From Bacteroidales bacterium (GTDB taxonomy: Bacteria > Bacteroidota > Bacteroidia > Bacteroidales > P3), in contig JAFRRK010000004.1 in NCBI GenBank assembly GCA_017428115.1, forward strand, positions 1 through 44,512: 44,512 nt of DNA, in the 5' to 3' direction. A program made the translations under genes and the position numbers. Numbering within the stretch: the stretch's first letter is position 1; each line of letters begins with the position of its first letter. The notes beneath the pieces were generated by a model. It did not search any database. It was not told where the DNA came from and saw only the letters and a program-made list of their open reading frames with translations. Shown piece after piece: positions 1 to 44,512 of the stretch.

Positions 1-21
1 ATTCTTAATTCTTAATTCTTA
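1..21. repeat. Heptamer tandem repeat ATTCTTA x3
   Basis: Three perfect copies of ATTCTTA run from the first base of the window, so the array may continue to the left. Another heptamer array lies inside the YfhO gene (8339-8366). Confidence 0.85.
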
Positions 22-391
22 CCTCCTGCCTCCCTCCTTTGTGCCTTCCTGTTTTCTTCGTCTGTAGAAGCGAAGGCACGACGAAGGCAGGGCGGGCGAT
101 TGACGGGTGTGTTACCGCCTTACTACTATTATTATACCGAAAAAGGCAAAAAATAGGGTGCCACTTTCAAGAAATAAAAGTGCCACCCGCCATGGTTCCT
201 CTACATATCGTTGAGTAGTAGTATGTTAGCTGTATGATAATTCCTAGTCCTACGATTATTAGTTGGAGAACAAACAACGACCAAACATATAACAGATGGA
301 TAACGGACTTAGGTATAGCGGGGCTATATGGCTTTTGGTCATCGGTCATTTTTAGGTGAATTGCAATGAAGCGCTTTCTTTTGTTTTTTTT

Positions 392-563
392 GCTCTAATG
401 TATGAAATGACTGATTTTTGCTCACTTCTCTCGATGTCGCGTCTCTCCGAGACGCTGATGGAGAGCATCTCCTGTCACCGCACTGCGCTTCGTTTGTATG
501 GTGTTATTAATATTCAGCCTCTCCGAGGCTGTTGAGAAATCAGTCATATATTGCATAAGAGCC
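392..563. repeat. Imperfect inverted-repeat element with two internal hairpins
   Basis: The arms are 392-417 and 537-562, with 21 of 26 positions matching by my count, including a perfect 11-bp core (ATGACTGATTT at 407-417 and its complement at 537-547). Between them are two perfect 7-bp hairpins that share the loop TCC: GCGTCTC/GAGACGC at 439-455 and CAGCCTC/GAGGCTG at 515-531. The shape fits a short palindromic repetitive element or a MITE-like remnant, or a structured RNA. No target duplication is obvious. Confidence 0.6.
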
Positions 564-710
564 GTTTTTTTTTACTCCTTATTGGTAAGGCGAGCATGTG
601 TCTTGCTTTTTTTTGTCTCTTTTTTTCGGTTCTGTTGTTGTGCTAATGGGCGGTGGCTGTATGCGCTATTGGCTGGCTGTGAGGTGTTGAGGTGGGAGGG
701 GGGAGTTTTT

Positions 711-744
711 TTTGTTGATGTGTGGTTTTTTTTGTGTATCTTTG
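711..744 (+). promoter_or_regulatory. Candidate Bacteroidetes promoter
   Basis: TTTG at 711-714 and TATCTTTG at 737-744 match the -33/-7 pattern TTTG...TAnnTTTG. The spacer is 22 nt, slightly longer than the usual 19-21. It sits 22 nt before the start codon at 767, which fits transcription of the membrane-protein gene and the genes after it. Confidence 0.45.
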
Positions 745-766
745 CATTTTATTTGTAATAATAGGT

Positions 767-1273
767 ATGACTATGAATGCTACTTTTGTTAAATGGGGTG
801 CACTGTGGCGCGTTGTGGCCATTGATGCGCTGTTGCTGATGGTGGCATGCTTGGTGCCGACGTTGTCGCATCTGTTGGCATGGCCTCTTTATCAATTGAA
901 TCCTATGATGTTGGTGTTGCTGGCAGGGATGCTGCTGGTCGGCGACAGGCGCAATGCCTATTTGCTGGCTGTGTTGCTGCCGGTGGTGTCGATGCTGGCG
1001 GTGGGTATGCCCACGCCGTTGAAGGCGCTGTGTATGGTGGCGGAGTATGCCACGCTGGTGTTTGTCTGTGGTAGGCTGCAGGCATGGAACGGCAGTTGGT
1101 TGGGCAGAACGGGTGCGCTGCTAGTGGCTGTGTTGGCCGGTAAGGTGGTGTACTACATGCTGAAGGCTTTAGTGCTGGCTCCGGCGGTGCTGGTGGGTAC
1201 ATCGGTGTGGCTGCAGCTAGGTGTGGCTGTGGTAGCGGCTGTTGTGTATGGTGTGCTAAAGGCTAAAAACTAA
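767..1273 (+). CDS. ECF transporter S component-like membrane protein
   Basis: This 168-residue protein is almost entirely hydrophobic with five or six membrane segments. It carries an NPMMLVLLAGMLLVGDRRNA segment followed by a Gly-Met-Pro turn, a pattern often seen in substrate-binding (S) subunits of energy-coupling-factor vitamin transporters. I chose ATG 767 because a promoter-like sequence lies just upstream and the longer frame (from 722) would start inside it. The secreted-protein gene follows 6 nt after the stop. No ECF ATPases are nearby, so the transport role rests on the fold-like pattern alone and the substrate is unknown. A generic membrane protein is the alternative. Confidence 0.55.
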   Translation: MTMNATFVKWGALWRVVAIDALLLMVACLVPTLSHLLAWPLYQLNPMMLVLLAGMLLVGDRRNAYLLAVLLPVVSMLAVGMPTPLKALCMVAEYATLVFVCGRLQAWNGSWLGRTGALLVAVLAGKVVYYMLKALVLAPAVLVGTSVWLQLGVAVVAAVVYGVLKAKN

Positions 1274-1279
1274 AGAGGT

Positions 1280-2074
1280 ATGCGTAAAGTACTGGTTCTG
1301 TTTTTTATGTTGGCCGCTGTTGTGGCCGTTGCTGCTGGGCAGGAGGTGCTTGACAGTAGTGCGGTGGGCAAGTGCGGTGGGCTTTTTTCGGTGAGTCCTA
1401 CGATGAAGGTTCGTTTTGCGCCAGGCAATTTGCAGTATCAACCCAGCACGCATTTGTGCCGTTTTGCGGCGGCTCAGACTGAGGTGATTGGTTGGAAGCC
1501 TTTTTATGGCAACGAGCGCTATAAAGGATGGATAGACCTCTTCGGCTGGGGCACGGCGATGCAGCCCACTAATTATTCGACCGACCCTGCGCAGTATGCT
1601 TTTGCCGATTGGGGTTTCTATTGCGGCCTGCCTACTGATGGAGGCAGACTATGGCGCACGCTGACGATGGATGAGTGGACTTATCTGCTTGCCAAGCGTC
1701 CCCGCGCCCGCAGGCTCTACGCTTTGGCGTATGTGGACAAGGTGTTTGGGCTGGTGTTGCTGCCCGACGGGTGGCGCTGCCCCAAGGGGGTGTATTTGAA
1801 GCCGGGCCCCAAGGAGGATTATGTGAATTGGTATAACGCTGAGAAATGGGCCATTCTTGAGGCTTCAGGGGCTGTGTTCCTGCCATGCGAGACGAGGCGT
1901 GTGGGTACTGATGCGGTGGGCAATGCCTCGGTGTGTCACTACTGGACGGCAACGCCTAACGATAAGAAACCCACTGAGGCGCTCTGTCTGCTGGTGGACA
2001 GCTATGTGCCAAGGGCCAGCTCGTCGGCCAAGTATATAGGTATGTCGGTGAGGCTGGTGCAGGAGGTGTTATGA
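1280..2074 (+). CDS. Secreted Fib_succ_major-like (C-type-lectin-like) protein
   Basis: The protein has 264 residues. An N-terminal signal peptide (MRKVLVLFFMLAAVVAVAAG) predicts export. The mature part has the phrases VRFAPGNLQYQ, GWIDLFGWGT, HYWTATP and, near the C-terminus, MSVRLVQ. Such wording is common in Bacteroidetes and Fibrobacter secreted proteins of the major-paralogous/DUF1566-like class, which adopt C-type-lectin-like folds. An AAAGAGG ribosome-binding site lies 3-9 nt before ATG 1280. The stop overlaps the next start by 4 nt (ATGA), so it is probably cotranslated with the cytidylyltransferase gene. A surface or binding role is inferred and no ligand can be named. Confidence 0.65.
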   Translation: MRKVLVLFFMLAAVVAVAAGQEVLDSSAVGKCGGLFSVSPTMKVRFAPGNLQYQPSTHLCRFAAAQTEVIGWKPFYGNERYKGWIDLFGWGTAMQPTNYSTDPAQYAFADWGFYCGLPTDGGRLWRTLTMDEWTYLLAKRPRARRLYALAYVDKVFGLVLLPDGWRCPKGVYLKPGPKEDYVNWYNAEKWAILEASGAVFLPCETRRVGTDAVGNASVCHYWTATPNDKKPTEALCLLVDSYVPRASSSAKYIGMSVRLVQEVL

Positions 2075-2760
2075 ATATTGCGGTGGTATTGGCGGGGGGC
2101 ACAGGCAGCCGTGTGGGCGGTCCGGTGCCAAAGCAGTTTTTGATGCTGGATGGCCGCACTGTGATAGAACGCAGCATCGACGCTTTTGACCAGGCTGAGG
2201 GTATTGATGAAGTGGCTGTGGTGGTTCATCCCGACTGGATGGAGCATTTGCGGCAGCTGGAGGGACGCAACCATTGGCATAGGGTGAAACGCCTTATTGA
2301 GGGTGGGACGGAACGCTATATGTCGACTCTCAACGCCATATCGTCCTATATCGACTACCCCGACGATACAAACTTGCTATTGCACGATGCGGCAAGGCCT
2401 TTTGTGTCGCTGGCGGTGATAGCGAGGGTGGTGGAGGCTCTGAAAGGGCATGAGGCTGTGGGTGTGGGTATTCCTTCGACTGATACGGTGTGGGAGGTGC
2501 GTCAGGATTTTGACCGCGAGCTTTCAAAATTTATTGTCCGCATTCCTGAGCGTAGCACAATGTGGCGTGCACAGACCCCACAGGCTTTCCGTCTGCCACT
2601 GATACGCGACGCCTACCAATGTGCTCTGCAAGACCCCCACTTTTGTGCTACGGACGACTGCGGGGTGGTGCGCCGCTATATGCCAGGTTGTAAGATACAC
2701 CTTGTTGAGGGTGAAGAATGTAACCGCAAGATTACTTTTGCTGAGGACATGATGAAGTAG
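2071..2760 (+). CDS. IspD/TarI-family cytidylyltransferase
   Basis: This 229-residue enzyme transfers CMP from CTP to a sugar or polyol phosphate. The N-terminal nucleotide-binding loop AGGTGSRVGGPVPKQF, the HDAARPFV motif (about residue 107) and AQTPQAF (about 170) are all present, so it should be active. IspD (methylerythritol-phosphate pathway) and TarI (CDP-ribitol synthesis for wall polymers) share this fold and cannot be told apart by motif reading. The neighbours decide: TagD-like and TagF-like genes lie downstream, which favours CDP-polyol synthesis for a surface polymer. The start overlaps the upstream stop (ATGA). Confidence 0.8.
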   Translation: MNIAVVLAGGTGSRVGGPVPKQFLMLDGRTVIERSIDAFDQAEGIDEVAVVVHPDWMEHLRQLEGRNHWHRVKRLIEGGTERYMSTLNAISSYIDYPDDTNLLLHDAARPFVSLAVIARVVEALKGHEAVGVGIPSTDTVWEVRQDFDRELSKFIVRIPERSTMWRAQTPQAFRLPLIRDAYQCALQDPHFCATDDCGVVRRYMPGCKIHLVEGEECNRKITFAEDMMK

Positions 2761-2831
2761 GGATATGGATTGAAGTTTCACTTTAATATGCTGCAATTCA
2801 GTTCAAACACTAATTTTTAAACTATACTCCT

Positions 2832-3866
2832 ATGGTTGATAAAAATTATTGCTGCAATTCGTTTTTGATATACCGCTATATTGCTGATGAGGGTATGCGC
2901 TTCAGTGAGAATGTGTCGCCTTATTTCTTTAAGGCTCCTGCGAAGGAATATCCTATTGGCGGGCTGGAGGATACAGAGCGTGCCATAAAGGACTATATCG
3001 ACGGCATCGTGAAGGGTGGCGGCAGGCTGGGGCTGGCTTTGTCGGGTGGCATAGACTCTGCAATCTTGGCTCGTTATGTGCCTAAGGATACGCCTACGTA
3101 TACGTTCCACTGTGTGGCTCCGGGGACTTTGGACGAGACGGCTCAGGCTCGTCGTTATGCCGAGGCTTGCGGGTTGAAGAATTATGTGATTGACATTACG
3201 TGGGACGATGTGCTGGCTAATGCCGATGTGTTGATGCGCCATAAGGGTGCTCCTATCCATAGTATCGAGGCACAGATTTATGCGGCGGCGCGGCAGGCTC
3301 GTCTCGACGGCGTTACGCACTTGCTTTTTGGCGAAAATGCCGATATTGTGTTTGGCGGCATGGACGGATTGCTGTCGCAGGATTGGGATTTTGACTCTTT
3401 TGTGAAGCGCTATGCCTATCTCGACCCTACCAAGGTGCTGAAGGAGGGCAGATGGGTGTTGGAGCCGTTCGAACGATATAGGCAGGGGAATGCTATCGAT
3501 TTTTACGGCTTCATACGCCACTATTTTTATTATGAGGCGAACAACTCGTACGATAATGCCTGCTCGACAGCCGGTGTGCAGTATTCCACCCCATTCAATT
3601 GTATGCGCCTCACTTTTACTCTCGACTACAACCGCATACGCAGTGGCGACACTAAATATATTTTGCGTCAGCTTTTTAACCGCCTCTATCCCGATATGGG
3701 GCAGCCCGTGAAGGTACCAATGCCTCGTGCTGTGGGTGAATGGTTGCGCGACTGGGAGGGGCCTGTGCGCCCCGAATTTCTGCCTCATTGTGCCGACGGG
3801 CTGAAGGGCGACCAGAGATGGATGATTTTTATTTTGGAACGTTTTTTGAATAGTTTGGATTTATGA
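2832..3866 (+). CDS. Asparagine-synthase-like ATP-pyrophosphatase enzyme
   Basis: This is a 344-residue protein of the N-type ATP-pyrophosphatase class. The PP-loop LALSGGIDSA (residues about 66-75) binds ATP and activates a carboxylate or similar group as an adenylate. The glutaminase domain of true asparagine synthetase AsnB is absent, since the N-terminus starts just before the synthase domain. Such stand-alone domains occur in polysaccharide loci, where they amidate or modify sugars, and the locus here suggests such a role. The stop overlaps the DUF362 gene start by 4 nt. The substrate is unknown. Confidence 0.75.
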   Translation: MVDKNYCCNSFLIYRYIADEGMRFSENVSPYFFKAPAKEYPIGGLEDTERAIKDYIDGIVKGGGRLGLALSGGIDSAILARYVPKDTPTYTFHCVAPGTLDETAQARRYAEACGLKNYVIDITWDDVLANADVLMRHKGAPIHSIEAQIYAAARQARLDGVTHLLFGENADIVFGGMDGLLSQDWDFDSFVKRYAYLDPTKVLKEGRWVLEPFERYRQGNAIDFYGFIRHYFYYEANNSYDNACSTAGVQYSTPFNCMRLTFTLDYNRIRSGDTKYILRQLFNRLYPDMGQPVKVPMPRAVGEWLRDWEGPVRPEFLPHCADGLKGDQRWMIFILERFLNSLDL

Positions 3867-5086
3867 GCATTTTTCCTCAGGTGGCTATTGCCACCGCCGA
3901 CAGCTACAGCCCTCAGCAGGTGAATGCTGCCATGGACAGCATGATGGCTGCGTTGGGACTGGACCCCGCTAACCCTTTCAAGGATTTGGTGAAACCGGGT
4001 ATGCGTGTGTTTATCAAACCTAACTGGGTGGCATCGCGTTGGCGCGAATCGTGTCCACATAGGGACAGTCTCTATTGTGTGATTACCCACCCTGCCGTGA
4101 TTGAGGCGGTGGCAGACCGTGTGGCCAAGGCATTGCACGGTGAAGGGGAGATAATTATTGCCGACAATCCCTCTATTGATGCCGACTTTGAGGAACTTAT
4201 GCAGTTTACTGGCATTAGGAGGCTTCAAGATAAGTACACGGTGCCATGTAGGATTTACGACTTGCGTCCTTTGGTGTGTAAGGATTTGAAGGACTACGGC
4301 AAACGCGACAAGATGGCACATCAGGCAGGCGACCCGCTGGGCGAGGTGCAGGTGAATTTGGGGGGCAAAAGCCTGCTGCACGATGTGGACTCGACGCTGT
4401 TTCGCGGCGTGTTTGACGAAAGGGAGGAGACTGTGGCGGCCCACACTGGCGACACTCAGCTATACACTTTCTCACGCAGTCTGTATGATGCCGATGTCTA
4501 TATCTCTGTGCCAAAATTGAAGACGCATCAGAAGGTGGGCGCCACGCTCAATTTGAAAGGTCTGGTGGGTTCTATCACGCAAAAGAACCAGTTGGTGCAT
4601 TGGCGGGTGGGCACTCCCGAGACAGGCGGCGACGAGTATCCCGACCTGAAGAGTTACGAGGCAGCGCAACATGCCAAGGTGACCCACCGCGGTGCCCATC
4701 CCTGCAACGACACAATATGGCGCATGGTGGCAGATTTGTATCAGGCATTGCTTACTAGGCCGCGCGGCTATTTTACTGTTATCGACGGCATCATGGCTGG
4801 CGAGGGCTACGGACCTTTCTGCCCCACGGCTAAATATGCTAATTCGCTCATTGCTTCGTCTAACCTTCTTTATGCCGATATTGCAGCGGTGCGCTATATG
4901 GGTTTCGACCCTAGGAAGATAAAGTATCTCAACTTTTTTATCCAACAGGAGAAAATTGACTTATCCGCCCTGGGGGTGGCTTTAGATGGTGTGGCGATGG
5001 AGCATTTCTTCGACTCTCCGTCGCGATATAAGGATTTCTTGTTGCCTGAGGCATGGAACTTGATAAAGTGGAATTTGGATTACTAA
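3863..5086 (+). CDS. DUF362 domain protein
   Basis: This 407-residue protein shows the DUF362 landmarks: MRVFIKPNWV near residue 50, and VPKLKTHQKVGATLNLKGLVG around residue 215-235, the region where the family has conserved Lys-Thr-His. Near the C-terminus are a GxGYGP-like loop (AGEGYGPFCP) and a Leu/Ala-rich segment. DUF362 proteins are often found with surface-polymer or iron-sulfur genes, but their reaction is not established. No CxxCxxC ferredoxin motif is visible. It starts inside the stop of the asparagine-synthase-like gene (ATGA), so the two are translationally coupled. A gap of 125 bp separates it from the TagD-like gene. Confidence 0.75.
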   Translation: MSIFPQVAIATADSYSPQQVNAAMDSMMAALGLDPANPFKDLVKPGMRVFIKPNWVASRWRESCPHRDSLYCVITHPAVIEAVADRVAKALHGEGEIIIADNPSIDADFEELMQFTGIRRLQDKYTVPCRIYDLRPLVCKDLKDYGKRDKMAHQAGDPLGEVQVNLGGKSLLHDVDSTLFRGVFDEREETVAAHTGDTQLYTFSRSLYDADVYISVPKLKTHQKVGATLNLKGLVGSITQKNQLVHWRVGTPETGGDEYPDLKSYEAAQHAKVTHRGAHPCNDTIWRMVADLYQALLTRPRGYFTVIDGIMAGEGYGPFCPTAKYANSLIASSNLLYADIAAVRYMGFDPRKIKYLNFFIQQEKIDLSALGVALDGVAMEHFFDSPSRYKDFLLPEAWNLIKWNLDY

Positions 5087-5211
5087 AGGCTAATTGTGTG
5101 TTGTGACCGTTTTTTATGCCGAGTGCAGTTAGGGCAAGACCGGCTGATGTGGCGAAGAAAATACCTGAAGATAATGAATGTTAATAATCTACGATAATAG
5201 TCAGATAAAAA

Positions 5212-5640
5212 ATGATAATAGGATACACTACAGGGGTGTTCGACCTCTTCCATATCGGCCACCTCAATCTGCTGCGTCGTGCTAAGGAACAGTGCGACTA
5301 TTTGATTGTGGGTGTTACGGTGGACGAGCTGGTGCTGTATAAGAATAAGCATGCGGTTATCCCCTTTGAGGAACGTATTGAGATTGTGCGTAGTATAAAG
5401 TATGTGGACGAGGCTGTGCCACAGGTGAATATGAATAAGATGGAGGCATGGGAACGTTATCACTTTCACCGCATGTTTGTCGGCGACGACTGGAAGGGTA
5501 CGGACAAGTGGAACCGTATTGAGGAGGAGATGCGCTCGGTGGGGGTGGAGCTGATTTACTTCCCTTATACTAAGGGTACATCTAGCACGCTTATCAACCA
5601 GGTGCTGCTGAAGCTGCGCGACAGCAGTTTTGTTCTGTAA
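5212..5640 (+). CDS. TagD-like glycerol-3-phosphate cytidylyltransferase
   Basis: This 142-residue protein matches the usual TagD length. The nucleotidyltransferase HxGH signature is present as DLFHIGHLNLL (residues about 11-21), with the family's GDDW motif (VGDDWKG, about 91-97) and a C-terminal TKGTSST segment equivalent to the RxxGISTT motif that contacts CTP. The expected reaction is CTP plus sn-glycerol-3-phosphate to CDP-glycerol, the donor for the polymerase-like gene just downstream (15 nt gap). Some relatives act on other substrates (FAD synthase, ethanolamine-phosphate, heptose), so glycerol is inferred from similarity and context. Confidence 0.85.
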   Translation: MIIGYTTGVFDLFHIGHLNLLRRAKEQCDYLIVGVTVDELVLYKNKHAVIPFEERIEIVRSIKYVDEAVPQVNMNKMEAWERYHFHRMFVGDDWKGTDKWNRIEEEMRSVGVELIYFPYTKGTSSTLINQVLLKLRDSSFVL

Positions 5641-5655
5641 CACAAATAATAGGGT

Positions 5656-6993
5656 ATGTCGCTGCGCCATTGGTTTCGTGAACGGTATATGACTTCGCCG
5701 CTGGTGTATAACCTGCGTTTGGTGTGGGAGTATCACGACTTTTTCCGCACCCGCATCCCTTTTGTTTATAGGCGGTTTTTGCGTGACAATATTGCCTCGT
5801 CGCGCCGTGCTGCCGCTAAGCTGAAAGGGAAGGAGGTGGTGGAGGTGGCTTTCTTTTTGTCAATTCCGGGCATGTGGAAGGCGGACTATCTGTTTCGCCG
5901 CATGCAGCAGGATCTTCGTTTCCACCCCTATGTGGTGATTATTCCTTATACTGTTTTTAAGGGTTTTGACAAGGAGGAGATGTGGCGCACCCTGCGACGC
6001 ACTGAACATTTTGTGCAGGAGCGCGGCTTTGAATATGTGATTCCCTACGATGCCCAACACCGCCGCTGGCGCGACATTCGCAGGAAGGAGAATCCCGATG
6101 TGGTTTTTTACTCGCTCCCCTACAAGGATATGGAACGCAAGTATTATGTGTATCATTTCCGCGACCGCCTCACGTGCTATATTCCTTACGCTTTCACTTC
6201 GATGAATGTGTATAAGGCCAACTACGATATTATCTCGATCAACAGCTACGGTTGTGTCTTTACCGAAACTTCGATGCACTTGGAGTTTGCACGACGCTAC
6301 AGCCATTCGCACGGCGACAATTTCGAGGTGGTGGGCTGCCCTGGCTGTGAGGTTTATCAGCTGCCTGACTATAAGCCGCAGGAGGTGTGGAAGCCTCAGC
6401 CTAGTCCCACGAAACGGGTGATATGGGCTCCACATCACAGCATCAGCGATGTGTTTTCGATTTCTACCTTTCTGGAGAATTGCGATTTAATGGTTCGCCT
6501 AGCCAAGGAGTATGAGGACAGGATACAGTTTGCCTTCAAGCCCCATCCTACACTTAAGTTTAAGTTGCAGAAGTTGTGGGGGGTGGAACGCACTGAAGCC
6601 TACTACCGCCAGTGGGAGCTGATGCCTAACACTCAGCTTGAAGAGGCGGGTTATGTGGACCTGTTCTATGGGTCGGATGCGATGATGCACGACAGCGGCG
6701 GCTTTACGACTGAGTATCTTTATATGCAAAAGCCGGTGATGTATCTGGTGAAGGACGATAGGCCGCGCGGCCAGTTCAATGCCTTTGGTGCCTTGGCGTT
6801 CGACCAGCACTATATGGGGCGCTGCGAGGAGGATGTGCGCCACTTTTTGGACGAGGTGGTGTTGAGTGGAAACGACCCCATGAGTGAGGGACGCCGACGC
6901 TTTTATGAGACTTACCTCGCCTCGCCCGACGGGCTGTTGCCCTCGCAGCGTATCATCAATGTGCTGCTCAGACTGATGGATGGCGAGGGTTGA
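5656..6993 (+). CDS. CDP-glycerol glycerophosphotransferase-like protein (TagB/TagF family)
   Basis: This 445-residue protein has the two-part GT-B-like arrangement of TagF/TagB proteins. The conserved C-terminal signatures are there: VIWAPHHSIS (about residue 255), FAFKPHPTLKF (about 295) and MMHDSGGFTTEYLYMQKPVM (about 345-365). The histidines and the Asp-Ser-Gly segment correspond to the donor-binding site. It would transfer glycerol- or ribitol-phosphate from a CDP donor to a membrane-linked glycan. No polytopic membrane segment is visible, so peripheral attachment is likely. Together with the TagD-like gene it suggests a phosphopolyol decoration of a capsule, O-antigen or glycolipid. The stop lies 7 nt from the stop of the convergent GT2 gene. 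Confidence 0.8.
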   Translation: MSLRHWFRERYMTSPLVYNLRLVWEYHDFFRTRIPFVYRRFLRDNIASSRRAAAKLKGKEVVEVAFFLSIPGMWKADYLFRRMQQDLRFHPYVVIIPYTVFKGFDKEEMWRTLRRTEHFVQERGFEYVIPYDAQHRRWRDIRRKENPDVVFYSLPYKDMERKYYVYHFRDRLTCYIPYAFTSMNVYKANYDIISINSYGCVFTETSMHLEFARRYSHSHGDNFEVVGCPGCEVYQLPDYKPQEVWKPQPSPTKRVIWAPHHSISDVFSISTFLENCDLMVRLAKEYEDRIQFAFKPHPTLKFKLQKLWGVERTEAYYRQWELMPNTQLEEAGYVDLFYGSDAMMHDSGGFTTEYLYMQKPVMYLVKDDRPRGQFNAFGALAFDQHYMGRCEEDVRHFLDEVVLSGNDPMSEGRRRFYETYLASPDGLLPSQRIINVLLRLMDGEG

Positions 6994-7000
6994 AGAAGAA

Positions 7001-7903
7001 CTATCGACCTAGTAGCCCGCGGGTGACGTTGCGACGAAAGGCAACCAACTTGTTGCCCTTGGAGCATTGTCCGCGCAAGGCAAAACCACACCACAATGCT
7101 ATTGTGCCGACCCATTTTACCAGCTCTTGGAGCAGGCGGTGGCGATATTTTGCCTTGGAAATCTGTTGGGTGCGATAGCGTTCGCTAACGCCGATGCCAT
7201 GGGTGAGGCGGTCGAAATAGTCTTGGGTAAGCTTACTTGGTGGGATGATGTGGTAGAGTATGGCAGTGGGGAGGTAGTAGAACTTCATGCCACAGGTGGT
7301 CATCTTGTCGTAAAGGTCTTTTTCTTCGGCACCGATGAGGCTGCTGCCCTTGCGTCCTAATTCTACGTTGAAGAGTCCCACAGTGTCGAAGACGCTGCGT
7401 CGATAGCACGAGTTGCCGCCGCCGGGGTAGGCCCCGTGGGCAAAGGGTCGGGGCTTGTCGCCCAGGTATAGGCGGCCGGTGACGAGCTGCCGGGTGTAGT
7501 GCGACATCCATGAGGGCTCTTCGGTTTCGTAGACGGGCAGTATGGGGCCTCCTGCCGCCACCGCGTCGGGGGTGGCGGCAAAGAAGTCGGCATAGGTGCG
7601 CAGATAGTCGGGGTTGACGGTGGCATCGTCGTCCACATAGGCCAGCAGGTCGCCCCGCGACTTGCTGATGCCCCGGTTGCGGGCGTGCGACAGCCCTTGG
7701 TGTGGCTCTACGTAGTAGCGGAACTGCACTTGCGGATGGTCGGCTTCGAAACGTCGACACTCGTCCTCGGTGTGGTCGGTGCTGTTGTTGTTGACCAATA
7801 CTATTTCGTACTGGTCGTGTGGGTATTGGTTCTCGGCCACGCTGTGCAGCACGTTGTAGATATACTTGTCGCGGTTGTAGGTGCAGATGATTACGGAAAT
7901 CAT
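7001..7903 (-). CDS. Family 2 glycosyltransferase
   Basis: This 300-residue protein begins with the canonical GT2 start MISVIICTYNRDKYI. It has a VNNNSTDHTED segment near residue 37, HARNRGISKSRGDLLAYVDDDA with the metal-binding D-D-D about residue 93, and a GAEEKDLYDKM region near 190, where the catalytic acidic residue usually sits. No strong membrane segment follows, so it should act in the cytoplasm on a lipid-linked or nucleotide-sugar acceptor. It is the last gene of the minus-strand run. The acceptor and sugar cannot be told from sequence. Confidence 0.85.
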   Translation of the reverse strand: MISVIICTYNRDKYIYNVLHSVAENQYPHDQYEIVLVNNNSTDHTEDECRRFEADHPQVQFRYYVEPHQGLSHARNRGISKSRGDLLAYVDDDATVNPDYLRTYADFFAATPDAVAAGGPILPVYETEEPSWMSHYTRQLVTGRLYLGDKPRPFAHGAYPGGGNSCYRRSVFDTVGLFNVELGRKGSSLIGAEEKDLYDKMTTCGMKFYYLPTAILYHIIPPSKLTQDYFDRLTHGIGVSERYRTQQISKAKYRHRLLQELVKWVGTIALWCGFALRGQCSKGNKLVAFRRNVTRGLLGR

Positions 7904-7972
7904 AACAGAGGGGGTTGTCAGGTGGGTAAGTGGGTGAAAGATTAGGGTATTGGGTGAGTTGATATATGTGTT

Positions 7973-10504
7973 TTATCTGTCGCTTTCTGGCTCAGGGGTG
8001 CGACGGTTGCGGTAGTAGAGGAAGAGTGTGGCAGCGATGATGAGCAGAGTGATTAGCGAGCAGATGAGGGTGATGTTGTCCAGCTGATGCATGGTGGGGG
8101 CCTCGTTGCGGAACTCGATGAGGTGGTCGCCTTGAGGGATGACCATGGCACGTAGTATATAGTTGGCTCGTAGGTAGTCGGCGGGTTGTCCGTCGATGTA
8201 GGCCTTCCAGTCAGGGGAATAGTATATCTCGGAGAATATGGCCAGCTGGGGAGTGGAGCTATGGCTGCGATAGGTGAGAGTGTTGAGGTCGGCTGGTTGC
8301 TTGTGTTCCATCTGGATGGTTGCTGTGCTGTCTTTGAGTTGAGCATTGAGCATTGAGCATTGAGCGTTGTCGAACTCATTTTTGTTCACCACTGCCGTGG
8401 TGGCTGGGTTGAACTGGTTCAAAGCCAGTATCTCACCGTTGGCATCTTCCACCTGCTGTATGTTTTGTACAAACCAGCAGTTGCCCAAAGCGTCAGGGTT
8501 GCGTTGCACTTGACCGTCGCGCATCACTATGTAGCGGGTGTTGAGCATATTGAGTACGTTGGGATTGATGCGATAACCTATATAGAAGTCGATGAGGTCT
8601 TGGTAGCGGCGCAGTTTGGCGGCACTGTATCCGCCCACCTGGTTATGGAATGCAGATGGTTTGGAGTCGTTGAAAGTGTTGACGGCCAGATTGAGCACTC
8701 GGTAGTCTTGGTCGCCAGCTTGAGAGGCCATGGCATCGATATCCATGTCGTACTGTGCCGGTTGCATCTCCAGCATGCGGGCGTTGCGGACATAGTTGTC
8801 GCTGTTGAGATAGCGGCTGTTCACCCCCTGAAGGTCGACGACGATGAGGAGTGCCAGCACCGCAGTAGGCACCAGCAGGGCTGTTCGGCTTGGCGACGTC
8901 TTGTCTTTGTTATAACGGATGTAGCCCCAGATGGTGACGGCAGCCAGCACCACGAAGAGGATGCTGCGCCACGAGTCGGAGACAAACAGGGCCTTGCGGT
9001 CTTTGATGATTATACTCTGTATGGTGGGCCACTGGCTGCCGTATTGCGAGGCCATCTCGTTGTCGGCACTACCGCTATAGGCAAGACCGCCGCTGATAAG
9101 CAGCCCCACTAGTAGCACACCCAATGTTGCGCCTGCCGAGATGTATAGGGCTCGCAGAGCCTTTTTATGCTCAAGCCGTCCGGCAAAGAGTTCGTTCAGT
9201 CCCAGCACAGCCAGCAGCACAGCCAGCGCGTTGGCGAGCACGAGGCTCATGGAGGGGGTGCGGAACTTGTTGTATAGTGGCAGATGCTCAAACAGCCATC
9301 CGTTGAAGCCCATCAGGTTTTTGCCCCACGAAAGCACCACTGCCAGCAGGGCTGCCGCCAGGATCCACCACCGTTCGGGACCTTTCACGGTGAGCATGCC
9401 GAAGAGGAAGACGAAAATAACGATGGCCCCGAAGTATACCGGTCCGCTGGTGAAGGGCTGGTCGCCCCAGTAGAGGGGCATCTTCTCTTGGTGGAAATTG
9501 CTATAGGATGCACTGTTTTTGCTCACCGGCTCAATGCTGCCGCCCCCACGGGCTCCTGGCACCAGGAGGGTATAGGTCTCGCCGATGCCGTAGCTCCAGC
9601 TGAAGGCATAGTTGATGTCCAGGCCACGGTCGTTGCTGTTGTTGTTGCGCGGGAAATCTTCGCCATACAGTTCCTGTGGGGTGACGGTTATTTCGCTGCC
9701 ACCACGCATGGTATACTGCATATACTCCTCGTTCACCAGCAGATGACGGGTGTTGCATGCCAGTGCCAGCAGCACGCCCAGCAGCAGCACACCCACGCTG
9801 ATGAGCAGTTTGCCAAAATATTTCTCCTTCAGCGAGTGGCAGAGATAGGCTATCCCCATTGCCACTCCCGCTATGGCGGTGTAGAATGTTATTTGGATGT
9901 GGTTGAGGGCTATCTGAGTGCCCAGTGCCAGAGTGAACAAGATGCCGCCCCACACCAGTGCCGCCACTCCCTTGCTCCTGTCTTCTTTAAGCCTGCCTGC
10001 CCCTTTGAGGCATAGCAGCATGCCTGCCAGCACGGGAGCCATCATCGCCATTGCCCATGCCTTGGTGATGTGGCCTGCCTCGATGATGATGATGTTGTAG
10101 CTGCCAAGCCCGAAAGCCAGTCCGCCCAGCAGGGCTAGCCAGGGGTTCACCCCCAGTGCTACCAGTGCTATATAGAATCCAAGCAGATAGAGGAACATCA
10201 CGCCCATGTCGTTTTGCCGTCCAAAGATTTGAAGTGTCAGCACATTCTTGATGGGCGTGAAGATTGAGTGTTGTGGACTGTTGGTAATCTGATAGCCTGG
10301 CATGCCGCTAAACATGCTGGGGCACCAGGTGGAGTATTCTCCAGTGGCAGAGTGATAGTCCTTTTGCGCCTTAGCCATGCCCTCATATTTCTGTAGGTCC
10401 CCCTGGGGCAGTGCCTTGCCTTGGAGTATGGGCATAAAATAAATCGCTGAGATGGCCAGCAGCACCAATACTATGGCTGCGTGTGTGATGATACTCTTCT
10501 TCAT
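7973..10504 (-). CDS. YfhO family polytopic membrane protein
   Basis: This 843-residue protein is close to the family's usual length in Bacteroidetes. The first membrane segment starts at residue about 7, and about a dozen more follow to residue 560, with long extracytoplasmic loops. The C-terminal 250 residues are soluble (SEIYYSPDWKAYIDGQPADY) and end with one more membrane helix and a charged tail. YfhO proteins resemble lipid-linked-sugar glycosyltransferases with a GT-C-like fold, and in Firmicutes a homologue glycosylates lipoteichoic acid. That would suit a surface-polymer role here, but it is inference. A heptamer repeat array interrupts the C-terminal domain (8339-8366). Confidence 0.85.
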   Translation of the reverse strand: MKKSIITHAAIVLVLLAISAIYFMPILQGKALPQGDLQKYEGMAKAQKDYHSATGEYSTWCPSMFSGMPGYQITNSPQHSIFTPIKNVLTLQIFGRQNDMGVMFLYLLGFYIALVALGVNPWLALLGGLAFGLGSYNIIIIEAGHITKAWAMAMMAPVLAGMLLCLKGAGRLKEDRSKGVAALVWGGILFTLALGTQIALNHIQITFYTAIAGVAMGIAYLCHSLKEKYFGKLLISVGVLLLGVLLALACNTRHLLVNEEYMQYTMRGGSEITVTPQELYGEDFPRNNNSNDRGLDINYAFSWSYGIGETYTLLVPGARGGGSIEPVSKNSASYSNFHQEKMPLYWGDQPFTSGPVYFGAIVIFVFLFGMLTVKGPERWWILAAALLAVVLSWGKNLMGFNGWLFEHLPLYNKFRTPSMSLVLANALAVLLAVLGLNELFAGRLEHKKALRALYISAGATLGVLLVGLLISGGLAYSGSADNEMASQYGSQWPTIQSIIIKDRKALFVSDSWRSILFVVLAAVTIWGYIRYNKDKTSPSRTALLVPTAVLALLIVVDLQGVNSRYLNSDNYVRNARMLEMQPAQYDMDIDAMASQAGDQDYRVLNLAVNTFNDSKPSAFHNQVGGYSAAKLRRYQDLIDFYIGYRINPNVLNMLNTRYIVMRDGQVQRNPDALGNCWFVQNIQQVEDANGEILALNQFNPATTAVVNKNEFDNAQCSMLNAQLKDSTATIQMEHKQPADLNTLTYRSHSSTPQLAIFSEIYYSPDWKAYIDGQPADYLRANYILRAMVIPQGDHLIEFRNEAPTMHQLDNITLICSLITLLIIAATLFLYYRNRRTPEPESDR
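8339..8366 (-). repeat. Heptamer array TTGAGCA x4 inside the YfhO gene
   Basis: Four consecutive 7-bp units, the last with A changed to G, preceded by a partial copy. On the coding strand they encode the odd peptide NAQCSMLNAQ. A 7-bp unit is not a multiple of three, so any change in copy number would shift the frame. Confidence 0.85.
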
Positions 10505-10598
10505 TATTGTTTGTTGGTGAGTTATTGAATAAAGGTTTTTATTATTTGCTGAATTGCTAATAGGCTTTCCGTCTGTTGTTAAGGGTTACGAGCCGTCA

Positions 10599-13001
10599 TC
10601 ACCGTATGATGGTCACGGTGCCCACGATGGGGCGATTGGTGGCGTTCTGGGATAATTCTGTTGCTTGGTAGGTGATATGGTATACGTATGTGCCCTGCGG
10701 GCATGGTTGACCACGGTAGGTGCCGTCCCAATCGTCGGTTATGCCATCGAAGGTGCAGATGTGCTGTCCCTGACGGTGGTATATGCTCACGGTCATTTTG
10801 TTGACATTTTTCGACAGCACCCTGAAACGGCTGTTCTCGGCCTTGGAAGGGGTGATGACGTTAGGCACCCAGATAATAGGCGCTTGTGGAATAATGTTGA
10901 CCTCTAGCGAGAGCCTCAGGATGCTGTCGCAGCCATTGCGATCGATGAACACTAATAAAGTGTCGATGGCCTCGGTATACTCCCTGCCGTCTATCCATAG
11001 GTATTGCTCGGTGTCGGCTATCGACACGTAGTAGGTGGTGTCGTATGTAGGGTAGGCTCTTATGTTCAGATTCACTGTGCTATCGCAGCCGTTGGCGGCG
11101 CGATAGTGGAAGGTGTACATTCCCGGAGCTTCCAGTTCTTCGCCCTCCAGCAGCAGCGATGTGCCAGGGCAGGCGACGGTGTCTATAGTAGTGTCGGCTG
11201 TTGCTAAGAAGTCAAGGCTGATGGTGTAGATGCTGTCGCAGCCATACTCGGTGGTGTATGCCAAGGTATGGGTGCCTGGCTGCTGGATGATGGTGTCGCC
11301 CCAGCGTAGTGTGGGCGGGCAGACCGAGGTGTCGATTGTGAAGTGGTAGTTGGGCCGCAAAGACAGGCTCAGGCGAAACACGGTGTCGCACCCCCCTGTC
11401 AGGCTGCTTACAGTATCACGGTAATGGCCCGAGCTTCTGTAGGTGTGTCCATGCCATACAAACTGCGAGTCGCATACCGCAGTGTCGATGTCGTAGTAGG
11501 TCGGCGTTATCAATGTAAGGCGAAACACCACCAGCGAGCATGCCACAGGTATGAGCGTGTCGACCGAGTGGGTGAACACATAGGAACGGTATTGGTAACT
11601 ATCGCCGCAATGGGTGATTTCTATTGTGTCCGTTGTTATACTGTCCAACATGGCGGATTGGTATGAGGTATCGCTACCCCCTAGGCTGAAGACATAGCTG
11701 TCCCAATTTTCGCCCACGCCATTTGTGTGACCGATAAATCCGCTGCCTGTGGTGGTCAGCAGGTGCTGACCACTTTCTGTAATTGGAAATCGGATATGGC
11801 TGTAGGTAGTGCCAGGTATAGTATAGAATGAGGCACTGATGGGGGAACCGTTGTACCGTAGTAGCGAGGTCTCTGTAGTAGGAACGATTACGTTGGCATA
11901 ATATTGGTTTGTGCTCGGGTAACGGCTTTCGACATGGAAGGTGGGGAAGGCGACATAGCGTGTGGTCATGCCCAGCGGAGTAGGGGCAAATGATGATGCA
12001 TCGCCATAGTCACCCCCCTGTGAAGTACTATGCCGGCTGTCAATGTATTGGAATACAGATGCAGGTTGCGAAGTGTGCACGCGTGTGGCGGAAGTGATGC
12101 TGAACTCATGTGTTTGTGCAGCTTGTATGGTTGATGTAGGAGTGGTGGAGCCGTTGAGAAATATTTGGCAGTTGTTTGCAGCGGCTGTGACGCGTACATA
12201 ATCGATATCGTGATGTGCCGAGGGGGTGAGAATCCAGTCATTAGCCCAAGTGCTGGTAGGGAAGCACTGTTGGAAACAGTGGTCGCTTGATAGGCCATTT
12301 ATGGGTACGCGTCCGAGTGTGATACCCGAAAACACGGCTATGGGGTGGCAGCTGTCGGAATGGATGGTGGTGCCGCTAAGGTCGCCAGTGTTTTCGGTGC
12401 TTAGCACTTGGTATACCTGCCCTGCATTAAGGGCAACAGACACATGGTCCCCACTATGGATGGTGGTATTGGTGTTACCATTCATAGTGATGTCAACGGT
12501 AGTGCCGTCCTCGGTGGCGAGAATGCTGAAGTAGGAGAAACTGTTATAAGTGGAGTTGTTGACCGGATAGCTTTGGACTATGTAGTCAACCCCCAGTGCC
12601 TCGGTGGGGAAGATTGTAGATGCGTCGGAAGCATGTTCACTGCCCGAATGGTTGAAAAAGTAGAACTGTATGGTATCTGTCGAGGTGATATGTAGACCTG
12701 TGTTTAGTACGGTACATGACCCAGCCTGCCACACTTGGCTGTTGATGCTGGTTGGCAGCTGATATTTGGTCACTTGGTTGGCTGTTACGTTCATCGTGTA
12801 TGACCATCCTGTGTTGGGGTTGGCTATGGTGACGGTGCAATTGCGTTTTCCTCCCGCCGCAAACGTATAAAAGTCCACATCACTGTTCGACCAGTTTGGC
12901 TCAACTGCCAACCAAAAGTCGGTGCCTTCTGTAGTGACCATCTGCGCCATTATTGTCAGATGGCTAAGTGCCGCCGCGATGAAAAACAATAGTTGTTTCA
13001 T
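10599..13001 (-). CDS. Secreted IgGFc-binding/CHU_C protein (type IX secretion cargo)
   Basis: The protein is 800 residues long from ATG 13001. That start is preferred over an upstream in-frame start at 13031 because it places the signal peptide MKQLLFFIAAALSHLTIMA at the N-terminus. The first about 450 residues resemble the IgGFc-binding N-terminal domain (TEGTDFWLAVEPNW). Residues about 480-700 carry repeated CDS segments (VCDSQFVWHG, GCDTVFRLSL, GCDSIYTISL, GCDSTVNLNI). The last about 90 residues are the CHU_C / type B sorting domain: VPNVITPSKAENSRF, VSIYHRQGQ, WDGTYRGQPCPQGTYVYHI. The expected fate is export through Sec and then the type IX system to the cell surface. The gene begins 36 nt after the stop of the phosphodiesterase gene. 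Confidence 0.8.
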   Translation of the reverse strand: MKQLLFFIAAALSHLTIMAQMVTTEGTDFWLAVEPNWSNSDVDFYTFAAGGKRNCTVTIANPNTGWSYTMNVTANQVTKYQLPTSINSQVWQAGSCTVLNTGLHITSTDTIQFYFFNHSGSEHASDASTIFPTEALGVDYIVQSYPVNNSTYNSFSYFSILATEDGTTVDITMNGNTNTTIHSGDHVSVALNAGQVYQVLSTENTGDLSGTTIHSDSCHPIAVFSGITLGRVPINGLSSDHCFQQCFPTSTWANDWILTPSAHHDIDYVRVTAAANNCQIFLNGSTTPTSTIQAAQTHEFSITSATRVHTSQPASVFQYIDSRHSTSQGGDYGDASSFAPTPLGMTTRYVAFPTFHVESRYPSTNQYYANVIVPTTETSLLRYNGSPISASFYTIPGTTYSHIRFPITESGQHLLTTTGSGFIGHTNGVGENWDSYVFSLGGSDTSYQSAMLDSITTDTIEITHCGDSYQYRSYVFTHSVDTLIPVACSLVVFRLTLITPTYYDIDTAVCDSQFVWHGHTYRSSGHYRDTVSSLTGGCDTVFRLSLSLRPNYHFTIDTSVCPPTLRWGDTIIQQPGTHTLAYTTEYGCDSIYTISLDFLATADTTIDTVACPGTSLLLEGEELEAPGMYTFHYRAANGCDSTVNLNIRAYPTYDTTYYVSIADTEQYLWIDGREYTEAIDTLLVFIDRNGCDSILRLSLEVNIIPQAPIIWVPNVITPSKAENSRFRVLSKNVNKMTVSIYHRQGQHICTFDGITDDWDGTYRGQPCPQGTYVYHITYQATELSQNATNRPIVGTVTIIR

Positions 13002-13037
13002 AATGAATGGTTTATTTGCTCTAGTCCACATCTTTAT

Positions 13038-15029
13038 TTATTTTTTTATTTCGTATGATATTCTTGAGTGGTAGATACTTATCATCTTTTCTTTTAGGAA
13101 ATTGCGCACCATCGTCACTTCGCCATAGGTGAGGTCGCAGTTCTGCAATTGGTTCTGCCGTATCTTGTCGTCAATGATGTTGTCCACCAGACGGTCGATA
13201 GACTCTTTGTCATGGTTCTTAAGGCTTTTGCAGGCGGCCTCCACGCTGTCGACAATCATCACCACTGCCGTTTCGCGCGAGAAAGGTGTGGGGCCGTTGT
13301 AGCGGAAGTCGGCCACCGGCACCGTCTCGCCCGGGTGGGCGGCACACTCTTTGGCATAGAAATAGCCCGTCACCGTGGTGCCGTGGTGTGTGCGGATAAA
13401 ATCTTGCACACTGGCAGGCAGGTGGTAGCGTTTTGCCAGGGCTATGCCGTCGGCCACATGGCTGATAATCACGGCGGCGCTCTCTACATTGTCCAGCTCG
13501 TCGTGCGGGTTATAATCGCTGTTCTGGTTCTCGGTAAAGTAGAGGGGGGCGTTCAGCTTCCCGATGTCGTGATAGAGGGCTCCCACCTTGGCAAGCAGGG
13601 CGTTGCCGCCTATCTCGTTCATCAGGTCTTCGCTGATGTTGGCCACCTGCATGGCATGTTGGAAAGTGCCCGGGGCGTTGCGGCTCAACTCGCGCAGGGC
13701 GGGCGTGTTGGTGCTCGACAGCTCCATCAGCGTCAGGTTGGTGGTGAGGCCAAACAGACGTTCGAACAAGTATATCAGCGGGTATGCCAGCAGTGTCAGC
13801 AGCGCGTTGAGGAAGAATATCAGATAGCGTCCTCCGGTAACACCCTCCAGCGTGCTCTCCTGGCTCAGCACCCCGAAGGTGTACACCAGCGAGTAGGAGA
13901 CAAACACCACGCCTGCCACTACAAAAAACTTGCTCCTATCCTCGAAGTTGCGCACCGTTACAATGGCCATCATGCCGGCAATCAGCTGGTAGAAGATAAA
14001 CTCAAAGGGGTTGGGCACCATGTTGGCCAGTATTATCACCGTGGTCACATGCACATACAGGGCCACCCTCATGTCGAAAAACACCCTCATCATGATGGGT
14101 ACTATACACAACGGCACTATCAGCACCCAGTCGGCATTGACATACGACACCAGTGCCGTCATGGCCGACACGGTGATGATGAGCACCATGATAAACGTCA
14201 CCTTGTGGGTGTCCTCCAATATGGGATGGCGGGTGTTGCGCATAAACAGAAACAGGGCCACCAAGGCAAACAGGCACAGTGCCGCCTGCCCCACATAGCG
14301 TCCCAGCGGGTGGTAGTGCTGCTCATAGCGGCGGTCGTTCTCCTGCTCAAGCGAGCGCACTATCTGTGCCTTCTCGGGCGTCACCACCTCGCCTTTGGCA
14401 ATAATCAGCTCGCCCTGGCGCACCATGCCGTTAGAAGTCTCCAGCTGCGACAGCCGCGAGTCCAGCTCTAGCTGTGTGCGCACAGCGTCGAAGGCGATGC
14501 TGGGCACCAGCACCTCGTTGCGCAACACACTGTCGCCCACATCCAGCGGCGTCACATAGTCGCCCACGTTGTGTTGCGACCCCACGTTGCCTTCCAGCAC
14601 TATGATGTCGTGCTGCTTAAAGTTGGGCACATCGGCGGGCATCTCCAGATAGCCCACCCCGTATATGCTGTCCACCGTGCTGCGCATCCGCCTCAGTCGG
14701 CTCTCGCCATAGCTGCCCGACAGCGCGTTGAGGTGTTCCAAGGTGCGGTTGTAGGCCGTGTTGTCGTAGTGGTAGTACAGCAGCAGGTTGTTGCGAGCCT
14801 CAGCCACCTCCTGTTCCACCTCCGCCTGTGGGCGTATCACCGCAAAGTCGTGCGGCGCCACTAGGTCGTTGCCGCGCCATATGCCCCCCTCGGCATAGTC
14901 GTAGTGCAGCCCCATCCCCTCCGAGGGGAACAGGAGGGGAATCACCGCCGCCGTGGCCAGCATCAGCAGGGCCTTAGTGATAAAAGGCAGGTGCTTAACA
15001 GTGTTAGATATGATATTACTTCTAGGCAT
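13038..15029 (-). CDS. 7TM-HD family cyclic-di-AMP phosphodiesterase (PgpH-like)
   Basis: This 663-residue protein has the PgpH layout. A membrane anchor lies near residue 17-37, an extracytoplasmic 7TMR-HDED domain at about 40-260, seven membrane helices at about 265-430, and a cytoplasmic HD domain at about 445-640. The metal-binding set is visible: ALYHDIGKLNAP (HD), the downstream NPHDELDNVESAAVIISHV, and RTHHGTT. In Firmicutes PgpH cleaves cyclic-di-AMP, and the same role is expected here though not proven for this protein. The start ATG lies 23 nt after a TAAATTTG box on the minus strand. It heads a likely four-gene minus-strand run. Confidence 0.85.
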   Translation of the reverse strand: MPRSNIISNTVKHLPFITKALLMLATAAVIPLLFPSEGMGLHYDYAEGGIWRGNDLVAPHDFAVIRPQAEVEQEVAEARNNLLLYYHYDNTAYNRTLEHLNALSGSYGESRLRRMRSTVDSIYGVGYLEMPADVPNFKQHDIIVLEGNVGSQHNVGDYVTPLDVGDSVLRNEVLVPSIAFDAVRTQLELDSRLSQLETSNGMVRQGELIIAKGEVVTPEKAQIVRSLEQENDRRYEQHYHPLGRYVGQAALCLFALVALFLFMRNTRHPILEDTHKVTFIMVLIITVSAMTALVSYVNADWVLIVPLCIVPIMMRVFFDMRVALYVHVTTVIILANMVPNPFEFIFYQLIAGMMAIVTVRNFEDRSKFFVVAGVVFVSYSLVYTFGVLSQESTLEGVTGGRYLIFFLNALLTLLAYPLIYLFERLFGLTTNLTLMELSSTNTPALRELSRNAPGTFQHAMQVANISEDLMNEIGGNALLAKVGALYHDIGKLNAPLYFTENQNSDYNPHDELDNVESAAVIISHVADGIALAKRYHLPASVQDFIRTHHGTTVTGYFYAKECAAHPGETVPVADFRYNGPTPFSRETAVVMIVDSVEAACKSLKNHDKESIDRLVDNIIDDKIRQNQLQNCDLTYGEVTMVRNFLKEKMISIYHSRISYEIKK

Positions 15030-15051
15030 AGATATTATTCTTTTTAAAATG

Positions 15052-15059
15052 CAAATTTA
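15052..15059 (-). promoter_or_regulatory. -7 promoter box for the PgpH-like gene
   Basis: Read on the minus strand the sequence is TAAATTTG, a match to TAnnTTTG, 23 nt before the start codon. A TTTG -33 element at the right distance is not evident, so only the -7 box is claimed. Confidence 0.45.
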
Positions 15060-15414
15060 CAAAAAATATTTCACTCAGTGTGTCCGCATATTAAAAATAT
15101 TGTCTATTCTGTTCAGTACCAGTTGTAAAAATATGGCATCGCCATTGTGTCAGACCTGTCAGCCGAGGGCTTTTGCACTTGTGCCCGTGTCCCTTTGCCC
15201 CACTGCCACTGATTTCGCACTGTTGCTCTTTCGCTCAAGAGTCGGTGCGATAAGGCTGCGCCCTCGCTTCGTTTGTTATTCTATATTTATACTTCATATA
15301 TACTTCAGTTATACTATATAGTATAGTATAACTGAAGAATAACTAAGGTATATATATAGTATATATGTCGAGGTTGGGACGTACTCAGGGTTGAAGAATG
15401 GCGAGGGTTGGGGG
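15060..15414. other. Intergenic stretch, no gene seen
   Basis: No plausible coding frame is seen on either strand. The right third is very AT-rich with runs of TATA and contains a long perfect palindrome (15303-15337). The remainder is unremarkable. Confidence 0.6.
15303..15337 (-). terminator. Perfect 16-bp palindrome, possible terminator
   Basis: The arms 15303-15318 and 15322-15337 are exact complements with a 3-nt loop TAG. It lies 78 nt beyond the stop of the minus-strand gene 15415-16074, where a terminator would be expected. No run of T follows on that strand, so a role as binding site, cruciform or repeat is equally possible. Confidence 0.5.
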
Positions 15415-16074
15415 TCAGAGCTGCTGCTCGTCGGAGAGGATGTCTTGAAGTACGAAGAAGGCATCGGTGAGGAAGTCTTTCAGATGATGGTGGTAGTTGT
15501 CGATGGCGCGTAGTTCTGAGGCACTCATCTCGCCGTCGTCGAGTGGGAATAGGGTGGTCTGCTGGTTGGTGATGCGCAGCGAGCTGGAGGTGCCACGAAG
15601 GGAGCTGAATCCGAAGATGTCGATAGCGTGGATGTGGTTGGCCATATTGTTGCATTGCTCCCAGTGGCGGTGTTGGAGGAGGTCGGTGGCATCGGGTTCG
15701 GCTGTTTGGGCGAAGGCGGGTGAGCTGTGTCGGCTGTGGATGTTGCGGTAGAAGGTCTCTTGGAATTGCCACGAGTCGCGCCCGGAAATGAGCAGTATTT
15801 TGTCGTAGTTGGAAAATGCGGGGTAGGCGCCTGGCTGCTGGGGGCGCGCGATGAGGATGTAGGTGAGCCAAGTGGGTGTGTCGTAATAGAAAAAGCAGGG
15901 GTACGCCAGGTTGTTTATCATCAGGTCGTCGATGCGGGTCAGTTGCAGGAGGTAGGTTTCGTTGAGCTGTATGGCCAGTTGGAAGGCGTAGTCGGCGGTG
16001 CGCATCATGATGATGGCAGTGTCGTCGAACGAGAAGGCGGGTTCGTGGAGTGTGCGGCGTAGTGTCTTTTTCAT
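15415..16074 (-). CDS. IPExxxVDY-like Bacteroidetes protein
   Basis: This 219-residue protein follows the pattern of the small Bacteroidetes family named after its IPExxxVDY motif. It opens with FSFDDTAIIMMRT and a YAFQLAIQLNETYLLQLTRI segment. It continues with YYDTPTWLTYILIAR and then YPAFSNYDKILLISG, where the motif would fall. The motif itself is altered (AFSNYD instead of IPExxxVDY), and the protein has an extra C-terminal about 70 residues. The function of the family is unknown. It lies 82 nt downstream of the radical SAM gene on the same strand and may share its transcript. Confidence 0.6.
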   Translation of the reverse strand: MKKTLRRTLHEPAFSFDDTAIIMMRTADYAFQLAIQLNETYLLQLTRIDDLMINNLAYPCFFYYDTPTWLTYILIARPQQPGAYPAFSNYDKILLISGRDSWQFQETFYRNIHSRHSSPAFAQTAEPDATDLLQHRHWEQCNNMANHIHAIDIFGFSSLRGTSSSLRITNQQTTLFPLDDGEMSASELRAIDNYHHHLKDFLTDAFFVLQDILSDEQQL

Positions 16075-16156
16075 TGCTTTGGTGGATGGTTTGGGGTATG
16101 ATGGTTAGGATGAGGGGATTGGACGGTAGGTCGGGTAGCTTTTATTATAGAGATTG

Positions 16157-17071
16157 TTAGAAGGCCTGTTGGCGGGTGAAGTCGGGGCGGTAGCATTTTT
16201 GGGCGTCGAGTTCCTGCACCCAGCCGCGGCAGAGGCCGAGGGCATTGAGGTGGTCGGTCACTTGGCGGTATTCCTCTTGGGAGATGGTGCGGCCCAGTTG
16301 GTCGGGCAGGTCGGGTAGGGGAGGGTAGTATTGCGCCATGAGCGAGATGTGGAGGTTGAGCGAGAGGTCGGCGAGGGTGTCGAGGACGCGGAGGCTGTTT
16401 TCCACCTGTCCGGGCAGGACAAGGTGGCGCACTATGATGCCGCGGTAGGCCATGCCGCGCTCGTCGGTGGGGAGGGCGGAGCCTTTTTGGTTGTACATCT
16501 CGCGCAGGGCGGCAAGGGCCACCTGAGGGTAGTCGGCGGCGTGGCTGTAGTGTTGGGCGAGGTTTGGGTCGGAGTATTTGTAGTCGGGCAGGTAGATGTC
16601 GATGTAGGGGGCGAGCATGCGGAGGGTCGCGACGCTGTCGTAGCCGCCTGTATTATAGACGGTGGTGGGGTATAGTCCGCGTTCGTGCAGCCTTTCGACG
16701 ATGGCTGGTAGGCTGTCGGCGTAGTGCGTGGGGGTGACGAAGCCGACCATGTTCTCGGTCTCGGGGAGCAGGCGGGCTATCTCGTCGACGATGGCGTCGA
16801 TGCCTACGAAGCGGGGTGGGGGAGTAGTCGGAATATTCTGAATATTCTGAATATTCTGATAATGCGAAATCTGGTAGTTCTGGCAGTAGATGCACTGTAG
16901 GTTGCAGTGGGCGAAGAAGACGTTGCAGATGCCACGGGTGCCGCACAGCGGGGGCTCTTCGCCGCGGTGTATGCATACGGTGGCTGCTTCGGGCTCGCTT
17001 CGGGCATGGCAAAAGCCAAGTGTTTCAACGCGGTCGGCGGTGCAGTGGCGTGGACAGAGGTTGCATTTCAT
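16157..17071 (-). CDS. Radical SAM protein, pyruvate formate-lyase-activase-like
   Basis: The protein has 304 residues. The [4Fe-4S]-binding CxxxCxxC is present as CNLQCIYCQNY (about residues 55-65). Before it lies a Cys-rich start, MKCNLCPRHCTADR, typical of the PflX/AmmeMemoRadiSam-related group rather than of PflA itself. The motif region is followed by an unusual NIQNIQNI insertion encoded by a 9-bp tandem repeat. Later parts (YNTGGYDSVATL, DIYLPDYKYSD, RHLVLPG) fit the TIM-barrel core. It probably activates a glycyl radical enzyme or modifies another substrate, but none is encoded nearby. The gene borders the prophage. Confidence 0.8.
   Translation of the reverse strand: MKCNLCPRHCTADRVETLGFCHARSEPEAATVCIHRGEEPPLCGTRGICNVFFAHCNLQCIYCQNYQISHYQNIQNIQNIPTTPPPRFVGIDAIVDEIARLLPETENMVGFVTPTHYADSLPAIVERLHERGLYPTTVYNTGGYDSVATLRMLAPYIDIYLPDYKYSDPNLAQHYSHAADYPQVALAALREMYNQKGSALPTDERGMAYRGIIVRHLVLPGQVENSLRVLDTLADLSLNLHISLMAQYYPPLPDLPDQLGRTISQEEYRQVTDHLNALGLCRGWVQELDAQKCYRPDFTRQQAF
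16832..16858 (-). repeat. 9-bp tandem repeat AATATTCTG x3 in the radical SAM gene
   Basis: Three perfect units run from 16832 to 16858. The 9-bp period keeps the frame and encodes NIQ repeats just after the iron-sulfur motif, so copy-number change would only lengthen or shorten this loop. Confidence 0.85.
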
Positions 17072-17441
17072 GGTGCAAATTTACACAAAAATTTTGATTT
17101 ATATGCGGACTTATGAAAAATATTTGATAGAACACAAATTATCATGAATTTAACATGAATTAATTCACGAATAATTCGTGTACAATTTATGGCAATTCGT
17201 GTTTTTCAGATGAAAGATACGTTTTTTTTATGAAAAACGTTTGTGATTGGAAAAAAAAGTGTACTTTTGCATTGTCAATCCTCCGAGCCCTTGATGGGTA
17301 AGCGGGTGGGCGACAGGACATAACAAAAAAAGACGTTGAGCGAGACGTTTTATCTGCGGCACACGAATCTAGCAAGTTTAGTTCCCTAACTGAAAATCAG
17401 TAAGTTTGTTTCAATGCACACACTTTAACCCACAGAATGGA
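17072..17441. other. Junction region between host genes and prophage
   Basis: No gene is convincing here. The left half is AT-rich and holds a TAAATTTG box on the minus strand (17083-17076) very close to the radical SAM start, which would give an almost leaderless message. The middle holds a strong plus-strand promoter (17240-17269). The right half has a nine-residue reading frame from ATG 17294 and a small ACTGA/TCAGT hairpin at 17389-17401. The left attachment site should lie in this interval, but it cannot be fixed without the right end. Confidence 0.5.
17240..17269 (+). promoter_or_regulatory. Orphan Bacteroidetes promoter pointing into the prophage
   Basis: TTTG at 17240-17243 and TACTTTTG at 17262-17269 with an 18-nt spacer match the Bacteroidetes promoter well. 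Transcription would start near 17276 and run rightward, but the next gene (17442-17729) is on the opposite strand. It may drive a small RNA, or a host gene separated from its promoter by prophage insertion. Confidence 0.6.
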
Positions 17442-17729
17442 CTATTTTGAGGTGTCCGAGGTGGGCTTCTCGAACATCGGAAGAAACATCTTCCCCAGCC
17501 CCGTCATCAGCCACAAGGATGATATGCCGTACTCCGTTACCAATGGCACCAGCCAGTCGAAGTGCATAATCTGAATTTGTGGCTGCTTTCGTTGTTTGTA
17601 GAGATTGCGTTTGTCAATCCCATAGCGGTCGCAGAATGTCTGATAACCACGAATGTCTTTGCGCTCCTTTAGAGCGTCCATAGCCTCAAAGAAGCGGGCT
17701 ACTACTTGTTGGTCGATTTGTGTGTGCAT
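17442..17729 (-). CDS. Small HTH-type phage protein
   Basis: This 95-residue protein has the sequence FCDRYGIDKRNLYKQRKQPQ (about residues 31-50), which looks like a helix-turn-helix, followed by WLVPLVTEYGISSLWLMTGLGKMF. That last segment resembles the second half of XRE repressors, where a tryptophan-leucine-x-x-Gly-x-Gly motif is common. It is the last gene of the lysogeny operon, 21 nt after the nuclease-like gene. A DNA-binding regulatory role is likely, but the target is unknown. Confidence 0.65.
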   Translation of the reverse strand: MHTQIDQQVVARFFEAMDALKERKDIRGYQTFCDRYGIDKRNLYKQRKQPQIQIMHFDWLVPLVTEYGISSLWLMTGLGKMFLPMFEKPTSDTSK

Positions 17730-17750
17730 ATCATATATATTTAAGTGTGA

Positions 17751-18836
17751 TTATTCGCACCAGTCTGGACGATGTTCCTGCACCCATAGCACCCTCTCCT
17801 CGTCCTGGTTCTCGCCACCTATCAGCATAACGGTTACTATATCTCTGATGTCCTTTGAGTAGTTGGCCACGTCAGCCGGTGTGTCGATGTATTGTTTATC
17901 GTCTTTGGGGTGGCAGTAGAAATGAAACGATTGCGGCCAGTACTTTCCTACAGCGACCCACTTGGCATAGTCCGTGAACTTGAATTTGATTATTGGCCAC
18001 CATTGACTCCCATCGAGCCGAATGGAACTGTAGGCAGACCCGACGAACAACTGCACCCTTTCCGGCGAAACAACGTCTTTGAGAATGCCTTGCACGATAG
18101 ATAGGACTTTCTGCTCTCCAGTCGTAATGGTGGGTTCCGCTGGAGTAACGTCGCATTGGCTTTTGGTATGCAACACACACTCCTTAATCGCCTTGGCCAG
18201 CAACGGCTTCATCCTCTCTCTGACGGCCCTCGACGGCACCTGTCCGTAGATACGTCTGGCGAATAGCGTTACAAGGTCAAAGGATGGCTCTGCCAGTTCT
18301 TGGCGCACCTCTTCACGGAGTGCGTTCAAGCATTTCATATCGTTTGCTTTCTCCATAATTATTTTCTCATTAAAAACGTCTTTACAGAACATTTCCAGCC
18401 CATTTAAGCCCTCTTCTGTCAGTCTATCTAACTCCACCACCAAAAATGGCTCTTCGTCCATTAAATTGGGTTTATCGAGGTCTGAATAGAAGCGGTATTC
18501 AATGCCGTTTGTCAGCACCCCCAAATGGGCATCCGATGCAACAAAGTAACCCCTCAACTGGCTCACATAATAATCAAGGTCTTTAGTCCAATGTTTGCAC
18601 TCGATGAGTATAAGATGCTGACCATTGTGCTGGATGACATAATCCACCTTATCGCCGTTCCGTCTGATGTCGCAATCCACCTCTGGTACAACCTCTGTAG
18701 GGTCAAAGATATTGTAGCCGAGCAGCTGAATGACTGGCAAGATGAGAGAGTGTTTGGTTCCCTCTTCTGCCTTGCAGCATCTTTTAACCTCGGAGATATT
18801 AGAGGTGAATTGCCTCACAGCATCTTTGAAATCCAT
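17751..18836 (-). CDS. HsdR N-terminal-like PD-(D/E)XK protein
   Basis: The 361-residue protein resembles the N-terminal nuclease domain of type I restriction R subunits. Numbering from ATG 18836, the catalytic set is D65, E79 and K81 (KVDYVI...LILIECK). A WTKDLDYYVSQLRGYFVASD segment then resembles the conserved Q-Y motif region. I take ATG 18836 as start; a TTG at 18845 overlaps the upstream stop and would add three residues. No helicase domain follows. Placed in the lysogeny operon between a repressor and an HTH gene, it may act as a superinfection-defence nuclease. That is inference from position. Confidence 0.75.
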   Translation of the reverse strand: MDFKDAVRQFTSNISEVKRCCKAEEGTKHSLILPVIQLLGYNIFDPTEVVPEVDCDIRRNGDKVDYVIQHNGQHLILIECKHWTKDLDYYVSQLRGYFVASDAHLGVLTNGIEYRFYSDLDKPNLMDEEPFLVVELDRLTEEGLNGLEMFCKDVFNEKIIMEKANDMKCLNALREEVRQELAEPSFDLVTLFARRIYGQVPSRAVRERMKPLLAKAIKECVLHTKSQCDVTPAEPTITTGEQKVLSIVQGILKDVVSPERVQLFVGSAYSSIRLDGSQWWPIIKFKFTDYAKWVAVGKYWPQSFHFYCHPKDDKQYIDTPADVANYSKDIRDIVTVMLIGGENQDEERVLWVQEHRPDWCE

Positions 18837-18841
18837 AGTAA

Positions 18842-19267
18842 TCAATCTTTGGCTAACTTCTCTTCCAGCAGAGCAATGAGACGGTCAATCTGCTTGTCTT
18901 TGTTTTCGAGCAGAGTTATCAGTCTATCCACGTCGGATTTGCCCTGCTTCTCTTCGTTATTTATCTGAACCACATCACCACCGACATTATTCCCGATGGC
19001 GGTATTGGCCGAATGTTCTACAGATATGGTCGGCTCTGGGCGTAACATTTCGCCCTCGCCGAGGAACAGCCATACCTTGCTAACTCTTGGGAAAGCACTC
19101 AAAATTTTATTAAGAGTTCCATCCCCTGCCGGTTTATTGCCAGTACAAATACTGCTTGCAAGTTGCTCGGACATACCGAGTTCTTGGGCAAATTTGCGGT
19201 TATCATCACCGCAGAACACACCTCGTATTTTACTAATACGCAGGCTTAAATCAGTCTTTTTTGCCAT
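18842..19267 (-). CDS. XRE-family phage repressor (CI-like)
   Basis: The protein has 141 residues. The N-terminal half contains an XRE helix-turn-helix (FAQELGMSEQLASSICTGNK, about residues 26-45) and a WLFLGEGEM segment, usual in Bacteroidetes phage repressors. The middle has NTAIGNNVGGDVVQIN, and the C-terminal about 35 residues are a Leu/Asp/Lys coiled coil (VDRLITLLENKDKQIDRL), probably for oligomerisation. No Ser-Lys peptidase domain is present, so RecA-type self-cleavage is not expected. It heads the minus operon and faces the early genes across a 198-bp control region. Confidence 0.8.
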   Translation of the reverse strand: MAKKTDLSLRISKIRGVFCGDDNRKFAQELGMSEQLASSICTGNKPAGDGTLNKILSAFPRVSKVWLFLGEGEMLRPEPTISVEHSANTAIGNNVGGDVVQINNEEKQGKSDVDRLITLLENKDKQIDRLIALLEEKLAKD

Positions 19268-19465
19268 ATCGATAAACCATTTTAAGTTTTTTTAACATTC
19301 TTATATCATCTACACCCTCAATGTCTTAAAGTATTTAGTAACCATAAAAATATTATTTTTCTTTTCACTAACCAAAAATTTACTATTTTTGCAAATCATT
19401 TCCATACTAAAAACAGTGCAAAATTACGAAGAAAAATTGAAATAAACAGAAAATTTTAAGAAAAG
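19268..19465. promoter_or_regulatory. Lysogeny/early divergent control region
   Basis: This 198-bp AT-rich region separates the repressor from the first early gene. It contains AACC-bearing motifs that may be operator half-sites: AAACCAT near 19275, AGTAACCAT near 19338 and CTAACCAAA near 19368. An early promoter box lies at 19384-19391. The operator idea is inferred from recurrence only. Confidence 0.5.
19384..19391 (+). promoter_or_regulatory. -7 box of the early promoter
   Basis: TATTTTTG matches TAnnTTTG, 74 nt before the first early start codon. The -33 element is only approximate (T-rich near 19357-19362). A repressor site overlapping the AACC motif just upstream would be well placed to silence it. 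Confidence 0.5.
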
Positions 19466-19690
19466 ATGGAAAAAATAATTAGCGAAGTAAAAAGAAAACG
19501 AACCGAAAGAGACACCGCCCTCATCGCAGACTATGAGCAGGCAATGGAGAATGGTTCTGACAAAACCGCAGTATATGAGTACCTTGCGGAAAAGTACGGC
19601 TTGAAACGTGCTGCTTCTGTCTATATGATTATTAAGAAGCATTATGACCGAGAAAACCCTAAACGTAAATCTAAAAGTAATAAAAGATGA
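19466..19690 (+). CDS. Small basic early phage protein
   Basis: This 74-residue protein is rich in Lys and Arg. It has a possible helix-turn-helix of the form KTAVYEYLAEKYGLKRAASVYM (about residues 32-53) and a very basic C-terminus. It occupies the position of Cro or another early regulator, the first gene right of the control region. Its stop overlaps the next start by 4 nt (ATGA). No specific family was recognised. Confidence 0.6.
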   Translation: MEKIISEVKRKRTERDTALIADYEQAMENGSDKTAVYEYLAEKYGLKRAASVYMIIKKHYDRENPKRKSKSNKR

Positions 19691-21618
19691 ATGTAGAATT
19701 AAAGGAAATCCACCCGAGGAACTTCCGCTGTTTCGATGACCGAACATTCAATTTTGGTCATAACACGGTGGTTCGTGGTACGAACGGTGCCGGAAAATCG
19801 ACGCTGTTCGATGCTTTTACTTTCACTCTGTTCGGAAAGGACAGTAATGGTAGAACCGATTTCGGCTACAAACGCCGTGCTGCCGATGGCAACATCATCC
19901 ACGAACTGGAATACGGCTGTGAGGTTGTGTTTGATGTGGACGGCAAGGAAAAACGCTTCGAGCGTGTAGTTGTCGAGAAATGGGTCAAACCTCGTGGCTC
20001 CAAAGAAAAGCAGTTGCAGGGCAACGAATGTGCCTACTATGTAGACCGAGTGCGTTGTGCCACCAAAAAGGAGTATGATGCTGCCGTTGCTGCCATAGTC
20101 AGCGAAGATGTGTTCCGCATTATGACGGACGTGTATTTCTTTATGTCGCAGAAAGACGACTACAAGAAAGCAATGCTGCTGAAAATGGCATACGGTACAG
20201 CGGATATTAACCAAGCCGACGAACTGGTAGTAAAAGATGTATTAGCAGAGTGTCCGCAGTTTGCCGATTTCATCAACCAACTCAATGGTACGTCCGTCAA
20301 GGATTTCAATGCCACCGTCGGCGCCAAAATCAAGGCTATCGAAGCGGAACTGGACGAGATACCGACGAAGATTGCTGCCAAGAAAGAGGCTATGCCTCCA
20401 GCCGAGGACTGGGATGCCCTACAGGGCCTCATCGACGAGAACCAGGGGCAACTCGCCGAAATCGACAAACAGATTACCGACGAGAACGCCAGACAAGCCG
20501 GTGCTACGGAAGCGGCCAACAAACTCCGTTCCGAGAAGAGTAATAAAGAATATGAATTACTCCAGCGAGAGAACGCTATCCGAACTGACGTGAACAATCG
20601 AGAGGCAGCGATCCGTCAGCAACTGGCACAAATCGATGCTCAGATAGGTAGTGAGACAGCTGTGAGGGAGCAGAATTACAAACGCCTTTCAGCCGACCGT
20701 GCTATGGTCGAAAATCTTGCTGGCCAACTGGCAGAGAAGCGTAAGCAGTTTCGGGCTATCAAAGATGGTACATTCCAGTTCACCGATGCAGAATTATACT
20801 GCCCCACTTGTGGCCACCCCTACGATAAGAACAAACTCACGGAGCAGAAAATCATCGAGAATAAGAACCAAGGTCAAGCCATCAGAGCCGATTATGACCG
20901 ATATGTTCAAGAGGTGTCGGTGCTCGAAAAGAAAGTGGCTGACTCCGATGCCATCATTACCAACCTCCAGCAGCAAAAGGCTCAAATCAATTTCCAGCCA
21001 GCAGACGTTGCCCAGCTGATTGCCAACGATGCCACCTGCCAGTCCATTAGACAACAAATTGAGGCCATCACAGCCCAAATAACGGCCTCTACAGCCCCTC
21101 AATCCACCTCAACCCTCATCACTACCAAACGTGAAATTGAGAGCAAAATACAAGGTTTCCAGCAGCAACTCGGAGCAAAGGACACCATCGCTCGTATCGA
21201 GAAGCAAGTGGATGACCTCGAAAAGAAACAGTCTGCTCTCAATAACGAACTTGGCGACCTTGAAAAGAAGCAGGATGAAGCCAAGGAGTTCCAGAAAGCC
21301 AAAGACCGCCAGTTGATGGAGCGTATCAACCGCCTCTTCACCATCGTTACTTGGGATTTTGTCTCGGAGCAGTACAATGGCAATGACAAAATCGCTTGCA
21401 ACTGCTATGTGGGCGGTATGCCATACGCAGAACGTAACCACGCTGGCCAAGTGAACGCTGGCCTTGACATCATCAACGCTCTCGCACGAACCGAGGGTGT
21501 ACATCTACCCATCTTTATCGACAACGCAGAAAGCGTAGTTGAGTACATACCTACCGATAGCCAGAAGATACTGCTGGAGGTGGATGCCTCTGCCAAAGAA
21601 CTTGTATTTGAAATGTAG
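19687..21618 (+). CDS. Rad50/SbcC-like AAA ATPase
   Basis: This 643-residue SMC-type ATPase has an N-terminal Walker A GTNGAGKS (residues 31-38), a long coiled coil, and a zinc-hook-type CPTCGH with Cys at about 372 and 375. After a second coiled coil comes a C-terminal half-domain with the Walker-B-like LPIFIDNAES (about 609-618). It lacks a partner SbcD nuclease gene in the window. Phages use such proteins with annealing proteins in recombination and replication, and a RecT-like gene lies about 1 kb downstream. The signature and D-loop details are not fully canonical, so whether it works alone is unclear. Confidence 0.85.
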   Translation: MNVELKEIHPRNFRCFDDRTFNFGHNTVVRGTNGAGKSTLFDAFTFTLFGKDSNGRTDFGYKRRAADGNIIHELEYGCEVVFDVDGKEKRFERVVVEKWVKPRGSKEKQLQGNECAYYVDRVRCATKKEYDAAVAAIVSEDVFRIMTDVYFFMSQKDDYKKAMLLKMAYGTADINQADELVVKDVLAECPQFADFINQLNGTSVKDFNATVGAKIKAIEAELDEIPTKIAAKKEAMPPAEDWDALQGLIDENQGQLAEIDKQITDENARQAGATEAANKLRSEKSNKEYELLQRENAIRTDVNNREAAIRQQLAQIDAQIGSETAVREQNYKRLSADRAMVENLAGQLAEKRKQFRAIKDGTFQFTDAELYCPTCGHPYDKNKLTEQKIIENKNQGQAIRADYDRYVQEVSVLEKKVADSDAIITNLQQQKAQINFQPADVAQLIANDATCQSIRQQIEAITAQITASTAPQSTSTLITTKREIESKIQGFQQQLGAKDTIARIEKQVDDLEKKQSALNNELGDLEKKQDEAKEFQKAKDRQLMERINRLFTIVTWDFVSEQYNGNDKIACNCYVGGMPYAERNHAGQVNAGLDIINALARTEGVHLPIFIDNAESVVEYIPTDSQKILLEVDASAKELVFEM

Positions 21619-21619
21619 T

Positions 21620-21889
21620 ATGGAAATAAACCGCGACACAAGGATTATCGACCTCACCTGCGGAGAGTTGGAGGATTTAATAAAGAACATTATCAGTAAT
21701 TCGACAGAGCGGGTGCTGGCAGATAGTGATAAGTACGCTTACGGTCTTGCCGGAATAAGAGCCCTCTTCGGCTGCTCCAAAAGCACGGCAGAACGGCTAA
21801 AGAATGGTAAAATCAAGGCGGCTTGTAGGCAGTATGGCAGAAAGATAGTCGTGGATAAAGATAAAGCATTGAAATTGTTTAACTCATAA
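21620..21889 (+). CDS. DUF3853 family DNA-binding-like protein
   Basis: The protein has 89 residues from ATG 21620, one nucleotide after the ATPase stop (TAGT-ATG). A longer frame begins at 21539 but would lie inside the ATPase gene. The sequence YGLAGIRALFGCSKSTAERL (about 43-62) followed by KNGKI and GRKIVVDKDKAL matches the DUF3853 pattern. That family is common in Bacteroides mobile elements and resembles AlpA/excisionase-type winged HTH proteins. A regulatory or accessory role is likely. Confidence 0.75.
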   Translation: MEINRDTRIIDLTCGELEDLIKNIISNSTERVLADSDKYAYGLAGIRALFGCSKSTAERLKNGKIKAACRQYGRKIVVDKDKALKLFNS

Positions 21890-21901
21890 ACGTATATCAA
21901 A

Positions 21902-22552
21902 ATGAAAGAATTTCTTGCATTAGAAAAAGCCCTCAATCACGGCTTCATTCTGACACCCGATAAGGGTACGAAAAACGAGGAAGGCAGCTACGTTGCCACC
22001 AACAGCGAACAACTCGGCTCCGTCATCAATGACGAGTGGCGAGACCTCGACCCAGAGGCAAAATTGTTCCTTACCACCATCAACCCTGCCCAAACGGTAC
22101 GCAGAGAGGTGAAAGTACCTACCAGCGGTGATGCTATCATCAGCATCTACGACGGCCCAGAAGATATTGAGGGTGTCCGAGTGCAAGCCCTTGGCGAAGA
22201 TTTTGTCATCAGTCTGCACGATGCCGAGAATGGCAAGGATAACTTCACCTACGACGAGGCAATGCAGTGGCTCAAAGACCACGAAACGCAGACGTTCAAC
22301 CGCAAGCAAGCGAACATCATTTGCATCTACCTCGATGAGATTAACGACAAACTTGAAGAGGCTGGTGGCGAACGCTTCGCAGAAGATTGGTACACAACCA
22401 ATGAATTGTACATTCCAAGGGGTTCGTGCGCTGATTACTCTGCGAACCACTCGTGGTACTTCCACGGTACGTACGGTGCTTTGAGCGACGTCAGCCGTTA
22501 TTGCACCTACTTCCGTTGCCGTCCCTCCCTCGCTTTGCCTCTCCCGGCTTAA
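21902..22552 (+). CDS. Phage protein with C-type-lectin-like, DGR-like C-terminus
   Basis: The protein has 216 residues. The first about 130 have no known family. Residues about 160-216 read like the DUF1566/C-type-lectin end of phage display proteins: WYTTNELYIPRGS, then a stretch rich in Tyr, His, Ser, Cys and Asp, then RCRPSLAL. In codons 176-208 nearly all codons end in C or T (28 of 33 by my count), and only 16 of 99 bases are A. That is what adenine-directed mutation of AAC-type template codons leaves behind. A GC-rich hairpin follows the stop by 16 nt, as in known diversity-generating retroelements. No reverse transcriptase is in the window. The location among early genes is unusual for such a protein. 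Confidence 0.65.
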   Translation: MKEFLALEKALNHGFILTPDKGTKNEEGSYVATNSEQLGSVINDEWRDLDPEAKLFLTTINPAQTVRREVKVPTSGDAIISIYDGPEDIEGVRVQALGEDFVISLHDAENGKDNFTYDEAMQWLKDHETQTFNRKQANIICIYLDEINDKLEEAGGERFAEDWYTTNELYIPRGSCADYSANHSWYFHGTYGALSDVSRYCTYFRCRPSLALPLPA

Positions 22553-22567
22553 ACCTTTAATCTTTTT

Positions 22568-22591
22568 CCAGCCCGCTTTCGGGCGGGCTGG
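22568..22591 (+). terminator. GC-rich perfect hairpin after the lectin-like gene
   Basis: CCAGCCCGC and GCGGGCTGG pair perfectly around the 6-nt loop TTTCGG. No T run follows on the plus strand, so it is weak as an intrinsic terminator. The position just after a lectin-like 3' end also suits the hairpin that many diversity-generating retroelements place beside the variable region. Confidence 0.55.
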
Positions 22592-22622
22592 TAGTTGTTA
22601 AATCACATAATAAGAATAAGAA

Positions 22623-23549
22623 ATGGAAGAAAATCAAAATCAAAACCAAAATCCAGAGCAGGCCCTGCAAGCCTCGAATGGTAACGCCGTACAAACGACG
22701 TTCAATTTCTTTGACCCGAACCAGTTTGCCACGATGCAACGGTACTGCAGAATGTATGCCAGCAGCGACCTCGTGCCGGACAGTTATAAAATCACCTCAC
22801 AAGAGAGTGAAGCCAAGGCCATCGGCAACTGTATGATTGCAATGGATATTGCGCTCCGTATCGGCGCCAGTCCTCTGATGGTGATGCAGAATATGGTTCC
22901 CATCTACGGCAGACCGAGTTGGAGCAGCAAGTTCCTCATCGCCACCATCAACGCTTGCGGACGCTTCAAACCGCTCCAGTATAAGATGGTCAATCTCGGA
23001 AAGGTTGGTATGGTGGAGTACACCGAGTACGATGCAGTCTGGGAAACCAACCCCACAACTGGCAAAAAGTACAAAAAGAACACCGCCCGTACAGCCACAT
23101 TTGATGGCTCCAACCTCGACAATATCCAGTGCATTGCCTACACCACCGCGAAGAATGGTGAAGAGGTAATGGAGAGTACCCCGGTCAATATTGTAATGGC
23201 CATCAAAGAGGGGTGGTACACCAAATCTGGCAGCAAGTGGCAGACAATGCCAATCAAGATGCTCCGCTATAGAGCAGCATCATTCTGGGCGAATGAGTAC
23301 GCCCCAGAACTTTCTATGGGCATCTACACCATCGAAGAGAATGAAGATATAGGTACGGTGGATGGCGAAGCCGAGGTTATTCAGACCAAAATGAATAGTA
23401 TGCCTCGCACGAAAGTAGGTGTCGATGCTGGCCCTGCTCCGTCTGCTGGTCAGACAACAAACACGGCACCCACACCGACAGCACCCTCAACCTCTCAACC
23501 CACACCACCAACGCCTGCACCAACGTCAGACGATGAGCCTGGCTATTGA
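22623..23549 (+). CDS. RecT-like single-strand annealing protein
   Basis: This 308-residue protein has the RecT-like features IAMDIALRIGASPLMVMQ (about 76-93), VPIYGRPSWSSKFLIATI (about 97-114) and, later, MLRYRAASFWANEYAPEL. These segments correspond to the family's core repeats. The first about 25 residues are Gln/Asn rich, and the last about 45 are a Pro/Thr/Ser linker ending in an acidic tail, as in many single-strand DNA proteins. It would anneal complementary strands during phage recombination, probably with the Rad50-like ATPase. No partner exonuclease is obvious, though the VRR-NUC gene further on is a candidate. Confidence 0.7.
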   Translation: MEENQNQNQNPEQALQASNGNAVQTTFNFFDPNQFATMQRYCRMYASSDLVPDSYKITSQESEAKAIGNCMIAMDIALRIGASPLMVMQNMVPIYGRPSWSSKFLIATINACGRFKPLQYKMVNLGKVGMVEYTEYDAVWETNPTTGKKYKKNTARTATFDGSNLDNIQCIAYTTAKNGEEVMESTPVNIVMAIKEGWYTKSGSKWQTMPIKMLRYRAASFWANEYAPELSMGIYTIEENEDIGTVDGEAEVIQTKMNSMPRTKVGVDAGPAPSAGQTTNTAPTPTAPSTSQPTPPTPAPTSDDEPGY

Positions 23550-23556
23550 TAGCCGA

Positions 23557-23614
23557 TGAGGGGACGTGTGGCAGCGTGGTTTAGCCCATCGGGGTTCGAC
23601 TCCTCGACCCCTCA
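23557..23614 (+). ncRNA. tRNA-like element without an anticodon arm
   Basis: A 7-bp acceptor-like stem pairs TGAGGGG (23557-23563) with CCCCTCA (23608-23614). A 3-bp D-arm-like stem pairs GGC (23570-23572) with GCC (23584-23586) around an 11-nt loop containing GTGGTTTA. A 5-bp T-arm CGGGG/CCTCG encloses the canonical loop TTCGACT (23595-23601). Only about 3 nt lie between the D-like and T arms, so an anticodon arm cannot be formed. No CCA is encoded. It may be a decayed tRNA, an att-like remnant or a functional tRNA mimic. Confidence 0.55.
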
Positions 23615-23637
23615 CAACTTTTCAAAATAGGAAGAAT

Positions 23638-24366
23638 ATGAAACTGATTTGTTATGGTTCAAGTAGCCGAGGTAACGGCTACATACTCCAAGGCGAGAAG
23701 CAGACGCTTCTCATAGAAGCCGGACTGCCACTTTGCAACGTCCGGCAATTTGTCGATGATTTCGGTAAGATACAAGGGTGCATTATCTCCCACCGACACG
23801 GCGACCACGCCAAGTATATGGGTGATTTTATGAAAGCCGGTATCACTTGCTACGCCAACGATGATGTGTGGGATTACTACGAGGGAATGACGTACAAACG
23901 TGGCAAAATCAAGCAGCCCACAGAGACCACCGAGATTGGTGAGTTCAAGGTTGTGCCGATGTTCGCCCACCACGACGTTCCCTGCTGGTCCTACCTCATT
24001 CAGCACCCAGAAATGGGAACCCTGCTATTTGTAACAGATAGTGCCGGGTTCAACTGTTCTTTCGATGCCATTGACCATATAATGATAGAGTGCAACTGGT
24101 CAGAAGAGTGCCTCCAGCTTGCCATCGAAGAGGAACGCACGAACTGGTATGTTGCCAAGCGAAGCAGAGATACACATATGGGGTTAGAGGTGCTGCTGGA
24201 CTACCTACACTCCGAGGAGTGTTTCAATGCCTCAAAAGAGGTTGTTTTGCTCCATTTAAGCCACGAAAACAGCGACCCCAAACAATTCCAACAAATCGTG
24301 TCAGAAAGCCTAAATAAGCCCACCTATGTGGCCGAATATGGGCTGCAAATAGACCTCTCCAAATAA
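23638..24366 (+). CDS. Metallo-beta-lactamase-fold hydrolase
   Basis: The protein has 242 residues from ATG 23638, chosen because AGGAAG lies just upstream. An alternative GTG at 23566 would lie inside the tRNA-like element. The metal motif SHRHGDH (H52, H54, D56, H57) is intact. Further residues (MFAHHDVPCWSYLI, VTDSAG, HLSHEN) supply the other ligands of the family, which includes nucleases and other hydrolases such as the YycJ group. In phages such enzymes may act on DNA or RNA. The stop overlaps the next start (TAATG), so the genes are translationally linked. Confidence 0.8.
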   Translation: MKLICYGSSSRGNGYILQGEKQTLLIEAGLPLCNVRQFVDDFGKIQGCIISHRHGDHAKYMGDFMKAGITCYANDDVWDYYEGMTYKRGKIKQPTETTEIGEFKVVPMFAHHDVPCWSYLIQHPEMGTLLFVTDSAGFNCSFDAIDHIMIECNWSEECLQLAIEEERTNWYVAKRSRDTHMGLEVLLDYLHSEECFNASKEVVLLHLSHENSDPKQFQQIVSESLNKPTYVAEYGLQIDLSK

Positions 24367-24785
24367 TGGAAACCACGTTCATACTGAAACAGAATGGTCA
24401 TTTCGACATCAGTAACCTCAACCAGTGGTTCTGGAACGCTCCCGATGGCAACTACCGTGTCGAGATAACAAAGATACGCCGTAAGCGTACCCTTGACCAA
24501 AACGGCTGGCTCTTTGGGTGCATCTACCCCTTGCTGATGAAAGCACTCAACGATGAGGGTTGGGAATTTGTAACGGTACACCAGGTACACGAATTTTTTA
24601 AGAACCTACTCGGAAAACAGCAGTTCATCAACAAGCATACTGGAGAGGTGGTAGAACTGCCTCAATCGACAGCGGAAATGGACACGGTGGCTTTCTCTAC
24701 CTACTGCGAGAAGCTCCGTGATTATGGGCGCGAGTATCTGAACGTGGAGATACCAGACCCCGATAAACTTTGGAACCACAGATAA
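24366..24785 (+). CDS. NinB-like phage recombination protein
   Basis: This 139-residue protein has the pattern YRVEITKIRRKRTLDQNGWLFGCI near residue 30 and a TGEVVELPQSTAEMDTVAFSTYCEKLRDYG region. Both occur in phage NinB/recombination-accessory proteins with single-strand DNA binding, in particular the R-x-R-T-L-D-Q-N motif. The similarity is moderate. It starts within the stop of the hydrolase gene and is followed 1 nt later by a very small gene. A role in single-strand DNA handling with the RecT-like protein is plausible. Confidence 0.6.
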   Translation: METTFILKQNGHFDISNLNQWFWNAPDGNYRVEITKIRRKRTLDQNGWLFGCIYPLLMKALNDEGWEFVTVHQVHEFFKNLLGKQQFINKHTGEVVELPQSTAEMDTVAFSTYCEKLRDYGREYLNVEIPDPDKLWNHR

Positions 24786-24786
24786 G

Positions 24787-24942
24787 ATGAAAGTAATATC
24801 GAACACCGATTATGATAATATTGTACGTCTGCTGCCAAAGGTGCTGGATGGCATCACTTGGAACACGGACCTCAAAAGGTTCAATGCAGCACGTCAGTTG
24901 AGGAATATGCTCGACAAATGGAATAGGAACAAACCACAATGA
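24787..24942 (+). CDS. Small phage protein (51 residues)
   Basis: The reading frame starts with ATG one nucleotide after the previous stop and its stop overlaps the next gene's start by 4 nt (ATGA). It therefore fits exactly between two genes and is probably translated. The peptide begins MKVISNTDYDNIVRLL and ends with MLDKWNRNKPQ. It looks mostly helical and shows no known motif. Function unknown. Confidence 0.6.
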   Translation: MKVISNTDYDNIVRLLPKVLDGITWNTDLKRFNAARQLRNMLDKWNRNKPQ

Positions 24943-25808
24943 AAAGAAACACATACATCAAGCACGACAGTAACGCTCGAAACGATGAGCGTATGCTGGC
25001 CCTCCGTAGGCAATACGGTATGGAGGGGTATGGTGTATATTGGGCATTGATAGAAAAACTGCGAGAGTCCACCGACTACAAACTCCCCACCGACTACTCT
25101 GCCATTGCGTGGGAGTTGCACGTCAGCGCGAATGTCATAGAACATATCGTTGGAATGAACGAATTGTTCGGTGTGGATGGTGATTTCTTCTACTCCCTTT
25201 GGCTCAATGATGAAATGAAAGTCGTGGATGAGCAGAGAGAGAAGCGGAGTGCTGCCGGAAAACTCGGTATGAAATCACGCTGGGGCAAAGCCGAAAATCA
25301 GCCCCCACAAGCCCCTCAAACAGAATTACCCTTATCATCACCCATCACACCCCCCAATGAGCCACCACAGCCCCCCAAATCACGCCCCAAAAAGTATTCT
25401 GATGCAGAAACACAACTCCATAGCAGATGCAAGGAGATATTTACTGCCTACTACCATCAGAATAAAGGCACAGATTTCTACTGGAGTGCAAAGGAAATGT
25501 CAGCCATTGTCGGCATACTGAAACAGATAAAATTTCAGATGGCCGAGGCAGATCGAGACAACCTTGAACTGGTGGGCACCAATTTCCAAGCATTTATCCA
25601 GATGATATTCGCCAAGGCAGATGATTGGATAAAAGCCAACATCAGCCCGACATTGATACATAGCAAGTTTAATGAAATCTATACTCAATTAAAGAATAGC
25701 ACAAGAAATGGAAACAAGCAATCTTCCGCAAATACCGGAAACGCAAGAGATAATATTGAGTTCATTACACGCATCGCTGCAACCCTACAGTCCGGCGGTA
25801 ATAAGTAA
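24939..25808 (+). CDS. DUF4373/Lin1244-type replication initiation-like protein
   Basis: This 289-residue protein begins with KRNTYIKHDSNARNDERMLA and DYKLPTDYSAIAWELHV, the Lin1244/Lin1753-like N-terminal domain of phage replication proteins. That domain carries a winged-helix-like region. The middle is a Pro/Gln-rich linker (about 105-150), and the C-terminal part, DFYWSAKEMSAIVGIL, resembles DnaD-type helical domains. It probably loads or recruits replication factors at the phage origin. The 3' 101 nt overlap the next gene in another frame. Confidence 0.75.
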   Translation: MKRNTYIKHDSNARNDERMLALRRQYGMEGYGVYWALIEKLRESTDYKLPTDYSAIAWELHVSANVIEHIVGMNELFGVDGDFFYSLWLNDEMKVVDEQREKRSAAGKLGMKSRWGKAENQPPQAPQTELPLSSPITPPNEPPQPPKSRPKKYSDAETQLHSRCKEIFTAYYHQNKGTDFYWSAKEMSAIVGILKQIKFQMAEADRDNLELVGTNFQAFIQMIFAKADDWIKANISPTLIHSKFNEIYTQLKNSTRNGNKQSSANTGNARDNIEFITRIAATLQSGGNK

Positions 25809-26445
25809 GACGTTTGCTGGTGTCTATACGGTGCAGCAAGCATTGGAGGCGAAAGCCCCCAGTCTTATGAGGTTGTCGAGAACGGACGGATGCAGCAGGG
25901 AGCAGGTCGAGGCTCTGATAATGGCTCATCTGCTGGCCCTCGATGCTTTCCTCAAACAAAAGAATGGACTTTCTACGGAAGAGGTAATGCTGATAGCCGA
26001 AGAGGTGGTGAACACATACGGCTATATGCTGACCTTTGCTGACATCAACGTCATATTCAGAAACGCCAAATTAGGCAAGTATGGCGAGTTGTACGGCAAT
26101 CTGTCCTGCCCGAAGATAATGAAATGGTTTGAGCAGTACGCAAACGAAAGATGCAACACGGCAGAGCAGATGAGTTACAATGCTGACAGAGCAAAGTATG
26201 GCTCCACACAAGGCAGAAGCGGTAACGAGGTGCTGAAAAGTCTCGGTTATGCTTTCGATGAGGATGGAAAAATCCTCATCAACAAGAATGGCTCTGCTGT
26301 GGTTGACCACGATAAACTGGAAGCCGACAGAGCCAGACGTGAAGCGGAACGGAAACGCAAAGAGGAAGAGAGACGTGCAGAGGTTGAGAAAGAAGCCGGT
26401 TATCTCCGCTGGAAGCAAGAATATCTGAAAAACGGAACACTCTAA
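25708..26445 (+). CDS. Hypothetical phage protein with basic coiled-coil tail
   Basis: This 245-residue protein has no family I can name with confidence; a DUF6633-like match is possible. It has a helical middle (VEALIMAHLLALDAFLKQ, residues about 72-89), a FADINVIFRNAKLGKYGELYG segment, and a tail of alternating Arg/Lys/Glu (about 205-230) that looks like a long single helix. The start at 25708 overlaps the preceding gene by 101 nt, which is long for a phage. A later start is possible. It lies downstream of the DUF4373 gene, so a replication role is the natural guess. Confidence 0.6.
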   Translation: METSNLPQIPETQEIILSSLHASLQPYSPAVISKTFAGVYTVQQALEAKAPSLMRLSRTDGCSREQVEALIMAHLLALDAFLKQKNGLSTEEVMLIAEEVVNTYGYMLTFADINVIFRNAKLGKYGELYGNLSCPKIMKWFEQYANERCNTAEQMSYNADRAKYGSTQGRSGNEVLKSLGYAFDEDGKILINKNGSAVVDHDKLEADRARREAERKRKEEERRAEVEKEAGYLRWKQEYLKNGTL

Positions 26446-26456
26446 ACTTAACGTAT

Positions 26457-26639
26457 ATGGAAAATGTAAAAGTAATCTATGGTGGCAGGCCCATCGAAGA
26501 GGTGGTGCACGAAGTCCACGAAGTCAAGGTGCGTGAATGTGAATACTGCGGCGCACCGATGAGCGAGAGCGACGTAAACGATTACGGAACGCTCTGCGAA
26601 AGTTGCTATATGAAAGAATACTATGGGGAGGACTGCTGA
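26457..26639 (+). CDS. Small zinc-finger-like phage protein
   Basis: This 60-residue protein has CEYC and CESC pairs (C-x2-C, spacing about 17), a zinc-ribbon or treble-clef pattern. An acidic tail follows. The stop TGA overlaps the methyltransferase start (TGATG), giving translational coupling. The sequence ACGTATAT lies just before the start. The partner is unknown; a small adaptor for the methyltransferase is possible. Confidence 0.6.
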   Translation: MENVKVIYGGRPIEEVVHEVHEVKVRECEYCGAPMSESDVNDYGTLCESCYMKEYYGEDC

Positions 26640-28222
26640 TGAAAAGGATGCTTTATTATGTGGACCTCTTTTGTGGTGCTGGCGGTACCAGTACTGGAGT
26701 TGAGGCGGCACGGCTACACGGTGAGAAATGTGCCCACGTTCTCGCTTGTGTCAATCACGATCCGAACGCCATAAAGTCTCACGCCTCAAACCACCCCAGC
26801 ACAGTCCACTTTACAGAGGATATTCGGACATTGGCAATGGAACCACTTGCTGATATTGTGGCAAAAGCACGTAGCGCTAACCCAGAAGCATTGGTTGTTC
26901 TGTGGGCATCCCTTGAATGTACCAACTTTAGTAAGGCAAAAGGCGGTCAGCCGAGAGACGCTGACAGCAGAACGCTTGCAAATCACCTCTTCCGATACAT
27001 TGAGGCCATAAACCCAGATTATATACAGATTGAGAATGTTGTGGAATTTATGTCGTGGGGTGAGATTGATGAGCAGGGCAAACCCATCAGCAAACTCAAC
27101 GGAACAGATTACGTCAGATGGTGTAACCGTGTACAGTCATATGGTTATACATACCTTTGGAGAGAATTGAACGCTGTTGATTATGGTGCTTACACGTCTC
27201 GCAAAAGGTTCTTTGGACAGTTCGCAAAGCACGGACTGCCTCACGCCTTTCCAATCCCTACATATTCAAAAGATGGTGCAAGTTCTGATAACCTCTTCAA
27301 CCAGGGCCTGCACAAGTATAAAGCCGTCCGTGATGTTCTCGACCTCAATGATGATGGAGAGAGTATCTTTGGTCGAAAGAAGCCACTCGCAGAGAATACC
27401 CTGCGACGCATCTATGCTGGACTGATAAAGTTCGTTGCTGGCGGTAAGGATAGTTTTCTGTCTCGGTACAATACAGTGAACCCAAAGGACACGGCCAAGT
27501 CATTAGATGTTCCTTGTGGTGTGATAACTACGGAAAACCGATATGCAAAGGTCAAGGCACACTTTCTATCCAAGCAGTTTTCTGGCGACCCGCAAGGTAT
27601 GAATACAAGTATTGAGAAGCCAGCCGGAACGCTCACGTGCATCGACCATCACGCACTAATTACTTACTATGGTAATGGCGGTGCTGTTTCGATTGAGGGA
27701 CCATCCCCCACGATACCGACACACGACAGAGTGGCAAAGGTTACTTTCATAGCCAACGAGTATAGTGGTGGTGGCCAACTTGGAGATATTAACGACATTA
27801 GCCCTGCCATACTTACTACCCCGAAACAGAAACTCGTTACCGCTGATTGCTTTTTAATGAACCCACAATATCAGTCAGCCGGTGGCTCTGTGGATGACCC
27901 TTGCTTCACCCTCATAGCCAGAATGGATAAGATGCCACCCTACTTGGTTCAGACGGAGCAGGGTGTGGCTATTGCCGTATTCGATAATGATAGTCCAATG
28001 ACACGCCAAATCAAGGAGTTTATGGCAATGTATGGCATTACAGATATTAAGATGAGGATGCTCAAAATATCGGAACTGAAAGCCATTATGGGCTTCCCTC
28101 CCGACTATGTGCTGGTAGGCACACAATCGGAGCAGAAAAAGTACATAGGCAATGCCGTAGAGGTTAATATGAGCCGTGTTCTCTGCGAGGCACTGGCTGA
28201 AAGATTGGAGGAAGCAGTGTGA
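26639..28222 (+). CDS. DNA C5-cytosine methyltransferase
   Basis: The enzyme has 527 residues from ATG 26639, chosen because a GGGGAGG ribosome-binding site lies just upstream. Motif I is DLFCGAGGTSTG (9-20). The catalytic cysteine is C94 in SLECTNFSKAKGG, where the usual Pro-Cys-Gln of motif IV is replaced by Glu-Cys-Thr. ENV (132-134) is motif VI, SRKRF is motif VIII, and the C-terminal GNAVEVNMSRVL is motif X. It should be active but has an atypical motif IV. It probably protects phage DNA from host restriction; no cognate endonuclease gene is adjacent. The recognition sequence cannot be inferred. Confidence 0.85.
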   Translation: MKRMLYYVDLFCGAGGTSTGVEAARLHGEKCAHVLACVNHDPNAIKSHASNHPSTVHFTEDIRTLAMEPLADIVAKARSANPEALVVLWASLECTNFSKAKGGQPRDADSRTLANHLFRYIEAINPDYIQIENVVEFMSWGEIDEQGKPISKLNGTDYVRWCNRVQSYGYTYLWRELNAVDYGAYTSRKRFFGQFAKHGLPHAFPIPTYSKDGASSDNLFNQGLHKYKAVRDVLDLNDDGESIFGRKKPLAENTLRRIYAGLIKFVAGGKDSFLSRYNTVNPKDTAKSLDVPCGVITTENRYAKVKAHFLSKQFSGDPQGMNTSIEKPAGTLTCIDHHALITYYGNGGAVSIEGPSPTIPTHDRVAKVTFIANEYSGGGQLGDINDISPAILTTPKQKLVTADCFLMNPQYQSAGGSVDDPCFTLIARMDKMPPYLVQTEQGVAIAVFDNDSPMTRQIKEFMAMYGITDIKMRMLKISELKAIMGFPPDYVLVGTQSEQKKYIGNAVEVNMSRVLCEALAERLEEAV

Positions 28223-28434
28223 TAAACAAGAAATGCCCCAAGTGCGGAAGTCGGAATTTCCAACTTGTAGATTACTACGTTGCTGGATACATCTACGAAG
28301 TAACCGATGGAGTTGTCGAAGCAGATGGTCAAGACGAGGGTGGTAGGCACGTCAAAACAACTTGTGTGTGCAGGCAGTGTGGCCATCAATGGCACCCCAG
28401 GCTTAAAAACAATGATTTTAGCATAGATAAATAG
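28219..28434 (+). CDS. Zinc-ribbon small protein
   Basis: This 71-residue protein starts at GTG 28219, overlapping the methyltransferase stop, with a strong GGAGGA ribosome-binding site. The pairs CPKC (6-9) and CRQC form a zinc ribbon of the C-x2-C type, and CVC may add a ligand. It ends in a basic tail. No enzymatic motif is seen. A DNA- or RNA-binding adaptor is likely. Confidence 0.7.
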   Translation: MINKKCPKCGSRNFQLVDYYVAGYIYEVTDGVVEADGQDEGGRHVKTTCVCRQCGHQWHPRLKNNDFSIDK

Positions 28435-28456
28435 TAACCCCCTAAACAATATCAAA

Positions 28457-28903
28457 ATGAACAAAATGAAAGTATATGTCGCCAGCAGTTGGCGCAACGA
28501 ACATCAGCAGTCGATTGTCGAGGAACTGCGAAAAATGGGCTTCGAGGTGTACGATTTCAAGCACCCTAACGGAGAGGCGGGATTTCAATGGAGTAGAATT
28601 GAAGAAAAGTGGCAGGGCTGGAGTATGAAAGAATATAGGGAAGCCCTCAAAACAGAATACGCTCAATTCGGCTTCAACAGAGATTTTGATGCAATGAAAG
28701 AGGCTGACATCTGTGTATTATGTCTGCCGTGTGGTAGGAGCGCTCACCTTGAAGCAGGGTGGATGAAAGGTGCTGGCAAAAAGGTCATTGCGTACATTCC
28801 GCAAGATGTGAAGATTGAGCCGGAATTGATGTATGGTTTGCTTGATGGAATTGCCATCAGCATCCAAGATGTTGAGCAGATGCTGAAAGGAGGCAACCAA
28901 TGA
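28457..28903 (+). CDS. Nucleoside 2-deoxyribosyltransferase-like protein
   Basis: The protein has 148 residues. The opening KVYVASSWRNEHQQSI is typical of the NDT/DUF4406 fold. FDAMKEADICVLCLPCGRSAHLEAGW contains the acidic region and the Glu (E99) that serves as nucleophile in nucleoside deoxyribosyltransferases. It may exchange or trim bases or nucleosides, for example to supply modified nucleotides or degrade nucleotide signals. It overlaps the next gene by 4 nt. The start could also be ATG 28466. Similar proteins occur in phage modification loci. Confidence 0.7.
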   Translation: MNKMKVYVASSWRNEHQQSIVEELRKMGFEVYDFKHPNGEAGFQWSRIEEKWQGWSMKEYREALKTEYAQFGFNRDFDAMKEADICVLCLPCGRSAHLEAGWMKGAGKKVIAYIPQDVKIEPELMYGLLDGIAISIQDVEQMLKGGNQ

Positions 28904-29637
28904 ACAAAACCAGCATTGCGTGGACTGAACGCACTTGGAACCCGGTTACTGGCTGCACCAAGTACTCTGCAGGGTGCGCCCATTGCTATGCCGAGGTGAT
29001 GGCGAAACGTCTGCAAGGTATGGGCCAGAAACGCTATGCCAACGGCTTCCAACTCACTCTGCATCCAGAGGCATTGAGAGAACCGATGAAAGTCAAGGAG
29101 CCGAGTATGTTTTTCGTCTGCTCGATGGCAGACCTCTTCCACGATGATGTACCCTTTGAGTTTGTGGATAGTGTAACCACCACAATCACCCTCACGCCGA
29201 GACACACCTACCAGTTGCTGACGAAACGAATAGCCAATATGCACGACTACTTTACTCACGGCAGGGAAGTCTCTCCCAACTGCTGGATTGGTACAACGGT
29301 GGAAAATGCAGATGCAAAACGAAGAATACCTTGGCTTGCAGAAATCAAGACCGCTCCAGTCCGCTTTCTTTCCTGCGAACCCCTGCTGGGCGACCTCGGC
29401 GAACTTGACCTATTCAATATCGATTGGGTAATAGTCGGTGGTGAGTCCGGCAATCAAGCCAGACCAATGAAGAAAGAGTGGGTGATGAATATCAAACGTC
29501 AATGCGACGAGCAGGGTGTGCCATTCTTTTTCAAGCAATGGGGAACCTATGACGAGGATGGTGTCAAGCGTGATAAGAAAGCCAACGGCTGTCTGCTCGA
29601 TGGCCAAGTCTATCAAGCCTGGCCGAAATGTTGGTAA
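28900..29637 (+). CDS. DUF5131 (phage Gp37/Gp68) family protein
   Basis: This 245-residue protein begins SIAWTERTWNPVTGCTKYS with cysteines at 19, 26 and 29, the set that in this family resembles an iron-sulfur site. Further parts (FFVCSMADLFHDDVP, YQLLTKRI, WIGTTVENADAKRRI, FLSCEPLLGDL, DWVIVGGESGNQARPM, FKQWG) follow the family's usual order. The reaction is not known, but the three cysteines and the TIM-like repeats suggest a radical-SAM-type or metal enzyme. It overlaps the NDT-like gene by 4 nt, so the two are probably linked. Confidence 0.85.
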   Translation: MNKTSIAWTERTWNPVTGCTKYSAGCAHCYAEVMAKRLQGMGQKRYANGFQLTLHPEALREPMKVKEPSMFFVCSMADLFHDDVPFEFVDSVTTTITLTPRHTYQLLTKRIANMHDYFTHGREVSPNCWIGTTVENADAKRRIPWLAEIKTAPVRFLSCEPLLGDLGELDLFNIDWVIVGGESGNQARPMKKEWVMNIKRQCDEQGVPFFFKQWGTYDEDGVKRDKKANGCLLDGQVYQAWPKCW

Positions 29638-29668
29638 AAGCAAATTCAAACATCTAAACAATCATAAT

Positions 29669-30457
29669 ATGGATAGCAAGAAAAAAGAAGTAATTGTAAC
29701 GGTGCATAACACCGAGGAACTGGAGGCGGTAGACAGAAATGTGTTCCGCTATACAGCCGAGCCAGTTGTCAAAAAGTACATCGAAGATTTCTGTGACGAA
29801 GATACTGGAGAGGTGGTTTCGATGGATCGTAACGAGTTCATCTTCGAGAAAGGTCGAGAACTGTCCTCGGATGATTTCTCTGCCCTGCTTTTCAATCTCC
29901 AATGCGAGTACATCAAAGAGGTAAGGTTGAGCAACATTCAGCGTCAAGGAAACCTCGTCAGCGGTATGCGTTTCCGTCTGTGGAATGTCAAAGTGGACGG
30001 TGCCCGAAAACTGAAAATGCTGCTCCGAGCCGACAATGCCCTGCTTGCCTACGAGGTGGCTAAGGATTACATCGAACTGAACTACAAAGGCACGTTCACC
30101 ATCGAGGGCATCAAGACATTCTCCGACTGCATCGTTATCGAACCAGAGAAAGATGATGAGAAACGCAATATCTCCGCTGATAGGTGGTGGTATATAGTCG
30201 AAGTGGAGTCTATGCAGCAAGACCCCGGCGAAGAGCCAGTATCGCTCTTCACAAGCCACTTTGTGGTGTTCGCAGAGAACGTCGAGAGTGCCAAGGTCAT
30301 CATCGACCGCTGGGTTGCAGAAGAGAAAGCCAAGAGAGGTGAAACGGCCAACAACGTCATTCTCCGTACCAACTCGGCTTCCGTAATCAGTTGTAGTGTT
30401 GTTGTGCCAGCGGAGTTCTGCTTCGCTTACACCAAAAAAGACGAGGAAGAGGAATGA
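29669..30457 (+). CDS. Hypothetical phage protein
   Basis: The protein has 262 residues from ATG 29669; the longer frame from 29516 would lie inside the DUF5131 gene. It is acidic. An early segment reads DFCDEDTGEVVSMDRNEFIF, and a Trp-rich turn (DRWWYIVEVESM) is in the middle. No family was recognised. A few phrases resemble RNA-polymerase beta-subunit wording, but I consider that coincidental. It overlaps the next gene by 4 nt. Confidence 0.55.
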   Translation: MDSKKKEVIVTVHNTEELEAVDRNVFRYTAEPVVKKYIEDFCDEDTGEVVSMDRNEFIFEKGRELSSDDFSALLFNLQCEYIKEVRLSNIQRQGNLVSGMRFRLWNVKVDGARKLKMLLRADNALLAYEVAKDYIELNYKGTFTIEGIKTFSDCIVIEPEKDDEKRNISADRWWYIVEVESMQQDPGEEPVSLFTSHFVVFAENVESAKVIIDRWVAEEKAKRGETANNVILRTNSASVISCSVVVPAEFCFAYTKKDEEEE

Positions 30458-30675
30458 ACACACTCCTAACAAACGAATGGACTGATGCGACCACCCACAA
30501 GCCGTGGGCTGGTCGCCCGGTCCTTTGCAGAACCAGTACTGGCGAAATGCTCGTTCTGAAATGGAATGGTATGTATTGGATTGACGCTTACCTCAACGTC
30601 AGAACGCAAGTAACTATGCAAGCAAACGTAACACATTTTTACATCTTTGAACTGTTCTACGATGAAAAGGATTAA
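30454..30675 (+). CDS. Small phage protein with Trp-rich fold
   Basis: This 73-residue protein has the pattern PWAGRPVLCRTSTGE followed by WNGMYWIDAY. It resembles short DUF551-type phage proteins but the match is loose. It starts in the preceding stop (ATGA) and overlaps the next gene by 14 nt. Function unknown. Confidence 0.55.
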   Translation: MNTLLTNEWTDATTHKPWAGRPVLCRTSTGEMLVLKWNGMYWIDAYLNVRTQVTMQANVTHFYIFELFYDEKD

Positions 30676-30895
30676 GAAAATCAAGGTGTGGCTCTTCGGA
30701 GTCCAGTACCGTCTGACAGTCATTGTCAAAGGAAAGACAATCAACACTTATGGCACCAACCGCAAACTGCTCACTAAAATGGGTAGGAACACACTCGGTG
30801 CCGAATACTGGTCATTGTATAAAACTGGCCCATTGGGTCTGCCAGAACGCGAGATTGATTTTGGTTACAGCAGAGAGGTGGCAGAGAAAGAATGA
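30662..30895 (+). CDS. Small basic phage protein
   Basis: The protein has 77 residues from ATG 30662, with a very basic start (MKRIKKIKVWLFG). It shows no known motif. The overlaps with both neighbours (14 nt with the preceding gene, 4 nt with the VRR-NUC gene) support translation of this frame. Confidence 0.55.
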   Translation: MKRIKKIKVWLFGVQYRLTVIVKGKTINTYGTNRKLLTKMGRNTLGAEYWSLYKTGPLGLPEREIDFGYSREVAEKE

Positions 30896-31305
30896 GACAC
30901 AACGAGAGCAAACTCCAGCAGTCGTGTGTCAATTACTTTCGCCTCTGCTTCCCCAAGTACGCCTATCTGCTTTTCGCTGTTCCCAATGGTGTAGCAACCA
31001 GCGAAAGCCAAGGGCGCATCCTAAAGAAAGAGGGAATGGTAGCCGGTGTAGCCGACCTCATCCTGCTTGTTCCGAGAGGTGGCTTCGGGTCTCTTTGCAT
31101 CGAAATGAAAACTGCGAGGGGGCTGCAAAGAGAAACGCAAAGAAACTGGCAAAGAGAGTGTGAGGGTGCTGGCAACAAGTACGTCATTGTCCGCTCATTC
31201 GACCAGTTCCGTGAGGCCATCACCACCTATCTCGGAGAAAACGACGGCCTCGATATTCAGTCTGCACGAAACCAACTATCTGACCTATTGAACAAAAACG
31301 TATAA
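30892..31305 (+). CDS. VRR-NUC domain nuclease
   Basis: This 137-residue protein has the VRR-NUC landmarks: E5 near the start, FAVPNGVA (about 29-36), GVADLILLVPRGG (about 52-64, with the catalytic Asp) and LCIEMKTARG (with the E-x-K). It is a PD-(D/E)XK-type nuclease, of a fold that includes structure-specific and Holliday-junction-type nucleases. In phages it commonly processes branched or packaged DNA. It is the last gene before an intergenic region and may serve the RecT-like protein. Confidence 0.85.
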   Translation: MRHNESKLQQSCVNYFRLCFPKYAYLLFAVPNGVATSESQGRILKKEGMVAGVADLILLVPRGGFGSLCIEMKTARGLQRETQRNWQRECEGAGNKYVIVRSFDQFREAITTYLGENDGLDIQSARNQLSDLLNKNV

Positions 31306-31314
31306 TATACACGT
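31299..31314 (+). promoter_or_regulatory. Element CGTATAATATACACGT (copy 1)
   Basis: A 16-bp sequence containing TATAAT lies downstream of the VRR-NUC gene and upstream of DUF488. Reading in the direction of transcription, 15 of 16 bases recur in the leader of the MuF operon (41928-41913). It may be a phage promoter or regulator-binding site. This is inferred from recurrence. Confidence 0.5.
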
Positions 31315-31387
31315 TTATTCAAAATATCTAACCTGCTACACAATATATTACACAATTCAGCGTTATTGTACTATATACACACTTAAA

Positions 31388-31789
31388 ATGGAGATATACA
31401 CATCATATTTTGGAAACCTCAAAGCCCTACACAAGGCTGGAGTAATGCCGATAGGTATTGCCCGATGGAAGCCACGCTTCTATGAGGGTGTCAATATGTT
31501 CTCGGTAGCCCCGACACGCTATATGCTGTCGGATGAATGCGAACACGAAGAGTATCTTGAACTGTATGAAGAGATACTGCGTAAACGTGGTGCACAGAGC
31601 ATACTCGGGGAAATTTGCACCATAGCCCAAGGTCGCAACGTGGCCCTGCTCTGCTATGAGAAGCCCGGTGATTTTTGCCACCGCCATCTGCTGGCTGATT
31701 TTCTCAATAAAGAACTTGGTCTGAATATCCGTGAGTTTAAAGCCCCTGCCCCTGCTCCCAAACCCACCCAAACCTCTCTATTCGATTAG
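31388..31789 (+). CDS. DUF488 family protein
   Basis: The protein has 133 residues. The family signature is clear: MEIYTSYFGN at the start and ALLCYEKPGDFCHR at 86-99, with C89 and the C97-H98-R99 motif. The last about 20 residues are a Pro/Ala-rich tail ending TSLFD. The fold is small and Rossmann-like. The activity is unproven, but the conserved Cys suggests a catalytic or metal role. It is the first gene of the modification-like cassette; the next begins 2 nt after its stop. Confidence 0.8.
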   Translation: MEIYTSYFGNLKALHKAGVMPIGIARWKPRFYEGVNMFSVAPTRYMLSDECEHEEYLELYEEILRKRGAQSILGEICTIAQGRNVALLCYEKPGDFCHRHLLADFLNKELGLNIREFKAPAPAPKPTQTSLFD

Positions 31790-31791
31790 CT

Positions 31792-32550
31792 ATGAGTGAA
31801 CTTGCTATTACCAAGAGAACATTCGGCATCGAGTGGGAACTTGCCGATGTTGTCCGTGCGTCAGTTGAAATGCCGGACGGCTTCGTCTGGGATAAAGACG
31901 AGATTGTTCAGAACACAGATATGAGTGAGGGTAGAAAGACGGTTCCCATTGGTGGTGAATTGAACACCGACCCGATGCACCTCTGCCATAAAGACTTTGC
32001 TCGGCTCAAACAGTTCATCGACAGCGCACGTCAGAACGGCGCCCAAGCCATCAGAGACCTCGCCTTGCAAGTCCACATCTACATTGGCGACCTGACTGTA
32101 GATGAGGTGAAGAATATCTTTTATCTGAGTTACTACACCAGCGGACTTCTGAAAGAGATATGCCACACGCCGGAATACTCCGACCTGCAAATATACCGCC
32201 CCAGCCCCACGCTGGAAAAGTATGTTGGTATCAAGGCGGCCACAGACTTTCGTGGCATTGAGAGGGTGTTTGAGAATAACAGTTGCAAAGGCTACGACCG
32301 TTGCATTGTCAATATAGCATCCTATTTCAAACGCAAAACGGTCGAGTTCCGATGCTTCAACTCGACCACCAGTTTTGAGGAGATGGTGAACTGCGTTATG
32401 TTCTCGTACCGCTTCGTTCAGTATGCCATCACCCACAACGAGGATGATTTCAAACAAATCAACTCAATAAATGACTTTGCAAGCCTCATAAAAGCCCCTT
32501 TAAGCCTCCCAATCTGCCCACCCCCCACTCATCTATTATGCAGACGTTGA
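31792..32550 (+). CDS. Amidoligase (ATP-dependent COOH-NH2 ligase) domain protein
   Basis: This 252-codon frame matches the amidoligase fold: FGIEWELADV (11-20), GGELNTDPMH (about 61-70), LQVHIYIGDL (about 91-100) and VEFRCFNSTTSFEEM (about 183-197). These enzymes resemble glutamine synthetase and join a carboxylate to an amine with ATP. The frame ends after a poly-C run with the poor peptide CPPPTHLLCRR. The downstream frame (32504 onward) is open with no start before GTG 32612. I think the two are one protein, split by a +1 shift in the C6 tract (32521-32526). Confidence 0.8.
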   Translation: MSELAITKRTFGIEWELADVVRASVEMPDGFVWDKDEIVQNTDMSEGRKTVPIGGELNTDPMHLCHKDFARLKQFIDSARQNGAQAIRDLALQVHIYIGDLTVDEVKNIFYLSYYTSGLLKEICHTPEYSDLQIYRPSPTLEKYVGIKAATDFRGIERVFENNSCKGYDRCIVNIASYFKRKTVEFRCFNSTTSFEEMVNCVMFSYRFVQYAITHNEDDFKQINSINDFASLIKAPLSLPICPPPTHLLCRR

Positions 32551-32611
32551 AAGCCAAAATAAAGACATCTACATCCATCCACACATAGACCTCAATTCGA
32601 GTTTCTTTTCT

Positions 32612-33850
32612 GTGCTTGTGGAGAATACTGGAGATACCCTCTCTTGTGTCAATCCTAAACTCTACAGCACCGAAATGAAGTTGAGTAAGTATAAGAAAAT
32701 CACCATCTATAATAATGATGAGTTTCAGCACCTTATCTATCTTGTTGCTACTGGCCAGCATAAAGTCCACTACAAGGAGTATGCGTATTTCTTGGAGGAG
32801 CGTAACAGCGATGATGTGGAAACACAACTGGCCCTGCTTCTGATATTCCACAGCATCAAGAATAACTTTCGCTCACAGGAGTATTATCAACAGCAACTCG
32901 ACAGCATCAAGGATAGTTTTGAAGAGACGTTCAAGGATGCAAAAAATTTTGCCCAGCAACTCGCCAAGTTCCTCTCTAACTGCACCTACAAACTCGGAAC
33001 GCTCAATGATGCCCTGCGGGATGGCGGTGATGTTTTCTTCCAGTTTGACAGTTACAAGAAAAACCACTCGACAATTACCAAGTTGCACAAGAATAGCGAC
33101 TACTCGCTCACGTTCAACGATCTGACTACCTACTACAACCACGTCGAAGAAAACCTGCCCGAAGGCACAGACTTGTTTATGATGAGTACCAATCAGTACC
33201 TCCAAATGAACAAACTGGCCAAGAGTGGGGGCAAGGTACTCTACACGACCAAAAACGTGAAAAAGAACCGTATAGAATACCACCAAGACGAAGCATCCCT
33301 TATCAGTTACACAGAGCCGAAAGACGATGTGCAAATCATCGACCCAGCCAAACTTAAAATCGTACAAGTAACGCCCAGCCAACTCCGCTTTTTCCAGCAG
33401 AGGTACATCAAGAAAGTTCGCAAAGTGTCGCTCTGTAAGTTCGGTTTCCTGGTCCTGTATGACAACGACGTGTTGGGTGGATTTGGCTTCGACTACTCCA
33501 AGATTGTGGACTTCGACCTCTGGCTACTCTCGGACTTCTGCACCAACAATAATGTGCCGAGATTGAGTAAACTCATCCTTATGTGTATCAAGTCCAAGCA
33601 GGTGCAACGCACCATATCAAGGGCAACTGGACGCTATATCTCGTATATCTACACCAAGGTCTATACACACGCCCCAGTATCGATGAAGTATCGTGGTCAG
33701 TTCACCAAGTACGATAAGAAGAAATGGAAGCAGGATGATGTGTTTGAGGATTATCTTATGTACGTCACAAACCTCGGTCAAATTACTGGCAATGAAGAGA
33801 TAATAAACCAATATCAACAATCATTAAAACGCAGTCAGAAAAATGGCTAA
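32612..33850 (+). CDS. Mom-like acyltransferase domain protein (3' part of the split gene)
   Basis: The frame is open from 32504; the first possible start is GTG 32612, which has no ribosome-binding site. The peptide encoded before it (PPLIYYADVESQNKDIYI) reads like coding sequence. The C-terminal about 150 residues resemble Mom-type GNAT acyltransferases: LYDNDVLGGFGFDYSK, DLWLLSDFCTNNNVPRLSKL (about 299-318), and PVSMKYRGQF (about 354-363). Mom of phage Mu attaches an acetamido-type group to the N6 of adenine in DNA. Joined to the amidoligase, the whole would be about 685 residues. The overlap with the ParB-like gene is 8 nt. Confidence 0.7.
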   Translation: MLVENTGDTLSCVNPKLYSTEMKLSKYKKITIYNNDEFQHLIYLVATGQHKVHYKEYAYFLEERNSDDVETQLALLLIFHSIKNNFRSQEYYQQQLDSIKDSFEETFKDAKNFAQQLAKFLSNCTYKLGTLNDALRDGGDVFFQFDSYKKNHSTITKLHKNSDYSLTFNDLTTYYNHVEENLPEGTDLFMMSTNQYLQMNKLAKSGGKVLYTTKNVKKNRIEYHQDEASLISYTEPKDDVQIIDPAKLKIVQVTPSQLRFFQQRYIKKVRKVSLCKFGFLVLYDNDVLGGFGFDYSKIVDFDLWLLSDFCTNNNVPRLSKLILMCIKSKQVQRTISRATGRYISYIYTKVYTHAPVSMKYRGQFTKYDKKKWKQDDVFEDYLMYVTNLGQITGNEEIINQYQQSLKRSQKNG

Positions 33851-34589
33851 ATGGAAATTAGCAGAGGTCGCCATAGAGAAGCTCCAGGAGTCCGAGCTTA
33901 ACGCCAACGTAATGACGGATGCGTACTTTAACCGCCTCGTTGAGAACATCAAAATCAGTGGTGGTTTAAGTTCTGCCATCGGTTGTGTAAAGAAAGGCGA
34001 CGTATATCAGATATTCAGCGGACACCACCGTTACCGTGCTGCCGTCCAACTCCGCTACAAGACGGTGCCGGTTATCTACGCCGAAGAGGAAGATATGACC
34101 CACGACGAGTTGATTGCCCTCCAGACCTCACACAACTCTCTTCACGGTGAGGATGACAAGGGCATACTCCGTCGCCTCTTCGAGCAAATCCAGTCCATTG
34201 AGTTCAAGGAGTTTGCCAACATCGACATCAACGAGATAACGCCCATTGCAGTCGATAACATCGGCTTCGGTGTGGAACAGGAACAGTACTCTGTCTCGCT
34301 GGTGTTCTACAAGAAAGAAAAGGCCCTGCTGGAGGAACTCCTTGGCATCGTCGCGGAACAAACCACTACACACGATATGGTCATCCTCGCCGACGCTAAC
34401 GATAACGAGGAGTTCTACCTCCAGTTGATGAAAGCCATCGAGCGTAAGTATCAAATCAAGTCCACCAGCACACGCTTCCAAAAGCTGCTGGAACTGGCCA
34501 AAAAAGCATTGGACGATGAAAATAGGAATAGTAAGCGAAACAAGAAATCTGGAGAGCCGGACACCGCTGACCCCTCGGACAATCAGTGA
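33843..34589 (+). CDS. ParB/Srx-like domain protein
   Basis: The protein has 248 residues. The N-terminal domain shows the ParB signature: ESELNANVMTDAYFNRLVEN, and FSGHHRYRAAVQL (58-70), the box that in ParB binds nucleotide. No helix-turn-helix follows, unlike chromosomal ParB. The rest is helical and ends in a basic/acidic tail. ParB-like domains are known beside Mom genes in phages, sometimes as nucleases. It overlaps the Mom-like gene by 8 nt and the dehydrogenase-like gene by 74 nt, so all are closely coupled. Confidence 0.8.
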   Translation: MAKWKLAEVAIEKLQESELNANVMTDAYFNRLVENIKISGGLSSAIGCVKKGDVYQIFSGHHRYRAAVQLRYKTVPVIYAEEEDMTHDELIALQTSHNSLHGEDDKGILRRLFEQIQSIEFKEFANIDINEITPIAVDNIGFGVEQEQYSVSLVFYKKEKALLEELLGIVAEQTTTHDMVILADANDNEEFYLQLMKAIERKYQIKSTSTRFQKLLELAKKALDDENRNSKRNKKSGEPDTADPSDNQ

Positions 34590-35715
34590 ACTGCTCGACA
34601 TCGACCGCACCCTCTCTTTCGTGGTGCAGCCCAGCAATACTCGCATCATCCCCGATAGCGAGTATTTGTCGTCTGGTGCAATCGTGTCATCAAACCTCTC
34701 CGACTGCGACCTCATATTAGGCGTAAAAGAGCCCTCTACAGCCTCTATCATACCCAACAAACACTATTTCTTCTTTGGCCATCTTGACGATAAACCACCC
34801 TATAATAAAGAACTATTCAAGGCACTCAAAGAGAGGCATATCACGTTCACCGACTACGAACTTATAAAAGACAATCACGGCAAGCGCATCATCGCCTTTG
34901 GCTACTGGGCCGGCATCGCTGGAGTATATGACACACTACGCCTCTATGGTGAGAAGTATGGCTGCTATGATCTGCCCAAACTCAACGAGACATTCACCAA
35001 GCAAATGGTCCTCGACAACCTCGCCAAGGTGTCGCCCATCCTGCTCCAGCGCAAGGTGAAAACCCTCATCATTGGTTACGGACGTGTCGCCAGCGGAGTG
35101 CGTGAAATCCTCAACGCCATCGGCATCAAGTACACCCCTGCTTGTAAGTTTAAGTATATGGTGAACGAAGAAACGTGCTACAGCATCGTCGGTGCTGCTG
35201 ACCTCACCTTTGACACCTACGGCTACAAGTTCGACCCTGCGACATTCCACGCCAACCCAGAGCGTTTCGCCTCTCGTTTCTTCCCCTACGCAGAGGCAAC
35301 CGACATTCTGCTCTGCTGCCATTGCTACCAGCACGGCGCCCCGGTGTACCTCGACGAAAGACTGGTGAAAGGCACAAAGAACCGCATTCGTGTTGTTGGC
35401 GACATCACTTGCGACGTAAATGGTAGTGTGGCTACCACGACCAGGTACTCGACCCACACCTCTCCATTCTATGACATCGACCACTCCCTACAAGAGGCAA
35501 AACTGTTTGAAGACAGCGACAATATTTCAGTAATGGCTGTGGATAATCTGCCAAACGCCCTTGCAAAAGAAGCCAGCGAGGACTTTTCGGATATGGTCAA
35601 GAGGGTTGTCATCGAGGGAGTAAAGGAAAATGCCAAGTACATTCAAGAGGCAACGATGTTTGTTAATGGCAGATTGTCAGATAGATATAAAAACCTTAAT
35701 CAATACCTAATGTAG
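34516..35715 (+). CDS. Saccharopine dehydrogenase (Lys1)-like enzyme
   Basis: This 399-residue protein follows Lys1/AlaDH-PNT architecture. The N-terminal domain begins MKIGIVSETRNLESRTPLTP. ILGVKEP (K71) and FFFGHL (H89) align with the catalytic Lys and His of fungal Lys1. The NAD-binding loop is IIGYGRVASG (185-194). The C-terminal VMAVDNLPNALAKEASEDFS matches the family's end. Lys1 oxidises saccharopine to lysine and 2-oxoglutarate, so reversed it joins an amine to a 2-oxoacid by reductive amination. Such a gene is rare in a phage, and its place after Mom-like and ParB-like genes suggests it makes a precursor or forms an adduct. Confidence 0.8.
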   Translation: MKIGIVSETRNLESRTPLTPRTISELLDIDRTLSFVVQPSNTRIIPDSEYLSSGAIVSSNLSDCDLILGVKEPSTASIIPNKHYFFFGHLDDKPPYNKELFKALKERHITFTDYELIKDNHGKRIIAFGYWAGIAGVYDTLRLYGEKYGCYDLPKLNETFTKQMVLDNLAKVSPILLQRKVKTLIIGYGRVASGVREILNAIGIKYTPACKFKYMVNEETCYSIVGAADLTFDTYGYKFDPATFHANPERFASRFFPYAEATDILLCCHCYQHGAPVYLDERLVKGTKNRIRVVGDITCDVNGSVATTTRYSTHTSPFYDIDHSLQEAKLFEDSDNISVMAVDNLPNALAKEASEDFSDMVKRVVIEGVKENAKYIQEATMFVNGRLSDRYKNLNQYLM

Positions 35716-35716
35716 T

Positions 35717-36133
35717 ATGAGCGACTTACAGAATGAACAGATAAAAAAGGCGACCAAAAAGAAGCCGACGAGGAAAGCCATCGCCGACGTGTATGAGAAG
35801 AAAGCCGCCAATATGTCAGCCACGGCCATTGCCCTCGGTGTCAGTAGAACCACCCTCTATGAGTGGCGAGAGAAAGACCCTAAACTCGATGCTCTGATGC
35901 ACGAGGTTGAGGAGTCTTTGATTGACTTTACCGAAAGCAAGTTACTGACCCAGATAAAAGATGACAATATGACAGCCATCATATTCCACCTAAAGACCAA
36001 AGGAAAGAAGCGTGGTTACACAGAGGGTGAGGAAATTGAGGTTAAGCAGACCAATGACCTCGATTTGTCGGGTCTATCAGATGAGGAACTCGACACTATG
36101 ATGACGCTGTTGAGGAAAGCGAAAAAGAAATAA
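35717..36133 (+). CDS. Terminase small subunit-like HTH protein
   Basis: The protein has 138 residues. A basic N-terminus leads to an HTH, ATAIALGVSRTTLYEWREKD (about 36-55), of the kind that recognises packaging DNA in small terminases. A helical oligomerisation part follows, ending with the Lys-rich tail MMTLLRKAKKK. It starts 1 nt after the preceding stop and is followed 2 nt later by the large terminase gene, which supports the call. Confidence 0.8.
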   Translation: MSDLQNEQIKKATKKKPTRKAIADVYEKKAANMSATAIALGVSRTTLYEWREKDPKLDALMHEVEESLIDFTESKLLTQIKDDNMTAIIFHLKTKGKKRGYTEGEEIEVKQTNDLDLSGLSDEELDTMMTLLRKAKKK

Positions 36134-36135
36134 CA

Positions 36136-37599
36136 ATGGGAACCAGGACGTGGAAAGCCGATATGCCATTGAGTGTTCTCGCTATGGTGGAAGCCTTTAA
36201 GAGAGGGCGCTTTGACTTTATCACCAAGCGAGGTGATAAAGATGGCCCAAAGCACGAGAAGCAGGATGCCGCTCTCCGTGTCCTCGTTGATAATGAACAC
36301 TCTGAATTTCTTTATGGTGGTGCTGCTGGTGGTGCCAAGTCGTGGACTGGAGCAACGTGGGAACTGTTTATGGCCCTCGCATACCCAGAAACAAGATACT
36401 TTGTTGGCCGTGCCGTTCTGAAACGCCTTATGGAGTCCACCCTACCTACGTTCCATAAGGTTATGAAAGCGTATGAGATACCAGATACCCTTTATCACTT
36501 CAATGGCGGTTACAACTACTTCCAATTCTACAACGGCTCTCGTATTGACTTCGTGGCCTTGGAGCGTAAGCCAAGCGACCCATTCTTTGAAACACTCGGC
36601 TCAATCGAGTACACCAGCGGATGGATCGAGGAGGCTGGTGAGGTATGCTTCGATGCTTACGACACCCTCCGCACACGTATCAACCGCCAAATGAACGATG
36701 CTTATGGCATATATGGAAAGTTATTCATCACTTGCAACCCGAAAAAGAATTGGATGTTCCGTATCTTCTATGAGCCTTGGAAGAAAGGCCTGCTGGATGC
36801 CAAGAAATGCTATATGCCGTGCCTGGTGCAGGAAAACCCATTCATTGAAAGTGGTTACATTGAAAAGCTCCGTGAGATTGGCGATAAGGTCAAGAAAGAA
36901 CGTCTGCTAAAGGGAAACTGGGACTATGAGGATAATCCTAACGCCCTCTGTCAGTACGATGATATATGTGCCATCTTTGGAAATAAAATCTCCATACGCA
37001 ACGGCAACTTTTACCTTACGGCTGATGTGGCTCGTTTTGGCTCCGACCGTGCAAGAATACTTGTATGGGATGGCTACACGGTCGTTGATTTACGGTCTTT
37101 CGACACCTCCTCGACAACCGAGATAGAGCAGTGTATTCTCCATTTCCAAAGGCTCTATCACATACCATCCTCTCGCTGCATTGCTGATGAGGACGGCGTT
37201 GGAGGAGGTGTTGTTGACCATACTGGCTGCGTTGGCTTCCGTAACAATGGCTCTCCTATGCTGGAACCCACAGAGTACACAGCAGAGAACTATATGAACC
37301 TACAGACCCAATGCGGCTACCGCCTTGCAGACCATATCAATAACCACGATGTTGGTTTTGAGCCGTCATTGGTATCAGAAGAGGAGAAAGAACAGATTGT
37401 GCTGGAGGTCGAACAGCTCCAGACGTGGAATGGTGATAGTGATGGTAGGTTACAACTCAAGCCCAAGGCGGAAATCAAGGAAGATATAGGGCACAGTCCA
37501 GACTGGCGTGATGCAATGCTTATGCGTTGCTATTTCGACTACACAGACACCGCCCTCCCGAAAGATATAGAAAAACGTTTGTCAAATTTAATGCTATAA
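36136..37599 (+). CDS. Terminase large subunit
   Basis: The protein has 487 residues. Walker A is GGAAGGAKS (61-69). TSGWIEEAGEV carries the Walker-B-type acidic pair (EE). The nuclease part shows LTADVARFGSDRARILVWDG (about 295-314, with D for metal) and IADEDGVGGGVVDHTG (about 352-367), then DWRDAML near the C-terminus. It is an ATPase plus nuclease that cuts concatemers and fills heads. The length is normal. The family type (cos or pac) is not decided by this reading. Confidence 0.9.
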   Translation: MGTRTWKADMPLSVLAMVEAFKRGRFDFITKRGDKDGPKHEKQDAALRVLVDNEHSEFLYGGAAGGAKSWTGATWELFMALAYPETRYFVGRAVLKRLMESTLPTFHKVMKAYEIPDTLYHFNGGYNYFQFYNGSRIDFVALERKPSDPFFETLGSIEYTSGWIEEAGEVCFDAYDTLRTRINRQMNDAYGIYGKLFITCNPKKNWMFRIFYEPWKKGLLDAKKCYMPCLVQENPFIESGYIEKLREIGDKVKKERLLKGNWDYEDNPNALCQYDDICAIFGNKISIRNGNFYLTADVARFGSDRARILVWDGYTVVDLRSFDTSSTTEIEQCILHFQRLYHIPSSRCIADEDGVGGGVVDHTGCVGFRNNGSPMLEPTEYTAENYMNLQTQCGYRLADHINNHDVGFEPSLVSEEEKEQIVLEVEQLQTWNGDSDGRLQLKPKAEIKEDIGHSPDWRDAMLMRCYFDYTDTALPKDIEKRLSNLML

Positions 37600-37603
37600 C
37601 ACA

Positions 37604-39151
37604 ATGTCATTCAAGGAAAAAATTAAAGGTATCTTTGGTGCTATCGCCAATGAAATCAATGCAGCAGTAGGCTACCAGCAAACCTTTACTGAACTGCTCG
37701 ACAACAACGACGTAACGCGGGCCATCGGACTGCTGGAGAAACGCTCCGACCAAGCCGTAAAGAACCTACTGGAGTACAACACCAAAACCCACAAGGTGAT
37801 GAACCGCCCGGCCAAGGCTATCTACGACAAAAATGGCGATTTCATCCGCAACAAGGAAGTGAACCGTGTGGCTATCCCTTATCACAAATTCATCAACGAG
37901 ATAGCATTGGTGTTTATGTATGGCAGACCCGTCCTGTGGAGTAATGCAACGCCCAACCCCAGAGCCGATGAGCGTCGCTTGCTCCAAGAGCAACTTGGGC
38001 AGCCGGAGCATAGTGAGGAGGTAGAGAACACCATTGCAGAGATTGACGCCTACTCGGAAATGATGGATGCCAAGTTTCAGCGGCTCAAAGACCAACTGGA
38101 TGATTGTCGCTTTGATGCTCATCTGCGTGAGGCGAAACGCTATGCCGGTTGTGAGGGCTGCTCTGCTATGCTGTTCCATACCTACCAAGAGGATGGTGAG
38201 CCGAGGATGCTTATTCGTGTGCTGGCCAAGAGTAAGAATGATGACATCTACACCCTCTTCGACCAGTACAACCGACTGACGGCATTCGCTTGGGGCTACA
38301 CAACGCTCAATGCGGATAACAAGTCCGTGTACCACTACGACATCTACACGAAAGAGTTTGTGTATTATTGTCAGAATGTCGGTGGCTCTCGCTGGGAGGT
38401 TGACAAGAAACCCAATCTCGTCAAAAAGATACCAGTCATCGTGTTCATCCAAGAGGTGGAATGGGATGGCACACAGTCTATCATCGAGCGCATCGAGGAT
38501 GCCTACTCTCGCAACGCCGACAGCAATGATAACTTTGCTGATCCGGCTCTGGTGGCCACAGCCGACATCATAAACACCCTGCCCAAGCAGGAAGAGGAGA
38601 GTAAACTCTATGTGTTGAAGAATGGCGGTGATATTAAGTACCTAGAACGCTCCAACGCCAACCAAGCACGTCAAGACGAGATTGATGCCCTCGACGAGCA
38701 GGCAATGAGCAAATCGTTCACCCCGAACATTACCATCGAGGACCTGCGTGGACTGGCCAACGCCAGCGGAACCACTCTCGAACACGTTATGATGCTCGGC
38801 ACCATCAAGGCCGATATGCGTAAGGAAACCCACGACGGCTACCTCTCGCGTACTGGCAATCTGATGAAAGCCATTATGGGCAATGTGCTGGACGTGAAAG
38901 GTGGCAGCTACGAGGAGTTGGTCATCCATCACGAATTTCAGCCGCCCTTTGGCGATGATGTTGCCATAGCCGTTGACCGTCTTATGCGCCAGTATGGTGG
39001 TGGCGGTATGTCGCTACAGACCCTGCTGGAGAAATCACCTCTCATCGACAATGCCGATAAGGAAATGGAGCGTATCAACAAGGAGAAATCCAAAGAGGAT
39101 GAACGGCGCAAACAAGCCTCTCTAATGGACGTTTTTGAACCCACCCTATAA
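37604..39151 (+). CDS. Portal protein (SPP1 gp6-like)
   Basis: This 515-residue protein follows the large terminase by 4 nt, the expected place for the portal. It has a helical N-terminus, IVFIQEVEWDGTQSIIERIEDAYS (about 279-302) and a FADPALVATADIINTLPKQE segment. The C-terminal part is helical and acidic, ending with a Lys/Glu tail. This fits the dodecameric head-tail vertex portal. No anomalies. Confidence 0.85.
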   Translation: MSFKEKIKGIFGAIANEINAAVGYQQTFTELLDNNDVTRAIGLLEKRSDQAVKNLLEYNTKTHKVMNRPAKAIYDKNGDFIRNKEVNRVAIPYHKFINEIALVFMYGRPVLWSNATPNPRADERRLLQEQLGQPEHSEEVENTIAEIDAYSEMMDAKFQRLKDQLDDCRFDAHLREAKRYAGCEGCSAMLFHTYQEDGEPRMLIRVLAKSKNDDIYTLFDQYNRLTAFAWGYTTLNADNKSVYHYDIYTKEFVYYCQNVGGSRWEVDKKPNLVKKIPVIVFIQEVEWDGTQSIIERIEDAYSRNADSNDNFADPALVATADIINTLPKQEEESKLYVLKNGGDIKYLERSNANQARQDEIDALDEQAMSKSFTPNITIEDLRGLANASGTTLEHVMMLGTIKADMRKETHDGYLSRTGNLMKAIMGNVLDVKGGSYEELVIHHEFQPPFGDDVAIAVDRLMRQYGGGGMSLQTLLEKSPLIDNADKEMERINKEKSKEDERRKQASLMDVFEPTL

Positions 39152-39162
39152 ACTCTCCACCT

Positions 39163-39354
39163 ATGGCAAGTAAGCCCACCAAACAGACAAATTCAGCCAC
39201 TCTTGGGGTGTGTAGCGACTGCAAACACTCATACGACTACCACGAAATGACCAACTATGAGCCAAAGCACCCCTTTATGTGTCACTGTCCGTTTGAGAGG
39301 TGGAGCCAGTTCCTTGACAAACTATGTGTGAACGGCAAGTTTGAACATAAGTGA
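39163..39354 (+). CDS. Small Cys-rich phage protein
   Basis: This 63-residue protein has CSDC (about 17-20) and MCHC, with further His and a C-terminal Cys, suggesting one zinc site. It sits between the portal gene and a terminator. No family was recognised; an accessory head function is only a guess. Confidence 0.55.
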   Translation: MASKPTKQTNSATLGVCSDCKHSYDYHEMTNYEPKHPFMCHCPFERWSQFLDKLCVNGKFEHK

Positions 39355-39383
39355 TACATCAGTTTCTCCCACCTATTCTTCCG

Positions 39384-39413
39384 GGGCTGTCGGTACGCTG
39401 GCAGCCCTCTTTT
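39384..39413 (+). terminator. Intrinsic terminator
   Basis: The stem GGGCTGTC (39384-39391) pairs with GGCAGCCC (39400-39407), allowing one G-T pair, around an 8-nt loop. It is followed by TCTTTT. It would end the plus-strand packaging transcript and separate it from the next gene and the inverted MuF operon. Confidence 0.75.
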
Positions 39414-39509
39414 GTATCATTGAAACATTATCAACTCCCCGAGCGGAGATAACATTTGGATTATTTTGCACGGCACACAATAAATAGACACAATCAGCGT
39501 TATAAAAAT

Positions 39510-39839
39510 ATGGAAAACACGAACACAAAGAAGAAAACCAACATCGAGGAATGGCATCGAATGATGGACGAATACGACCGCGAACTTGCAGAAAGTCGAA
39601 GACGTACTGGCAGGCCGGAAAAAAACCAGCCCGAAGAGTGTATGGACGAACTGCTTGTTGAATATGACGTAAAGCACATATACGAGGCAATGTGTGAGCA
39701 CAAGTCCCTCAAGCGGGCCCTCGAAGATTACCCACACCAAATGACAGCAGAAGAATTCAAAAAAAATGTTGTGTGGGTTATGAAGTTTCAATCTTGGAAA
39801 TCCTTTGAGGGGGAATGTGGTTCATATTTAGATGCCTAA
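39510..39839 (+). CDS. Hypothetical phage protein
   Basis: The protein has 109 residues from ATG 39510; an upstream TTG at 39456 would add 18 residues. It is highly charged, with an acidic/basic helix (EWHRMMDEYDRELAESRRRT) and PHQMTAEEF toward the end. Its 3' end overlaps the convergent MuF gene by 12 nt. No family was recognised. Confidence 0.5.
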   Translation: MENTNTKKKTNIEEWHRMMDEYDRELAESRRRTGRPEKNQPEECMDELLVEYDVKHIYEAMCEHKSLKRALEDYPHQMTAEEFKKNVVWVMKFQSWKSFEGECGSYLDA

Positions 39840-41696
39840 ATAATCCTCAAGCACCTGCATCTGCATAACATCGTCAGTCCGTAGTATGCCCTCCCAAGTT
39901 GTTTTATAGAATAAATCTCTCGACCAGTCATAACCAGTCAGCAGATTCATTGGGAATGGGTCTTTTGCGTTGTTTGACGTGTACCATTTTTCGACTATAG
40001 AAAGAGCCTCTGTTACATCAACCTTATTTACCTCACCAGCAGACACAATGAAGTTGGTGAGGTATTTTTGTCCGTGCCGGAACGTGAAGCCATACCGAGC
40101 CCAAGTGTATGCCCCATTGGTTATGTTGGCACATACTTGAATTATGTCCACGCCAGCCTTTTTGTAACCATCGTAAAGGTGGCGAAACACAGCCTTTGAA
40201 ATGCCTTGGTCTTGCATCTTTGGAGGAATGGTAAATTCATCGTGGTCCACTCTCACTTCCCCATTCTTTAACCTGCCGAATGTCCTGCCTATTCTGATAC
40301 CCTTGACACTTTCATACTCCAATGTTATGTTCCTGTCATAGACAGTAATAGCTCGTTCCTTAATCTTATCCCCATATTCGGCAAGTACATTGTTAAAGGC
40401 GTCATCAAATTCGAGAACGCCAAACTTTGAGATTGGGTTATAGAGAAACATCTGCTTAATGTCGGGATTTTTGGTGTAAAGTACTCGACCGCCAACCTCA
40501 AACCGCTCATTGACTGCATCCCATTGCTCGTCTGGTGTCAGTAGTTTTGGTATATGCCTACGCATTGCAGCGTACACCTCTTCTTTATTGTCGCGGATAA
40601 AATATGGTAACGAACCCCGTTTCTCCGCAGCGGCAATACGCTCCTTATTGGCTTTTGTCCACCGCACAAAGTTATCGGGCAGTTTCTCAACCTTGCCAGC
40701 AGCCTCAACATCGTCGGGGTCTCCCCCATCCAGTATAGCATCAACCATCCTATCCACCTCTTCTTTAGTGGCGAGTATAGGCACTTGATAGCACATACAA
40801 TTGGGGTGCCAGCCAGTCCACTTGAAATCTTTCGGATAGACACCGGCCAATTCGTCACAGATGTCTTGAACATGGTATGGGTTGTTGGATAGGCGTATCT
40901 CTATGCCAATCACAAATGAAAACTCTTGGTATCGGTCATAGTCGGCTGTACGGTAGGCGATGTTCGTGGTGGTTCTCGCATACCTCAGTGCGTTCCTGTA
41001 CGATGAATGATACACCCCTTGTCCGGTCGGATAGTCTCTTGGGTCGGCATCTTTCCATGTGGTGCTACCATCCTCGTGGGTGATACGTTTCTTCCATTTG
41101 CGTCCATACATCGACTTTCCCTCTGCATCCTCCCCAGTTTTTATTCTGAATCTGCGGAAACAGTCATCTGGATTGACAAGGTAATCCTCCAGTAATGCAG
41201 CCATACGTTTTGCCCCTACACCATCCATCAGAGCCTCTTCCACGGCTGTTTCCATCTGCCCCAGTACGGCACCATTCCACACTCTCTGTGACGCGGTGAT
41301 GCTACCATCCCTGCTGGCCCTAATGAAAGCCTTTGCAGCATTGCCACTCGACACCCTCGGTGAGAACGCTCGCAGAACTTCCCCACTTAACCTTTCGCCT
41401 ACAACCTGCCTTATAAGCTCATTACATCCCTCATAAGCCTCTCCAAACTCGGCTATAATACCTTTATCCACCACCTGCTGAATTTGCCTCTCTAAGCGCG
41501 TCATTATCTCATCCACTTTGTCGAACTTTCCGTAATCCTCAAATGAGAATGGTGCTTCTGGATTATAGTCCACGGCAGCGAACACCTTGGATATGTCGGC
41601 AAGGGCATGGTCATACAATGCACGAACACCGTCGGCATACCTGTTGGTTCGTTTAACCAACTCGCTACGCAGTTTTTTGTAGTCAATCTTAGTCAT
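39828..41696 (-). CDS. MuF-like head morphogenesis protein with GNAT-like C-terminus
   Basis: This 622-residue protein has a helical N-terminal half. The MuF core includes YARTTTNIAYRTADYDRYQ (about 240-258) and ends in TGWHPNCMCYQVPI (about 291-304), the HPNC motif of Mu gpF/SPP1 gp7 proteins that load or stabilise the head vertex. The C-terminal about 200 residues differ: QGISKAVFRHLY (about 496-507) and TWARYGFTF look like motif A and the C-terminal motif of GNAT acyltransferases. This is a fusion seen in polyvalent phage proteins, whose C-termini may act in the host cell on DNA delivery. It is on the minus strand, unlike the neighbouring head genes. Confidence 0.75.
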   Translation of the reverse strand: MTKIDYKKLRSELVKRTNRYADGVRALYDHALADISKVFAAVDYNPEAPFSFEDYGKFDKVDEIMTRLERQIQQVVDKGIIAEFGEAYEGCNELIRQVVGERLSGEVLRAFSPRVSSGNAAKAFIRASRDGSITASQRVWNGAVLGQMETAVEEALMDGVGAKRMAALLEDYLVNPDDCFRRFRIKTGEDAEGKSMYGRKWKKRITHEDGSTTWKDADPRDYPTGQGVYHSSYRNALRYARTTTNIAYRTADYDRYQEFSFVIGIEIRLSNNPYHVQDICDELAGVYPKDFKWTGWHPNCMCYQVPILATKEEVDRMVDAILDGGDPDDVEAAGKVEKLPDNFVRWTKANKERIAAAEKRGSLPYFIRDNKEEVYAAMRRHIPKLLTPDEQWDAVNERFEVGGRVLYTKNPDIKQMFLYNPISKFGVLEFDDAFNNVLAEYGDKIKERAITVYDRNITLEYESVKGIRIGRTFGRLKNGEVRVDHDEFTIPPKMQDQGISKAVFRHLYDGYKKAGVDIIQVCANITNGAYTWARYGFTFRHGQKYLTNFIVSAGEVNKVDVTEALSIVEKWYTSNNAKDPFPMNLLTGYDWSRDLFYKTTWEGILRTDDVMQMQVLEDYLGI

Positions 41697-41697
41697 G

Positions 41698-41910
41698 TCA
41701 GTTCAATATTACGACTTCAATGGTGCAAAATTGATTGGCGTAAAAACGCTTCTCCATGAATTTGGTATTGATAAGAGCCTGTCGGCATATACCTATCACC
41801 TGTGATGTCAATCCAGCATAAAGGGCAGTAAGGTTGCGGAAATAGAAATCCGACTGGCCATTGTGCGGATGATGTAGATGTACCTTGATGATGTCTTGTT
41901 TCTTTGGCAT
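41698..41910 (-). CDS. Small phage protein before MuF
   Basis: The protein has 70 residues from ATG 41910, chosen over an upstream start at 41943 because the latter would lie upstream of the predicted transcription start. It includes KVHLHHPHNGQSDFYFRNLTAL and a following helix. It overlaps nothing and ends 1 nt before the MuF gene start, so the two form an operon. No known motif. Confidence 0.6.
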   Translation of the reverse strand: MPKKQDIIKVHLHHPHNGQSDFYFRNLTALYAGLTSQVIGICRQALINTKFMEKRFYANQFCTIEVVILN

Positions 41911-41912
41911 AG

Positions 41913-41928
41913 ACGTGTATATTATTCG
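41913..41928 (-). promoter_or_regulatory. Element CGAATAATATACACGT (copy 2)
   Basis: Read on the minus strand, this differs at one base from the element at 31299-31314. It lies in the leader of the MuF operon just before the start codon. A common regulator or RNA-level control is possible. Confidence 0.45.
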
Positions 41929-41932
41929 ACTG

Positions 41933-41963
41933 CAAAAGTACATATTTTTTCCGAAATAGCAAA
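41933..41963 (-). promoter_or_regulatory. Canonical promoter of the MuF operon
   Basis: On the minus strand TTTG (41963-41960) and TACTTTTG (41940-41933) are separated by exactly 19 nt, a full match to the Bacteroidetes sigma consensus. Transcription would start near 41926, 16 nt before the start codon of the small gene. Confidence 0.75.
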
Positions 41964-42062
41964 AAATATATTTATTATCTCCACTCGGACAATAGATAAT
42001 GTTTCGATTATGATTTGAGTATGTGGCATTTTATAAACGTGTACTACATGGATATTTTTTTG

Positions 42063-42070
42063 TAATTTTG
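42063..42070 (+). promoter_or_regulatory. -7 box before the head genes
   Basis: TAATTTTG matches TAnnTTTG, 26 nt before the scaffold-like start. No TTTG at the right distance upstream is seen, so an activator may be needed. Confidence 0.45.
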
Positions 42071-42095
42071 CACACAAAATTTAATCCACAACGAA

Positions 42096-42725
42096 ATGAA
42101 TAAGATTTTAGCACAGAAAGTCAAAGACAAATGTAAAGACATGGGTCTTTCGGAAGAGTACGTCAATGGCATAACCGAGGTTCTCGGTGCTGACATTGCA
42201 GACGATTCCACCGACAGTGAGGCAATCGAAACTGTTGCCAATCGCATTGCTGACATAGCCAAGCGTTCGCAGGGCGAAGCAACAAGATGGGCACAGAAGA
42301 AAACGCCTCAACCTGCTCCAACTCCCACCCCAAAGCCTCAGCCAACCCCTACACCCCAGCCTCCAGACGAGGAACCAGCATGGGCAAAAGCCATGCGTGA
42401 GAACATGGAAAAACGTATCAAGGGTTTGGAGGACCAAAACAAAGAACTCCTCGCTGAGCGCAAAAAGAACGCCAGAGAAGCCGTGATTGGTGCAGCTCTC
42501 GACAAACACAAAATCCCAGCGTACCTACGCAAGTACATTGGTATTCCCGAAGATGTCGAGGATGCAAAAATCGAAGAGTATGTTGCTGGTATGGCACAAG
42601 AGTTTGTCACGAACCAGTTGCCAGACATCGGCGACCAAGGCCGTCAAGTGGCGAGTAAGCAGGAAACAGAAGCTGCTGCTGATGCTTTCTTCAAATCCCA
42701 TGTCAAACTTCCAAAACAAGATTAG
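42096..42725 (+). CDS. Scaffold-like head assembly protein
   Basis: This 209-residue protein is acidic and helical, with a Pro/Thr/Lys/Gln-rich linker (about 70-90) and a long coiled-coil region after it. Its length, composition and place before the decoration and capsid genes fit a phage scaffolding protein. It has no catalytic motif. The scaffold role is inferred from gene order. Confidence 0.6.
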   Translation: MNKILAQKVKDKCKDMGLSEEYVNGITEVLGADIADDSTDSEAIETVANRIADIAKRSQGEATRWAQKKTPQPAPTPTPKPQPTPTPQPPDEEPAWAKAMRENMEKRIKGLEDQNKELLAERKKNAREAVIGAALDKHKIPAYLRKYIGIPEDVEDAKIEEYVAGMAQEFVTNQLPDIGDQGRQVASKQETEAAADAFFKSHVKLPKQD

Positions 42726-42728
42726 ACA

Positions 42729-43367
42729 ATGAAAAGACGAACCAAATCCTACGACGGCTCACGTCCGATAGCCACCGGCTCGCTCACTCGCGAGGTTGGT
42801 GGTTTCCTGCTGGACCAAGTGAACCAGACTTTCGTAGAGGGCGATGTCATCCCTGCTGGCACCCTTGCACGTCGTGATGAGACCACTCGCAAGGTACTTA
42901 TCATCAAGACCGCCAAGGTCAAGGCTATCGATGAGAGCGATGCCAAGATTGTGACCCTTGAAAGTGATGCTTTCATCGGTCCCATCTTTGCTGTGGGTGA
43001 CAAGGTTCTCAAAACCGTTTCCGGCACCTATGCCAACGCGCCCTCCATCACCGCCATCAGCGACACTGCTAACGGCTACATCGTCACCCTCTCTGCGGCT
43101 ATCGACGGCCTTGCCGTTGGTGACGTGTTGCAGGGTGTGTACAAGAATGGCAGCAACAATGCCGCCATCTACAAGGCCAACTGTGTCGTTGTCACCGACA
43201 CCCTTGTCCGCGAGGATGGCAACGAGACCATCGTTGACGTGTGTGCCGACACTATGCAGTACGCCATCTACGAGCGTCGCATTCTCCCTGTTGTCTCTGC
43301 CCAGAAAGATACTACTGGTGTCTATCTGTCCGAGAACCCCCACATTCGTTTCACCCAATTGCAGTAA
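42729..43367 (+). CDS. Head decoration-like protein
   Basis: This 212-residue protein is rich in Val, Ile, Thr and Ala with a beta-rich pattern (AKIVTLESDAFIGPIFAVGD). It has a GSNNAAIYKANCVVV turn and ends IRFTQLQ. It lies between the scaffold-like and capsid genes, a usual place for decoration or stabilisation proteins. The family was not identified more closely. Confidence 0.55.
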   Translation: MKRRTKSYDGSRPIATGSLTREVGGFLLDQVNQTFVEGDVIPAGTLARRDETTRKVLIIKTAKVKAIDESDAKIVTLESDAFIGPIFAVGDKVLKTVSGTYANAPSITAISDTANGYIVTLSAAIDGLAVGDVLQGVYKNGSNNAAIYKANCVVVTDTLVREDGNETIVDVCADTMQYAIYERRILPVVSAQKDTTGVYLSENPHIRFTQLQ

Positions 43368-43401
43368 GTTGCGAATTGCTTAAAAAGAAAGGAATTAAAC
43401 A

Positions 43402-44512
43402 ATGGCAAACAAGTCAATTTTCGCAGATGCCCAGAATGGCCTGCTCCGCAACTTAAAGCCGCTTGACCTCATCGGCTTTATGCAAATCCTCTTCGACAAA
43501 TACGAGGAGGCAGAGGTCGCGAAGTTCACCCCCATGATGGTGGACCGCTATTTCACCTACAACCCTGTGCAGATGGGGCTCACTGCTGAGGCTCTGATGG
43601 GTCAGTACAACTTCCGCGTGATGGCCACGGTTCTCGGCAACGACTCCGCAGTGCCTTTGCGTGGTACCACTGGTTTCTCGGCGTGGACACACGAAATCCC
43701 TCGTATCGGTCACATGTACCACATGGAGGCTTCTCGTCTGCGCCAGCTCTACCAGGTGCTGGAGAGTGTGCGTACCACCGATGCGGCCAAAATCCGCCAG
43801 TTGCAGAACACTATCTTCAACAACGTGCAGAATGCCTACCTCGGTTGCAAAGACACCTTGGACTACATCTTCCTGCATTCCATCTTCCACGAGGGCCAAG
43901 TGACGTTCACCACCTCGTTCAACAACCCCCAAGGCCCAGCCACCTACGCCATCGACTATCTGATGCCCAACGAAAACAAGAAAGTTTCCAAGGATGCAAG
44001 TGGCAACAATCTTGAATGGACTGCTGCCAACTCCGCCGCCGGAAACCTCAACATCTTCGAGCAGTTGCAGGACATCGTTCGCGAAATGACCGACAAGGGC
44101 ATTGCCGTCGGCGAAATGATGATGTCGCCCAAGATGTTCGTTCTCATCCAGCGTGACAAGGTTGTCCGCAAGATGGTCTATGGCAACGACCGCTCTTCTG
44201 CACTCGTCACCATCCCCGACCTCAATGCTGCTCTGACCTCCTATGGTCTGCCTCCCATAACGCAGGTCACTCGCCGTATGGCCATCGAGAAAGACGGTAA
44301 GCGCACCATCGTTGACCCCACTATGGATGATGCCAACGACAGCGAGCGTATCGTGTTCCTGCCCACTGGCACCATTGGTGAAATCCAGCCCACTGTTGAG
44401 GATAGCGACCTCATTCCCGAAGCCAACGTGTCCTACATCAACTCCAATGACGGCATTAAGGTGTCGCAGTGGAGTGTCGGTGACAGCACTGGCCAGAAGC
44501 CCACGGAGTACA
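43402..44512 (+). CDS. Major capsid protein, 5' part
   Basis: The frame begins at ATG 43402 with an AAAGGA ribosome-binding site and runs open for 370 codons to the window edge, so it is truncated here. It starts MANKSIFADAQNGLL. The text (MQILFDKYEEAEVAKFTPMM, FSAWTHEIPRIGHMYHME, IFNNVQNAYLGCKDTLDYIF) and the later MMMSPKMFVLIQRD give a long helix and beta pattern of an HK97-fold capsid, similar to lambda gpE-type proteins. The position after scaffold and decoration supports it. The C-terminus is not visible. Confidence 0.75.
   Translation, partial: MANKSIFADAQNGLLRNLKPLDLIGFMQILFDKYEEAEVAKFTPMMVDRYFTYNPVQMGLTAEALMGQYNFRVMATVLGNDSAVPLRGTTGFSAWTHEIPRIGHMYHMEASRLRQLYQVLESVRTTDAAKIRQLQNTIFNNVQNAYLGCKDTLDYIFLHSIFHEGQVTFTTSFNNPQGPATYAIDYLMPNENKKVSKDASGNNLEWTAANSAAGNLNIFEQLQDIVREMTDKGIAVGEMMMSPKMFVLIQRDKVVRKMVYGNDRSSALVTIPDLNAALTSYGLPPITQVTRRMAIEKDGKRTIVDPTMDDANDSERIVFLPTGTIGEIQPTVEDSDLIPEANVSYINSNDGIKVSQWSVGDSTGQKPTEY

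Follow-up and report, generated by a model that had tools for sequence, protein, structure and literature searches.

A predicted DNA hypermodification cassette with an exchangeable amino-acid-enzyme gene in a Bacteroidales prophage

We analyzed a 44,512-nucleotide stretch of Bacteroidales DNA (contig JAFRRK010000004.1; hereafter the window), in which a five-gene set of a gut-bacterium prophage adjoins the terS-terL-portal genes on their upstream side, all on the plus strand. The set encodes a DUF488 protein, an amidoligase, a DAM-like domain joined to a GNAT-like domain, a ParB-like protein, and a Lys1-like enzyme, and comparison with related phages suggests that it is a phage DNA hypermodification cassette of amino-acid or opine type, a prediction to which we assign a probability of roughly 0.6. 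The initial annotation had proposed that these genes build an amino-acid-like adduct on DNA; the proposal gains strong comparative support from the gene fusion, the ParB partner, and the amino-acid enzymes, but its Mom homology does not stand.

The first gene (31388..31789) encodes a 133-residue DUF488 protein of the N3a 'active' subclade, which matches PF22751 (2e-9, 38.2 bits against a cut-off of 27), PF04343 (30.1 against 22.2), and phrog_2450 (1e-33); Cys89, Lys92-Pro93, and Cys-His-Arg 97-99 are invariant in all eight aligned proteins, which come from phages of Bacteroidota, Firmicutes, and Actinobacteria. The amidoligase domain (31792..32550), of a COOH-NH2 ligase family, matches Amidoligase_2 (PF12224, 5e-11, 43.4 bits against 22), and the eleven residues on which all 24 aligned relatives agree (R9, T10, G12, E14, E16, E56, H95, D100, R170, E185, and R187) are all present, by eye, in the window sequence. 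The next open frame (32513..33850) holds the DAM-like, degenerate methylase domain (DAM-like-phage2, PF22556, 6e-15, 55.9 bits) and the GNAT-like acyltransferase domain (GNAT-phage-like, PF22559, 1.6e-31, 109.8 bits), both above curated cut-offs of 27; a Thr and a PVSMKYRG motif are invariant in the 12 rows of alignment A5 and less so in phage FP_Brigit and contig L053. The ParB/Srx-fold protein of 248 residues (33843..34589) matches ParB_N (PF02195, 2.8e-6, 27.7 bits against 26.3) and phrog_7405 (8.5e-57), retains the G60, H62, and R63 of the GxxR box that are invariant in 12 of 12 proteins, and finds, by profile, Noc/ParB relatives among solved structures (1.6e-6). The last gene (34516..35715) encodes a 399-residue Lys1-like NAD(P) enzyme of the lysine-ketoglutarate reductase/saccharopine dehydrogenase type (PF05222, AlaDh_PNT_N, 4.7e-21) and is followed by the terminase small subunit (35717..36133, phrog_309 1.4e-8), the terminase large subunit (36136..37599, PF04466 3e-11, phrog_2 9.5e-22), and the portal protein (37604..39151, phrog_64 4e-48). 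The DUF488, amidoligase, and ParB-like labels given earlier are thus all confirmed above the Pfam cut-offs with conserved residues kept, and the run of five consecutive plus-strand genes is real, with Pfam and PHROG matches and recurrence in relatives. The earlier description of the genes as mostly overlapping is right for the third and fourth (8 nt) and the fourth and fifth (74 nt, likewise in the same-genus genome G029), but the first and second are separated by a 2 nt gap and the second and third do not overlap. No tRNAs were found in the window, and the repeats examined within the cassette were not striking. The prophage carries a separate C5-methylase gene at 26603-28222, without a PPC motif.

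The association of the five genes is far beyond chance, as judged from their sequences, because the set recurs in G029, whose five proteins are 80-93% identical to those of the window, and in five IMG/VR contigs that keep the gene order at 38-61% identity and represent two clusters at 90% GNAT identity. The five genes have dN/dS values of 0.04-0.14 when the window is compared with G029, and terL has 0.04; these values are rough because synonymous sites are near saturation. GNAT and ParB occur together in at least 94 non-redundant clusters; among the amidoligase clusters sampled, the ParB-like gene is present in 39/39, DUF488 in 37/39 (the other two contigs end too early), and TerS, by profile, in 38/39. 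Rather than being scattered and unrelated in other phages, the genes travel together in the sampled clusters. The clusters, each judged by one representative, were pooled from several scans, one of which started from the LKR protein, so the sample favors LKR; the scans covered the best 80 relatives, out of 298 for GNAT and out of 99 for ParB, so these counts describe the best-scoring part. For local annotation, the GNAT profile was built from 9 of the 12 rows selected.

The amidoligase and the DAM-like/GNAT frame had been taken for separate genes, but they are the halves of one gene: amidoligase, DAM-like, and GNAT domains form a single ORF in the representatives of 38 of the 39 amidoligase clusters, and the G029 counterpart is one protein of 685 residues. 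In the window, the gene is split where the reading frame changes, in the linker that joins the amidoligase and DAM-like domains, the final residues of the amidoligase ORF are out of frame relative to G029, our model of the fused enzyme (A9) matches from 32513, and the DAM-like and GNAT part is an open frame whose own start is not clear. We considered a programmed frameshift and ruled it out, because the relatives are fusions in one frame and the only unfused representative, Capnocytophaga L058, has its break elsewhere, within the amidoligase. Such a break could leave the gene inactive in the window, or it could be an assembly error. In the rumen prophages of L055 and L059, the fused enzyme is intact and accompanied by ParB, DUF488, and LKR-like genes. 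A tblastn search of 50,697 phage records with the fused protein gave matches in 13 actinophage records, all confined to the C-terminal part, and no solved structures matching the fused protein were found.

The DAM-like domain of the amidoligase-type proteins has, by pattern matching, lost the methylase motifs: none of 39 such proteins matches either motif I (FxGxG-like) or motif IV ([DNS]PP[YF]), whereas among the 47 amidoligase-free proteins that are long enough, the motif I pattern occurs in 40 and the motif IV pattern in 26. The domain would therefore not qualify as an active DNA adenine methylase (Dam), and because the motifs are gone, that it binds a base is a guess. The amidoligase-free relatives score above the curated cut-off of PF22555 (DAM-like-phage1), and their DAM-like domain still resembles an N6-adenine methylase. 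The third gene had also been called Mom-like, a label that we reject: its GNAT-like domain shows no detectable relation to Mu Mom, with an hhalign probability for A5 of 0.6% against Mu Mom and 0.75% against a seven-row Mom alignment that is shallow (85-96% identical), overall 0.6-0.8%, and the PHROGs differ (1384 for Mom, 2443 and 7858 for the cassette). What the cassette shares with Mu Mom, which makes an adenine N6 acyl modification, is a GNAT-type domain, a phage DNA-modification setting, and possibly an adenine target; unlike Mom, it is multi-domain and multi-gene.

The last enzyme is, by profile comparison, a relative of the saccharopine-forming LKR/Lys1 enzymes. Its best solved relatives are the LKR domain of AASS (6e-47) and yeast Lys1 (3e-23), with likeness over most of the chain and a conserved active-site region; in contrast to these, it is phage-borne and locked into the cassette. 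H89, E115, and R124, invariant in all six phage copies, and K71, which is Arg in one, are presumably the catalytic residues of LKR/Lys1. Chromosomal Bacteroidales relatives are 30-42% identical; inspection by eye of eight chromosomal Lys1-like neighborhoods, meant to hint at the substrate, revealed an epimerase-like neighbor common to two and no other shared neighbor. No match to the Lys1-like protein was found by tblastn at E 1e-5 in the 50,697 phage records, and a tree of phage and chromosomal LKR, from which 9 of 18 chromosomal rows were dropped, fits one or two recruitments. The saccharopine dehydrogenase-like label stands, corrected in that the enzyme occupies a slot that is interchangeable in relatives.

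By profile search, all 38 of the amidoligase clusters with at least 700 bases of upstream sequence (or with the enzyme seen) carry an amino-acid enzyme, and none of 43 clusters without an amidoligase does; in the latter, an unfiltered search of 163 unassigned ORFs of at least 180 residues near the cassette gave a best E of 0.04. The slot is filled by a saccharopine-reductase-like enzyme as in the window, by an opine dehydrogenase (PF02317 1.6e-27; PDB 1bg6 2e-18) with a D-Ala-D-Ala-ligase-like enzyme, or by a racemase-like enzyme (aligned from 15 of the 18 rows found) with a GNAT or a ligase. On a tree of the 38 fused proteins, the kind of slot enzyme needs at least seven changes, and the kinds include two different families of the same reaction type, LKR/Lys1 and opine dehydrogenase. 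The amidoligase and the slot each require one change on the tree, and because each arose once, the 38-versus-43 table amounts to one evolutionary event. Genome G562, which played no part in setting up the slot rule, has the order DUF488-opine dehydrogenase-amidoligase/GNAT-ParB-ATP-grasp-terS-terL. In the clusters of the GNAT scan alone (best 80 of 298 relatives), the slot enzyme accompanies 30 of 31 amidoligases and 1 of 20 clusters without one, and in both exceptions, L093 (amidoligase, slot unseen) and L143 (slot, amidoligase unseen), the contig begins inside the gene. The profiles miss divergent slot enzymes, as in L284, where they were found by eye only; L095 (in the cluster of L098 and on the same contig as L254) has an ATP-grasp enzyme and, by profile, no opine dehydrogenase. 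Six distant phage amidoligases that are not fused to GNAT have no slot-type neighbors by profile (0/6). That related phages fill the slot with other amino-acid enzymes suggests DNA tags that differ from phage to phage.

In the pathway that we propose, DUF488, the DAM-like/GNAT protein, and ParB would form the core acting on DNA: the DAM-like domain would hold or flip a base, which would receive an acyl or aminoacyl group through the attached GNAT. In the window's clade, the N-terminal amidoligase of the same protein may form an amide bond between this group and an amino acid, which the exchangeable neighbor would supply or tailor. The saccharopine-reductase-like enzyme of the window would join an amine and a 2-oxoacid into an opine-type product; other phages would rely on a Ddl-like ligase paired with an opine dehydrogenase, or on a racemase-like enzyme paired with either a GNAT or such a ligase. 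The benefit would be protection against restriction or other defence. In its full form, which we put forward tentatively and at clearly less than even odds, the pathway would be modular: DUF488, amidoligase-DAM-like-GNAT, and ParB would be its fixed writer, and the side chain would come from an exchangeable supplier (saccharopine-type reductase, opine dehydrogenase with Ddl-like ligase, or racemase with GNAT or ligase), yielding amide-linked opine- or pseudopeptide-type base adducts that differ chemically as tags in related phages, in an arms race with tag-recognizing defence enzymes.

The position of the cassette allows another reading: rather than decorating bases genome-wide, it would serve the terminase by processing or marking the packaging site or the ends of the DNA. 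In 37 of the 39 amidoligase clusters, no more than 150 nt separate the last cassette gene from the start of terS, terS/terL also follow in FP_Brigit and G740, terL-like ORFs are seen by eye downstream in many amidoligase-free clusters, and Burroughs and Aravind in 2023 reportedly predicted that DUF488 enzymes act on DNA ends. However, the packaging operon is a common site of inserted late genes, and known packaging involves no amidoligase, racemase, opine dehydrogenase, or Ddl-like ligase. A TerS profile, itself built from the amidoligase group, detected terS in just 11 of the 55 clusters that lack the amidoligase; we consider this reading unlikely. A slightly less likely reading, of a kind already put forward for other phage amidoligases, is superinfection exclusion, with the cassette producing a peptide-like addition to the cell wall or to a surface receptor. 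The racemase-like enzyme, Ddl-like ligase, and amidoligase do resemble wall-peptide enzymes, which counts against the DNA reading, and PMC11318856, citing Iyer 2009, ascribes the modification of wall receptors to a phage amidoligase. What speaks against this is the fusion of the amidoligase with a domain derived from a DNA methylase, and its place beside ParB and DUF488 in the late packaging operon; no wall or membrane genes were seen inside the listed cassettes either. Phage GNATs that acetylate host RNA polymerase (PMC7824862) raise the thought that the target is a protein, either of the capsid or of the host (RNA polymerase or another factor), but the motif I pattern in 40 of 47 amidoligase-free relatives and the ParB partner point to DNA, and we regard a protein target as unlikely too. 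The cassette does not appear to be a known anti-phage defence system either: PADLOC models gave weak candidate-family matches on DUF488 only (best 3e-7), a methylase model on ParB at 0.0015, and none on the remaining three genes.

With DNA as the preferred target, the closest comparison is the Synechococcus phage S-B43, in which carboxymethylcytosine amide-ligated to glycine was shown experimentally in 2025, and many contigs with this pathway hold a ParBc gene (PMC12783734). The CmoA/CmoX/CmoY system, which makes 5-glycylcarboxymethylcytosine, has in common with our proposal a base handle joined by an amide to an amino acid by an ATP-dependent ligase, a methylase-derived enzyme, and ParBc/ParB genes. 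CmoA is a Cx-SAM synthase, CmoY is asparagine-synthetase-like, and CmoX is a C5 methylase that uses carboxy-SAM and has an SPPC motif (PMC12783734); the cassette has instead an Amidoligase_2 fused to degenerate DAM-like and GNAT domains, plus DUF488 and swappable amino-acid enzymes, and none of its five genes matches the CmoA, C5-methylase, or asparagine-synthetase families in Pfam, NCBIfam, or PHROGs. We read the cassette as working by analogy with, and without homology to, the CmoX/CmoY ligation of glycine to DNA. The initial annotation named no characterized system having exactly this set; similar phage chemistry is on record (PMC12783734), and the core of the cassette was recognized earlier, because Pfam has DAM-like-phage1/2, GNAT-phage-like, and DUF488-N3a families. 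Among the matches listed in the open-access literature, we found no description of this cassette. We take these families (PF22751, PF22555, PF22556, and PF22559) to come, probably, from Burroughs and Aravind 2023. The thymidine hypermodifications, such as alpha-putrescinyl- and alpha-glutamylthymine, start from hydroxymethyl-dU; they likewise decorate the bases of phage DNA with amines or amino acids, and no match to their enzyme families was found among the five cassette genes in Pfam or PHROG.

If the DNA reading is true, the cassette would add a further route to amino-acid-tagged DNA that uses unrelated enzymes, with an adduct that appears exchangeable by swapping one gene slot, of which we know no other case. 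It would place DAM-like-phage1/2, GNAT-phage-like, DUF488-N3a, and PHROGs 2443, 7405, and 7858 in a testable pathway, and it may offer tools for DNA-amide ligation. The core cassette is present in Gordonia phages Jollymon and Soos, Mycobacterium phage Argie, and Faecalibacterium phage FP_Brigit, which are cultured, so it is open to mass spectrometry at once. In favor of the DNA reading, an archaeal fusion of a ParB-fold domain with DUF488-HTH binds CTP (PMC12704722). Against it, a ParB-like gene also lies a few kb or less from two distant amidoligases without GNAT, L301 and L302.

We found the cassette of five plus-strand genes at 31388-35715 in the window (contig C99; source assembly 2.78 Mb, 80% complete), which, judging by its phage genes, is probably a prophage. 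The genes match, in order, the Pfam families DUF488-N3a, Amidoligase_2, DAM-like-phage2 together with GNAT-phage-like, ParB_N and AlaDh_PNT_N, and are directly followed on the same strand by terS (start 35717), terL (start 36136) and the portal gene (start 37604). The AlaDh_PNT_N gene is a relative of lysine-ketoglutarate reductase (LKR); a profile of six phage copies searched against PDB sequences matched the LKR domain of AASS at 6e-47 and yeast Lys1 at 3e-23, with a weaker match to alanine dehydrogenase at 6e-9.

The five-gene set of the initial annotation is present, except that relatives carry its genes 2 and 3 as a single gene. Positions 216-372 of PHROG 2443 (801 positions) match gene 2 and positions 431-800 match gene 3, and a single 685-residue ORF spans both in G029, a genome of the same genus (locus L025, on the same contig as L055, from a roe-deer rumen MAG). 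The window's amidoligase match runs to 32529, and that of DAM-GNAT starts at 32513 in a different frame; both domains are complete because the break falls in the linker. The dN/dS values against G029 are about 0.04 and 0.08 for the two halves, indicating few protein changes, with silent sites near saturation. The break, analyzed as assembled without correction, may stem from a recent mutation or from faulty assembly, or it may be a split that the gene tolerates. In Capnocytophaga catalasegens (L058, 8992-11019), the corresponding gene is likewise two ORFs, with the interruption elsewhere, inside the amidoligase.

The database search for the five-gene neighborhood found it complete in G029, with 80-93% identity to the window, and the order DUF488, fused protein, ParB, LKR and terS is kept in five IMG/VR contigs (38-61% identity; two clusters at 90% GNAT identity). 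The cassette is rare. A genome scan gave five loci, from G029, two further deer-gut MAGs, a Paludibacteraceae MAG and C. catalasegens. Counting the window's own genome, DAM-GNAT occurs in 2 of 148 genomes of relatives and PF22559 in 4 of 395 genomes of the phylum; beyond the window's own split copy, a full-length fused match occurs in 1 of 393 genomes of the order, and the window apart, none was found in 395 genomes of the class. A smaller core (DUF488, DAM-like-GNAT and ParB, without amidoligase) is carried by phages of Mycobacterium, Gordonia and Faecalibacterium and by further Bacteroidota genomes; G740, found later, also has this core type. In the Faecalibacterium phage FP_Brigit, an annotated S-adenosylmethionine synthetase lies upstream of this core (L004, 1515-2693). 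The Prevotella Lak megaphages (15 records) carry DUF488 relatives with 37-39% identity and no match to the window GNAT protein.

We annotated 163 loci with local profiles, to which opine-dehydrogenase and terminase profiles were added; they came from several scans, among which the GNAT scan contributed the best 80 of 298 relatives and the ParB scan the best 80 of 99. GNAT was present in 161, and these fell into 94 clusters at 90% identity, each judged by one representative. Amidoligase was detected in 39 of the 94 sampled clusters, accompanied by an exchangeable amino-acid enzyme (the slot): a racemase-like protein with a small GNAT and/or a Cys-rich protein in 12, an opine dehydrogenase with a Ddl-like ATP-grasp in nine, LKR in eight, a racemase-like protein with an ATP-grasp in three, an ATP-grasp alone in three, and a racemase-like protein in three more (accompanied by a small GNAT-like gene in two and by a divergent ATP-grasp in the third); one had no slot enzyme, on a contig starting inside the gene (L093). 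The 55 clusters without detected amidoligase lack a slot enzyme with the exception of one, which has LKR on a contig starting inside the GNAT gene (L143). When clusters with fewer than 700 bases upstream, where relevant, and two very short rows were omitted, a slot enzyme was present in 38/38 amidoligase clusters versus 0/43 of the others. In these 43 clusters, of which 38 have 2.5 kb or more of upstream sequence, an unfiltered search of 163 unassigned ORFs of at least 180 residues within 4.5 kb found no slot match with E below 0.04. A scan with the amidoligase domain as its only query yielded 66 loci, 56 of them newly annotated. Of these 56, 49 are GNAT-fused and lie mostly on contigs included in the counts above; every one of the 49 has a slot enzyme, recognized by profile in 48 and by eye in L284. 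Six others are distant amidoligases that stand alone, lacking both GNAT and a slot enzyme, and one is truncated. A later-found genome, G562, also obeys the rule, carrying an opine dehydrogenase and an ATP-grasp. Distant phage amidoligases unfused to GNAT are those of L286-L291, L301 and L302; that of L301 lies near terS, a ParB-like gene and an ORF that by eye resembles the PAPS-reductase type.

The opine dehydrogenases match Octopine_DH (1.6e-27 and 8e-32) and PDB 1bg6, N-(1-D-carboxylethyl)-L-norvaline dehydrogenase (2e-18); the ATP-grasp proteins match Dala_Dala_lig_C (5e-14 and 1e-19) and PDB Ddl (4e-17). Matches of the racemase-like proteins are weak (ornithine racemase Orr, 7e-6; D-ser_dehydrat domain, 6e-4, below cut-off; PDB 3llx, 0.04), but one lysine is invariant in 15/15 aligned and may be the PLP lysine. 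LKR and opine dehydrogenases are separate families sharing one reaction type, in which an amine is joined reductively to a 2-oxoacid, so the replacement of one by the other points to opine-type chemistry. On the GNAT-protein tree, amidoligase and slot each require one change (99% support), which indicates one origin rather than 38. Inside that amidoligase clade, a quick tree in which 7 of 35 inner branches are weak requires at least seven changes in the kind of slot enzyme; LKR forms one clade, and no loss of the slot was seen. In L071, an opine dehydrogenase of another subfamily (about 10180-11403) sits between terS and terL rather than ahead of the amidoligase, possibly an independent acquisition.

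In 38 aligned fused proteins, the amidoligase residues R9, T10, G12, E14, E16, E56, H95, D100, R170, E185 and R187 are invariant, as is the GNAT stretch VSMKYR, which FP_Brigit and L053, whose proteins are more distant, keep only in part. Among the 86 of 94 clusters long enough for the methylase-motif test, the DAM-like domain of 39/39 amidoligase-type proteins matches no pattern for motif I or motif IV, whereas of the amidoligase-free proteins 40/47 match the motif I pattern and 26/47 the motif IV pattern used. A canonical DPPY is present in L053. The methylase fold therefore seems to have turned non-catalytic along the branch that gained the amidoligase. The fused protein has no match among solved structures, and its GNAT, taken in the initial annotation for Mom-like, is without detectable relation to Mom, the adenine-modifying protein of phage Mu.

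By sequence comparison, an adduct of amino-acid or opine type on a DNA base would fit the cassette best, because an amide ligase, a domain derived from a DNA methylase and an acyltransferase are fused, with a constant ParB-like companion and enzymes supplying unusual amino acids; for this adduct, we infer the target base, the order of steps and the benefit. Less likely alternatives are synthesis of a cell-wall peptide, modification of a protein target, and action on DNA ends or in packaging; in 37 of the 39 amidoligase clusters, no more than 150 nt separate terS from the last cassette gene. A chemical precedent for the proposed adduct is found in phage S-B43, which places carboxymethylcytosine in its DNA and then ligates it to glycine; ParBc genes are noted in many such contigs, and the authors expect further amide adducts (PMC12783734). 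ParB-fold proteins are described as binding CTP, ATP or GTP, an archaeal ParB-DUF488-HTH fusion as binding CTP, and ParB-fold/DUF4417 fusions as occurring in phages (PMC12704722). A DUF4417 gene adjoins the cassette in L080 (PF14386, 8.7e-33), with a similar protein by eye in L088, and a conserved small ORF of ~80 residues lies between DUF488 and amidoligase in L041, L042 and L043.

The Pfam names of the core families suggest that others already saw them as phage DNA-modification parts, a connection reportedly made by Burroughs and Aravind in 2023. No description of this cassette was found among the matches listed in the open-access literature. The cassette is predicted to perform phage DNA hypermodification with amino-acid groups, a kind already known, by another enzyme set.

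The same prophage encodes a C5 cytosine methylase-like protein of 539 residues at 26603-28222 (+) (PF00145, 1.1e-25; phrog_116, 2e-75) without the PPC motif. Near the cassette, a DUF5131 gene at 28900-29637 (+) (PF07505, 1.4e-100; PADLOC candidate families PDC-M30B/M41B, 6e-106 and 2e-102) possibly has a defense or nucleic-acid function, and just 5' of it the gene at 28457-28903 (+) has a weak, below-cut-off match to nucleoside 2-deoxyribosyltransferase (PF05014, 2e-5). On the strand opposite the late operon, the best PHROG of 39828-41696 (-) is 'Bxa ADP-ribosyl transferase' (4.6e-119), in addition to head-morphogenesis matches. A recombination and replication module at 19687-25808 (+) comprises SbcC-like, RecT-like, metal-dependent hydrolase and replication-initiation genes.
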